Source: Saururus chinensis | Lineage: Eukaryota > Streptophyta > Magnoliopsida > Piperales > Saururaceae | NCBI GenBank assembly: GCA_035235625.1 | Contig: CP141144.1 | Coordinates: forward strand, 35,772,014-35,836,013 | Length of the DNA stretch: 64,000 nucleotides | Direction: 5' to 3' | Shown here: in pieces, positions 1-64,000 of the stretch | Position numbering within the stretch: position 1 is the stretch's first letter | Layout of the letters: each line of letters opens with the position of its first letter | The notes under the pieces: generated by a model | Databases searched by the model: none | The model's input: the letters and a program-made list of their open reading frames with translations, nothing else | What the model was told of the DNA's origin: nothing | Position numbers and translations under genes: made by a program

Positions 1-329
1 CACACACACCTCCACATCCAATCTTCTAAACAATTATATTATATCGGTATTAGAATGAGACAAACAGTTATAAATTAGGCATAATCAGTTAACTAATTAC
101 GTAAGTTATGATATGACCTTTGAAATTGTTATGGTGCCAATGTTTTCCCAAAAATGCTACTTGATGCTGGTGCTTTCCCCCTCCCACCACCATCTCCATC
201 ATTTATGAGTGACATTATTCCATTAGCTCTTATTGATACTTCATCGTCACTACATTTAAAACCACTACACCGTTACTACACATTGATAAATTAGCAAACA
301 AACAGATAATAATATTGATTGTATACTTC
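1..329. other. AT-rich stretch without a gene
   Basis: I see no coding region. The segment has one copy of the CAGTTAACT motif near position 87 that recurs in the tandem array at 3.5-5.7 kb, so it probably belongs to the same repeat family. Confidence 0.4.
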
Positions 330-1253
330 TTACCACTTTCTTGTAGCCATATCAATGTTCGTCACTTTATTTGAGCTCGGAAGCGGACCTCTTCCACTGT
401 TCGTACCTGTGGCAGTTGCATTTTGACCATTTCCATACCAAATTTTATCATCTCCTCCCACAATGTAGACAACCTCATCATAATCATGCAATTCAAATTT
501 ATCCCATTTAGTGTCTTCCTCAAGATGATCTTGCCATCTAACCATTGTAGATGACATCTTCTTCGTCAATGTTATACATCGTGTTTGGCCCACTTTCTTC
601 ATCATTAGCTCCTCGGCATCATTACCCTCATTTGAGTTGGCCTTATTCTCCTTAATATTTGAGATGTTCACCTTATCCACTTCAAGCCTTGCAATGGGGA
701 CTTCTACTAGTTCTTCATTAGAATCGGATTGCAAATTTACGTAACCAGGAGGAGGTTTCTTTGCCTCCAACTCCCTGGCCTCACGCATTAAGTCATCTAC
801 TTCCGTGTCGTCACTAAAATCCATTATGTTCATGTACAGTATGTCTCTATCCGAAGCACCACTTGCCAAATTATCATTGATTTCAATTGCATCCCTCACT
901 CCTACTTCCTTGACTTCCTCCTTCTGCTTTCCTTCATTTGCATGTCTACTATGCACTTCGGCATCATTGAAAATAATCGACTCGTTAATCTTTGCTTCGG
1001 ATACATCAAAATTTGGCTCAAATTCCTAGAACACATGTACATGTCGCACTTTGGTTATTATCAATGGTAGACCATCGTGCCTCGTCTTGGCATATCGTAG
1101 AAAACATTGAAGAGTCCTAGTATCACATATTTTCGTTGGAGGTACGTCCAGGCGGATTGCCGAAGGATATGTAAAACTCATCTTCAACGAGTATTCCTTG
1201 CTACAACATCCTATTAATTTGTAAACCATGGGCACTAAGGATTCATATGTCAA
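330..1253 (-). pseudogene. MULE-type transposase N-terminal fragment
   Basis: One reading frame runs from an ATG at 1253 to a stop at 330, interrupted by a single amber codon at 1026-1028. It gives 75 codons, then 23 codons, then a second ATG-led stretch of 208 codons. The first 75 codons have the layout of the N-terminal region of plant Mutator-like (MuDR) transposases: a YESLVPMVYKLIG block, a hydrophobic stretch, a run around the usual position of the ITND motif (here ICDTRTLQCFL), and a GLPLIITKV end. The downstream part is acidic and charged, like the linker that precedes the transposase core. The MULE core and the SWIM zinc finger are not present before the stop at 330. I infer a truncated, inactive MULE gene. 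The family assignment rests on pattern only. Confidence 0.45.
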
Positions 1254-2132
1254 TCAGCTTCTAACAAATATGAGATTTGACTCGGCATTGGAGCAATCAT
1301 ACTTGTGTCGACTTGCATCCCACTCACCCCCCCCCCCCCCCACACACACACATAACATAGGCTGCTCATTTGTATCCATCTGAATACACTCGATAGTTAT
1401 GTCAGTTAGGCTTTAGTAATTATCAGTTGATACTTATCAGTCCGTCGCAAAATTGAAAGAACTTTGTGTTTATGGGCATCAATTTGATTTTTAACCTCAA
1501 TCATTACTTCTTGTATTACAACTGTACATGCGGCACACCCACCCATATAAGTACCTCCAAAATACAAGATTATGTGTACCCGCAAGTTACCTATGTCCGC
1601 CACTACCAGTTATCAGTTGAGCGGGATCAGTTAAAGCTTTCACCCACCTTCTCCACACCGAAAAATTAGTTGCCTTTCTTGTTTCATCTTTAGAGCATAT
1701 TAGGAAAGAAGTACTTCATGCACAAGTAAAAACATTAACATATTCTCCACATCCAACATTACCATTGTTCCGGTAGGGACACCTTTAGGTAGAAGTGCGA
1801 CTATCCGTGTCTTCCTCCATGAGTTAGGGTACATAGAGGGAGGCTGCTCTTTGACATCCACCTTCCACCAACCTAAGTCCCATGATCTGCCAGTAGGGAG
1901 ACGAGAATATGGGGCCGTAAGAGAATACCTCAGTAGTTAGCCTAGGAAGAAACCTTCGGATGTTAAGAAACTATAGGGGTTTTTCATGGTTTTCACATTT
2001 ACAATGAGGTATGGCCCATTTCTGCTATATGCAGCGCGTGTGTGGACATCTCAAATGTGGCGATGTTTCTTGATTCTCTTGATACACCATGGAAATATGT
2101 AGCTAAATGCATATATTATAAAGAAAAAAGTA
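1254..2132. other. Intergenic, low-complexity tract and degenerate repeats
   Basis: There is no convincing gene. A run of about 15 C (1327-1341) passes into a CA repeat up to about 1352. Several ATCAGTT motifs (1411-1630) recall the tandem array further right. The short ORFs here overlap on opposite strands and have no recognisable motif. Confidence 0.5.
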
Positions 2133-2640
2133 TATAGGAGCCTGGGCACACGCACATCTACGTGAGACCGGGCTCGATGGGCAATCAGATTTAGATCTGA
2201 TGGCCCATAATAGTAAAGGGTTTAAATGGCCCTATGTATTATGGGCCATCGGATGTACATCTGATTGGCCGTAGAGCCTGGGCTCTATAAACTTTTTCCT
2301 TTTGAGTACCATTTATATGAGTCATGGCAAACGCACACATGCGTGTGCCCGGGTTGTATGAGTCCCATTTTTATGAGTAATATGGGCCATCAGATGTACA
2401 TCCGATTGGCCATAGAGCCCGGGCTCACGTAGACGCGCATGTGCCCGGGCTCCTATAAACTTTTTCCTTTTGAGTACCGTTTATATGTGCCCTGGTTAAC
2501 GCACACATGCATGTGCCTGGGCTGTATGAGTCCCGTTTTTATGTGTATTATACCCCATCAGATGTATATCTGATTGCCCATAGAGCCGGGACTCACGCAT
2601 GTGTGCATGAGCCCGGGCTCATATTAACATGACGCTTTCT
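2133..2640. mobile_element. MITE-like inverted-repeat element with a partial tandem copy
   Basis: The segment 2133-2175 (TATAGGAGCCTGGGCACACG and onward) is an imperfect inverted complement, about 38 of 43 bases by eye, of 2413-2455, so 2133-2455 can fold back on itself. It has no ORF. The motif CTATAAACTTTTTCCTTTTG occurs at 2284 and again at 2453 (period 169 bp). The sequence to 2640 repeats the interior and ends in another GAGCCCGGGCTCAT terminus, so a second partial copy is joined in tandem. The motifs GGGCCATCRGATGTACATC and CCCGGGCTC recur throughout. I did not identify the superfamily or a target-site duplication. Confidence 0.5.
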
Positions 2641-3036
2641 TAAGTGCCCCAGCCAACAAAAATAAAATTTCTGACCATCGATATTGAATTTATTTAACTC
2701 TATCTATGTTTTTAATGACGTCTATGGGAAGCTGTAGCTTTTCATTTTATATTTTCTAAATAATATTTATCATCAAGATTATAAGAACAACTAAATTGTA
2801 AATGAATGCATTAAACACTATTTCTATTTCCACCAATCCACTCACCGTAATCAATAAATTAAGGCAGTTCTAACCCTGTGAAACATTCGCGTGTACAATA
2901 TCAACCAAACTATATACAGAGGCATTTTCTAACCATTAAATATATTTGGGTATACATTATCCACCATGACCAAGTGATGCTGAAGATACAAAATATAATT
3001 AAGTCTATGATGTGCGGCATGTGATTACATGTAATT
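2641..3036. other. AT-rich spacer
   Basis: I see no ORF or repeat structure here apart from general AT richness. Confidence 0.4.
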
Positions 3037-3079
3037 GAATTGGAGCGCAATCAGTCATGCACATTACAAAGTTTAATCA

Positions 3080-3302
3080 TTAGGAGGTGTGGTGGCAAGA
3101 AAAAGAAGTACACACCTATAATTGTCATAAACTTAGAGTTTGAAGATGCTAAGTCTAAGGTGATAACTGATATGTTATACTGTCACTGAGTTATTTCATG
3201 ATTGTATAACATATCATTTCTCACATTAGATTTAGCATCTTCAGACTTTGAGTCTATGATAATTATAGTTTTCTTCTTCTGCATGCCACCACCACCGCCT
3301 AA
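3080..3302. repeat. Long imperfect hairpin, copy 1
   Basis: The left arm begins TTAGGAGGTGTGGTGGCAAG at 3080 and the right arm ends CCACCACCACCGCCTAA at about 3302. The arms are about 100 bp and pair imperfectly: AAACTTAGAGTTTGAAGATG on the left matches the complement of the CATCTTCAGACTTTGAGT block on the right. Flanking sequence on both sides (3037-3470) is homologous to that around copy 2. It encodes nothing recognisable. It could be a foldback element or a source of hairpin RNA; no transcript evidence is available. Confidence 0.6.
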
Positions 3303-3479
3303 CAAAGAAACTTTGTTATGTGTAGAATGATTGTTGTCCAAGTCCATCCTATCTTTTTATCTAACATAATCACTCTATCAACTATGAAGCTTGCTAGCAC
3401 CTCAACGTCCAACTCCAACGACCTGTTCATCAGCTCTAGCTTTTCCTCCACTGCCCCTTCAAATCAATAATAAAATTAA

Positions 3480-5730
3480 TGAGCCAAAATTTAATTCAAA
3501 ATATATCAGCTAGCTACCATCTACCAGTCATCAGTTAACCAGTATCAGTTAACTTTCTTTTAACTATATACTCTAGGTTTACTGGTCTCGTCCTCACTAA
3601 TATCATATTACATGATTGTAACCTACCATGTGAACCTATCTTGCTCAAAACTAATGAACACACAATGTACTTCAACAAATAATAACCTACTGACATCTAC
3701 TACTCAGCAGGTAGCCTGTATCAGTTAACTTTGTTTAAACCATATATATATTCTAGGTCATACGATCGCATCATCCTGAATAAAACTAATTACACATATT
3801 CTTACAAAATATTATTAACTCTTTCATGTGAGGCATATGATTCAATGTTGGCAGCATATGGCAATATGTTCATACCTTTTTTTTTGTTGATTATATTGAG
3901 TGATTATTCTGGATTAGATAATGTAGTTGATTTGGAAGCAATCAGTCATGCACATTACAAGGTTTAATCATTAGGAGGTTGGTGGTGGCAAGAGGAAGTA
4001 TAAACAATAATTACTATCGACTCAGACGATGAAGATGTTAAATTTATGGTGGGGAACATAGATATGGTATATACTATATCTATCCTTCTCACCTCAAATT
4101 TAACAATTTCAACGTCTAAGTCAATAATAATTATTGTTTTATACTTCCACCTGCAACCACCAACGCCTAATGATGAAACTACGTTATGTGCAGAATGTTT
4201 GCTCTCCAAATACATCCTATCTTTCGATCTAGCATAATCACTCTATACGCTGTGAAATTGTCCGGCATCTCGATGTTGGCATCCACCGACTGGGTCTCTG
4301 CTCTGGCTTCCTCTGCTGCCCCTTGCATGCCTCGGGGAGGTGGGCATATAAGTGTACTGCAGTGAAGTGAAGGGATAGATTTAGTCAAAATCAGTTAACT
4401 ACTAGTCAATAATTAATCGAAATCAGTTAACTATCTTCTAGCCATATAAACTAGGTTATATGGTATTGTCGTCAATAAATATTAGATCACACCATACTCA
4501 TGATAGTATAACACAAATTGCGCAAATGTAATGACCACCCAATGTACTTCGCAAAATATAAGCCTCCTACCATCTACCAGTCAACATTTAGGATGTATCA
4601 GTTAACTTTGTTTTATTCCATCTACTCGGTCATATGGTATACTACTCATTATATATCATATCAAAGCATTAAAATCTACCTTGTAAACCCATCTTGAGCA
4701 AATCCAATGACCACACAATGTACTTCGAAAACTAAAAAGCATGCTTCCATCTACCAGTCAACAGTTAGAATGTATCAGTTAACTTTGTTTTAACCATATA
4801 AACTAGGTTATATGGTCTCCTCCTCACTAGATATCAAATCACATCATAGTCATGAGTAAAACTAATTACGTATATTCTTCTTACTTACCCTAACAACAAA
4901 ACATATATTTTCATTTACTTACTTTCCATCTATTAAAATATATTACAAGCATACTAACTAAGCACTAAACACAAAAGATCAAGTTGACATATTTACTTAA
5001 TAACACTCTTATTTATCCACTCATATGTAAACATAACTAATGCAAATCTAATGACCTCGCAATGTACTTCAAAAAATATAAGCCTCCTACCATCTACCAG
5101 TCAATAGTTAGGATGTATCAGTTAACTTTGTTTTCTTCCATCTACTAGGTCATATGGTATACTACTCATTATATATCATATCACAACATTAAAACCTACC
5201 TTGTAAACCCATATTGAGCAAATCTAATTACCACACAATGTACTTAGAAGGAAAAAAAACCTCCTACCATCTACTAGTCAACAATTCGTTTGATTAGTTA
5301 ACTTTGTTTTAACCATATATTATAGGTCATGTGGTCTCCTCCTTGCTAAATATCAGATCACACCATTTAAACCTACCTTCTATACCTATCTTCCTCAAAT
5401 CTAATTGCTTCAAAATAAGCTGGGCCAAAGTTAACCATCCTACCATATACCAATCAATAGCTAGACTGTATTAGTTAACTTTGATTTGCCCATAAAAAAT
5501 GGGTCATATGGTCCCCTCCTTGCTAGATATCTGATCACATCATGAAAACCAACCTTTTCAACCTATTTTGCTTAAATCTAATGACCACGCAATGTACTTC
5601 AACAAAAAATAGCCACCTACCATCTACCAGACAATAGTTAGGATGTATCAGTTAACTATGTGCTACCCATGTAAACTAGGTCCAATTGTCTCCTACTCAC
5701 TAGATATCATATCAAATCATTAGTTAATCT
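3480..5730. repeat. Tandem array, period about 176 bp
   Basis: A unit containing ACCATCTACCAGTCAA, TATCAGTTAACTTTG, TAAACTAGGTCATATGGTCT and AATGTACTTC repeats in one orientation. Anchor positions of the ATCAGTTAACT motif are 3542, 3718, 4422, 4595, 4772, 5115, 5292, 5468 and 5645, giving spacings of 176, 704, 173, 177, 343, 177, 176 and 177. The 343-bp step contains one degenerate unit. The 704-bp step spans the second hairpin and equals four periods. Unit identity is moderate, so the array is not young. No coding potential was seen. Confidence 0.75.
3971..4170. repeat. Long imperfect hairpin, copy 2, inside the tandem array
   Basis: This starts TTAGGAGGTTGGTGGTGGCA and ends CAACCACCAACGCCTAA, with two arms of roughly 95 bp around a short loop near 4072. 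It is homologous to the hairpin at 3080-3302, and the flanks (CAATCAGTCATGCACATTAC on the left, ATCACTCTAT on the right) are shared too. The two copies have diverged substantially yet both keep pairing arms. The arms contain short open frames on both strands, which are a by-product of the inverted repeat. Confidence 0.6.
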
Positions 5731-6207
5731 AAACATACAAGCAAAATACATAATCCATTACTTTTACCCTTAATTTGTTTATTATACAACCCCAGAATAA
5801 CATAATCCATCATAAACTATCAAAATACAACCATATGTTACAAACAAAATTGATACAATCAAACTGCCCATTTGATGGGAAATTGTAGCAAACAACCAGA
5901 CACAGAAGAAAACAAATATTGAATCCCTTTTCTCTCATATATTTTTTTGCACAAACCATATAACTAAACATTTCACAAACTATCTATTTTTCGCCACAAA
6001 CTAACATTACTCAGCCATGTCACAAAGACCCCAGATCTGCACCCCTATGTTAGTGAAAATCAAGCCAAGCACAAATCACCCTGTTTTTAACAGACTCTAA
6101 CAAAGCAATATTTCAAAAACTATACACCTCAAACCCGCCATGCATCTTCACTTTGTAGCCATTTTCCGATCACCCTGTGGTGACAAACAAACTAGGACCT
6201 TCTTTGA
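5731..6207. other. AT-rich stretch without a gene
   Basis: I see no ORF or clear repeat. It lies downstream of the minus-strand hypothetical ORF at 6208-6414 and may be its 3' region. Confidence 0.35.
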
Positions 6208-6414
6208 CTAGATGGTTTCAGATGTTGAAACGACGAGGTGCAGACGACGGCTCCCATATCTAGGAGAAGCTAATGGTTGAGATGAGGGAGGAGGACGGCG
6301 ACTCCCGAATCTAGGAGAAAATGCGGGAGGAGAAGGGGGAGGAGGAGAGGCGGACAACAGCTCCCAGCTGCTCCCGGAGAGGCGGATGGTGGCTTCCTCT
6401 TCGGGAGCTGCCAT
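6208..6414 (-). CDS. Hypothetical 68-codon ORF, Pro/Ser/Arg-rich
   Basis: I do not recognise this protein. It begins MAAPEEEATIRLSG and continues as a proline-, serine- and arginine-rich tail with a twofold internal repeat around the FGSRRPPP and YGSRRLHL segments. The local DNA is GC-rich compared with both flanks. On the minus strand a TATATATATA tract lies about 40 bp upstream of the ATG (about 6454-6464), so a promoter is conceivable. It could be the first exon of a decayed gene or a transposon-carried gene start. No downstream exon was found. Confidence that it is a real gene is low. Confidence 0.25.
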   Translation of the reverse strand: MAAPEEEATIRLSGSSWELLSASPPPPSPPAFSPRFGSRRPPPSSQPLASPRYGSRRLHLVVSTSETI

Positions 6415-7350
6415 CAGGTTTTTTTTATTCTCCCATGAGGGCTTTTCACATTATATATATATAGCCTAAGGGTATTATCAGCAATTCAAGCGCGCATGTG
6501 GTAAAGTGGAACGTGCGTAAGTCTAATTGTGCAAAATCGAAGTACTTGGCCTATTTTTGTAATTCTGACATTTGTTGAGTCTATTTCTAAAAAAAATTTG
6601 TGTCATAGGCAGAAGGGTTTTGTACATAAAAGAGGGATTAGCTTGTAAAATATGGCCTTGGTGCATAATTTAAAGCTTTGGTGCATAAAACAAGGTTTCA
6701 ATGCGTAAAAAGGTGCTTTGACTCATGGAAAAGGGATCCATGGTGAAAGAGAGTGCTTTGGCGAGTTTAAGGGGGCTTTGGCGTGAAGGAGGATGGTTTT
6801 GGCAGGAGATATGGAGGTGGGAAGGATAATATTATTAATAAGAAGAAGAATAAACATTTTAGAAATAGATTACGACTTAGGCAGCTGTAATCGTTTATGG
6901 GAGACGATTGCCCCTCCCCCTTTTTGGCCTCTTGCCGCTGTGCACTGTCGCCACTCTAATAGAATGTGTTCCGCCCAAATGCCACAACCACAGTGGTGGC
7001 AGTCAGGGCTGCTGCCACCCCTCATAGCTATCCCCCTGCCTTCAGAGGGCTAATTTGCAGCTGTCGTAGTTCATTTTTGGCAGGCTACTACCCCTCCACC
7101 CCATCATTAGTGCGGACCTCCCTCCCCAAGCCCTCCTTTCCCCTCTCTAGCACTATTTTGTCATTCCCTTTGGTTCCTCCTCACCTCCCTCGGCATACCC
7201 ACACCCCTAGACCCTTTTTTTTAGGGGTCGTCCTCTTGAGCTACCATCACCCACCTCCGTTTGGGGTGGTTTCGGCTTTAGACTATCGATTGCAAACCTA
7301 TTGGCAGCAAATTGGCTAGCCTAGATGTTGTAATGACCCTCGGGCCACCC
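6415..7350. other. Intergenic, no recognised gene
   Basis: Positions 6655-6790 contain degenerate short repeats around the words GCTTTGG and GGTGCATAA. Two overlapping ORFs at 6793-7319 are in different frames, C-rich, and show no family motif. I do not regard either as a supported gene. Confidence 0.4.
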
Positions 7351-8645
7351 TAAAGCTGCCTTTTGGGTGAATTTCTTCTTCTTTCCACCCTTTGTGTGTG
7401 TCGATAGGGGTTTTTGTTATCAACAAACGTAGCATCAAGGCCTAGACTGCACTATGCATAATCCCTGACAGAACCTTTGATGTCTGTCCACCATGGGGCA
7501 ACCCCATATTAGCAAAGGCGATGACTTGGTTTTGCCGGAATTGCTTTTGAGACTTACACCACCATTGTCATGCGCCCCACCATCGCACTTGTTTAGGCGA
7601 CAAGGTAGGGGACTTTGAACTCGTAATTTTATAATAGAACCCTTGTATGTTAAAATGTACATTGGGGCCAACATAAATGAATGCTTAATGACACATAATG
7701 CTAATGCTATCATGTGTAGTAATATGGCATTATATTATTTGAATGCAAATTGAATGGCGCATTTAATGGATCAGTGAATGATGGATTGCTCGTTTGATCA
7801 TATGGCTAATTATGTGCATGCTAATGAGATGGATTGTCTGTATGCTTATGCGATGAATTATGTGTATGCTAGTTGTATGTTCGATAGACAATAAGATATG
7901 TCAGGTTATGTGTGAAATGTGGTGTGAAATTGTAGGCGACTGCATGAATGTATCAATAGGTGTATGCTTGACAGGTAAGGGTCAAGCATACCCCCCCCCT
8001 GAAGCTGCCTTGTGGGTGTGTTTCTTCTCCTTTCCACCCTTTGTGTGTGTCGATGGAATGTTTTGTGATCAACAAATGTAGCATCGAGACCCAGACTACA
8101 CTACACCTAATCCTGACAGAACCTTTGATGTCTTTCCACCCTGAGGCAACCCCATATTAGCAAATGCGATGACTTGGTTTTACCAAAATTGCTTGTGGGA
8201 CTCACGCCACCACCGTCATGTGTCCAGCCATCGAACTTGCTTGGGCGACAAGGTAGAGGACTTTGAACTCAGAATTTCATAATAGCATCCTTGTATGTTA
8301 AAATGCATGTTAGGACCAACATAAATGAATTATTAATGCTGCATAATATAATGCTATTGTTATCATGTGTATTAATATGACATTATATTATGCGAATACA
8401 CATTGAATGGTGCATGTAATGGATAAGTGAATAATGGATTGCTCATATGTTCATAGGGGTAATTATATGCATGCTAGTTATATGGATTGTTTGTATGCTT
8501 ATGTGATGAATTGTGTGTATGCTAGATGTATGTTCGATAGACAATAAGTTATGTAGGGTTATGCATGGAATGTGGTGTGAAATTGTTGGTAATTGCATGA
8601 ATGATATCAATGGGTGTATGCTTGACCGGCTAGGGTTGGCTTGAA
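7351..8645. repeat. Tandem duplication, unit about 650 bp
   Basis: Two consecutive copies align from GCTGCC at 7355 and 8004 (offset 649) to the GTGTATGCTTGAC words near 7962 and 8612. Shared landmarks include CCTTTGTGTGTGTCGAT, GACAGAACCTTTGATGTCT, CCCCATATTAGCAAA, GTTCGATAGACAATAAG and GTGGTGTGAAATTGT. A C-run at 7991-7999 sits at the junction. The copies differ by many substitutions, so the duplication is not recent. No ORF is conserved between them. The sequence upstream, TGTAATGACCC at 7329, resembles a plant LTR start, so these may be LTR remnants; that is inference. Confidence 0.7.
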
Positions 8646-9429
8646 TGGGCTCAAATGGCTTAGGGTTTTGAGCTTAAGTAGAGAACTGCAAGATTGTAAG
8701 ATTCTATATCGTATTTGTACTAGTATAATGCACATATTATAAACATGAATGTAATGGAAACAAGTAAGTTAGGAATAAGAGTTTGTGGCTTTAGTTAGTT
8801 CCGATAGATTGAGTTCTATGTCTAGATGAATACACTACGACAAAAAAAACTATTAACGACGCTTTTAAGTGTTGCTACTAGTCCTCCAGGAGTCGCTAAT
8901 AACTTATAGCGACACTTAAAATTATCGTTAAATGTGTCACTAAAAATGAAGTTGCTATTGCTAATTAGCGATGCTTAAGCTAAAGTGTTGCTAATAATCA
9001 TTCTATTAGCGACATTTATTTTTGCGTCACTAATTATGTTCTTTTTTGTGATGCTTAAAAAGCGTCGCTAATAGTCTATTATTAGCGACACATAAATTTA
9101 TGCATCTTTAATAATTAAGTATTAAAAAAAAATGGCTTATTAGCTACGCTTGTTAAACGTTACTAATATTAAATATAAAAAAATATTAACAAAATTATAT
9201 AAGCATCTATGAAAAGAAAATTTTTAAAAATTTAATAAAAATAATCATTAGCTATGCTTTTAAAAAGCGTTGCTAATAAAAAAAATTAAAAATAATAATA
9301 AAACCTATTCATGATGCTTCATAAAGCATCACTAGCAAATAAAAATTAAAGTGTCGCTAGAAAATAAAAATTAATAAAAAAAATTTGCGACACTTACAAA
9401 AGAGTCGCTGAGATAAAATCAAAAATAAA

Positions 9430-10215
9430 AAAAATGAAAGCCCGTTGCTTTGATTGGATTTTGGTTTGGAAAGGGGGTAGGGAGGGGGAGGTCTTCCCCC
9501 TCCTCATCCGACACCAGGAGCGAGGGAGGGGGATTATGTGAAAGAGGGAGAGGGAACAAGGGAGAGGGATAGGTGGGGTGGGGAGGGGGACGGAAGGGAG
9601 GCCCGGCGCCATATTTCCAGCACCATCCTCTTCCCCCCACAACTGAGGAAGCCAGTGGGGAGAGAGCAAGGGAGGGGAAGAAGGGGGAATGAATCCGGGG
9701 CAGCCGTGGAGGAATGGATCCGGGGCGGCAAGCAGACAGGGTCTGGGGTGGTGATAGCAGAAAAGATCCGAGGCGGGGGGCGGACTGGGTCCTCTCCAGC
9801 GGGGGCCAAACTAGATCCGTGGCAGTGAGGGCAAAATGAATCCCTCCACCGAAGGTGGCGGCAGGCGGACTGGGTTGGGGGTGGCGAGTGCGGAAAGGAT
9901 CTACGGCAGGGGGCAGACTGGATCCTCTCTGGTAGGGATCAGAATGGATCAGGGGCAGCGGGAGCAGTGAGGGGGCAAGGGGCGTGGATGGACGGGGCGG
10001 GGGGAGGGTGGGTGGGTAGGGGAAGCAGGGGGTGGTTGGGGTCGCGCAGGAGGCGAGTACGGCGGGAGGCGGCGGTCGAATGGCCGGCGGGGAGGAAATC
10101 AGGAGATTTCGACTGCATGGGCAAAAATATCACCGGCACCGGCAATTTTTCCTGCGCTATCGAAATACCAACTGTGTAGGCAAAATTTTTGCCCATGTGG
10201 GCATTTTCGCCCCAT
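9430..10215. other. GC-rich insert inside CACTA copy 1
   Basis: This stretch is strikingly G-rich on the plus strand, while the rest of the element is AT-rich. It contains GGATCCGGGGCAG-like words repeated four to five times (9690-9960). Overlapping short frames exist on both strands, but none shows a recognisable domain or clear codon structure. The end (10085-10215) contains several GGGCAAAAAT / ATTTTTGCCC words. It could be a captured host fragment (Pack-CACTA) or an expanded GC-rich repeat. I cannot assign a source gene. Confidence 0.4.
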
Positions 10216-10440
10216 GTTTCTAACGACGCTCTAGAAGCGTCGCAAATAATAATCATTTGCGATGCTTCCTTTAAGCATCGCAAAAATATCAATTTTTATG
10301 ACGCTTCTTACAAAGAGTAATAAGTATTTATATATGACATTTTATTAAACGTCGCAAATAGGTCCTATTTGTGACCCTTATACATTTACGTCGCCAAAAG
10401 TGCATTATTAGCAACACTTATTCATAAGCATCGTAAATAC

Positions 10441-11940
10441 TATTATTTTAACCTATTTCTCTTCACTCCTCCCTCTCTTCTTTCTCTCTCCTTCCTCTCT
10501 CTCTCTCTCTCATCTCTCTCTCATCTCTCTCTCATCTCTCTCCTTCCTTTCTCTCTCCCTCCCTCTCACTACCCTAATCCTCTTTCCACCCTCCCTCTCT
10601 CTCTTCCTCTCTCTCCCTCCCTCTCTCTAACCTAATCTTCTATCTACCCTCCCTCTCTTCCCTCTCACACTCTCCTCTCCTCTCTCTCTTCCTCTTTCTG
10701 TTTCTCCCTCTCCTCTCTCACTTCCCCTTTCTCTCTCTCCTCTCACTCTCTCTCTTCACCCTCTCTCCTCTCTCTACACACTCTCTACTCCAATTTTTAT
10801 TTTTTATGATTTTTATTTTATAAATTTACTTTAGAAATAATAAAAATAAATATTATTAATGACGCATATGAATTTGCGTCACTAATAGGCTATGTATTAG
10901 CGACGCATACTAATATACGCTGCTAATACCTAGCCTTTTAGAGATGTATATTTATTTTAATTCTTTTATTAAAAATTTAATAATTTGTAAATAAATTTAA
11001 AAAATTAAAATTCAATTAATCTATCCTCTCTCGCCTCTCCGTGGTCTCTCTCCTCTCACTCTCTCTCTCTTCACCCGCTCTCTTTCCTCCTCTCTCTTTC
11101 TCTCCTCTTTCACCTTCTCTCTCCCTCTCCTCCCTCTCCTCCCTCACCCTCTCCTCTCTCTCCTCCCTCTTCCTCTCTCCCTCTCTCTCCCTCCTCCCTC
11201 TACCCTCTCTCCTCCCTCCTCTCTTTCTCTCTCTAGATATCTCTCCTCCCTCTCTCTCCCCCTCCCTCTCTGTCTTTCCCTCTCCTCTCTCTCCACTTTC
11301 TCTTTCCTCTCTTTCTCTCTCCTCTCCTTCTCTCACTCTCTTTTTCTTCACCCTCTCTCCTCTCTCTACACACTCTTTCCTCTAATTTTAATTTTTTAAT
11401 TTTATAAATTTATTTAAAAAAATAAATAAAGAAATATTATTAGTGGACATATGCATCGCAAAAGGCCAAGTATTAGCGACGTATATTAGTATACGCCGCT
11501 AATTCATAGCCTATTAGTAACCCATACCTCTATGCGTCACTAAAATTATTTATTTTATTTATTTTATTTATTTTTTTATTATTTTTAAAATATAATAATT
11601 TATAAATAAATTTAAAAAATTAAAATTAAATTAATCTCCCCTCTCTCTCCTCTATCTCTCTTCTCTAGCTCTCCTCCTGTCTCTTCTATCTCTCCACATC
11701 CTTTCTCTCTCTCTCTACCAACTCTCTCTCTCTTCAATCTCTCTCTCCCCTCACTCTATCTCTCTCCTCACTCTCTTCCCTATCTCTCAATCCTCACCCC
11801 CTCTGTTCTCTCTCCCTCTCCTCACCCTCTCTCCTCTTTCTCTCTAACTTCTTTCTCTCTCCTCTTTCTCTCTCATCTCTCTATCTCTCTCTTCCATCTC
11901 TCTCCTCTCCTCTCTCTTACTCTCTTCACTCTCTCTCTTT
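10441..11940. repeat. Three CT-rich blocks in a ~590-bp tandem arrangement
   Basis: Pyrimidine-only blocks at about 10445-10790, 11025-11385 and 11638-11940 alternate with AT-rich spacers that each carry TTAGCGACG subterminal motifs. The block-end word CTCTCTACACACTCT recurs near 10770 and 11362, giving a period of about 590 bp. The long frames within (for example 11016-11351) are low-complexity products such as Arg/Glu or Ser/Leu repeats and are not genes. Confidence 0.8.
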
Positions 11941-12326
11941 TATTATAAATTATATTTTAAATTTAATAAAAACCTTTGCATTAATAAAATATATTATATA
12001 TAATTAAATAGTGAAGGTTTAATCTATATATTATTAAAAATTTAATATTTATTTATTATATATATAAATATTAAATATTGAATAAAATATATTATATTTA
12101 AGAAGTTTATTTTAGATTTTCTTAATATTATTTATTAGATAATTATTTATTAATTAATATTCATTAATAAATCTATTAGCCACACTTTACTACAAGCGTC
12201 ACTAATAAAATGACTATTAGCGATGCTTGTAGTAAAGCGTCGCTATTGGTAATACGATTTGCGACGCTTATGAATTGAAAACGTCACTAATAGTTCTACA
12301 TTTTTTATTTTTTCACACTTCTTGAG

Positions 12327-13669
12327 TTGCTCGATACCCAATGAGTGCAAGGAGGAACTCGTTGGGTATTACGACCTCTGGATTAATCATCATCAAACGA
12401 ACCAACATTTTCTGATTCTGTTTTGAAATATGTTTTCTTAGGAAAAGATAAAGTTTTAAATTATTTTGTAAAATTTGGGCTTAACATTACTTTAGATATT
12501 AACACGACCTACTTAGCCCCAGATTATGCAAGAACTACAATTAGAACGAAAGTAGAAGATAAAGAATTATCTAAATGATTTATTTGGTTGTTGTAGATAT
12601 AATTTTTGTAATTATTTTGTGACTAGTACATAAAGGCATGATATGCCTTACTATTGTGTAACTATCTACTCTATGCACAATGCTTGTAGGCATGTAGTTA
12701 AATTTACTATACTCCAAGACATTGATATTTATAATATTTTGGTTGTGCAATTACTCCGAGGTTTTTTTCTTTACATATGATGTCATGTTTAAATTTTGTG
12801 TATTATCGATTGTCGTCACGTTTGGTCATGTGAGTATAATTTACACGTGTCTGATAAAATTATGATATTTATTATTTTAAAATGGCAGTCATCATAGTCT
12901 ACACCAAAGTAATGTATTTTTCCTAAAGTACTTATATTTATGTGATTAATAAAATAGGGCTAGAGTTATGTGTGATTTTGTTCTTTTGTATATCTTTAAA
13001 TGTATTTAACCCTTGTCTAATTATTAAATATCAAGCGTAAAATTATAACTTTATGGATATTAATTATCATCACTAGCTTCATATATAATTATCACATTTC
13101 AATCAATTGGGATTGGCGGAATGGACTAATAATGTTTAAACTACTTATCTATATGTCATCAGTTAAGTCTCACTTTAAAAGTCGTCTAATAATAATTGGA
13201 GCAACTTCTAGCGGTGGTAGTTGCTGTAATTAAAGATAACGCTAACTGTAAATAACAGTAATTAAATTATAATAACTATGAAGGTAATAATATTAATTGA
13301 CAATAATAAGAAACTAAGAAGAACAAAAATCACATATCTATTGTTACTTACTGATAAGATAGTCATTAATTACATGTTGGCGTTCATCAAATAGTCACAA
13401 AAAAGATTAATGAAGCTTATAAGTATTTACTTTAGACCAAAACATAATAGCATGTAGTTGGAAACCAATTGATCATGAAACAGGCAGTGTTTTGCCTTTC
13501 TTTTTTAGAAAAAAAAACCATCTTATTAAGTGGGGTGTTTTGCTTGGACCCCTACTAGCTCATTAAATGAGGGGTATATAAAAAGGTGTAGGGGGGACGT
13601 TGAAGCCTTATCCCAGAAAAAAATACATGTCACGAACCAAAGCTAAGAAAATATTTACACCACTACTAG
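12327..13669. other. Intergenic stretch, no gene seen
   Basis: About 1.3 kb of AT-rich DNA without a supported ORF, RNA gene or repeat. A GTATATAAAAAGG motif at 13573 looks like a TATA element on the plus strand, but no transcript start or ORF follows it convincingly. Confidence 0.4.
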
Positions 13670-15626
13670 TCAAATACGAACTCCAGGCAAATCTTTTATT
13701 GATGAGGATATGTCATCATCTTCTATGACTTGATCTCCGTGAGCAATCGCAGTGGTTTCTTCAATTTCTACTGCCATAGTTGAGAATTGGTCATTATTTT
13801 CTGTGTGTTCACACAACTTCTCTAAATAAGCTTCATCCAATTCTGGAAATTGTTCTCCATAGTCAATTGTAGGAATTTCCAAAATGTATAATTCCTCTTG
13901 TTAATTTAGTGATGGTCTGAAAGTCTTCAACAAAGGTAGTGTGAGATGCTGCTTCCGATGCAGGGAATTCATCTCCATTGGCAGTTGCAGGGTTTTCCAA
14001 CATGCCTAGTTCCCCTTGTTCGGTGATGGCAGGCAAGTCTTTCTAGATGGTAGTGTGAGATGCTCCTTCCAATGCAGGGAATTCATCTCCATTTGCAGTA
14101 GGGTTTTCCAACATGCCTAGTTCCCCTTGTTCTGTGATAGCCAGCAAGTCCGTAGAGATGGTATGAAATGCTTCTTCCAATGCAGGGAAGTGATCTTCAT
14201 TGACAGTTGCAGGGTTTTCCAACATGCACAATTCCCCTTGTTCGGTGATGGCCAACAAGTCTATAGAGATGATAGTGCGAGATGACTCATCTAAGGCAGG
14301 GAAGTGATCTCCATGGGCAGTTGCGGGTTTTCCAACATGGCTAGTTCTTCTCGTTCATTGGTGAACTCTTCAACCATGGCAAGGGCTTCTTCAAAACCTA
14401 TTTCTCTTACATCGAGCCTTAATTGATCTCTATTTGCAGTACGGTTTTCCAACATGCCAAGTTCCCCTTGTTCGGTGATGGCCAGCAAGTCTGTAGAGTT
14501 GATAGTGGGAGATGCTTCTTCCAATGCAGGGAAGTGATCTCCATGGGCAGTTGCAGGGTTTTCCAACATGGCTGCTCCTCATTCATTGGTCAACTCTTCA
14601 ACCATGTCAAGGGCTTCTTCATAACCTATTTCTCTTACATCGGGCCCTAATTGATCTCCATTTGCAGTAGAGTTTTCCAACATGCCTAGTTCCCCTTGTT
14701 CCGTGATGGTCGGCAAGTCTGTAGAGATGGTGTGAGATGCTTCTTCCAATACAGGGAAGTGGGTCCCCTTGTTTAGTGATGGCCAGCAAGTCTGTAGAGA
14801 TGATAGTGTGAGATGCTTCTTCCAATGCAGGGAAATGATCTCCACGGGCAGTTGCAGGGTTTTCTAACATGTCTAGTTCTCCTCATTCATTAGGCAACTC
14901 TTCAACCATGGCAAGGGCTTCTTCAAATCCTACTTCTCTTACATTAGGCCCTACATGCCGATGTCTTATCTTACACAGAACTACTTCCTTAAATTTTCCC
15001 ACCTGCAGGAATCAAAAGTTTAGAATAAGTTAGCTGAAAGAGATTTACAAAAACAGCAACAAGACCTATTGATTCAACCGAGTATAGGTTAGTTAAACTC
15101 TTCATCTATATATTTTTGTATGAACTCACATTATTATCATGAGATGAGAGAGTGAATTCTTGCATGATCCAATTAGTCTTTTGAACACGTCCATCAATGT
15201 TTCAGTGGTATTTGAATGCCCCTATCTCGCCAATTAATCTATCATCTCTGTCATGCACCTGCTTTTCCCTCTGATCTTATAGAACCCATTGCCAGCTTTT
15301 CTGCTTGCATTTTTGCCATTGCCTTCCCTTGCCATCTGAATTCTGCTAGAGAAATAATAGCGTTCGTCCATCCACCCATTAGGACCATCAGCCCCTAATT
15401 GGAGAACAATGCAACAGTCAATTATCATACACATTTGGTAAAGAATAAAAAACCCAATAAAGACAGATTGCTTAATCTAATAGCAAATGTTTCAAGAAGA
15501 TGAATGAAATAGCTACCAGTGAGGGCCCATGGCTCCATGTCGTAAACTCCTTTATCTTCAACCGCATCAGATGGGAGTGGAATATCATCAACCTTTCTTT
15601 GGAGATAACATCGAAGGAGTACATAA
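13670..15626 (-). pseudogene. NAC-domain transcription factor, broken, with tandem-repeat C-terminus
   Basis: Three minus-strand exons rebuild most of a NAC DNA-binding domain. Exon 1 (15626-15517) gives LLRCYLQRKV and YDMEPWAL (subdomains A/B). Exon 2 (15394-15130) gives DERYYFSSR, KNASRKAGNGFYK (C/D) and KTNWIMQEFTL (E). Exon 3 starts at 15002 with VGKFKEVVLCKI, the usual NAC end. Donors and acceptors are GT/AG. Exon 2 has a frameshift near 15235 and then a TGA, so the domain cannot be made in one piece. The long last exon holds about eight degenerate ~37-residue repeats with the core ITEQGELGMLENP, interspersed with REIGFEEALAMVEE modules and more breaks, and ends in an acidic tail with FPELDEAYLEKLCE. 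The N-terminal residues are missing at the junction with TNP2. Confidence 0.7.
13900..14910 (-). repeat. ~111-bp coding tandem repeats in the NAC pseudogene
   Basis: The plus-strand word GGTTTTCCAACATG recurs at about 13992, 14102, 14213, 14328, 14444, 14559 and 14672, with a GGTTTTCTAACATG variant near 14858. Spacings cluster near 111-117 bp. Each unit contains CCTTGTTCGGTGATGGC and CTTCCAATGCAGGGAA. Because the unit length is a multiple of three (37 codons), expansion and contraction would preserve frame. Individual units carry small indels that now break it. Confidence 0.75.
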
Positions 15627-15628
15627 AA

Positions 15629-17527
15629 AGACAATGTGAAGGCTCAACTAGATATGCAAGAAATGGGTATCAAAAAGGAGTTGCATCTTATTCCAAATGG
15701 TGATAAATATGTGGTGCCACAAGCTTGCTACACAATGTCCGTTGATGAGAAGAAGAGATTTTGTTCTTGGTTGAAGTTGGTGAGACTTCCAGATGGTTTT
15801 GCTTCAAACATCTCCCGATGTATACATGACAATGACTCTAAGTTAGTAGGTATAAAAAGTCACGATTGTCACATTTTTCTATAAAGGTTGCTTCCTGTGG
15901 CAATATGTGGGCAGTTATGGAAGAATGTTGGTAATGCAATAATTGAGTTAAGCTTATTTTTCAAGGAATTATGTTATAGAACTTTGAAGTTGGAAAGGTT
16001 GTAACAAATGGAAAAGGACATCGCTGTTATATTATGAAAGCTTGAGAAAATATTTCCACCTGCATTCTTTGATGTGATGGTACATTTAGCAACCACCTTC
16101 CAAGTGAAGTGATTATTGCTGGACCCGTGTAATTTTGATGGATGTATCGAATAGAAAGATTCTTGCACACTTTGAAGAAATATGTTAGAAATAAAGCATG
16201 CCAAGAAGGTTCCATTGCAGAAACATACATTAATAATGAAGGTATGAACTTTTGTTCCATGTACTTCAAATATGTTGAAACAAGATTCAATCAACAAGAG
16301 AGAAATTATGACAGTCTTCAAGGACAACAATATAGAGGTCTTTCTATTTTTATACCAAATGTATGCACTTTAGGAGCTGCAAATCCATTTATTATGGATT
16401 TAAATGAACTTCACCAGGCTCGGATGTATGTTCTGAATAGTTGTTTTGAAATTGATCACTATTTATAGTAAGTAAGCTATATTATTTGTAATTAATAGTT
16501 CATATTTCCTTTTATATCCCTATATTTGATATATTTCATATAGGGAACACAAACAATATATTTCTAGTCAAGGAGCTACTAATGTCCAAGAGAGGCATGA
16601 GCAAAATTTCCCAGAATGGTTTGCGCAACTTGTAAGTGTTTAAGACTTTTGTTACTCAAACATAAATTAGAAAGTGCATGTGCTTATTTTATTTACTATT
16701 GTTGTTAATAGATGAAACAATTGCATGCTCAAAAATCGCCGCAAACTTCTGATGCTTTGTATTCATTAGCATGTGGTCCTGATCCACTAGTCATACGATA
16801 TGCTAGTTGTATTGTCAAAGATGTTAGGTTCCATACTGCTGACCTTGATGACTATCGCAAAACTCAAAATTCTGGGGTAGTCGTCAAAGGAGAGTGTGAA
16901 GGTCGTGATATTAAATTCTTTGATGTTTTGAGAGATGTTATTGCTTTGAACTATTGTGGAGGTAAGTGTGTCTACATTTTCAAATGTAATTGGTGGGATC
17001 ATAGCAACAAGAAAGGTATGCAGAGAGATGAGCATTTCACAAGTATTAATTTCTCCCACACTTGGTACAAAGATGATGCCTTTGTATTGTCGTCTCAAGT
17101 GGAGAAAGTTTTTTACCTTAAGGACCCTAAATTGAAAGGCAATTGGCATGTAGTTCAGAAAGCACCACCACAAAACATATATGATGTTCCACATGTCTCT
17201 TCCTCTGAGGTAGAAAGGGATGATGAGACATATGAGCATGTTGATTATGAGGCAAACATGGTTGATAGGAATGTCGAAGATGAAGAACATGATTTCCATC
17301 CCCTTAGTAGGGATGATATAGGCCCAAATTTTATTAATGCTTCAAATATTTTCAAACTGGATCAAGGAGATGGTACATTTTCAGATGATGTAGCTAAAAG
17401 TGATATGGAAGATGAGACTTTGCTAGAGTATTGGGATGAAGAAGCTGATGTTGTGCCAAATGAAGATGAAGAAGAAGAAAAAGAAGAAGAAGGAGAACAT
17501 ATGTCGTCTAAAGATGACAGAAAATAA
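15629..17527 (+). pseudogene. CACTA TNP2-type transposase, 5'-truncated and frameshifted
   Basis: The C-terminal half of a plant En/Spm TNP2 protein. Landmarks in order: GIKKELHLIPNG and LPDGFASNISRC (15650-15820), the DUF4218 region with FPPAFFDVMVHLA and IERFLHTLKKYVRNKA (15885-16270), then SLACGPDPLVIRYASC and the DUF4216 domain with KGECEGRDIKFFDVL, FKCNWWD and VEKVFYLKD (16870-17130). An acidic Asp/Glu tail precedes the stop at 17525. Two introns keep GT/AG: 16468-16543 and 16632-16711. At least four in-frame stops and a frameshift lie between 15880 and 16140. The catalytic DDE core is absent: homology begins abruptly beside the NAC fragment. It cannot make an active transposase. Confidence 0.85.
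16712..17527 (+). CDS. Open last exon of the TNP2 pseudogene (271 codons)
   Basis: This is the longest uninterrupted part of the TNP2 remnant and begins right after an AG acceptor, so the ATG is an internal codon and not necessarily a start. Residues about 55-140 form the DUF4216 domain of CACTA transposases. Residues about 160-270 are acidic, with an uninterrupted Glu/Asp-rich stretch near the end. No function is expected without the missing N-terminal catalytic part. It is listed separately because the frame is intact and would be predicted as a gene by software. Confidence 0.6.
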   Translation: MKQLHAQKSPQTSDALYSLACGPDPLVIRYASCIVKDVRFHTADLDDYRKTQNSGVVVKGECEGRDIKFFDVLRDVIALNYCGGKCVYIFKCNWWDHSNKKGMQRDEHFTSINFSHTWYKDDAFVLSSQVEKVFYLKDPKLKGNWHVVQKAPPQNIYDVPHVSSSEVERDDETYEHVDYEANMVDRNVEDEEHDFHPLSRDDIGPNFINASNIFKLDQGDGTFSDDVAKSDMEDETLLEYWDEEADVVPNEDEEEEKEEEGEHMSSKDDRK

Positions 17528-18474
17528 CTTTTAACATCTTATCAATCATGGGGTAGCCGTTAAAGAAGAGTACGAAGGTTAGTGATTCTGCAGAGGAGAA
17601 GCTTGAAAATACAAAAAATGAGCTATATATTGTTTAAAGCATCAATCAATTTTTACTCTTAATTTGTTTTCCTTTTGCACTACTCCAACTATTCTCTTTC
17701 TATTATTTCAGGTATGAGATGAGGTTCAACTTGAAAGCTATTCTTGCTTCACATATAAAGATCATTGTTTCTATAGCAGTGATCATGGAAGTTACTTCAT
17801 GCTGTTCAGCACGGACATTGGAGTAATCCTAACACTGTAAGTTTAAAATTATTTGCAGTTTCCTTTAGTCTACATATTTGAGTGTAATACTCTTGCATTA
17901 TGTCCTTTAAAAATTGTGTGGCCCATTCTATCGTTTTATACCTTATGACATGATGATAAATGTCTCTGGCTGCAGCACATTGTGGCTCATTCTTATGATA
18001 GAGAGTTGGCTAGATACTCTTTTTGAATGTGTACTATTTTCTCCTTTTTCTTGTTTGTTCTCTTTCTTTCATTTTCTTATTTATCTGTTGATACCTTGCC
18101 CATAAGCCGATATTTTCTCTTTTTTGCTTTTCAAGTTTCTGATCAGTGGTAGTTCAAACCTCATAAGGAGGAAATAAATTGTAAAAAACCTCATAAGGTT
18201 TATTCAGCAATATTAATTAAGGCTGGAAATAAACTTGACCAGGTAATGTTGACATTCTATTTTTCCTTTAAGCTGGTTCATTATTCTCAATTAGCATATT
18301 CAATTTTTTCAGATTCATTAATCAGCATCTTTTATTTGCAGTATTTAACACAGACTGGTTCTAGTGAAATTAATTCAATATTCAAATATTTTGCTGGCAC
18401 TTTTCACTCTCTTGGTGGTGCTGTTTTGAAAATTTAAGTGGGCAAACTATTATAGTATAAAAACAATTTCTTCA
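17528..18474 (+). other. Non-coding or intron-like DNA with possible exon scraps
   Basis: This is T-rich intron-like sequence. Segments 17712-17840 (after a TTTCAG acceptor) and 18335-18435 (after a TTGCAG acceptor) look like short exons with open frames, but I cannot assign them to a family. They may belong to the same captured gene as the TGS-like fragment that follows. Confidence 0.3.
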
Positions 18475-18758
18475 ATGTGCTATGGATCACAACTGGTCAA
18501 TCTGCTGAGAACAACGCTACAGTGGGAAGAACAAGTGCATCAAGAAGCCTTCTCAGGGGAAGCCAAACCCGTAGTTCTTGGTGAAGTTGTGATCATAAGG
18601 TGGCCGGATGGTAATATAATGAAGATGAGTCTGGTAGCTCAGCAGTTGATGCTGCAAGAAGGATAGGATTGGAATGAAAGTTGGTTCTAGTGAATGGTCA
18701 GCTAGCAATACCAAATACTGTACTGAAAGATGGTGATATAGTGGAAGTTAGAAGATAG
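18475..18758 (+). pseudogene. TGS-like C-terminal fragment of a plant RelA/SpoT homologue
   Basis: The translated pieces GEVVIIRWPDGNIMKM, then in a shifted frame SGSSAVDAARRIGLE, KLVLVNGQLAIPNTVLKDG and DIVEVRR before a stop, follow the pattern of a TGS (beta-grasp) domain as found in plant RSH (p)ppGpp enzymes of the chloroplast. A frameshift separates MKM from SGSS, and a TGA replaces one codon after IGLE. No HD or synthetase domain is nearby, so this is a captured or dispersed 3' fragment and not a functional enzyme. The assignment to RSH rests on the pattern; another TGS protein is possible. Confidence 0.5.
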
Positions 18759-20485
18759 CAAAGAGATACGATCTGAATTAGAATAGAAAACAAGGCAGTT
18801 TCTATGATCACCTGAAACAATAAATTCCCAAGTAAATGTTGAATTTGCATGGAAGGGATTGAACAGAATCATGTTGTTTAAGATCTCATATCTGAAATGG
18901 CATTTCACAGACCAAATTGATGTACAGGTAAACTTCAAAACTTTTAACAGTAAATGTTATTATTTTATTGTTCCCTGGTATCACTCTGTTTTTTTTTTTT
19001 GGGGCAATGTCTATTAATTTCCTTATTTTTGATCAATTTAGTTTTTTTTTTCTCTCAAAGTTAGTGGAAACATCCATCTTAGCCAGGCATGTGTAATACT
19101 TTTCATTTGCCTATTCTTTAAACCGAGGCTGCCAGTAACCTGCGACAAAATGTGAACTTTGCTGCATAAGTTATATTTCTTTGATTGTTATGCAATTATT
19201 CTATTAGACATTCAAGAAAGAAAATATTTTTGTTCTCCTTGCTCTTCTTTTTGTTTTCTGAGAAACTTACCAAGAATAAAAATTCTTCTTTTTAACCTAC
19301 ATATGAATTGGTTTTCATAGTAGTTCCATTATTGTCAACAGTTAAAATATGTTCAGTTATTTTTCACAACATAGATTATCTTTTTGTCATGACATTAAAC
19401 TAACTCTATACAAACTTAACCCTTGTCTTCTTCATTTATCTTCTCCTTTCTGTCTTATTATTCTCATAATTCATATAGAATATGCCAGCTGCCAAAGATT
19501 TATGTTCATCTAGTTTGTCTTTCTCTCTTCCAAAACTTGCCGTCAATTTGTTTGGGACTGTCTGGTTGCAAAGTGTCCCTAATGCATCTTTTATCTCTGC
19601 TTATGTTGATCTAAATTCTGCTTCCCCAGAAATTCTTACTTTTCCCTATAAATTCTGCTTCCCCACGGAATAATAGTTTTATATTACTAGTAAATGTCAT
19701 TCATTGTGACACAACATCTTTGTAGGTTCAGTCTGGTGGTGAATGAGTGCTTCCATATAATATGCATTGATGCTAATTTCTTGTTTATGTTTCAAGTTTA
19801 CATTTTGTAAATTTGGTAATTATTCCTAAATATATCTCAATCTTATGTAGAGGCTTAAAAGATATGAAGTTTCTAGGGTGTTATATTATGGGTTGCTGAA
19901 CTCTGCCTACTATCTGACAACATTTCTTTTTGTATGGTGAATGACACTAAAACATGTTTTTTTTATTTTCAAGAGGTGGAAGGGGGAGGCATGGAGTTGA
20001 TGTTGGATACCAAAAGAATTTTAACTGACATGAAACAATTTTTTGCCGTGGAAAATTTGAGCTTTGTGGATGACACTCATGATGAAATTTTTAAAAAATA
20101 AAATTTGACGTATTTGGACTGGGAAATGCACATGTAAACAGGACTTTTTGTGGTAAATTGAGATTTTTATTTACCTCTCTGTTCACTGGTTCTTTGTTCA
20201 CTCAGGTCCACCTTGTTTGTGGTATGAAAATTATGGCACTTTCTATGTTTAATGGATGACAGACCTTGTTTTAAAAGACAAGATTGGAACATCTGTGAGG
20301 ATCTCCTTTCAGTTAAGAGTAATGAAAACTTAACACTGACTTGCTAAGCTAATGAATCTACTGACTTTGACATTCTGTTAATTGGAGGCAATTTATGATT
20401 TTTCTTTGGAAATACTTTTATCTATATTATCTTTGTTCTGCCATGCTATATAATTTCTGTTTGTATCTAATAAAGTCTCTTAATA
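18759..20485. other. Intron-like AT-rich stretch
   Basis: No gene is supported. Positions 19153-19345 are one copy of a direct repeat shared with 27224-27640. A stretch at 19974-20100, after a TTTTCAAG acceptor, is open for about 40 codons but shows no family motif. Confidence 0.4.
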
Positions 20486-20497
20486 TCTCATTTGAAT

Positions 20498-20686
20498 AGG
20501 GAGGCCAGAGGCTAATAAGTGCGACCTAAGCCTACAGCTAACAAGGCAAATGCAGCTAAACCTAAACCCTCATCTGCAAAGCCGAAAGCTCAAGCAGGAC
20601 CAAGTAAAAAAGAAAAGCTAGTTGAAGATGGAGGTGATGATGATGATTCCCATGAGAATGACTCAAATGAAGATGATTCTGATAAG
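20498..20686 (+). pseudogene. Lys/Pro/Ala-rich then acidic exon fragment, unknown gene
   Basis: After a polypyrimidine tract and an AATAG acceptor near 20500, an open frame encodes a basic, low-complexity segment (KPTANKANAAKPKPSS and onward) that turns sharply acidic (GGDDDDSHENDSNEDD) before a GATAAG|GTGC donor-like site at about 20686. The composition suggests a nuclear or chromatin-associated linker. I do not recognise the gene. The lack of neighbouring exons suggests an isolated fragment. Confidence 0.35.
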
Positions 20687-20976
20687 GTGCTTTTACTCAT
20701 TCTTCTTTATAATACTCAGTCGATAAAACCATACATACTTCTCTTGAACTAAATAATTTATTACATCTTTAGACAGTGCTAGGAGTTTACTTTTTTATTC
20801 TTTTCTTTTGGCACTTGTACCTTATAAATGTGCTCACATGGAAGTTTTGTGAGTTTGTGTTTTTTGGTTTGCAATCACCTTGTTCTTTTATTCCTCTCTA
20901 CTCCATGTTTTGTGTCCTGTCTTGTAATTAATCAATAGAGGCTTCATGGTAATATAGTTTGCTACCTCCCAAACAG

Positions 20977-21190
20977 GCAACAGCAGTTGTCAATTCAGGA
21001 TTGCTGTTAATGGCTGTGATGGGTATAATGTTTCCAGCAGTGCTTCATTTCACACATTCAGAGGTGCAAGAGTGGGAATTTGAGCTGTCACTTTTGAGGT
21101 TTAGCAGCTGCATTATGCTTGTTGCTTACTCAGGCTATCTTTACTTCCAATTGAACACTCAACAAAGCCAATATAGTCTGATTGATGAGA
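20977..21190 (+). pseudogene. CAX cation/proton exchanger exon fragment
   Basis: Directly after an ACAG acceptor, the frame reads TAVVNSGLLLMAVMGIMFPA, then VLHFTHSEV, ELSLLRFSSCIMLVAYSGYL and YFQLNTQQSQY. This matches the order of a conserved stretch of plant vacuolar Ca2+/H+ exchangers (CAX): a hydrophobic helix, the LHYTH-like loop, then the SRxSSCxMLxAYxxYLxFQL helix. Only this one exon is present. The 11-helix carrier would need several more exons, and I saw none upstream or downstream. The frame itself is undamaged. It is a captured fragment surrounded by unrelated fragments. Confidence 0.75.
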
Positions 21191-21731
21191 TGAAATTTGC
21201 TTTTGCACAGATTTTTATTTTTTTCCCTTAAGTTGGTTGAATAATTTCTAGTCTTATCATTTTGATGAGGTGATATGTACTTCTAAACACACTGTCCTTC
21301 ACCATTATCCTATATGTAGAGGCTACTTCCTCAATGTCCTCATGTAGTGAATAAATTTGAGCCCAATTTGTATCCCTCCCTGCCCTTAATGGAAACATCT
21401 ACAAGCTGTCAATCAGATCTTCCACTAGTAATGTAGTATGATTCTTGTTTTGTTCTGAGCTGCTCTTTTGCCATTGCTATAGTATAAAATGGTCTATAAA
21501 CTGGTTTTCTATTTCCCAACGTGTGATTGAGCTGAAATTTATGTCTTCATTGCAAATATCAGATGACTACATCACATATAAAGGTTCCCTCCCTTTCTCT
21601 CTCTCCCTCTCTGTCTCCGGGTGAATATGCATGTTTCATTCGGGGTAAAAGCATAAAAAGTTATCTCTAAAATATAGTTATGTTTTTTGTAGTATAATAA
21701 TTTCATGTGCTAACTTTGTTTTATTTTAATT
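21191..21731. other. Spacer between gene fragments
   Basis: This is AT-rich, with a short CT-rich tract at 21585-21620. No ORF or RNA gene was seen. Confidence 0.4.
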
Positions 21732-22596
21732 TTATGTTGGGTCAAAAAGTCCTGCTTTCTTGTACATCTCAAGAACAAAGGCAATACAAGAGATCGAGTA
21801 CCCATCAGAGTAAAGCCAATTATCCCATTCAGGAATAGCCAGCAATCTATCAAATGAAATGCCATGCTTTTTAGTCTCCACTAATATTTCAGGCAAATCA
21901 AGATCCTGCAGGATAAGATACATGTATCACTTTTTCACTTGAGAGCAGAATATAAAATATCCAAAACCAAGAGTAATGTGCATTTGCTTGAAGTTTTCAG
22001 CTTGAGTAAATTTTGGCCTGCATTTTCATACATGTTTAATATCCTAGAAAGATATTAAAGTTGACAAAGATTGCTCTTTTTCCACAGAACTTGTGGATGA
22101 AAGAAGTCCTTCAAGCACTTGGCTACAATTAAAGCAATTTAGGATAGGTACCTTGGTTACCCAGGCGCTTGTTAAGTGCTTCATTCCACATGTTATCAGC
22201 ATATTCAGGTTGGATATGATTCCATACAGTCATCACTGAAGCAACCTGCAACACAAAACAAAAGAATATTACTCATATGATGCATTTGTCATCCTTTACT
22301 AGAAAAAAATTCTTTTTTCAATTAGTGTTGAAAAAAAAAACTAACATTACCAAATGTGCATCCAGGGGTGGTGGGTAGTTTCCATCTATAGTATCTATCC
22401 AGCTGAAAATCATGTTGTGGTATCCATACGGTTTTTGAGCCATGCTTTTTGCATACTCCCAAATAGCAGTTTCATTGAATTTGGCCCGAACCTCTGGCAG
22501 CAAAGGCAATAAAGGTATACGGGGATTTGAATCGTCTTTGGTCAGTTCAAAGTTCCACCACTCATCCCATGCCAACAAAGCAATAATATCTTCACC
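21732..22596 (-). pseudogene. Three exons of a conserved plant protein of unknown function
   Basis: Minus-strand exons at 22596-22351, 22245-22152 and 21905-21732 have proper AG acceptors and, for the first two, GT donors. They encode in order DEWWNFELTKDDSNPRIPLL, PYGYHNMIFSWIDTIDGNYP, SVMTVWNHIQPEYADNMWNE, DWxYSDG-like WLYSDGYSISCIAFVLEMYK and GLFDPT before a TAA. I recognise this as a widespread land-plant protein whose fold is possibly papain/NlpC-like (the conserved His, Asp and Cys-containing SCIAF motif fits), but I cannot name it with certainty. Exons 2 and 3 do not join in phase: exon 2 ends one base into a codon and exon 3 needs phase 0, consistent with a one-base insertion at the acceptor. 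N- and C-terminal exons are missing. Confidence 0.6.
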
Positions 22597-22667
22597 CTAT
22601 GAGAAAAGAACACATAATTTTTCATTAATAATTCAGATTGAAAGAGTTGACACATGTATAGATTATA

Positions 22668-22810
22668 CCATCATTGCTCAACTACTTATCATCTTCCAAC
22701 TACAAACACATATTTCACAAACAATAGATATACCACCATTGTTGACAGTCATGCTCAATTACTTATCATCTTCCACTACAAACACATATTTCACAAACAA
22801 TAGATATGGA
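22668..22810. repeat. 77-bp tandem duplication
   Basis: The word TGCTCAACTACTTATCATC at 22675 recurs with one change at 22752. Both copies continue through ACAAACACATATTTCACAAA and CAATAGATAT. The copies are nearly identical, so the duplication is recent. Confidence 0.8.
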
Positions 22811-23094
22811 AGCATGTAAAACGGCTCTTCTAAAGCAGTGAATTGTATGTCACTTGAGATACATGTTCCAAAGAATTGAAAAATCAATATGAATTACCCT
22901 CTCATTTTCATGACCAGATTCGCATAAATATGTTATTATAAGATCTATATTTTTGTTTGCAGTTGCATAAATATGAAGTTCAAATGGATGAAAGGTGTAT
23001 TTGAGAATATATTATGTTATGAATATGAGAATGCAAAAAGTAAAGGTGATCAAACAAAAATTAACTAGAATTTTGTATAAACAAATAATTATTT

Positions 23095-23220
23095 TTAGCG
23101 GCAGTTTTGTAGTTTTTAGCGACGGCTTTGAAAGTTGCCGTTAAAAGTATTTAGTGACGGCTATCAAAATTGCTGGCTAAAAGTATTTAGTGACAGCTAT
23201 CAAAATTGCTGGTAATTGCT
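23095..23220. repeat. CACTA-like subterminal motif cluster
   Basis: Four to five alternating motifs of the type TTTAGCGACGGC and GCCGTTAAAAG / GCTGGCTAAAAG occur in 120 bp. The word differs from the TTAGCGACGC of the two non-autonomous elements, so it probably comes from another CACTA family. No terminus was seen. Confidence 0.45.
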
Positions 23221-24577
23221 TTAGATATGGCTGATACGTATTGATACACTAATATTTTACAAAATTATTATTTTTAAATATAGTGTACTTAGTTAAACAT
23301 CTAATGTATAAATCTCTATAATATTTATGCAACTCATATTAAATATCTTGGTTTCAAAATAAACTAATTTTATAGAACTTAAAATGGGATAGGGGGAATA
23401 ATAATTTTCATGGTTTGATTATGCATTAAACGAAGTTTTATAATGATATATTATTAGTTATAATATTTTTTTTATTTGTATCAAATGGTTTACAACTACT
23501 TGGGTGCGTACCAAACATATCAATGCATATATCCTTATTATAAAATAAATATATCTATGTATGTTGTCGAATCATAGTCTAATGGCTAATGATGAATCAG
23601 TGCATTTCTTTTTTTAAAGTATGACAAATGTATGATATTTTAAAAAAATCAAATTTATCGTATTTGGATCATTTTAATCTTTTTATTATATATTTTACGC
23701 ATCATGCATGTGGTTTATGAAACAATGTTAATTAATAGTTCTTGTTTCTGACAATCTGTAACTATTTTAAATTTATATTTCAATATTAGCTTTATGGTTT
23801 CATTATTGTTAATATAACATTATTATGCAATGAATATATTACACTATTTTTAATTTATTTTTTTACTTATTAATATTAGCCAATGCGCATTGTTTGAACC
23901 ATGCATCAAATCTTAATTTGACAAAAGGTTGAGGATCATTTTAATCTTTTTATTATATATTTTATTAGGTATGCAAGTGGTTTATGACTGACCAACTGGA
24001 ATAGACTAGACCCGGTTTACATTTTGGATTGGGCTAGCCAGTTTCTTTCATTTTTTAGGCATATTGGAGTCATAGTGACCCGCCCAGGTGAACCGCTAAG
24101 TGCTGACCTACCGACCCCAATCAGATTAGTTCCCCTAACATAGGGCTGCTTCTCAGGTTAGGTTAAATTGGGTTTTACAGGACATGACCCGACTCTATCT
24201 GAAATCAAATCTAAAAAACCCGAGAGATTCTATCTTGGTTCAGGTCGGTTCCAATAATTATAAAAATTCTTATAACCATGGTTAAATATAATTTTATAAT
24301 TTAATTAGGACTTTTGGTTGGTTTGAGTTGATTCTTGAGTTTTCATATACTGGATCCGGACTGAGATAGGTACCAACCCGACCCAAACCAAGTTACTCTT
24401 GGGTCAGTTCTATCCAGATCGGTTTGGATCCAAATTTTTAATACAACCCTACCCTAATATTTAAAATAGTGCATGTGGGTACAAGAATAAACTTGGTAAG
24501 GTTTTTATTTTGACCTAGGCCAACCCAAACCGCTTGAACTGCCCGGCCCTGTAACTAATTGCGGGAGTGGGCTGTAA

Positions 24578-25258
24578 ATGCCCTCATTCGCGCGCATGTT
24601 TGGTTTCGCTCTTCCTCCAGGCATCTTTCCACCCGAGACACTCGGCATGGATCGTCTGATTTCTGTACACAATAAGGATCTTCCCAGAATGGTTAAGACT
24701 CATCACCTCCGATCCTTATTTCTTGTAGCATGGAGTCGCTTTGCTCCCTTTGCGAGAAACCCTTTACTTGAAGTCATCCAGTCCATTGTTCTCTGTGTCT
24801 CTCAGATATGGATAAAGTTAATTTTATAATCCACTCCGATTTTTAGTTCTCTGTTAGATCAGAATTGCTTAAGAGTACTAGACCTGATTATTTGTAATGA
24901 ATACTATCTAGATTTATTGTTTGGTCGACTTTTCTGGCCGCTCCATTTTTGAGTTCTCTGTTAGATCAGAAATGCTTAATAGTGCTGGACCTGATTATTT
25001 GTAATGAATACTATCTACATTTAATGTTTCGTCGACTTTTCTGGTTTAGATTTACCTATATAATTCATGTGGCCACCTTTATTTCACTTGTTAGCTTTGC
25101 AACAACAAATTGGCTCTTAATCCTGTTGTTCATTATCTTTATGACGTTCTGACTTTTCTTGCTCTTTGAGTTCAAACTTCTGATAAAATTTTAATAATTT
25201 TGTTCTGTGTCACACCTGCAGCATTTTTCTGATAATTTTAATTTTCTGTGTCAGCCTT
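24578..25258. other. Stretch with an unassigned 83-codon ORF and a 107-bp duplication
   Basis: An open frame at 24578-24829 starts MPSFARMFGFALPPG and has no motif I recognise; I do not call it a gene. The segment starting AGTTCTCTGTTAGATCAG at 24845 is repeated at 24952 (offset 107 bp), with a shared ACCTGATTATTTGTAATGAA block and GTCGACTTTTCTGG end. Confidence 0.45.
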
Positions 25259-25945
25259 TTTCAACTTTCATTTACCACATTAATTTCCTTTACAAGGTCA
25301 TGATTCATAGCCCAAAGATGATCCAATTTACTACATAGATTTTTCAGTTCTGAGTCTTTCCAGGAGGGGAAAATCTTTAGTACAAAAGAAAATTAATTTA
25401 GAGCCAAACCTTCTTTTAGCACAACATTGTATTCTTCCTCTAAAATATTCTGCTCTAGAAATTCCTTTTCTGCAATTAGATATGAAGACTCAAGGCTAAT
25501 CTATTGTAGTAGAGAAGCATTTTCAGCTCTCTCTCTATATTTAGTAATTCCTCAGTTGCTGGTTTTTTCCTGATTGTATAGAGAAGCTCTCTCTATCAAT
25601 TTCAACTTTCATTTACCACATTAATTTCCTTTACAAGGTCATGATTCATAGCCCAAAGATGATCCAATTTACTACATAGATTTTTCAGTTCTGAGTCTTT
25701 CCAGGAGGGGAAAATCTTTAGTACAAAAGAAAATTAATTTAGAGCCGAACCTTCTTTTAGCACAACATTGTATTCTTCCTCTAAAATATTCTGCTCTAGA
25801 AATTCCTTTTCTGCAATTAGATATGAAGACTAAGGCTAATCTGTTGCAGTAGAGAAGCATTTGCAGCTCTCTCTCTATATTTAGTAATTCCTCGGTTGCT
25901 GGTTTTTTCCCTGATTGTATAGAGAAGCTCTCTCTATCAATATTC
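25259..25945 (-). pseudogene. Duplicated coiled-coil fragment, NETWORKED (NET1)-like
   Basis: Two adjacent copies, 25259-25599 and 25600-25945 (offset 341 bp), are almost identical. On the minus strand the frame includes YLIAEKEFLEQNILEEEYNV, VLKEG, FPSWKDSELKNLCSKLD and HLWAMNHDLVKEINVVN, with a TAA between VLKEG..N and FSFV. The spacing and wording recall the long coiled coil of plant NET1 actin-binding proteins, in which a short non-helical part precedes an LxxLDxLxxxNxDLxKEV repeat. The stop is present in both copies, so decay preceded the duplication. The identification is tentative; another coiled-coil protein is possible. Confidence 0.4.
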
Positions 25946-26143
25946 ACTGCATTTATTGATACTCTCTCTATATATATCCAAAATATAATATACAAAGCAG
26001 GATCTTACAGGTATGCAAACTGACCTGAGATTCCTTTTGATGCTCTGTTTTTTCCTGATACGCAAACTGACCTGATATCATCTTGCTTCTTTTGAGGGCT
26101 CCCCTTCTCTCTTGAATCCTTTCTTCTGGTATATTTTTTCTTT

Positions 26144-26355
26144 TATGAATGCCAGAAATCATGGAGATGTTGAGATGGGGAAGAATGTGGCTGAACAATT
26201 ATTTAGTTTAGAACCAGCAAATGTGGGCTATTATGTTTCACTTTCAACTACATATGCTGCATCGGGAAAATGGATAGATGCAGTTCAAATGAGAAAAAGG
26301 TTCCAAGAAAGGGGCCTGATAAAGCAGCTGCTAGCAGTCAAATTGATATTTTGAC
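26144..26355 (+). pseudogene. PPR protein C-terminal (E-motif) fragment
   Basis: After a GCCAG acceptor-like site at 26154, the frame encodes NHGDVEMGKNVAEQLFSLEP, ANVGYYVSLSTTYAASGKW and AVQMRKRFQERGLIKQ before a stop at 26352. This is the typical final repeat and E motif of plant PLS-class pentatricopeptide proteins (organellar RNA editing factors). The rest of the repeats lies nowhere nearby, and the DYW or E+ extension is lost. The single exon is uninterrupted. It is another isolated host fragment in this mosaic. Confidence 0.75.
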
Positions 26356-27146
26356 CTCATCACAGATTGCTTTGTAGCTGAACTTCAGTTTTTGAACAGT
26401 TTGGTAGTTGTGCTAACCACAAAAAGAGTGATAGATGTATGTTTTATAGCTTCTTGGGTGAGTGTATTAACAGAACTCGACTGGGATAATTTATATTGGA
26501 CGAAGATGTAAGATATTGACAGCAATTTCAATGTAAATGTAAATAAAACTTGTACTCGAGCAAACTGTCAGCCTACCGACTGGATTTCATAGTATGTATT
26601 CTTTTCTGCTGAGAGTAATTCAAATTTACTTATTACTTGTGAAGTTCTTTCTGATTTAGTCAGAAGAAGTTTTCTAGGTTCTCAATGTTCTATCTATTTA
26701 TTAAAAAAATAAACCACTCTTAAGATAGGGCCTTTGCTCTTTACATGTTTTTGTCCTTTCAATATGAATGCTTTTTAAGGAACAGTCCATAAGAAATTGA
26801 CATGGCACCTAACAGAAATAAAAATGATATGGCCATGATAAGTGTTGTTTTAGTTCTCTCACTAGAATATTGGTTATTCATGTCCATTTTGATTGACTAT
26901 TAGCAATCTACGGGCAGCAGTGTGGTTTAAGCACAAAAGAGAAGATTAGCATTACAATGCAAGACATTATGCTTAGTCATGTTTTTATTTATTTGTTTGT
27001 TTCCAGTTCTAACTCAAAGATTTGAGCCAGTTTCTTCTATGGATTGCTCATGTTTCTACTTTTTGTTTGAAGCGGTTGCCAAGTGACCCAAAAGTGGTGA
27101 AGGAGAGAGGAGAATGGGGTGAAATAATATAATAGAATAAGAAGGT

Positions 27147-27195
27147 ACTCCCTCCGCCCCATATTAATAGCTCCATTTGACATTGTTGCACTCAA
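27147..27195. mobile_element. Truncated Stowaway-like MITE end
   Basis: TACTCCCTCCGCCCCATATT at 27147 is the left terminal inverted repeat of plant Stowaway (Tc1/mariner-derived) MITEs with its TA target. The matching right end was not found within 300 bp, so only one end remains. Confidence 0.5.
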
Positions 27196-27223
27196 CTGTT
27201 GTTCATTATCTTTATCACATTCT

Positions 27224-27640
27224 GAACTTTGCTGCATAAGTTAATAACCTTCTACACCTGATCTGCATTGAAAAGGCTGACTTGTGGCATTTAATTTTTG
27301 AACTTTTGCCTGAGAGTTTACAAGAAAGTAACAATATAATTTAAATCACGAAGAAAATAATTACATGAGCCAAAATCTGTAATACATACATATTAGGATG
27401 GATGATCGGGGGGTGGAGATGCAAATCTGTAAGGAAACATATGGGAGATCATTATTTGAGTAATTTGAGTGTGTCTTTGATTGTTATGCGATTATTTTAT
27501 TAGACATTCAAGAAAGAAAATATTTTTGTACTCCTTATTCTTCTTTTTGTTTTATGAGAAACTTACCAAGATTAAAAATTCTTCTTTTTTACCTATATAT
27601 AAATTGGTTTTCATAGTAGTTCCATTATTGCCAAGATTGC
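27224..27640 (+). repeat. Direct repeat, second copy of 19153-19345, with insertion
   Basis: GAACTTTGCTGCATAAGTTA at 27224-27243 matches 19153-19172, and TCTTTGATTGTTATGC from 27473 resumes the match through ACATTCAAGAAAGAAAATAT and TGGTTTTCATAGTAGTTCC. About 229 bp between (27244-27472) are absent from the first copy. The 8-kb separation lies wholly inside the gene-fragment mosaic. Confidence 0.7.
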
Positions 27641-28266
27641 CACATAATTTAATTAATCCCCTTATTCAAATATCATCTATAAGGTAATGATTATTTGATC
27701 TATATCTTTTGCAGCATTTTTCTCATCATTTTTCTTAAGTTTTTTTAAATTTGCTAAGCTTCAGCAAAATTAGATGTTAAATTTATAACCTAACAGTATC
27801 ACATGTTATTGTGTTATGTGTTTATTTGAGTCCATATGCACACACTTACCTGCTAGTACTTCTGAGATATAGACACATCCTTCACTTGCATGATGTTTTT
27901 TTTCTTGATTATTAAGACTCTACACCCTTCACTATTTGCCATTGAGACTTGACCCCCCCTAGACCTCTCATTAAATTGGGAGATCACCAACCAACCCAGC
28001 TAGTGTGGAATTAGCATCTTGCATGAAAATTTTAAACCGACAAAAGTTCATTTCTTAGATTTAGGCTATTTTTTTTATTCAGAACTTAGCTTTATTCTAT
28101 TTTATTTAATTCATTTATCCTACTTGAATTACTTTTCATTAATATAAAGTTTTATAATCATCTCCTTTCACCTATTTTATGTTTTTGTTGTAGTACTATA
28201 TTATGGCACCATGTAAGTGGGCCATGCCCATCATTTCAAGCAGACATAGGGCCATCAGAGTCTCCA

Positions 28267-29629
28267 ATGGAGGAGTTTACATTTGCAGCTCCACTTATGT
28301 CTACCACTAACTCAACACCAAAGAAAAAACGTGGTAGAGCAATTTGCAAAAAATTATCAAAATATTTGCATAATAAACCTGGTCAACTTCCAACCATTTC
28401 TTTCCAACTAGGTATGTTGACACCTGTTGGACCATGGGCCCAAGAGCTTATTAGCGAGGTTGAAAGGTTGTGTCGCACTTACGCGAAGCTTATTTATAAA
28501 AGATGGTCTGAAGTCCCTAAAGTTGACAAAACCTAGATAAAGGCCCTAATTGTTGTAAGTATATGCTATGACTTTAATTCATTATTATTTTTTAAATTAA
28601 ATTATAGGTGTTAATATTTCATAAATAAATTGATTTTTTTAGTCCAAATTTGATATTAACATGGATGATAACCAAGTTAAGAAGGCAGCTAACAAATTCT
28701 TAGCTACTCACTTTTGGTCCCACAAGAATAGAGCACACGCACATTATCAGAAATATGGAACCTCAACACCTTATGATGGGATTTCTCTTGATGAATGGCT
28801 AGAAATTTGTAAAAATTTTGAGGATGACAAATACAAGGTATGATGTCATTTAGAATTTAATTTTTTTCTTTAAATGACTTAGTATCTGAAATATAACTTA
28901 TAATTTATTCTATATAGTTAAGAAGCTAAACAAACAAGGATAATCGTGCAAAGTTATCTATGAACCACACTGCCGATTCAAAGTTTTGTTAGAGTTCTCG
29001 CAGAGATGGAAAATTTTACATAAATTTCATATAATAAAGTATATTCAATAATTAATTTTTTTTACTTTGTATAATGTACTAAATTTCTATTGATCTTTGA
29101 TAAATTGAATTAATCAGTAAGAAAAAGAGCCAGATGAGGAGCCTGACCTTATAAACTTTTATAAAGTTGCACACTTCCAAAAGAAAACTAGGAGTTTGGT
29201 GAAACCGTGTTGTAAACCTCTACAGTAATGAATGTTAAATTTATTTATTATATTTGTTGTTTAGTTATTAACATTCTAAAATAATCTTGGAATTTACTTC
29301 ATGCATATTTTTATGTAGGCACAAATGAATTAGAAGGTGGTTGCATCCAAGCAAGAAGACAGATTCTGAGAAGAATGATATGGGCTTGGGCAAGGTCAGG
29401 ATGTATTAATGGGCTTGGGCATGGTATGATGCCTATTTCATTAGGCAACCCTTCTCAAGATGATATCGATGTTATTAAGAATGCTAATATGAGGGCTGAG
29501 GTGGCTAAAGAACATGCAAAATCTTTGGAAATGGATCTGCACACTTTTAGATCAAAGCAAGTTAAACTAGAGTCGATGGTTCTAAGACTAATGGAGCAAC
29601 AACCAATACAATCAGATTCATTAGTTTAG
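28267..29629 (+). pseudogene. Transposase_24 (En/Spm TNPA-side) gene, decayed
   Basis: Exons match the order of the plant Transposase_24 family carried by CACTA elements. Exon 1 (28267 to about 28555) has KKKRGRAICKKL, FQLGMLTPVGPWAQELISEV and WSEVPKVDKT. Exon 2 (28643-28837) has SKFDINMDDNQVKKAANKFL and WLEICKNFED. Exon 3 (from 28918) has NRAKLSMNHTADSK, the family's NKxNRxKL..HTxGS motif. Then come a DEEPDLINFYKVAHFQKK exon (29118-29226) and a final exon from about 29323 whose last frame (29375-29629) is a helical, coiled-coil tail. Stops occur after PKVDKT and at least twice in exon 3, so it is inactive. It sits about 1 kb left of a CACTA terminus. Confidence 0.7.
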
Positions 29630-30671
29630 GTCCAAAGTTTCTTTACACAAAAGGCTTATTTATTGTTTAATTTTATGTATAGCTATATAAATATAAATTA
29701 ATTAAACTATAATTCTTTACTACATCATGCTAACTTTACTTTTTGTAAATTTATAGGTGAATAAGGGAGTTCAAAAGAATCATCAAAATTTGCAAAGAAA
29801 GAAAATGATATATATTTTGTGATTTCTTTTGTGAAATAGTTGTGGTTTTATTCTAGTTATTTGGTATTTTTTAGTTTGTCAAATGTATTAGATTTATGGT
29901 TTGTAAAACAATGGATGATATTTAGTTTAATACTAAGGTGCTAAGTTTATCTTATGCATTTTAAATTTATACAGTTCTCTTGAATTTGTATATTTTTAAA
30001 TATCCTCCCCCCACCCCACCCCACCGCCCGCCTGCATGCCCACCCAAATAATTGGGTATAGCCATTGCAATTAGCAACGACTTAAATTTGTCCTTAAAGA
30101 TCTTTTCCAACAAACTTCTCTTGTCGCAAATGAAATTTATTTTGTTGCAAATATATTACAATCATTTACGACGAATTCCAGTTGTCGCAAATATTTGTAA
30201 AAAATATACACATGTGAATCTTTTTGTGACATATACAATTTGTCGCAAATTGTTTAACATCATATGCGATGAATTTGGTTTATCGCTAATACTCTTTAAA
30301 AATTATCTAATATCAAGCATTTGCAACATATGCACTTATGCAGTTTGTCACAAATACACTAAAATCAATTGCAACAATTTGTTTTTGTTGCAAATGCCAA
30401 AGCTTTTACCACGTAATTATATATTTTTAATATTTTTTAACTCAAACAATTATATTTTTTGCGACATAATAATTACTTTTTTGCAACAAATAAACTCGTT
30501 GCAAAAGAGTATTTTATTTACGACTAATAAAAATTTGTCGCAATGACTTTTTGTGACACCTTACTTGCGATAAAACTACACAAATTTTTTTGTCGCAAAA
30601 TCATTTGTGCGACAAAAAATGAACCTTATGTGACAAATGCATTTGTTGCAGAAGCCCCTTTTGTTGTAATG
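29630..30671 (+). mobile_element. Right end of a CACTA element
   Basis: From about 30060 the sequence is packed with alternating TTGTCGCAAAT and TTTGCGACAAA-type subterminal motifs. It ends CCCCTTTTGTTGTAATG at 30671, the inverted complement of a CACTACAACAAAA terminus with one change (TAATG for TAGTG). The motif differs from the TTAGCGACGC family, so this is a separate CACTA family. The matching left terminus was not found; TNP2 at 15.6 kb and Transposase_24 at 28.3 kb are the probable coding part. The 164-codon frame at 30052-30546 is made of these repeats and is not a gene. Confidence 0.65.
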
Positions 30672-31262
30672 TATATGCACATTATTGGTACTATTACGCT
30701 CTTAAATTCGAGCTCTATCAAACAAGATCCAAAAGGGTACATAATTTTAAATTTTTAAAGTAGGCCCCACCAATATGGCACATTTTTTAAGGATCAAATT
30801 GATATGAGAGATAGCCATTGAAAAATAAGAGAATCTATAATTTTTGAAATGGAGGTTGGAGCTAAAATTGACATGAGGTGATTCTGTGATTCCCATTGAT
30901 TCTAGTCGATTCTGGCTCAAAATGGCTTAAATAAACTTCAATGCGGAATTTTTAATTCTGGCAACATTCTACGCATAAACATGATTCCGATAATTTGAGC
31001 CAGAATTGGGACAGAATCAATAGAATCGTACAAAAATTTAGTACACAAACAACCCCTAAGTATGTGGGTTGTTGTGTGGACTAACTTTTCATTTAGTAGT
31101 CTTTTAATATTCTCATTTAGCTCTTGTACAAAGTTGATGTGCACAACTCCGTAACGAACTATCCAAGTAGGGGATAAGTCTTCCACAATTGAACATTACT
31201 TCACTGAGCCGCGCACTACCTTCCCCTTGGACCGGGTTTGACTCGGGGATAGGGGTCTCAGG
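30672..31262. other. Intergenic stretch
   Basis: No gene is supported. The minus-strand sequence beginning TGTCACGCCCTGAGACCCC at 31269 looks like the start of a plant LTR, but no partner or primer-binding site was seen. Confidence 0.35.
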
Positions 31263-31700
31263 GCGTGACATCCACAATGCTAGAACTTATCCCTCTACCT
31301 TTCACTCTTGACCTATGTAGGTTGGCACTATCGAAGGATTTTTTTTGTCACTCTCTTTTACATTTAGAAAGATAGTAGGTTTTGTTGAGGAGGTAGACAA
31401 GCAATTCCTAATTCCTAAGCCCATCTTGTTGGTTTAACCAATATTAAGCATAGTTTCCAATTTATTTTTCCCACTCTTGAATCCATTTAATTTCTCTTTA
31501 GAGGATATGAGCTCTCTATTGAGACCACTAGACTTCTTATTTTCATTCTCTAGGTCTTTCTTAAGGTCATGCACCTCTCTTTTAAGTTTGTTATTCAACT
31601 ACACTAACTATTTGCCTCTTAAGAAGACAACTAGTTCATTATCTTTCTTCTTTAACTCTCTCTCAAGACTTTTTGGTTTTCTTAGTTAACACTAAGAATT
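31263..31700 (-). pseudogene. Ty1/copia gag-side coiled-coil fragment (SIRE-like)
   Basis: The minus strand encodes ERELKKKDNELVVFLRGK, LNNKLKREVHDLKKDLENEN, KSGKNKLETMLNIG and MGLGIRNCLSTS, with stops between. Copia elements of the SIRE/Maximus lineage carry this kind of coiled coil followed by a Leu-rich block and a GLG.. motif just before the zinc knuckle. Pol was not found to the left. The assignment is tentative. Confidence 0.4.
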
Positions 31701-33413
31701 GTTAGAGTTTAATATATGTCTAGAAGAGTATATCGGATAACTAGATTATCAATAGTTAAACTATCTATGAAAGATACAAATTACTAATTGTAGCCTCTTT
31801 GCACAATATTTTTATGCGTAGCAAAATCAAGTAGATATTCTCTCAAAACTCACTCACAATGTATCAATAAATTAAAATTGTAAGCATACAATCAACACAT
31901 GCAACACACGTCAATTTTAACATGAAAAACCTAAACTTCGGTAATAAAAATCACGGGAATTGCAAATTAGAACCAAATTAATGCAACTATTAGCAATCAA
32001 GATAATTTACATCAACACAAGCAACCACCAACCGTTGTTTTGACTCAAACACAAACTCTTTTTGTTTAGTTCTCCACAAATCTTTATTGTTGCTAGGCTT
32101 CAAGTCTTCTTCCTCAAGCACTTTAAACTTCTTCTTTCTCCTCGCTTTGTCTTCTTCTAGTATTCAACAAGCTCCTCTTGTTGTATTGACTTTGGCCTCC
32201 TTGGAATCTTTAGTCTCCCCATCGAAGATATACTATAACTCCTCATTGAAATCAATATGTGAAATCTTCTTAGTTGTGGAAAAGATTTATAAATTCACCA
32301 TTGATCTTCAACTCAAAACTACATGTGAACCCTCCTTGGAAAACACCATGGAAAATATTGTACAAAAGGTCTTCTCTAATCTCCTCTAGTTATTTCTCTA
32401 TCAAAATTTATAATTTCTTAACCCATATATAGCTCTCTAAGTCAATTTAGATTTTTGACATTAATAAGGAAAGAAATTAAATTCAGAATAGCATAATTAG
32501 GGTAACTAGTCTTTGTTGCGATTGATAGTTCATTGTTTGTTTACATGCTATACTTCAAGCGATTGATCGATTAATCTAAGTGATCGATCGGTAACTCGAC
32601 TTCATTTTACACAGGGTAAAATCACTTGTAGATTGATCATTGTCTTCTTCATATTATGTAGCGATCGATCATTCTTTCTATCTTTTTACCATCTTGCCCT
32701 TTTTACCCTAAACCTCCTAAAACTCCTGAAATCACTTCTAAAACTTCTCCATATGATTTTTGTATGCAAATATGATCTGGATCAGCTTTAAAAACCTTCA
32801 ACATTTTTTTAATCTTCTGTGTTGAGCCATAAGAACACGTTTGCTTCTATTTTTCAAATCTTTGAATTTCAAATTTAACTGGACCACAACAACCTCCCAT
32901 TAGATTCTAAGACTTATTACATACCTAAGGTTTCTAGACATAATTTTAACACATAAATTACTTGACATATATTTTTTTACAAATTTGATACTCAAAATTC
33001 CCCTCATGATATAATTTTATAATGGCATGTACATTTAACCAATGTATTTTGAAGCAAGCTTGATAGACATTATTTTTGAACGGCAAATGTGATGTCCACT
33101 TGATTTTCTTCACTGAAAACTACAACTCTAATAGTTCCAGCACCAAGAAAAATGTTATTTTTTCCTCGGCTTAAGATAGTTTGAAATGGAAGCTATGTTT
33201 CAATTTATGTTTACATTAAGTCATTTTAAATTTCATTGGGGATGTTCTTCATTGATAAAATATAATTCTACAGTGGCTTTAATCACAAAGTACATTTTAG
33301 GAACCTTATATCATTACACCTACCCATTTTCTTCATATATAAACCCTTTCGGAAAGTATCAATGAATAAGTGAAAGAATCAAAAGGATGGCAAAAAAAGT
33401 GAAAAACAAGAGG
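31701..33413. other. Retroelement-derived intergenic stretch
   Basis: A GATCGATCG-rich segment (32560-32660) resembles sequence common in copia LTRs. The 100-codon plus-strand frame at 32087-32389 has no motif I recognise. No boundaries can be set. Confidence 0.35.
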
Positions 33414-36190
33414 CACCACAACAAAATGTACTATTAGCGATCTTTTATTAGCGACGCAACACTAAGCACCACTAAAAAGTAATAATAGTGGCAAATAAAA
33501 AAACATCACAAAACAATTCACTATTAGCGGCACTTAATATTAAGCGTTGTTAATAGTCATCTATTAGCGACGCATAATCTCAAGCGTCGCTAATACCAAA
33601 CATATTAGCAACGATTAATACTATGTGTCACTAATAGTTATGTTATTAGCAACACTTGAACAAGTGTCACTAAAACATTTATAAATTAAATTTTAAAATA
33701 AAAAATCAAAACTATTAGTGACGCTTTTTCTTAAACATTGCTAATAGTTTTCACAATAGCGATGCTCGTCAAAAAGCGTCGCTAATAATTCTCAATTTTA
33801 AATAAGAAATTTAAAATTTAGAACTAATAGCGGCACTTTTAAGCATGCGTCGCTAATTACTAATTAATTAATTAAAATATATGAAAAACATTTAAAATAA
33901 CTTTTTTAAATATAATATATTTTCTTTAATATCGAGTATTTGTACAAATAATAAATAAATATTAAATTTTTAATAAAAGGCAATGCCAATAATAGATTAA
34001 AAATTTTGAAATATAATATATTTTGTTTTAAATTTTTTTATTAATTTTAATATATAATTTATAATAAAAGAGAGAGAGTGAAGAGAGAGAGCGAGAGAAG
34101 AGAGAGAAAGGATGGAGGGAGAGAGGGGAAGAGAGAGAGGAGAGAGAGGAGAGAGAGAGGAGAGAGAGGAGAGAGAGGGGAGAGAGAGGAGAGAGAGGGG
34201 AGAGAAAGGAGAGAGAGAAGAGAGAGTGAGAGAGAGGAGAGAGACAAGGGAGGGAGAGGAGACAGAGAGAGAGGAGAGAGACAGGGGAGAGAGGAGAGGG
34301 AGAGAAAGGAGAGGGAGAGAGAGGAGAGAGACAAGGGAGAGAGGAGAGAGAGTAGAGGGAGAGAGACAGGGAGAGAGAGTAGAGGGAGAGAGACGAGGGA
34401 GAGAGAGGAGAGGGAGAGAGAGTAGAGGGAGAGAGACGGGAGAGAGAGGAGAGAGTAGAGGGAGAGAGGGGAGAGGGAGAGAGAGAGGAGAGAGACAGGG
34501 GAGAGAGAGGAGAGAGAGGAGAAAGAGAGGAGAGAGAGAGGAGAAATAGAGGAGAGAGAGAGGAGAGAGAGAAGAGAAAGAGAAGACAGAGAAAAGAGAG
34601 AGAGAGGAGAGAGAGGGGAGAGGGGAGAGAGAGGATAGAGAGAGGAGAGGGAAGAGAGTAGAGAGAGAGAGGAGAGGGAGAGAGTAGAGAGAGAGGAGAG
34701 GGAGAGAGGGGGAGTTTTTTTTTTTAAAAAGAGTATTAATGATGCATATGTCTATACGTCGCTAATGCTAGTATGCATCGCTAATACACTATATTATTAG
34801 CAATGTATACATGTATATGTCACTAATAACAATTTGTTTTAGAAAATATTAAAATTAAAGTAGATTGAGAGAGGAGAGAGAGAGGAGAGGGAGAGAGTTG
34901 AGAGGGAAGAGAGAAAGAGGAGAGGGAGATAGAGGAGAGGGAAGAGAGAAAGAGGAGAGGGAGAGGGAGAGAGAGAAGATATAGAGAGGAGAGGGAGAGA
35001 GAGGAGAGGGAGAGAGTTGAGAGGGAAGAGAGAAAGAGGAGAGGGAGATAGAGGGAGAGGGAGAGGGAGAGGGAGAGAGAAGATATAGAGAGGAGAGGGA
35101 GAGAGAGGAGAGAGAGAGGAGATGGAGAGAGAGGAGAGAGTGAGGAGAAGGAGAGGGGGGAGATTTTTTTGAAAAAATAGCATTAGCGACGCATACGTGC
35201 ATTAGCTAATACTCAATAAAATTAGCGATGTATACACGTATATGTTGCTAATAATATTTTTTTATTTAAAAAATTAAAACTAAAATATATAGAGAGAGAG
35301 TGAGGAGAGGGAGACAGAAGAGAGAGAGAGGAGAGTGAGAGGAGATGGAGAGAGAGAGGGGAGAGAGAGAGGGGATGGAGAGAGAGAGGGGAGAGACAGC
35401 GAGGAGAGAGTGATAGAGGAGAAGGCAAGAGCAGAGGGAGAGAGAGAGGAGAGGGAGAGGGGGAGATTTTTTCAAAGAAAAGAGTATTAGTGATGTATTC
35501 ATTTATGCATCGCTAATAACTCTAAATAATAGCGATGTATACATGTATATGTCGCTAATTCTATAGTTAATTAGCATAGATGTGTCACTAATATACTATA
35601 GCATTAGCGGCGTATACACGTATATGTCGCTAATAGAGGAGAGAGAGGAGAGAGAGAGAGGAGACAAAGAGAGGAGAGAGGGAGAAAGAGAGGAGAGAAG
35701 GAGAAAGAGAGGAGAGAGAGAGGTGATAGAGAGGAGATGAAAAGAGAGAGGGGAGAGAGAGAGGATAGAGAGAGAGGAGAGGGAGAGAGAGTGGAGAGAG
35801 AGAGGAGAGGGGGTGATTTTTTAATTTTTTTCAAAAAGAGTATTAGCTACGTATATACATATGCGTCACTAATATGTATATATGTTACTAATACTCTAAT
35901 ATATTAGCTACAAATATGTATATGCATCGGTAATATACTATAGCATTAGCGACGTATATCGGTATATGTCGCTTATAGCAATTTTTTATTTTAAAAAAAT
36001 TAAAATTAAAATTGATAGAGAGAGTGAGTGAGGAGAGAGAGAGTAGAGCGAGAAAGAGGAGAGGGAGAGGAGGGAGAGTAAAGAGAGAGAGAACTGAGAG
36101 ATAGAGGAGAGGGAGAGAGAGGAGAGGGAGAGGGAGAGAGAAGAGGGAGGAGAGACGGGGAGAGAGAGAGAGGAGAGGGAGAGATAGAGA
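33414..36190. mobile_element. Non-autonomous CACTA element, copy 2, right-truncated
   Basis: The left end reads CACCACAACAAAATGTACTA (one change from CACTACAACAAAA). Dense TTAGCGACGC subterminal repeats follow to about 33870, then an AT-rich tract (33880-34070) and five GA-rich blocks separated by ATTAGCGACGCATAC spacers. The order mirrors copy 1 read from its right end. The far terminus is missing: the element stops in GA repeats at about 36190. There is no transposase. Confidence 0.7.
34072..36188. repeat. Five GA-rich blocks with CACTA spacers
   Basis: Purine-only stretches lie at about 34072-34712, 34864-35162, 35290-35467, 35636-35813 and 36014-36190. Spacers contain TTAGCGACG and GTATACACGTATATG words. 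Predicted proteins here are Arg/Glu or Ser/Leu low-complexity and are artefacts of the repeat. Confidence 0.85.
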
Positions 36191-36271
36191 TTTCGGCCCC
36201 CCTCCTTCCTCCTACTAGGATGAAGAATTAGAGATCCATGTATAGTAAATTATCAGTATTTGCCATGGCCA

Positions 36272-36770
36272 GTGAGACTTCTTTGCCGTAACAACTCCAC
36301 TCTGTATATCATCTTTGACTTGGGGGCTCCAACTTGTTTGTTGTAATAAATATAAGTTTCTACCATTTATATATATATACACGGTCTAGTGGTATGATTC
36401 TGGCTTTGGGTATGAGAGATCCCGAGTTCAATTCTGGGAATGCCCCTCATGAATAAGAATTCGGCTTATCCAAGATTATTTTTGAAAGGCAATTGTGTTG
36501 TCCACATGATTATTCGAGCTGAAACCAAACTACACTAATAAAATGACGGGGGGGGGGAGGTTTTACTTGTTTCCACTGAAGTTATTTTTGAGTGATTAAA
36601 TAATACTCTGTTTGACGCAGAGAAGATATGTATAATGATGTCCTAGCATCGTTTTACCTGAGATTTGCACAAAATGTGTAACCACTGTAAACCGGTATAT
36701 GTCTAGGAATATGGAGTCCTTGGCTATAATATGCAAGTTGATGGATCAAAGTATACACAGAACAGTAATA
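36272..36770 (+). repeat. Segmental duplication, copy A (with decayed tRNA)
   Basis: Homologous to 38099-38646. Shared landmarks are GTGAGACT, ATCATCTTTGACTT, GGGCTCCAAC, the tRNA-like block, ATTATTC.AGCTGAAA, CAGAGAAGATATGTA, AATGATGTCCTA and ATGCAAGTTGATGGA. Divergence is considerable throughout. Confidence 0.75.
36383..36446 (+). pseudogene. tRNA-Pro pseudogene
   Basis: It aligns with the tRNA-Pro(UGG) at 38203 from the D arm to the discriminator: GGTCTAGTGGTATGATTCTG, CTTTGGGT anticodon loop, CCCGAGTTCAATTC T arm, TGCCCC end. The 5' acceptor strand (expected GGGCATT) has been replaced by an AT repeat, the anticodon stem is mispaired (CTGGC against ATGAG), and the T loop has CAA instead of CGA. 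It cannot fold as a tRNA. Confidence 0.85.
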
Positions 36771-38098
36771 AAAGGTAATCTTTTTCAAGTGGTGTAAATT
36801 GTTGCTGCACGTAGATGAATTAGGTTGACTCGTTTGAGTCAGAAAATCTTTTCAAGTTTAGGCTCCATGACAAGAGTCCATGACCATGCTTCATCAGAAT
36901 ATTACCATTGTACATAGATGTCAAGCACGGTATATATCCACCAAGTGACTAGACTAGGACCATACTATGTAGGTATGTACTTTGTTAATCCTCTATATAC
37001 CATGTTAGCACCTAAATACATCCTTCAAGTGAGCTCCTTGTAAATAACTTCAAGATTGTAAAGCCATGTTTGGCAATACTTTGAAAACCAAAAGAAAGGC
37101 CATTTCCTTAATAACCCTTTTCCTAAGAAAATTTACTTTTAAAAATTATTTTATTTATAATGTAACATTTTATATTTATAATAAAAATAATTAACTTTGT
37201 CTTTTAAAGTGGTTGCCAAGCAGGCATATACATGCTCACTCATTTTGATGGATATTGATGTTTGCCAGATGGTCCAATTTTTGCGTAAACAAGTATGGTC
37301 CTTTCAAAACTGTCACATCTTTATTCTTGGTTGTTGGCACATTGACGTGTATGGTTTGAAGAGGTAATCAAAAGCATCTCTCCCCCTAATCCATAGAATA
37401 TTAGTTTCCTCTAACCATGATGTTGAACAAATCACCTGATCAAAAGATAAAATTAGTTTGAATTACTGGTGTATCCACATGTTTATATTAAGTATACTTC
37501 TTGTATTTAAAGAGTTCTATTGATTTGGGCCGGGCACCTCTAGAATGTCCAAAAAACACCATTCACTCTATCAACTGATATGAATATTATTCCTTGAATA
37601 TAATAATATACGTTACTAATTGGAATTACTGGTGTATCCATATGTTTATATTAACTGTACTTCTTGTATTTAAAGATTCTCTTTGATATGCACTGGGCAC
37701 GCATATCCACCACGCAATTACCATCGCACTGCCATAGTAGAAGGGGGTGCAAAAAACTCGCTGCCTCACTATTCCAGTATTTAAATGTTTTTAATATATA
37801 CTATTTCTTTCTTGAATGCTGAATAATATTGCTAAATTTTCAATGTTCAAAACACCAAATGTCAATTGGATACTCAAATTCAGATTCTGACTATAAAACA
37901 TTTATATTCATGACCTAGTCCTAAATTTTATAACATAATGATGTAGCCAGCTGTATCAATTCCTTTCTTTCTTATAGTCAATTGTAGGACTCCAAACTCA
38001 TAGACCTTCAATATTTTTGTTAATACCTCAAGTTTGCATCTGCTTCAAACGATGAAGATTTAGAAATCAATAGTAAAATTAGACTATTTCACATGTCA
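36771..38098. other. Spacer between the duplicated tRNA segments
   Basis: No gene. A further internal duplication (37447-37515 and 37622-37690) shares GAATTACTGGTGTATCCA, ATGTTTATATTAA and ACTTCTTGTATTTAAAGA. Confidence 0.5.
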
Positions 38099-38646
38099 AG
38101 TGAGACTATTTGGCTCCTCCCTATATCATCTTTGACTTTAGGGCTCCAACATGTTTATGGTACCTAAATTTAAGTGCATATTAGGGTTATGCAAATACAC
38201 AAGGGCAGTTGGTCTAGTGGTATGATTCTCGCTTTGGGTGCGAGAGGTCCCGAGTTCGATTCTCGGAATGCCCCTAATCAAATGTATTTTTCTTATTTAA
38301 AGATTATTTCTAAAATGTAATTTAGTTTTGCAAATGATTATTCAAGCTGAAAACCCAGCTATACTAATAAAACTAATCCTGAAAAAAAGCTTTTACTTAT
38401 TTTGACAGTATATATAGTGATTTTTTATCTTATACTTTGGGATGTTTCACTTAAATTCTACTTAAGTTATTTTTGAGTGATTCAATATTATTCTGTTGAA
38501 CACAGAGAAGATATGTACAATGATGTCCTAACATAGTTTTACCTGAGTTTAGCTCTAAATGTCCAACCAGGGAAACCATAACATGACTGGGAATGGAGTC
38601 CTTGCCATGAGATGCAAGTTGATGGACCGAAACTTACACATAATAC
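38099..38646 (+). repeat. Segmental duplication, copy B (with intact-looking tRNA)
   Basis: The partner of 36272-36770. It carries the better preserved tRNA-Pro. The right end abuts a Stowaway MITE. Confidence 0.75.
38203..38274 (+). tRNA. tRNA-Pro (anticodon UGG)
   Basis: The gene is 72 nt without CCA. The D arm is GGTCTAGTGGTATGATT, and the anticodon arm is CTCGC-TTTGGGT-GCGAG with TGG at the anticodon positions. The T arm is CCGAG-TTCGATT-CTCGG, and the acceptor is GGGCAGT pairing with AATGCCC plus discriminator C. The internal A box (TGGTCTAGTGG) and B box (GTTCGATTC) are present. A T5 run at 38288 can terminate RNA polymerase III. Plant tRNA-Pro usually has GGGCATT at the 5' end, so the G at position 6 makes one acceptor-stem mismatch opposite A67. 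It is likely transcribable; full function is slightly uncertain. Confidence 0.9.
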
Positions 38647-38745
38647 TCCCTCTATTCCAAATTAAGTGTGCTATATTGTTTTGAAAATAAATGAATTATT
38701 TCTTTTGAAATATTTAATACAACACTTAGTATGAGATAGAGGGGG
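38646..38745. mobile_element. Stowaway MITE, 100 bp
   Basis: It starts CTCCCTCTATTCCAAATTAA and ends CACTTAGTATGAGATAGAGGGGG, imperfect inverted repeats flanked on both sides by TA (38644-38645 and 38746-38747), as expected for Tc1/mariner-derived Stowaway elements. The interior is AT-rich and non-coding. Confidence 0.85.
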
Positions 38746-39839
38746 TAATAATGACTAGAAACCCGACTAAGTGGGCTGTAGAGTGGTAACACACTAGAAG
38801 AGTGGGAGGGTACCAGCCTAAGGAGTGGCGCAGTTGAGAAAATCTCGACTTTTTTAGACATCACCATGCATGCAAATGAAAATCAAGCTTTCATATGTAA
38901 TAAACAAGTATTGAGATGACATAGAATAATCAAATGGAGATAAAGGTAAACTGACCTTTGCGGCTAATTTGCCCTGGGACGCCCTTCAACCTGACCATTG
39001 TGCACAATTGAATACCAATTAAATAAAGAGAAGAAGGGAAATGCATTGTCAATTATGTGTAGATCCCTCTAATCCCTTTGCAATCATTTGTAGAGCCCTT
39101 GATGTGGTGTCATAAGCCCTCTTTTGATTCCTCTCTTAAATCAAGTTGGTAGCATGCTTCCCAATGCACATATCACTCGAAGGAAGGTGACAAGGTGGAA
39201 GAGGGAGGGGGCGGTCAACCCTTTTCTTCGTCTTCCTTTCTAAATCACACCAAGAGAGAATGAGAGAGGATGAGGGCATGTTAGGAAAGAGGGGGAGAGG
39301 GGAGGAAATAGATTAGGGCTTTTCACTATTCTTATCCCTTATATACTCTCTCCTTAAACGGCCTTAAGTCACATGGGCCTACATCTATACTATGCAGATT
39401 ATCTAGAGGGTCTAATGCAGTAGATATGAGCTCAATCACACGAAGCTCACAAAAGCTTGAGCCCCTGCATGCAACCATGGTCATGATAGGGTCTACCCTT
39501 CGTTAACCACAGGATCTACCAAAGACAAATATACTAAGGCCAACAAACAAGCTGAATATGCACAGCCTAATCACATGCTGTGTGTGTGTATATGTTAGAT
39601 ATGGGTCCCATAAGAATGTATGTCAATATGATTCCTGTGGGGTCATATGATTGTCCCCTTTGTTCTCTGACCCCTTGGCCCATATTGGCTCACCAAACTA
39701 GAAACAAGGAGGACAACATGGGCGTGAGCCCATACCAAGGTTCTGCATCCCCCACTATGGGTGAAGGGCTCATAGGGTCCAATATCCCTCACTATGGGTG
39801 AAGGGCACGTATGGTCCAACATCATCTTGTGCTAGTCAT
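38746..39839. other. Presumed 3' LTR side of the copia element
   Basis: It lies downstream of the minus-strand copia pol. The segment 38780-38990 is homologous to 54440-54650 (AGAAGAGTGGGAGG, GAGTGGCGCAGTTGAGAAAA, ATAGAATAATCAAAT). A duplicated CACTATGGGTGAAGGGC word occurs at 39754 and 39791. LTR boundaries could not be set. Confidence 0.4.
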
Positions 39840-42800
39840 GTGGAAGACTGATACTATAAGCATGTCGATTAAATAGATCTATCATTAAGGACTTAGAGAA
39901 TAGATCTACCAACATCTCAGTTGTAAGAATATGACTCAGTCATTTTTCCTCTCTATAGCACGTCACAAATATAATAGTAATGCCTTTCAATGTGCTTACC
40001 TCTAGCATTGATCTCCCCATTTTCAAGTGTCAACATTGTATCTATATTATCATAATAAATCTAAATAGGAGCATCAATATAATTTTTTAGTCCCAACCTA
40101 GGAAGAAATTCCTTTATCCAAACTTCCTTTAAAGCTGCAATATTGCATTCATTGAACTTTGCTTCCATCGTAGACTTAGAGATCATGTTCATTAACTATA
40201 AACTCATACTATTTAATGATTTTGTGAAAAGTGAAGTGTCATTGCCTTGGAGACTGTTGGAGACCAATGCAATAATTTTACTAGCTTGCATACCTTTTGC
40301 TCATCTCTAGGAACTACAAACCCTCATGTTGTTCTATATATATCTCCTCTAAATCTCTATTTAGGAAGTTAGTTTTTCATCCATCTGGTTCAACTCTTAA
40401 TCAATTTAAGTAATAATTGCTAAGATATATCTCATCGATCCAAATCTTGACACAGGTGAGTGTGTCTCTTTGAAGTCTATCCCATACACTTGGGTGAACC
40501 TTATAGATTCTAATCTCGCTTTTTACTTATTTATTGACCCATGTTACTTCAGTTTCTTTTTCAAGATCCATTTACAACCTATAGCCTTTCGCGCTTCAAA
40601 TGGATCCACAATCTCCCTAATTTTGTTCTTTATGATTGAATCTATTTCTTCTTGAACAACATTATGCCATTCTTGAACATTTGGAAGACAAAGCTTGCTA
40701 AAGGGTATTAGAGTCATCTAGAAGGAGTCCATCCGATGTGATGTAGTCTTCCCCTATCATTGTAAAAAAGTCCCCCAATTGAGTTGAAGGTCTTCTTTCC
40801 CTTTATTCCTTGGGTTCTTTGTTGTTTTCATTTAACGCTAATCCAATTACTTCTTAAGACAAAATATTAGGAATGAACTCTTTATTTATTTTGGAATAAA
40901 ATAACTCTTTTATTAGGTATTTTTTTATTCAATTCTTTTTCTAAGACATAAGTGTCTATAGACTCAATAACCCAGTCTCTATAAACCTAATAACCCCCAT
41001 TGTCCCATCTTTGTGGTAAACCACGAACATATACTACTTAAAGTGATCATAGTAAATAATAAAGTTGAACTTTATGACATTTGGATCCAACTTAGACCTA
41101 TGTTGGTCAGGCACTTTCACATATGCCCTAGACCATACACTCTAAGATGTCCTGAGCTTGGGTGTCGGCCCATCCATAGCTCTTAAGGTGTTCATTGCAC
41201 GACCTTTGTGGGTACATGATTTAAGATGTACATAGTGGTCACTAGAGCCTCACCACCAAAATTGTATCTTAATTCATAATGTTTTAACATATACCTAATC
41301 ATGTCCAAAATGTCCTATTATGTATTTCTACCACTCCATTTTGTTATGGATTGTAGGGGAAAGTGTATTGGTGCACTATTTATCCAAAATGTCCTATTAT
41401 ACATTTCTGTCACTCTATTTTAACATTTATAATCTATAAACAAGTCGAAGGGGTACTCACTAGTCGTATTTATCCACAAGACTTTGACCTTCCTCCCTAA
41501 CTAGGTCTAAACCTCAATTTTAAATACTTTGAATTTAGCTAGAACATCTGATTTTCTAGTTATAAGATACATGTACCGATATAAGAAATTGACATCAATA
41601 AAAGTAATGAAATAGGTCTTGCCTCTATGGATCTGAACATTGAGGGGCCCGCAGATGTTTGAGTTAACTACTCCTACAAGTTAATTTGCTCTTAGTCTCT
41701 TTGGAAAGGACTACCTACTTATCATTCCCGATATGCAATTCTCACACATACACGTAGGACTTTGGATATTATGTGTAATAATCCCACATTGGACATTCTA
41801 TGTAGCTTATCTACCTTCACATGGCACAAGTACATGTGCCACAACAATGCATCACATACAACAAGGTAGAATAATCAGAAAACACTAATTCATTAAAAAC
41901 AAATTTGTTTGAAGCATCCAAGCAGATTATTTCCCTCAACTAAAGTAGCAAAGAAAAGAATTGATCCATGCTTCCCCACTATTGCTTTGCTCCCTTTATA
42001 TTTGACCTCAAATCCCTTCATGGTAAGAACAGGGTTAGAGATCATATTACTCCTGATGGAGGAAACAAAGAGCACATAAGTTAGGACTAGAGACGACCCC
42101 TCCTTAAGGAGAATTAGATATGTCCCAATGGCCTTAACTTAGCAGAGAGGAGATTGATCATCTCACCCGAGGACCCCCTAAATTGTAACACATGGACTGT
42201 GGCTTCAAAATCCATCCACCAATTATTCTCCTGGAAATCAGCCATCATCACCTCATATACAACACAATTGGTCTCCTTGTTCTTATGTTTATTGTTGTTA
42301 TTAGTTTTGGCATCCTTCTAGGGATTGTTAGCCTTGGAGTAACCCATCAGGACATTTGAAGCAAACACCTTGGGGTTTGTTATTCCCCTTACCATTTCCC
42401 TTTTTGCAGTTGGCTGCTTCTCCTTTTTCTTGAAAGTTTTTTTTTAAATGCTTAGACCCGGATCGACCCTTCTTCCCTCCAGAATTTTGCACTAGGTTGT
42501 TAGTAGCAGACCCAGTGACATTCACATGGTTTCTCCTTTCTTAGGCAAGTATATGCTTGGTAGTCAAAGCCTCTATTATTTGCTTCTTCTCTCTCATATT
42601 GAGCTAAACCACCATACTCTCCAAGGACTAAGGGAGGTTGTTCAACATTGTAGACATTTGAACTACCTCAGAGACGGGTCATCCATGGCATCGGCTATGA
42701 TGAACATAACACTCAAGTGCTCATTCGCATTATCTCTGCCTTTCATCCTAGAGTTCTGATATTTGGTGTGGAGCATCCTCTTATGAGCCTCCAGTTGCTC

Positions 42801-43110
42801 CACATACCTTACATAGACCACCTCAAGCATCTCTTTGGCAGTCTTGTACTTTTTAAAAGGCCTTTCCACGTTATGCTCCATCAATGTTAGAATAGTAGAC
42901 CTAACCTTGTTGTCCTCATCCTTCGATTTTTTATGAGCTTTATTCTCAGCCACTGTGTAGTTTTTAGGGAGAGGCTCAATAACCTGCTCTAGTGCATGAG
43001 TTAGGTTAGAGAGTATTAGGATATGATGTATCATATTTGACACTAGATAGTTATTTACATTCAACATTTTAGTTTTCCCCAACTCATATGTTGCCATTTT
43101 GCTTGCCACG
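39840..43110 (-). pseudogene. Ty1/copia retrotransposon gag-pol, heavily decayed
   Basis: Domains appear in copia order on the minus strand. Gag (UBN2 type) is at 43109-42663 with an open 148-codon frame. A zinc-knuckle start, GVCFKC, is near 42360, followed by a frameshift. A GAG-pre-integrase piece is around 42075-41700. Integrase runs 41660-41100, with a FITFIDV-like segment and an AYVKVPDQH-like segment. The start of reverse transcriptase is at 40580-40440 (KARLESIRFTQVYGIDFKET), with further RT and RNase H scraps down to about 39840. Stops and frameshifts occur throughout, so only gag remains open. It is an old, inactive copy. Integrase before RT defines copia as opposed to gypsy. Confidence 0.7.
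42663..43109 (-). CDS. Open gag frame of the copia remnant (148 codons)
   Basis: It begins MASKMATYELGKTKMLNVNN and contains EMLEVVYVRYVEQLEAHKRM and MKGRDNANEHLSVMFIIADA, the layout of copia UBN2-type gag proteins (helix, a leucine-rich middle, then a region before the knuckle). The usual W in the NYxxW motif is absent. It is part of a dead element, so expression is not expected. Confidence 0.6.
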   Translation of the reverse strand: MASKMATYELGKTKMLNVNNYLVSNMIHHILILSNLTHALEQVIEPLPKNYTVAENKAHKKSKDEDNKVRSTILTLMEHNVERPFKKYKTAKEMLEVVYVRYVEQLEAHKRMLHTKYQNSRMKGRDNANEHLSVMFIIADAMDDPSLR

Positions 43111-43980
43111 ACAAGAAATCAAACTACAAAACAAGACAGTTTGACAAGAGAGTAGATACGAGTAATAAGGCAAAATGTTTCTTAGAAATTATTAGGAAAA
43201 TGCCGAATAAAATGCCAGCAAGATTTAAGTATGATTTATGATGAAAACAGTAACATAAATTGAAAATCACAAGAATTTCTTAATGAACAAGCATGTGAAT
43301 TATGTGAAATACCCTTAACCCTTGAGGTACATTCAATTCAATATGAAATTAAGCATGCATTCTTATTATGCTACTACCAAGCATAGAAATGAGCAAGAAA
43401 AGTCACTTTACATTTTCTGACTTTCAACTTTTTTGTCCACACAAAATATATAGCAAAATTACAAAAATAGCCCTTGGGCTAGTTTGGCCATTTTACCCTT
43501 ATGCTCATCACACACATGCATCAATAAATGATTTAATTAGCATTCAAACATGTATATTCTAAAAAAAAGTTGGCCACTCACTAATTATTCCTATAAATTG
43601 ACCAAAATGCCCCTAAGGCTAGTTTGTTCAATATTGACCAAATTCTAATCTAATCAATTAATCATACAATAATCATGCAATCATCCAATCAATCTAGATC
43701 AGAAAATCCCTTGGCATAAAAAATGAGATAGGAATTATCAATTTGAGCAAAATAAAAGGGGAAAATTTATCAAATTGCCCCTAGGGCATGCACAAGCCTT
43801 ATTAGATCACAAAATTAAAAATTTCTAGAAACATAAAAATGACAATTAGCACTAATACTACTCAATTTCAATTACATATCAAAAGCCCTATCAAATTTTA
43901 AGCATAGAGATGTCAATTTGGGTTTTACCAAAAAACTTGTCAACAAAGCCCTATATCGAATTAAAACCTCGGGCTTTATT
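43111..43980. other. Stretch upstream of copia gag
   Basis: No gene. Words such as AATGCCCCTAAGGCTAG and TTGCCCCTAGGGCATG (43480-43800) recur imperfectly. They are typical of plant LTR retroelement flanks. Confidence 0.4.
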
Positions 43981-46865
43981 CACAAAATCTGGGCTCTGAT
44001 ATTGTCATGCCCAGAGTTTTCAAATTATTCTTCATCAAATTTCCATGAAATATTTTGCAATATAATGACTATAAATTGGTGAAAATTGACGAAAACTCGG
44101 AACATGTGAAAATATTTTTATAATTCTCACACATCCACATCAAATCTACGCAAGCACATTTACATCAAATCCACACAACTACATGCCACTGGTAAATAAG
44201 TTTAATCATCCCATGAGTGAATCAACAAACGCATAAAACATAAGTCTCATGGGCATGGGCTTAACATAATTTTTCACCTAGCATAGCTGAGTACAATTTC
44301 CATAAAAGTCCAAACATAAATAAACAGTCTCTATACAAGTCCAAAATAATAATGTAAAAATCCTTATCTCATTTAATATATGTATTCATAAAAATGTTAC
44401 AACTAATCATGGCATAAAATAAACAAAAGAATCATAGGGTCAAAAATCGACCGACAGTCAATTAATACATCCTCAAACACAAAATCCTGCCAATATAGCT
44501 CTCGAACTGGGACCCACAAATGTCATTGAAGTATATGGAGATTAGTGGAAGGAAAATGAGTATTTTATAGCCAATAGGAGAATTATAATTAGTGAACCCT
44601 AAAAGTCTACACAAAAGTAGCTTCGCATGATAGCAGCATACGTTAAAACCAAGAGAATAAACATAGTCTTAAGACAAGTTGTACACTTTCCCTAAATCCC
44701 ATAGACTTACAAACTTTCTTATTACTTTACTCCATCACAAAAAATCCTGTACCATCATATTCTCGCTATTACACACTTACCAATTACCCTTACAATCTTA
44801 CACATACTGCCTTACACTTACAATAGACAATTAATCAATTATGTATTAATCAACTCTAATGCCGTAAGGACTGAATGCCACTAGAGCGTCACCTTAACCT
44901 TTAGGGGGGAACCTATGCACCGGAATAATTTCAAAGGCAATGTGCACCAGTGTTCATGGGGTACAAGATCAAACAGTTAAGAGTAAATTCATGATACTAC
45001 TTACCGAAGAGGTCAAATGTCTATTCTTTGTGGCCGTACACTGCCAAATAAGGGTCACACAGTTCCAACTCAGGGCAAAAGTCTTACAATGCCACTCTTA
45101 GGTGAAAAACTTACATTGCCACTCTTGGGTAGAAAACTTATAGTGCCACAGTTGGACCGAAAACATACGATGTTCTCAATAGAGCGACAAATGTATGAGC
45201 TTTAACATAGCTCCTAAACAACACCCCAAAGGGTGAGTACTATGTCAATCTCACAACTGAATAGTTGACTATCATTCAGCAGTCAATAGAATGTGGAACT
45301 CAATCTGTCTAGTTATGAACCCAATTCTTACTATTAACTTACTTATTTCCATTATGTTTAGATTTACAATTTGTATATTATGCAGGTACAATTATGATAT
45401 ACAATCTTATTAGTATGCAGTCCTCAACTCAGCTCCAAACCTAAGTCCATTTTTCACTTAACCGTGAAGCCTCTTACTTGTTGCCCTGAAGTTCAATTGG
45501 GTCCAAACTGATTGTAACACACACACTCATTGTCATCAGACACATATCCACTCATAGATTTATACTACATTCCATGCATAAACCTTCAAGCACACCGTAC
45601 TATCTTCATATAGCATACACATAATTCTTCGCACAATCATATCAACAAGCCCTCCATCTAGCATTATAGAAATGTATTGCTTAGATCTTCAACCGATCCA
45701 TCTGACTAAAATGAGGATAAATCAAGGCATAAGCATTCGACTAATCTTATTAATTAACAACATACTTAGCATTCTCTTCATTAGCATACAAATAGTCTAT
45801 AATTCATCAAACCATTAAATCCACTAATTGATGCTCATTTATGCAATCTCATACCAAGCACCTGCAATATCATTAATATCATATGGCATTATGCATTCAA
45901 ATACCTTAGTTCTAGCATGTGCTCTACCATATAAGCATGCTAAGGTGGAATTATGGGGGTCAAAGTCTCCTACCTCTTTGGCCAAGAGAGTTTGATACCA
46001 ATGCATACCTTGATGGTGACATTGGTGATGATTCAGATGATCCAAAGTGTCGCCTTAGTAGATAAGGGCTGCCTTGGGGTTGAAAAATGGTCATTGATGC
46101 TTTTTGCGGGTTTAGGCAAATGCAATTAGTCTCAAAGCAGTGCTCGATGATCTGCACACCTTCCATGGCTCACACGATGGGTGGGCAGAGACGGTAGTGT
46201 GCCGAAAGGCTTCTGCAGACTTCCAAAACCCCACATACAGAGGTGACGGTCACGGTTCCGTTGACCAATGCTCCCGAACAAGGGGTCAAGGGGCGCGGTT
46301 AAGTGTACGACATTGAGGTGGAGGGAGATAGGAGAGGTGGTGGTGGCCACTGGTCGCCAACAAGTCGAAGCTGCCATTGGACAACACATTTTAGTGTTGT
46401 CTCGATCGATTTTGAAAGGAGCAAGTTGAGGTGAAACAACAAAGATGCGTGGAAATGGGGCCATGGAGAGGTAGATCGGGGCCAAGGGTGTGGTGATAGA
46501 GCCCTAGCAGGCCAAAAATAGGGAGCGGTAGCCGGCTGGAAAGAAATCAAAGGAGAGGGTTGCGTGACTGTGGCCAACATGGTGCTGCACCGTCATGGTA
46601 GCCGGGCAGGAAGACTTCAACGGTGGAGCTGTTATGGCGATCCACCAAGGTTGTTGCCCTCGGGGGGTTCTTCCTCTCTTCCGCCAAACAGAACCTGAAC
46701 ATCGAATATGTTCTGTATTCTATCTTAACCCATATTATTTTCTTTCAAAAATGCCCTCTTCTCGCGTTGTACCTTTAAATCGTGTGCCGAAACTTCTTTC
46801 CTTGCTCGAGAGCCCCCCAGAAGCCCACACCAAGCATTTAAACCGCCCTTTTTCCTGGGGGTATT
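43981..46865 (-). mobile_element. LTR-like region with degenerate iMet primer-binding site
   Basis: On the minus strand the sequence GGGCATGACA (an LTR-type end, 43993-44002) is followed by ATATCAGAGCCC (43981-43992), close to the TGGTATCAGAGC site that pairs with initiator tRNA-Met. The region to the right has LTR-like features: three imperfect ~28-bp repeats at 45085-45170 (TTACAATGCCACTCTTAGG type) and a GC-rich end at 46100-46860. No LTR partner was found. Minus-strand frames at 46132-46580 are GC-rich and without motif. I infer an LTR of a gypsy or copia element broken by the Athila insertion. Confidence 0.4.
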
Positions 46866-48230
46866 TGATAAGTATTAAATATATATCTATTTTATATGCT
46901 TTTTTACCTTATTTGCTAGTATAGATTAGGTTAATTTAGAGTTAGTTATAGTTTATTTAGATTAAGATACATATTAGTATTTTAGTTTAATTATTAATAA
47001 TTTTGTAGTTATTAGTAGTTTAGATATGTATTTAAATCACGTTGGAATTTTAATTATATTCTACATGTCTAAAGTATGATATTTTATGTTTTGTAGGTAA
47101 AGTGCGCTTATCGAGGTACTTCAACGATGTTTGGAATGATTAAAAATAGTTTTGACATGCTTTAAAGTGATTTGGACAACTTTTCGGAGTTATAAACAAG
47201 TTGGAAATTAATATGGACATGAAGAAAAAGCTTAATGAACAGAATATGGACTGTCCAGGAAAACTGTCCAGATTGCAAAAACAGTGTAACTGTTCGAACG
47301 GGCATGCAGGGCGTTCGAACGGCATAAAGTGCAGTTTCCTAGTTTGACCCAAATTTCAATCCTTTTCATATTGGACTTCTTCCTACGGAACTTATGCCTA
47401 TAAAAAGACATATTTGACTTAAAATTGAGGATTCCAGTAGATTTTATGAAGAGAAAAAGGAAGAAGAAGATGGAAGAGAGCTCAAAGCTTTCAATGGAGA
47501 TTCAAGTGCTTTCTTCTACAATGGAAGGCTAGACTTTTCTTTTACTTAGGAGTTGATGAAGCTATAGATAAGTTTCAGTTTCTTTTCTTTTTAATTTAGA
47601 TCTTAGTTGTGAATGATGACAATTGTATGATATGAATTTCCTTTTTAATGGAAGAACTTTTCATGTTTATTCAAGTCTATATTGATTTATTGTCTTGTAG
47701 ATGATAGATTGATGTGGTTTTGATATTTTCATCGATTCTAATTTCTGTGATTTAGATGAGATGTTCATACAATAGTTTTAATGTTCAGATAATTAATGAC
47801 TTGGATGAGTTATACTAAGATTAGACAGGTCATGTCTATAGCTAGTTTAGTGTAGATGATCTGTGCTATTATCGAAGATGGTTCATGCCATGAAATTTAA
47901 TTAATGATTCTTTTCGAAGTAATTCTAGCTTGAAACTGAGAATACTTGTTCATATTCACACTAGATTTAGATTAAAAGTTAAGGAATTGTTATGCTTTTA
48001 TAGTGGATTCAATTTCCTAAGTAATTTCCATCATATTAATCTCTTATTTTAAACTAGTTGATTCCTTTCTTTTGCTTAATTTAAATTTAAGTTTGTTTTA
48101 GTTTTTAATTAGCAAATTCCTCTTTAGATTTAGTAATAATCCATCCGTCCCTGAGGTTCGACAACCCTTAAATACTTATCCTAGTACAATTACCTTGTAC
48201 ACTTGCAAAGGGTTTAATTATAAACGATCA
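46866..48230 (+). repeat. 5' LTR of Athila element 1
   Basis: It is aligned with the 3' LTR over the full 1365 bp. A TATAAAAAGACATATT motif at 47399 is a plausible TATA box, preceded by CGTTCGAACGGCATAAAG, part of a pair of GTTCGAACGG words. The end CGATCA differs from the CTATCA of the other LTR. Confidence 0.9.
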
Positions 48231-48236
48231 AGTTTT

Positions 48237-48254
48237 TGGCGCCGTTGCCGGGGA
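48237..48254 (+). promoter_or_regulatory. Primer-binding site, tRNA-Asp
   Basis: TGGCGCCGTTGCCGGGGA is an exact 18-base complement of the 3' end of plant tRNA-Asp(GUC) including CCA, the usual primer of Athila elements. It lies 6 bp after the 5' LTR. Confidence 0.9.
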
Positions 48255-48697
48255 CGGTGTTGATAATTTACTCAATTAGTATTAGGATAATTCTATCTAA
48301 TTTAGATTCAGTTTACTTTAGTTTTTAGGTGAATTCTTAGTTTCTTACCTTCTTCTAATTTGATCTTGTAGGCGGAGTTGAAGATCGTGCTCTCTACACT
48401 TGTGCCCACAAGTGGACATCGACAAGCATAGTGCTTCTCTTCGGTTTGCAAGACCCTTTTCTCTCTTTATTTTTAGTTCTTTTCTTAGTTAATTTTTGCT
48501 TATTCTTCCCCTTTTTACACTTAAAATTGTGTGGTGTGTTTGTGGTGTATGCATGGTCGTCGCTCCTTACTCCCCCGATTAGTACCATTTCTGAGCCTGA
48601 GCAGACATCTAGGAGAGCTGAGTTGCCCTCGACCTACATCCCTACACCCCCAAACTCTCCCACCAATTCCTCCACCCACACAACTTCTACCGCCATC

Positions 48698-49270
48698 ATG
48701 GCTGAACATCAGTTAGTAGATGAACCACTCAAAGCTCTAAGGGAGTATTACACTCCCAATGAGTACACCTCCCCTTCATGCATTAGGTTGCTGCTCAAAA
48801 TTATGAAATTAAGCCCAATGTCATTCAAATGCTTCCATCCTTTTATGGGCTTAATAATGAAAACCCGTACAAGCACCTAGATGACTTCTTAGAAATATGC
48901 ACAACTTTTAAGCTCTCAAATTTAACCGATGAAGCTATTAAACTTCACCTTTTTCCTTTCACATTGAAAGATAAGGCTAAGGAATGGCTTCACTCATTAG
49001 AGCCAAACACTATCACAAATGAGCCCAAATGAATAAGAGTTCCTTAAAAAGTACTTCCCCATAGGTAAGACCAACCAAATGAGAAAGGTGATAACCACTT
49101 TTACCCAACTTCCCACTGAACAGTTCCATGAGAGTTGGGATAGACTTAAGGACCTTCCTAGAAGGTGTCCTCATCATACTGTCCCTAAGTGGCAATTAGT
49201 GTAACGTTTTTATGAGGGTCTTACTGAACAAAACCATCATCTTGTTGATGCAAGTTGTGGGGGTACCTTC
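48698..49270 (+). pseudogene. N-terminal gag of Athila element 1, broken
   Basis: It starts MAEHQLVDEPLKALREYYTP with the YTPNEYTSPSCIRL motif of Athila gag, then the retrotransposon-gag core (LDDFLEICTTFKLSN, LFPFTLKDKAKEWLHSLEP). Three lesions are visible against the sibling element: a 10-bp deletion near 48790, a 1-bp deletion near 49018, and a stop at about 49202. After the last of these the frame continues into the open region at 49271. Both elements show gag homology at the same place, so the gene was once intact. Confidence 0.75.
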
Positions 49271-50914
49271 TTGTTAAAAAATGAAAATGAGGCATGGAAA
49301 CTTTTTGAGGACTTGAGTGAAAATTTTCTTCAACATGCTGCGTTGAATAGAAATGAGAGTGGATTATCTACCTTGAACAATGCCCCCTCTAGGGGTGGCT
49401 TGTATGAAGTCAAAAACCCATTAGACATATCATCTAAAGTTGATACTTTGAGTAGGAAGCTGGACCTTCTTATGACTTCAACCCATCAGCCCACTCCCAT
49501 CACTCAAGATGCATGCACAATATGCCTTAGCCCAGCCCATACTATCATTGAGTGCCCCTCTGCCTCTCAATTTCCTGAGCTTGTCCAAGACCATGTAAAA
49601 GCCACCGAATCCTTCCCTAGGGCTGAGAACAATCCATTTTCAAATACATATAACCCTGGGTGGAGGAATTATCCTAACTTTTCTTGGCGGACACAAAACC
49701 AAGGGGTTATGGGTAACCAACTCCCTAGGCAACCATTCCAAGTCCTACTAGCCCCTATCCACCAACCTCAAGTGCAACCTCCGTATGTCCAACCCAATAA
49801 GAGTCCAAGTTTTGATGAAAAGGTCTTGAGTGCCTTGCAAGGCCTTCAATCTCAATCCCAACTCCTCCACTCTCACACACAATCTATAGCAAAGTTAGAA
49901 GCCCAAATTGGACAACTAGCTAATGTTATTAACAAGAGAGAGATGGGGACGTTGCCAAGTCAACCCCTACCAAACCCTAAAAGTCAATTTCAGGTAGAGG
50001 GAGCTCCTCCCTCTAATGAACAAGTTAATTCCATAATGACCCTAAGGAGTGGGAGGATTGTTGACAAGAGTGTTGGGGGGACACCAGTGACAGATGATAG
50101 GAGTGAGGAGTTAGAGAGGGTAGCCCCTAATGAACCTCAAGTAAAAGTTAGTGCACCACATGAGAAGGAGTTTGTATCTTCTTCCCCTTCCTCAGCGCCA
50201 CAGTCTAAGACCACTTCCGAGGGATCTTATATCACTAGGGCACCCTTTCCTCAGTATCTTGACATGGCCCCACCATTTAGAAAGAGCACAGCTAAGACTA
50301 ATGAGATTCTTGAGACTTTCAAACAAGTCAAAATTAATCTCCCCCTCTTAGAAGCCATTAAGCAAGTCCCTGCTTATGTTAAGTCCCTTAAAGACCTATG
50401 CACTCAAAAGCGTAAATCCAAGACCCATGTGTCTAAGAAGGTCTTTCTCACCGAACAAGTTAGCTCTCTTTTGAAGTTTGACACCCCACCTAAGTATATG
50501 GACCCTAGAGTACCCACTATTTCTTGTGTCATAGGTGATCACTCCATCCATAGAGCCCTCCTTGACCTTGGTGCGAGTGTCAATCTACTCCCTTACTCGG
50601 TGTATGAGAAACTAGGGTTAGGTGAATTGCAGCCTACATTAGTTACCTTGCAGCTAGCCGACCATTCTGTGTGTAAGCCTCGAGGAGTCATTGAGGATGT
50701 CTTGGTAAAGGTTGACCGGTTCTTTTTCCTTGTTGATTTTATTGTCTTAGATATGGAAACCGGTGCCAACCCCACATATCAGATTCCTATCATTCTAGGT
50801 CGTCCTTTTCTTGCCACAGCTAATGCATCCATAAATTGTAGGACAGGGGTAATGGAGATGACCTTTGGGAACATGAAAGTGCAACTAAATATTTTTGATG
50901 TGTCTAACCATTAG
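49271..50914 (+). CDS. Athila gag C-terminus plus aspartic protease (547 codons)
   Basis: The largest open frame in the window; the ATG is internal to gag. Residues 82-95 form a CCHC zinc knuckle (C82, C85, H90, C95). Residues around 255-265 hold MTLRSGRIV, the motif that starts the protease region in this lineage. The protease follows, with ALLDLGASVNLLP (catalytic D at about residue 432, DLGA as usual for Athila), LQLADHSV and PIILGRPFLATA. The frame ends at a stop at 50912, where an RT would be expected, and no RT follows. It could supply gag and processing functions only in part, since N-terminal gag is broken. Confidence 0.85.
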   Translation: MLKNENEAWKLFEDLSENFLQHAALNRNESGLSTLNNAPSRGGLYEVKNPLDISSKVDTLSRKLDLLMTSTHQPTPITQDACTICLSPAHTIIECPSASQFPELVQDHVKATESFPRAENNPFSNTYNPGWRNYPNFSWRTQNQGVMGNQLPRQPFQVLLAPIHQPQVQPPYVQPNKSPSFDEKVLSALQGLQSQSQLLHSHTQSIAKLEAQIGQLANVINKREMGTLPSQPLPNPKSQFQVEGAPPSNEQVNSIMTLRSGRIVDKSVGGTPVTDDRSEELERVAPNEPQVKVSAPHEKEFVSSSPSSAPQSKTTSEGSYITRAPFPQYLDMAPPFRKSTAKTNEILETFKQVKINLPLLEAIKQVPAYVKSLKDLCTQKRKSKTHVSKKVFLTEQVSSLLKFDTPPKYMDPRVPTISCVIGDHSIHRALLDLGASVNLLPYSVYEKLGLGELQPTLVTLQLADHSVCKPRGVIEDVLVKVDRFFFLVDFIVLDMETGANPTYQIPIILGRPFLATANASINCRTGVMEMTFGNMKVQLNIFDVSNH

Positions 50915-52849
50915 CCTGCAACTTCTAATGCTGAATGTTTTATGGTACATAATTTTAGATTTGATGCTTATGATAGAGGTCCATCTTTTGTAGCATCAGC
51001 CCATAATCAAGTCATGCATTCTAATTTTTCAGCATCATCTTTTTGGAGACTTAAGAGAAAAACCAATGCTAATATCTACCAGCCGCCCTGATATATTTGA
51101 GAATGTTGGCAATGTCTGGCTAAAGACAATAAACTTAGCACTTCTTGGGAGGCAACCCATGTTTTTGATATATTTATTTTCCTTTTATTTATTTTCTTTG
51201 CTTCATTTAGGCTTTATTTACTTATTTTCTTAGTTTTTTTTCCTCATTATAGTTTTTCTTCTTTTAAGGGATATAATATTTTAGGTTTGGGAAATTGCAC
51301 TTTACCTGTATGTTTCTCATGTTTTCTCAATCCTATGTACTTCACTTTTCAGATTAGTGGATTAGTTATGCTTTTAGGTGATATCTTTCTTTCCCTCTCT
51401 TACTTATTCTTGTCATTGTAGTATATATTTTCTTTAACATTGAGGACAATGTTCAATTTAGGTTTGGGGGTGTAGAAAGATATTTTCATTTCTTATTTTG
51501 CTTTTAGAATGTTTTAGAGTTTTTTTTTCATTATTTGTTTTGTTTTCTTTACTGTAATTGGGTTTTCTCGCTTATTTTCTTTTAAAAGTATATGTCTGTT
51601 TTTAAAGAGATCAATTTCATGAAGAAAGTTCAAGTAATTAATTAAGTGATGAACATGATTGAGTGAGTAAGTTCTATTTTATTTTCTTTATCTTGGATAA
51701 TTGTGCTTATATCTTTGAAATCACATTTCACACACATGAAACTTGTAGGAATATAATTTTATGACTTATTACTTGTAATCTTAGTGGGATATCTTTAACT
51801 AAGCATATATTTTTGAAAACTTGGCAATTGAGTAATTTTTAATATTTTATGATAGATTTTGATGCTTAGCTTCTATTTGAAAAAAAAAGGGATGTGTGTA
51901 TAGAAAAAAGAATGAAAAAAAAAATTATCAAGAAAAAGTTGAAAAAAAAATTGATGATGAAAAAAAATAAAGGTTTGTTTCTCTTTTTACTGAGTAACCG
52001 GACCTTGTGCCTAGGCAAGTATAAGGGATCATGTCAAAAGGTGAAAAGTTGAGATAAATTCTTTTATGACTTGCTTGGTTCTGTAGCCTTTATAGTTCGA
52101 GTTATTAAGCCTGAGGGGTGTTTCAACACCTAGTGTCTTGAGCCAACTGGATTAGGGACACTGGCCTAACGCTTGTTACATGGACTATTTAGAAAGCTTA
52201 ATAGAACTAAGTATTGCACAAGTCATATTTTAAAGTATATTATGCTCTTTTTCCCTGAATTTAATTGAATTTGAAGGCTATTTCATGAGGGTTTATTATG
52301 AGGTGTTAAAGATGAAAGATTGTCATTGTTATATTTTTGAGTTAGTGAACTTTAATGAGCTTGGTTAATGGGTCACATAAGATATGCTTGTTAATAAAGA
52401 ATGAAATTCTATGACTACAAAGTTTCTACACTATATGTTTTTGAAATGTATATATGTAGTTGCACAATTATTTCTAAGATGGGGTTATAGAATGGATTAT
52501 TCCTTACTTGAAAGTGATCATATCTTAATTGTTTACTTGTTTCAAGTATTTGTGGTTGGTTCTTTTTAAAAATAGTTATGTATTTTTAAGAGAAGATTAT
52601 TTTTTGAATTTTTGTTTTCTTGTTTGTTTTTTTTCTTAGGTTTAGATGTTTGTGGGTATCATTACTGCAAACCCTCACGAGGCACAACTCGTCCAACTAG
52701 GGACACCTAGGGGTTCAAAGGCTTGTTGCATATGCTAAATGCAATCGTGATTCCCTACGAAAGTGGCTTTTATTTATTTTTCTAGATTAGTTATTTTATT
52801 TTATTTTTGTTTTGCTCGAGGACTAGCAAAATATAGGTTTGGGGGTATT
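50915..52849 (+). other. Non-coding 3' part of Athila element 1, ending in the polypurine tract
   Basis: There is no RT, RNase H or integrase. An A-rich stretch (51880-51975) and the word ATTTAGGTTTGGGGGTGTAG at 51456 resemble the final tract. The functional polypurine tract TTTGGGGGTATT lies directly before the 3' LTR (52838-52849). Confidence 0.75.
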
Positions 52850-54214
52850 TGATAAGTATGAAATATATATCTATTTTATATGCCTTTTTACCTTATTTGC
52901 TAGTACAAATTAGGTTAATTTAGTGTTATTTATAGTTTATTTAGATTAAAATAGATATTAGTACTTTAGTTTAATTATTAATAATTTTGTAGTTATTAGT
53001 AGTTTAGATATGTATTTAAATCAAGTTGGAATTTTAATTATATTCTACATGTCTAAAGTATGATATTTTATGTTTTGTAGGTAAAGTGCGCTTATCGAGG
53101 TACTTCAACGATGTTTGGAATGATTAAAAATAGTTTTGACATGCTTTAAAGTGATTTGGACAACTTTTCGGAGTTATAAACAAGTTGAAAATTTATATGG
53201 ACATAAAGAAAAAGCTTAATGAACAGAATATGGACTGTTTAGGAAAACTGTCCAGATTGCAAAAATAGTGTAGCCGTTCGAACGGGCATGCAGGGCGTTC
53301 GAACGGCATAAAGTGCAGTTTCCTAGTTTGACCCAAATTTCAATCCTTTTCATATTGGACTTCTTCCTACGGAACTTATGCCTATAAAAAGACATATTTG
53401 GCTTAAAATTAAGGATTCTAGTAGATTTTATGAAGAGAAAAAGGAAGAAGAAGATGGAAGAGAACTCAAAGCTTTCAATGGAGATTCAAGTGCTTTCTTC
53501 TACAATGGAAGGCTAGACTTTTCTTTTACTTAGGAGTTGATGAAGCTATAGATAAGTTTCAGTTTCTTTTCTTTTTAATTTTGATCTTAGTTGTGAATGA
53601 TGACAATTGTATGATATGAATTTCCTTTTTAATGGAAGAGTTTTTCATGTTTATTCAAGTCTATATTGATTTATTGTCTTGTAGATGATAGATTGATGTG
53701 GTTTTGATATTTTCATCGATTCTAATTTCTGTGATTTAGATGAGATGTTCATACAATAGATTTAATGTTCAGATAATTAATGACTTGGATGAGTTATACT
53801 AAGATTAGATGGGTCATGCCTATAGCTAGTTTAGTGTAGATGATCTGTGCTATTGTCGAAGATAGTTCATGCCATGGAATTTAATTAATGATTCTTTTTG
53901 AAGTAATCCTAGCTTGAAGCTGAGAATACTTGTTCATATTCACACTAGATTTAGATTAAAAGTTAAGGAATTGTTATGGTTTTATAGTAGATTCAATTTC
54001 CTAAGTAATTTCCATCATATTAATCTCTTATTTTAAACTAGTTGATTCCTTTCTTTTGCTTAATTTAAATTTAAGTTTGTTTTAGTTTTTAATTAGCAAA
54101 TTCCTCTTTAGATTTAGTAATAATTCATCCGTCCTTGAGGTTCGACAACTCTTAAATACTTATCCTAGTACAATTACCTTGTACACTTGCAAAGGGTTTA
54201 ATTATAAACTATCA
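52850..54214 (+). repeat. 3' LTR of Athila element 1
   Basis: The same length as the 5' LTR. It ends CTATCA, complementary to the TGATA start. Confidence 0.9.
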
Positions 54215-55917
54215 GAGCCCTCTCTCAAGTGTTGAGTCTTAAAGTAGGTGCCAAAACCCTAATGCGTTGAACCCTAGAAAATGCGCAAAACCCTTTCCAC
54301 TTAGGAACAAGGCTAAACACGACACCAAGCACAAAACTATTGATGAAAACGAAAATTAAGATAAAAAAAACATCAATTTCTCCCAAAAAGTATATAAAAA
54401 ACCATGGAAAAATTTGGGTTATTAAAAATACCATTATAGAGTGGAGGCATATCGGAAGAGTAGGAGGATGTGAGCCCAAGGGGTGGCACAATTGAGAAAA
54501 TTTCATCTTTTTTCGAAATCTCCATGCATGGAAACGAAAATCAGGCAATTATAAGCAATAAAGATGTTTGTGGACAATATAGAATAATCAAATTGAGTCA
54601 AAGGAGGAATATAAACTGCTCTTTAAGGATGATTTTGTCATGCCCCAGCACCCGCTATCCCCTGAGCCAAGCCCGTTCTATGGGGGAACGACATGTGGCA
54701 CGATGAAGTATTTTTCGATTGTGGATGACATAACCCAGACTTGGATGAGACACTACAGAGTTACTCACATACCATTTGAACAAGAGAAAAATGAGCAATA
54801 AAGGACTACTTAGTCCAAAATAGCCCACACATGGTTCAAGTACAAGAGTCTAAGCCCAAACTGGCTAATAAAAATCTAAGCTGACATCGGTTAATACAGT
54901 ATGAAGTATGATCAAGTATATAAAAGTCTTGATACCACACATTCTATAAAAACAAACATAAAACTCAAGATCTCCAAGTAACCCCTCCTAAGCAACATCA
55001 CCAACCACATGTTCAACAAAAAGTCCATCAAGACAACTTGCATGGTATGACATGCAGCCCCAAAATAAAACACAAGAAAAATGAGTTAGCTACAAGGTCA
55101 ACAAGGGTTTTTAAATGTAGAAAGTAAATCCAAGATGACATTACTGAAAAATCACATAATACTCATCACATAATCAATCATCATACCCATTCGTCATGGG
55201 ATATCCCCATAAACCTATGCATTAATATCATAATTTATCATCCATAAGCATCTACTCATGCTATGTGCATGTCATACTATCTCTAACATATCTCATGAAC
55301 ACATTCTCATGTCACCTATATATCATGTTATATAACATATCACACCATCACATATTCAAGTCACCTACATATAATGATATATAACATATCACATAATCAC
55401 ATATTCAAGTAACCTGCATATCATCCTATAACCCATTATATCATCACATTTTCATACCTCATGCGCCTCATGTTTTAAACATAACTCATAAGATCCAAGT
55501 GCCTCATGTGTAAACATAATCATATCCAGCATGAATGACTTCTCAACATAGACATATCATCCATATCTATTTCTTATTGAAAACATTTACCTTGCAAATC
55601 AAGTGTCTCAAACACACTATCCTGCCCAACATACAACTTCAGTCATACCTATATGTGTAACATAAGCTCACTTATCCCCACAAATGAAACAACAATAAAT
55701 GGTGAATGTCTCACAAATAAAGTGTGACAAGCAAGATTTTTGGTATGTTTCTTAAAACTAATAAAAGAATTTTAATATATTGATAGAATATTATTTTAGA
55801 TTTTGTACCTAAAGAGTTGTTGTAGAACTCTAAAAGAGGAACATAACATTTTTTGAATCATTTAAATCGGATGTTGGGGCCATAGGTAACGACTGTGGGA
55901 AGAATACCCTATAGGTG
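54215..55917. other. Spacer between the two Athila elements
   Basis: The segment 54440-54650 is homologous to 38780-38990. TGTCATGCCCCAGCACCCG at 54646 looks like an LTR start. A 49-bp tandem repeat (TATAACATATCACA at 55331 and 55380) lies at 55325-55430. No gene is supported; the 107-codon minus-strand frame at 54225-54548 has no motif. Confidence 0.45.
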
Positions 55918-57299
55918 GGATTATTTATAATTAAACCCTTTACAAGTGTACAAGGTAATTGTACTAGGATTAGTATTTAAGGGTTGTCGAACCCCAAGGA
56001 TAAATGAATTTATTACTAAATCAAATAGAGGAATTCGTTTATTAAAAATAAAAATAACTTAAGCTTTAATATAATAGAAATTATTTAGGAAATTGAATCC
56101 ACTATAGAACCATAACAATTTCATAACATTTAATCTAAATATAGTGTGAATATGAATATTTATTCTTAGCTACAAGCTAGAATTACTTTAGAAAGAATCA
56201 TTAATTAAATTCATGGCATGAACTATATTCAACAATAGCACAAATCAACTACACTAAACTAAACTATAGGCATGACTCGTCTCATCTTAATATAACTCAT
56301 CCAATTCATTAATCATATGAACATTAAAACTATTGCATGACCATCTCATCAAAATCACAGAAATTAGAATCGATGTAAATATCAAAACCACATCAATCTA
56401 TCATCTACAAGATAATAAATCAACATAGATTTAAATAAACATGAAAAGCTCTTTCATTAAAAAGGAAATCCTTGTAATACAATTGTCATTATTCACAATT
56501 AAAATCTAAATTAAAAAGAAAAGAAATTAAAACTTATCTATAGTTTCATCAACACCTAAGTAAAAAAAAAATCTAGCCTTGCATGGTAGAAAAAAGCTCG
56601 TGAATCTCCATTAGAAACTTTGAATGATCTTCTATCTTCTTCTTCCTACTTCTCTTCAGAAAATCTACTTAAAAAAACTTCAATTTCAAGCCAAATATGT
56701 CTTTAAATAGGCGTAGGAAGAATAGGAGGAAGTCTAATATGAAAAGGACTCAAAACTGGCTCAAAATAGGAAGCTGTGCATTATCCCGTTCGATCTCCCT
56801 GCATGCCCCTTCAAATGGCTATATTGTTTATGCAATCTGGACAGTTCTATTTAGTTTTGTGTCTATTTTCTATTCAGGAAGCTAAGTCTGTTCACTGGAT
56901 AGTCTATATTCATGTCCAGTTTTCTACAAGTCATTTCCTTTATGTCTATATTAGTTTCGAACTTGTTTGTAACTCAAAAAAGTTGTCCAAATTATTTTAA
57001 AGTGTGTCAAGAGTGTTTTTGAATTATTCCAAACATTGTTCAAGGGCCTTGATAAGTTCACCTTACCTACAAAACATAAAAGCTTCTCATTTTAGACATA
57101 TAGAATATAATTAAGATCCAAACTTGATTCCAATACATGCCTAACCTGCTAATAACTCTAAAATTAATTAATAATTAAACTAAAATATTAATATCTATCT
57201 TAATCTAAATAAACCATAGCTAACTGTTGATTAACCTAATCTATAGTAGTGAATAAGGTAAAAAGGCATATAAAATAAATATATATTTCATACTTATCA
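55918..57299 (-). repeat. 3' LTR of Athila element 2
   Basis: The plus strand ends TACTTATCA at 57299, the complement of TGATAAGTA. It is followed by AATACCCC, the complement of a shortened polypurine tract (GGGGTATT). The left end near 55918 has drifted (GGATTA for TGATCG). Confidence 0.8.
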
Positions 57300-59044
57300 A
57301 ATACCCCATTATGCTATTCCTCGAGCAAAATAAAATAAAATAACTAATCTATAAAAATAAATAAATTCCACTTTCGTAGGAAATCACGATTGCATGTAGC
57401 ATATTCAATAAGCCTTTAAACCCCAAGGTGTCCTAGTTGGACAAGTTGTGTCTCATGAGGGTTTACAATAATGATACCCACAAATATTCAAACCTAAGAA
57501 AAGAAATAAAATAAAACAAGAAAAAATTCCAAAAATAATCTTCTCTTGAAAACACATAACTGTATTTTAAAAGAACCAACCACAAATACTTGACACAAGT
57601 AAATAATTTCACGTGTTCTGATCACTTTCAAGTAAGGAGTCATCCATGCTATAACCTCATCTTGAAAATAATTGTGCATCTACATATATACATTGCAAAA
57701 ACATGAAGTGCTAAAACTTTGTAGTCATACAATTTCATTCTTGATTAACAAGCATATATAATTTGACCCGTTAACCAAGCTCATTAAAGTTTACTAACTC
57801 AAAAATATAACAATCACAATCTTTTATTCTTAGCATCTCATAATAAAACCTCATGTAATAGCCTTCAAATTTCAATTAAATTTGGGGAATAAGAGCATAA
57901 TTAACCTCAATGACTCATGCAATACTTAATTCTATTATGCTTTCTAAATAGTCCATGTAACAAGCATTAGGCCAGTGTCCATAATCCAGTTGGCTCATGG
58001 TATTAGGTGTTGAAACACCCCTCATGCTTAATAACTCAAACTATGAGTGCTACAGAACAAAGCAAGTCATAAAAGCATTTATATCAGCTTTTCTCCTTTT
58101 GATGCAATCCCTTATGCTTGCCTAGGCACAAGGCCCCATTACTCAGTGAAAAGAGAAACAAACCTTTACTCTTTTTTTTTCATCATCATTTTTTTTTAAT
58201 CAATCAATCTTTTTTTTTCAACTCTTTTTTTCATTCAATTTTTTTTCATCATCCTTTTTTCATTACACATTTATCCCATTTTTTTAAATAATAGCCAAGC
58301 ATTAAGATCTATCATAAAAGACTAAAAATTACTCAATTGTTATGTTTTCAATAATATGCTTAGTTAAAGATATCCCAATAAGTTTACAAGTAATAAATCA
58401 TAAAATTATATTCCTACAAGTTTCAAGTGTGTGAAATGTGATTTAAAAACATAAGCACAATAATCATTTTCATTGCTTAATTAATTACTTGAACTTTCTT
58501 CATGAAATTGATCTCATTAAAAATAGACATATGCTTTTAAAAGAAAATTAGCAATAAAAACCACATACAAGAAAAAAACAAAGCTAATAATGAAAAAATA
58601 AATACTCCAAATCATTCTAAAATAAAAATAAGAAAGAAAAATATCTTTCTACACCCCGAACCTAAAAAGAACATTGTCCTCAATGTAAAGAAAATATATA
58701 CTACATTGACATGAATAAGTAAGAGGCAAAGAAAGATATCACCTGAATGTAGAACTAATCCACTAATCTAAAAGTGAAGTACATAGGATTGGAGAAATGA
58801 GATAAATATAAGTGATGAGCATTCCCCTAAACCTAAAGTACTATATCCCACAAAAGAACAAAAAGTATAATTAGAAAAGAAACAAAAGTAGAGATAAATA
58901 TGTAAATAAAACCTAAATAAAGCAAAGAAGATAAACAAAATAAATGAAAAGAAATATATCAAAAACATGGGTTGCCTCCCAAGAAGCCCTAAGTTTAATG
59001 TCTTCATCCAGACAATGCCAACATTCTCAAATATGTCAGGGTGG

Positions 59045-59547
59045 CTAGTAGATTTTGGCATTGGCTCTTGTCTTAATTCTCCAAAAGGATGATTCGGTGA
59101 AGACTTGATTATAGTCTGATGCTACAAAAGATGGGCTTCTATCATAAGCATCGAATCTAAATATGTCTACCATAAAACATTCAGCATAACAAGTTGCAGG
59201 TAAATGGTTAGACCCATCAAAAATATTTAGTTGCACTTTCATGTTCCCAAATGACATGTCTATTACCCCCGTCCTACAATTGATACATGCATTAGTTGTG
59301 ACAAGGAAAGGATGACCTAGAATGATAGGAATCTGATGTGTGGTGTTAGGGATGGTTTCCATATCTAGAACAATCAAATCAACAGATAAAAAGAACCGGT
59401 CAACCCTCACTAAGACATCCTCAATGACTCCTCGGGCTTACGCATAGAACGGTTTGCTACCTGCAAGGTACTGATATAGACTGCAATTCACTTAACCCTA
59501 GTTTTTCTTACACCGAGTAAGGAAGTAGATTGACACTCATACCAAGG
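59045..59547 (-). pseudogene. Protease part of Athila element 2
   Basis: The open frame 59410-59045 reads MRVDRFFLSVDLIVLDMET, then PIILGHPFLVTTNACINCRT and GVIDMSFGNMKVQLNIFDGS, the same order as the end of the element 1 protease. The R in the usual GRPFL is H here. The catalytic aspartate region (about 59547-59460) lies in another frame, separated by a frameshift and a stop near 59438. Confidence 0.75.
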
Positions 59548-60138
59548 TCAAGCAGGGACTTGCTTAATGGCATCTAAGAGGGGAAGATTAATTTTAACTT
59601 GTTTGAAAGTCTCAAGAATCTCATTAGTTCTAGCCATGCTCTTTCTAAATGGTGGGGTCATGTCAAGGCACTGAGGAAAAGGTACCCTAGGGATATAAGA
59701 TCCCTCAGAAGTAATCTTAGATTGTGACTTTAAGGAAGGGGAAGGAGAGGCAAACTCCTTCTCATGTGGTACATTCACTTCTACTTGAGGCTCATAATGG
59801 GCAGCTGTCTCTAATTCCTCACTACTATCATTTGTCACTGGTGTCCCCCCAACCTTATTGTCAACAATCCTCCCACTCCTAAGGGTCATTATGGACTGAA
59901 CTTGTTCATTTGAGGGAGGAGCTCCCTCTACCCAAAATTGACCTTTAAGTTTTTGTAGAGGTTGACTTGGCAATGTCCCCATCTCTCCCTTGTTAATGGC
60001 ATTAGCTATTTGTCCAATTTGGGCTACTAGCTTTGTTATAGATTGTGTGTGGGAGTGAAGGATTTGAGTATGAGATTGTAGCTCTTGTAATGCGGTTATA
60101 ACCTTCTCTTCTAAACTCAGACTCCTACTAGGTTGCAC
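59548..60138 (-). pseudogene. Gag-protease linker of Athila element 2
   Basis: A 196-codon open frame contains ALQELQSHTQILHSHTQSIT, VAQIGQIANAINKGEMGTLP and MTLRSGRIVDNKVGG, the same order as element 1 residues about 185-345. It is bounded by breaks on both sides. Confidence 0.75.
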
Positions 60139-61232
60139 ATAGGGGTTACACTTGAGGTTGTTGGATAGGGACTGGTGGAACTTAGAATGGTTACCTAGGG
60201 GGTTTGTTGCCCATAACCCCTTGGTTTTGTGCCCGCTAGGAAAAGTTAGGGTGATTCCTCCATCTAGGGTTATATGTGTTTAAAAATGGATTGTTTTTAG
60301 CCTTATGGAAAGATTGGGTGGCATTCACATGATCTTGGACAAGCTCAGGAAATTGAGAGGCAGAGGGACACTCCATGATAGTATGGGCTGGGCTAAGGCA
60401 TATTGTGCATGCATCTTAAGTGAAGAGAGTGGGCTGATGGGTTATAAGGAGGTCCAACTTCCTATTCAAAGTATCAACTTTGGAGGAGAGGTCTAATGGG
60501 TTTTTGACTTCATACAAGTCACCTCTAGAGGGGGCATTATTCAAGGTAAATAGTCCAATCTCATTTCTATTCAACACAGCATGTTGAAGAGAACTTTCAC
60601 TCAAGTCCTTAAAAAAGTTTCCATGCCTCATTTTTATTTTTTAACAAAAAAGTACCCCCACAACTTGCATCAACTAGATGACAATTTTGTTCAGTAAGAC
60701 ACTCATAAAATTGTTGCACTAATTACCACTTAGGGACAGCATGATGGGGACACCTCCTAAGAAGGTCCTTCAGTCTATCCCAACTCTCATGGAACTGTTC
60801 GGTGTGAAGTTGGGCAAAAGTGGTTATAGTTTTTCTCATTTGGTTGGTCTTACCTATGGGGAAGTACTTTATGAGGAACTCTTGTTGCATTTGGGCCCAT
60901 GTTGTAATAGTGTCCGACTCTAATGAGTGAAGTCATTCTTTAGCCTTATCTTTCAATGTGAAAAGAAAAAGCCGAAGTTTGACAGACTCATCGATTAAGT
61001 TTGAGAGCTTGAAAGTTGTGCATAGTTCCAAGAAGTCATCTAGATGCCTATACCTATTTTCATTATTAAGCCCATAAAAAGTTGAAAGCATTTGAATTAC
61101 AGTGGGCTTAATTTCATAATTTTCAGCGCCGACCGCCGGCAACCTAATGCATGAAGGAGAGGTATACTCATTGGGAGTGTAATACTCCCTTAGAGCTTTG
61201 ACAGATGTGTCTACTAAATGATGTTCAGCCAT
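60139..61232 (-). pseudogene. Gag of Athila element 2, broken
   Basis: An open frame from 61232 to 60933 covers MAEHHLVDTSVKALREYYTP, PSCIRLPAVGAENYEIKPTV and LRLFLFTLKDKAKE, ending in a stop (TGG to TAG). A later frame at 60631-60416 holds LSESSLQHAVLNRNEIGLFT and ends before the zinc knuckle. This copy retains the 10 bp that element 1 lost near 48790. Several further frameshifts occur between. Confidence 0.75.
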
Positions 61233-61643
61233 AATGGAATTGGTGGGAGAATGGGTAGGGGTGAAGTTGAGGGCAACTTAGTTCTCTTAGGTGTCCGCTC
61301 AGGCTCAGGGTCAAGTGGTGCCAATAGGGGGAGAAAAGAGCGACGACCACACATACACCAGAAACACACCACACAATTTTATATTTAAAGAAGAATAAAA
61401 AAAAACTAAATAAAAAAAAACTAAAAATAAAGAGAGATAAGGATCTTGCAAATCGAAGATAAGCACTATGCTTGTCGATGTCCACTTGTGGGCACAAGTG
61501 TAGAGAGCACGGACGTTAACTTAACCTACAAGATTAAATTAAAAAAAATGTAAGAAACTAAGAATTAACTTAAAAACTAAAGTAAGCTGAAACTAAAGTA
61601 GCTAGAATTATCCTAATACTAATTTAGTAACAAATCAACACCG

Positions 61644-61661
61644 TCCCCGGCAATGGCACCA
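61644..61661 (-). promoter_or_regulatory. Degenerate tRNA-Asp primer-binding site of element 2
   Basis: The minus strand reads TGGTGCCATTGCCGGGGA, two changes from the element 1 site. Both changes are at CpG positions (C to T and G to A). Confidence 0.8.
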
Positions 61662-61667
61662 AAAGCT

Positions 61668-63088
61668 CGATCATTTATAATTAAACCCTTTGCAAGTGTA
61701 CAAGGTAATTGTACTAGGATAAGTATTTAAGGGTTGTCGAACCTCAGGGACAGATAAATTTATTACTAAATCAAAGAGAGGAATTTGTTTGTTAAAAACT
61801 AAAACAACTTAAACTTTAATTAAGCAAAGAAGTAATCAATTAGTTTAAAAGGAATAGATCAATATAATGGAAATTACTTAGGAAATCGAATCCACTATAG
61901 AACCATAACAATTTCTTAACCTTTAATCTGAATCTAGTGTGAATATAAACAAATATTCTCAACTACAAGCTAGAATTACTTCAGAAAGAATCATTAATTA
62001 AATTCATGGCATGAACTATATTCGACAATAGCACGAATCATCTACACTAAACTAAACTATAGGCATGACTCGTCTCATCTTAGTATAACTCATCTAATTC
62101 ATTAATCATATGGACATTAAAACTATTGCATGACCCTCTCATCTAAATCATAGAAGTTAGAATCGATGTAAATATCAAAACTACATCAATCTATCATCTA
62201 CAAAATAATAAATTAATATAGATTTGAATAAACATGAAAAGCTCTTCCATTAAAAAGGAATCTTTGTCATACAATTGTCATTATTCACAACTGAAATCTA
62301 AATTAAAAAGAAAAGAAACTGAAACTTCTCTATAGTTTCATAAACTCCAAAGTAAAAGAAAAATCTAGCCTTGCATGGTAGAAGAAAGCTCTTCAATCTC
62401 CATTAAAAACTTTGAATGATCTTCCATCTTCTTTTCAGAAAATTTACTAAAAAAAACTTTCAATTTCGTGCCAAATATATCTTTATATAGGCATAGGAAG
62501 CATAGAAGGAAGTCTAATATGAAAATGAATTAAAATTAGCTCAAAATAAGAAATTGCGTGTTATCCCGTTTTATCTCCCTGCATGCCCGTTCGAACGGCT
62601 ATACTGTTTCAGTAATCTAGACAATTTTGTTCAGTTTCGTGTCCAGTTTTTCTTCAAGAAGCTAAGTCTATTCATTGGACAGTCCATATTCATGTCCAGT
62701 TTTCTACTCTATTCATTAAGCTCTTTCCTAAGTGTCCATATTAGTTTCTAACTTGTTTTTAACTCTGAAAAGTTATCCAAATCATTTTAAAGTGTGTTAA
62801 GAGTGTTTTGAATTATTCCAAACATTGTTCAAGGGCCTCGATAAGTGCACCTTACCTACAAAACATAAACACTTCAAATTTTAAACATATAGAATATAAT
62901 TAAGATCCCAACTTGATTCCAACACATGCCTAACCTACTAATAACTCCAATGTTAATTAATAATTAAACTAAAATATTAATATCTATCTTAATCTAAATA
63001 AACCAAAACTAACTCTTAATTAACCTAATCTATACTAGCAAATAAGGTAAAAAGGTATATAAAATAGATATATATTTCATACTTACCA
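61668..63088 (-). repeat. 5' LTR of Athila element 2
   Basis: It matches the element 1 LTR in reverse along its length. The plus-strand word CCCTGCATGCCCGTTCGAACGG (first 20 bases meant, at about 62577) keeps the GTTCGAACGG motif, and TTTATATAGGC at 62482 is the TATA region. Confidence 0.75.
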
Positions 63089-63966
63089 GGACCCATGGTA
63101 AAACTACCATAAAACCTATCCTTTAGTGGTTTCGTTTTGAAGGGCTCATCAATACGAGTCCATCAGTACCAAGAGTACGTAATTCTAATTTATGGTTGGA
63201 AAGTTATGATGTTTTGAAAATTTGAAAAAAATATATAATAGAAATAAATTATTACAGGTTGACGCAAGCACTACATCAACAGCGCTAGCCGGTGCAGTGC
63301 AACATCGACCGCGTAGTGGGCCCGCGTTGCATGGGACCCGTGTGACGAAATTGCAGGGCGCGATTTCTCTTGCACGGCACGCGGGCCAGAGTGGCAAAAC
63401 CGGGCGACATGGTTTCGCCTGCGCGCCACCTAGGACCCGTGCAACATGCTTCACACATGTGTCGCATGCCAATTAAGTCACATCACCCTTTTTTCTATAT
63501 AAATCCGACTTCTAACATTGTTTTCATTTTCTACCATGTGTAAAACTTATGTTCATCCATTCTAAGACGTCCTAAGTACAAATTAGGCTATTCAAAAGGC
63601 ATTTTTAGCTAAATAAACTGTTTTGGAAGCTAACAGGGCCAATTTTTCTATTTGAGCTCCCTACAAGCATGAATTTTCTACCCCAAATCTAAGGTAGGGG
63701 GTCTTAAACTCTAGCTTATGCTCTACTTGTATGGTTAACTTTTTTTTGCACCGTTTTTATTCCATTATGCTTATTTTCTTGATTTTTCTAAAGAAATGCT
63801 ATACGTGTGCCATGTTTTACCTACATAAAATTATGTTATGGTACGTGTATTTTCTGGATAGTTCTAGGATTAAACCTAGAATTGTCATATTTTGTCTGGA
63901 TACCTACCAAGGAAATAATCGGTATCTGGCGCGCGCACATAGGTGTGGAGTGTCATAGGAATGTCA
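63089..63966 (+). mobile_element. 5' LTR of another LTR retrotransposon (left edge uncertain)
   Basis: A TATA-like CTATATAAATCC at 63495 sits after a GC-rich block (63240-63470). The segment ends in TGTCATAGGAATGTCA at 63966, directly before a primer-binding site. The left boundary was not determined, so part of this interval may not be LTR. The body of the element lies beyond the window. Frames at 63185-63476 on both strands are GC-rich shadows without motif. Confidence 0.5.
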
Positions 63967-63968
63967 TT

Positions 63969-63982
63969 TGGTATCACAGCTC
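63969..63982 (+). promoter_or_regulatory. Primer-binding site, initiator tRNA-Met, one mismatch
   Basis: TGGTATCACAGCTC matches the common plant TGGTATCAGAGC site except for one base (C for G). Confidence 0.6.
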
Positions 63983-64000
63983 TGGATTTATCATCATCAG

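What the first reader, a model, noticed from the sequence alone, without database searches (positions are those of the whole stretch)
13670..30671. A 17-kb CACTA-associated mosaic carrying fragments of at least six host genes
Between a truncated TNP2 (15.6-17.5 kb) and a Transposase_24 gene with a CACTA right end (28.3-30.67 kb) lie pieces of a TGS/RSH-like gene, a CAX exon, a conserved unknown protein, a NET1-like coiled coil and a PPR tail. A NAC gene abuts TNP2 on the left. The fragments lie on both strands and most keep intron borders. TNP2 and Transposase_24 normally sit together in one CACTA element, so the fragments are probably inside it: a giant Pack-CACTA. What is seen is the order of fragments; that they moved as one unit is inference.
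Basis: partly seen in the sequence, partly recalled or inferred. Interest (0 to 1): 0.8.

Follow-up and report, generated by a model that had tools for sequence, protein, structure and literature searches.

The report
Gene-fragment-carrying CACTA transposon, left end lost
This stretch of a plant chromosome is an old jumping gene (a CACTA transposon) whose family picked up bits of several host genes and carried them in the same order to other places in the genome; such elements are already known, and the copy here has lost its left end.

Summary
The fragment order is real and belongs to a mobile unit, but a smaller one than claimed. The host genome is searchable (516 Mb, 11 contigs). Three complete CACTA copies elsewhere have both termini and matching 3-bp target duplications. 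In all three, homology to the window runs to the right terminus at 30671; in two it starts exactly at 15626. Another copy on C1 (29.09 Mb; both termini, but flanking bases do not match) covers 11,360 of the 11,898 bases 18774-30671 and has all six tested modules in order. Counting the window, 34 loci carry two or more of the six modules on one strand; 32 keep the window's order. Corrections: (1) The NAC gene is not cargo but a truncated copy of a chromosome-9 NAC cluster, fused to a broken TNP2; none of 32 other matches crosses that joint. (2) No left terminus was found in the window. (3) The cargo was built in steps: the CAX module also occurs without the unknown-gene piece, which in the window sits in place of 190 bp. 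Four cargo gene identities have support; the 'NET1' name does not. Every aspect has published precedent: a new member of a known kind.

The parts
12897..15625 (-). NAC-gene segment, a truncated copy of a C9 NAC cluster (5.68-5.89 Mb); neighbour, not part of the transposon
   Evidence: Nine C9 matches begin exactly at w12897; C9 homology ends exactly at w15625
15625..15626 (.). rearrangement joint: NAC coding sequence fused to the interior of TNP2
   Evidence: None of the 32 non-self matches to w15480-15780 crosses it; sequences around the joint
15626..17537 (+). TNP2 transposase gene, 3' part only (DUF4218, DUF4216); Transposase_21 part and left terminus missing
17995..18780 (+). TGS-domain gene fragment (RSH-like by recall), frame broken
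   Evidence: 85-89% to C6:39.87 and 85-87% to C7:1.03, in two pieces; exon open there, PF02824 hit on the C7 one
20247..21740 (+). CAX module: acidic reading frame (20519-20749) and CAX exon (about 20977-21200); continues at 22931-23176
21741..22926 (-). fragment of a conserved gene of unknown function, spanning introns, both ends inside reading frames judged to be exons
   Evidence: 94% to C6:43814300-43818300, where further reading frames of the gene continue on both sides
22931..23176 (.). continuation of the CAX module beyond the unknown-gene piece
   Evidence: L043 and L039 alignments
23554..26123 (.). 'NET' block (coiled-coil-like reading frames on the minus strand; gene name not confirmed), with 107-bp and 341-bp tandem duplications
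   Evidence: Also, in whole or part, in C5:46.17, C3:33.69, C1:29.10 and others
26154..26382 (+). PPR gene C-terminal tail (E motif); the homologous block continues to 27268 in C1:24.36
28200..29626 (+). Transposase_24 (TNP1-type) gene, degenerate
   Evidence: Conserved in relatives; domain shown on the C5:46.17 copy, no such hit with window pieces
30030..30653 (.). right subterminal region with repeated TTTGTCGCAAA-type motifs
30654..30671 (-). right terminus CATTACAACAAAAGGGGC, followed by TAT
   Evidence: aligned to the right termini of complete copies

Best explanation
Window 15626-30671 is roughly the right four-fifths of an old, defective CACTA transposon of the TNP2/Transposase_24 kind. 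Its family picked up pieces of at least four host genes between the two transposase genes (TGS-domain gene, CAX, an unknown conserved gene, a PPR gene), plus a 'NET' block and an acidic exon of unproven origin, and carried them around the genome in a fixed order. Shown: shared order at many loci, termini at several, 3-bp target duplications at three. Inferred: the family moved by cut-and-paste with transposase supplied by intact relatives, and the cargo was built stepwise by faulty repair of excision gaps (template switching), partly second-hand from other elements that already carried the CAX module. In the window the left end, with part of TNP2, was lost in a rearrangement that joined the remainder to a truncated NAC copy. 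This copy is not autonomous, and the TGS exon and Transposase_24 frames are broken, so no protein function is expected of it.
For: Complete copies with matching flanks: C1:24357063-24370621 (TGA), C5:44365133-44378873 (TGT), C5:46171593-46180899 (AGA) (element ends). C1:24.36 aligns with 15626-17767, 18015-22108, 26154-27268 and 27572-30671. C1:29.09 covers 11,360 of 11,898 bases 18774-30671, with termini at 29110476 and 29093815. Of 86 same-strand clusters, 34 (window included) have two or more of six modules, and 32 of these 34 are collinear. 14 of 15 right-terminus matches have a module within 20 kb inside the element. Stepwise assembly: L043 has 190 bp where the window has 1,190 bp holding the unknown-gene piece, and C6:43.81 keeps reading frames of that gene on both sides of the captured stretch. 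Reversed-pattern controls for both termini gave 0 matches.
Against: The window copy has no left terminus and no testable target duplication, so its own transposition is inferred from relatives. The best full-cargo copy, C1:29.09, has non-matching 3-bp flanks (TCT and AAG), so it may be rearranged. The third complete copy, C5:46.17, shares only 22680 onwards (NET block and right end), not TNP2 to CAX, with the window. Two of the 34 multi-module loci are not collinear (C5:44.37 with internal duplications; C6:16.93, probably two neighbouring elements), and 19 of the 34 have only two modules. C6:43.81 has a 5-bp gap that shifts the frame against the window exon, so it may not be the true parent. 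No parent was proven for the CAX, PPR or NET pieces. Repair by template switching was not tested.
Confidence: 0.92

Rival explanations
1. The whole 13670-30671 block including the NAC fragment is one mobile unit.
For: NAC and TNP2 are directly adjacent with no gap.
Against: 0 of 32 other matches to w15480-15780 crosses the joint: 24 match only the TNP2 side and 8 only the NAC side. NAC homology runs on leftwards to 12897 in the C9 cluster. No left terminus was found left of the NAC.
Confidence: 0.03
2. The order is spread by large segmental duplication, not by transposition.
For: One real segmental duplicate exists: C5:33.55-33.57 Mb matches w1-3370 and w27644-40000 (only w1-40000 was compared) at 96-97%, except 87% over the GA-rich 33.6-36.6 kb, inverted, with w3370-27644 missing and the same bases to the right of the terminus.
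Against: In the three complete copies, homology to the window stops within about 10 bp of the right terminus, and all three have matching 3-bp flanks.
Confidence: 0.04
3. The CAX module, and perhaps others, entered as an insertion of another, already gene-carrying transposon that was later partly deleted, rather than by template switching.
For: Seven further loci hold the CAX query nearly whole at 89-92% outside the clusters with other modules; five were read (L039-L043). A CACTA-like right end TTTTTGTAGT(G), which the window lacks, is seen in L040 and L043, and the L039 and L041 alignments reach the same point; L042 does not. Exchange of captured DNA between two CACTA families is reported in wheat (PMC4290129, passages seen).
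Against: No terminus of that second family was seen inside the mosaic, and its left end was not read.
Confidence: 0.4
4. The fragments are at their ancestral places and the transposon inserted among them.
For: None found.
Against: The same order occurs on other chromosomes between CACTA termini.
Confidence: 0.01

Closest known systems
Tgm-Express1 of soybean (PMC1947982; abstract and outline seen)
   Different: 5.7 kb against more than 15 kb here; here TNP2 and Transposase_24 remains are kept and several loci carry the order
Tgmt* of soybean, 20.5 kb (PMC2613891; passages seen)
   Same: One large CACTA with transposase_21 (tnp2) and transposase_24 (TNP1) domains, and a three-base duplication on insertion
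   Different: Putatively autonomous; the passages seen describe no cargo of this sort
CACTA-captured genes of wheat chromosome 3B (PMC4290129; passages seen)
   Same: 140 capture events, exon shuffling, and the same gene in two CACTA families, read by the authors as exchange of DNA
   Different: Different families and cargo; the passages seen hold no module-by-module comparison within one family
Pack-CACTA / Pack-TYPE elements (PMC8903248, passages seen; review PMC13317346, passages seen; Catoni et al. 2019 not held)
   Different: Pack-TYPE are defined as non-autonomous and sorted apart from elements with transposase hits; this family keeps transposase remains
CACTAs of Chenopodium (PMC8978399; passages seen) and grapevine (PMC2528002; passages seen)
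   Same: CACTAs with captured gene fragments; grapevine CACTAs are 10-25 kb
   Different: In Chenopodium the fragments lie 5' of ORF1, whereas here they lie between TNP2 and Transposase_24; fewer fragments per element in the passages seen

Membership tests
CACTA (En/Spm) superfamily: the element family, judged on its complete copies | CACTA-type terminal inverted repeats at both ends | tested here: met
   C5:44.37, C5:46.17 and C1:29.09 have CACTACAACAAAA at both ends; C1:24.36 has CAATACAAC at the left and CACTACAAC at the right
CACTA (En/Spm) superfamily: the window copy itself | CACTA-type terminal inverted repeats at both ends | tested here: not met
   Right end only, as CATTA; no left end found. 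The window stretch is therefore described as a truncated remnant of a CACTA copy, not as a complete CACTA element
CACTA (En/Spm) superfamily | 3-bp target-site duplication | tested here: inconclusive
   3 of 4 relatives with both flanks read have it; C1:29.09 does not. Not testable in the window copy
CACTA (En/Spm) superfamily | TNP2 (Transposase_21) transposase gene | tested here: met
   C-terminal domains in the window; Transposase_21 in two relatives
CACTA (En/Spm) superfamily | second, TNP1/TNPA-type gene and repeated subterminal motifs | tested here: met
   PF03004 E 1.2e-14 in a relative; TTTGTCGCAAA-type motifs clustered at 30.0-30.6 kb
Pack-CACTA (Pack-TYPE definition) | host coding DNA between CACTA termini | tested here: met
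   Met in relatives with both termini, C1:24.36 and C1:29.09
Pack-CACTA (Pack-TYPE definition) | no transposase sequence in the element | tested here: not met
   TNP2 and Transposase_24 remains present, so not filed as a Pack-CACTA in that sense
Pack-CACTA (Pack-TYPE definition) | parental genes found elsewhere in the genome | tested here: inconclusive
   TGS: two loci with an open exon. Unknown gene: one multi-exon locus, frame shifted by a 5-bp gap. CAX, PPR, NET: none proven; a protein search for the CAX parent did not complete

The most novel reading that the evidence does not exclude
The family works as a shared pool: gene-fragment modules were combined in different sets at more than thirty loci and passed between different CACTA families, so a fragment captured once could be re-used second-hand by unrelated elements and even seed a tandem array (C7:26.66 Mb).
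Probability: 0.3. Interest if true: 0.5.

Novelty: new member of a known kind. Interest (0 to 1): 0.35.

Why it matters
It is a clean, checkable example of stepwise cargo assembly in a transposase-bearing CACTA family: loci with and without each module exist in one genome, so break points and the order of captures can be read. It also shows how such mosaics can mislead gene annotation, and that a gene fused to a transposon end (the NAC here) need not be cargo.

Tried and rejected
Looked for a left terminus in the window by fuzzy pattern and by homology with the left 4,434 and 3,053 bp of two complete copies: none convincing; the few short matches there fall mostly in the right subterminal repeats and low-complexity DNA. 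The CACTACGACAAAA at 8833 and the CACCACAACAAAA at 33414 were rejected as partners because their subterminal motifs (TTAGCGACGC) belong to another family. The idea that the element inserted inside the NAC gene, with the gene's other half to the right of 30671, was tested and rejected: the C9 sequence beyond the joint has no credible match in the window (best E 0.16). The idea that the five C8, C10 and C3 loci carry spliced copies of the unknown gene was rejected: the 87 bases they lack lie inside a continuous reading frame in the window.

Counting notes. One search joined same-strand hits no more than 16 kb apart; it used 57 of the 92 rows (left out: 19 of the 20 rows of the C7:26.66 tandem array, and small rows) and all rows; the window is one of its 34 loci. 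One search used a subset of rows (T24 25 of 43, TGS 11 of 27, CAX 6 of 29, UNK 7 of 16, NET 19 of 92, PPR 12 of 27), so its 14 of 15 is a lower bound. The search tool itself says its counts are lower bounds. A mistake of mine: protein 5 began with 20 typed residues that do not come from L043; the Aph-1 hit (residues 19-52) lies almost wholly in the real part, but is a lead only.
Full report
Setting. The window is G000:C5:35772014-35836013 of a 516-Mb genome in 11 contigs.

Is it there? Yes. TNP2 C-terminal domains DUF4218 and DUF4216 were found in reading frames 16139-16465 and 16712-17524. The right-end gene is a Transposase_24: the domain was shown on joined reading frames of a relative, while the window's own pieces gave no such hit. 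The right terminus ends at 30671. Cargo identities: TGS by an open paralogue (the window exon itself gave no hit); CAX by a weak match to a solved vacuolar cation/proton exchanger, E 0.0045; PPR by the E motif. The unknown gene has no Pfam family. The NET1 label was not confirmed (no Pfam hit); the minus-strand reading frames look like coiled coil, and the name is recalled. An acidic reading frame at 20519-20749 precedes the CAX exon; some loci match it without matching the CAX exon, so it may come from yet another gene.

Did it move as one unit? Yes, from 15626 rightwards. In the five regions fetched first, three elements have both termini and matching 3-bp flanks: C1:24357063-24370621 (13,559 bp, TGA), C5:44365133-44378873 (13,741 bp, TGT) and C5:46171593-46180899 (9,307 bp, AGA). 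The C1:24.36 element aligns with window 15626-17767, 18015-22108, 26154-27268 and 27572-30671 at 90.5-92.1%, so it holds TNP2, TGS, CAX, part of the unknown gene, the PPR tail and Transposase_24 in order, without the NET block. The C5:44.37 element also starts matching at 15626 and holds TNP2, pieces of TGS and CAX with internal duplications, and Transposase_24. The C5:46.17 element shares only 22680 onwards: the NET block and Transposase_24. The fourth region (C3:33.69) has NET, PPR and Transposase_24; no pair of ends was found there. The fifth (C5:33.57) is a segmental duplicate, discussed below.

A further copy at C1:29.09 has termini at 29110476 and 29093815 (16,662 bp) and, in the pieces read, covers 11,360 of 11,898 bases 18774-30671 at 86-93%. 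It has all six modules in order, but its 6 kb left of the TGS piece holds no match to window 12000-33400; there it matches only the left part of other copies, so the window's TNP2 stretch is missing. Against the simplest reading, its 3-bp flanks do not match (TCT and AAG).

Genome-wide, DNA searches with six modules gave 86 same-strand clusters; 34, the window included, have two or more modules, and 32 of the 34 keep the window's order; 19 of the 34 have only two modules. The two exceptions are C5:44.37 (internal duplications) and C6:16.93 (probably two elements). Right-terminus patterns match 15 places and left-terminus patterns (up to 2 mismatches) 41 places, with 0 matches for the reversed control of each. 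14 of the 15 right ends have a module behind them. Eight of the 15 right ends have a listed left end facing them within 30 kb, read from the two lists, and C1:24.36 is a ninth whose left end was read directly. One of these, C8:10531788-10561348, spans 29.6 kb; one, C5:19648558-19654161, has no module. Outer flanks were read for four of the nine.

The NAC gene is not cargo. Nine matches in the C9 NAC cluster begin exactly at w12897, and that homology ends exactly at w15625. A query across the joint found 32 other places: 24 match only the TNP2 side (23 of them starting exactly at the joint) and 8 only the NAC side; none crosses. Both genes are cut within coding sequence. The missing halves were not found elsewhere in the window. 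So the window copy lost its left end, about 3.0-4.4 kb by comparison with two complete copies, in a rearrangement. To the left of the NAC segment lies a repeat (12290-12895; matches at 69-80%), and beyond that a different CACTA family.

How the cargo was built. The unknown-gene piece (21741-22926, minus strand) corresponds at 94% to C6:43814300-43818300, where more reading frames of the gene follow on both sides; its two edges fall inside reading frames judged to be exons. That C6 locus is itself frame-shifted by a 5-bp gap, so it may be a sister rather than the parent. In L043 (C5:43.71), which carries the same CAX module but not this piece, 190 bp lie between the points that flank 1,190 bp in the window. 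That looks like replacement of a short stretch by a longer foreign one, as expected of gap repair with template switching; the mechanism was not tested. The review passages seen (PMC13317346) describe another route, aberrant excision across neighbouring insertions, which was not tested either. The CAX module is nearly whole in seven other loci at 89-92%; in L040 and L043 it is followed by a different CACTA-like right end, so it may have been taken second-hand. Five loci on C8, C10 and C3 share the unknown-gene, NET and PPR modules with a common 87-base gap in the unknown gene, and two of them have this family's right terminus further on, 3.5 and 5.1 kb from the start of the PPR match. Among the 34 clusters, NET occurs with Transposase_24 in 19; TGS is in 10, PPR in 14, the unknown gene in 8 and CAX in 7 (counted). 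This suggests, but does not prove, an order of capture.

The segmental duplicate. C5:33.55-33.57 Mb is an inverted duplicate of the window at 96-97% (87% over the GA-rich 33.6-36.6 kb), in which w3370 is joined to w27644 (only w1-40000 was compared). It shares the bases to the right of the terminus, so it was most likely copied after the transposon was in place, and then lost 24.3 kb.

Comparison with what is known. CACTAs with five unrelated gene fragments (PMC1947982, abstract), large CACTAs with both transposase domains (PMC2613891, passages), many capture events and exchange between families in wheat (PMC4290129, passages), multi-locus Pack-CACTAs in maize (PMC8903248, passages), and gene fragments in CACTAs of Chenopodium and grapevine (PMC8978399 and PMC2528002, passages) cover each aspect of this finding. 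The family is therefore a new member of a known kind. What is unusual is the number of loci in which the modules can be seen present or absent, which makes it a good study case rather than a surprise.

Noticed in passing
C7:26658782-26675933 of G000: 20 matches of about 80-96 bp of the NET block (about w25065-25162), mostly spaced about 675 bp apart: a tandem array that contains a piece of the transposon-borne block.
   Followed up: no
window 8833-12295 and 33414-36200: Ends of what looks like another CACTA family (TTAGCGACGC subterminal motifs) with long CT/GA-rich tracts of extreme strand skew.
   Followed up: partly
window 1-3370 and 27644-40000: Inverted segmental duplicate at C5:33.55-33.57 Mb, 96-97% identical outside the GA tract, lacking 24.3 kb.
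   Followed up: partly
L043 (C5:43.71 Mb), about 201-345 in CAX orientation: A possible APH-1 (gamma-secretase subunit) exon upstream of the CAX module; the peptide scanned had a mistyped start, so a lead only.
   Followed up: no
C9:5.68-5.89 Mb of G000: Cluster of NAC-like sequences; the window NAC segment and one at C5:30.786 Mb are outlying copies. The window copy's C-terminal part is a repeat of about 111-bp units.
   Followed up: partly
window 46856-63088: Large inverted and direct repeats with reading frames that look like retrotransposon gag (by recall, no family search), apparently several partly inverted copies.
   Followed up: no
window 24831-25044 and 25259-25946: Two tandem duplications (107 bp x2, 341 bp x2) inside the NET block; the 341-bp one has 232 identical bases between copies, so it looks recent.
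   Followed up: no
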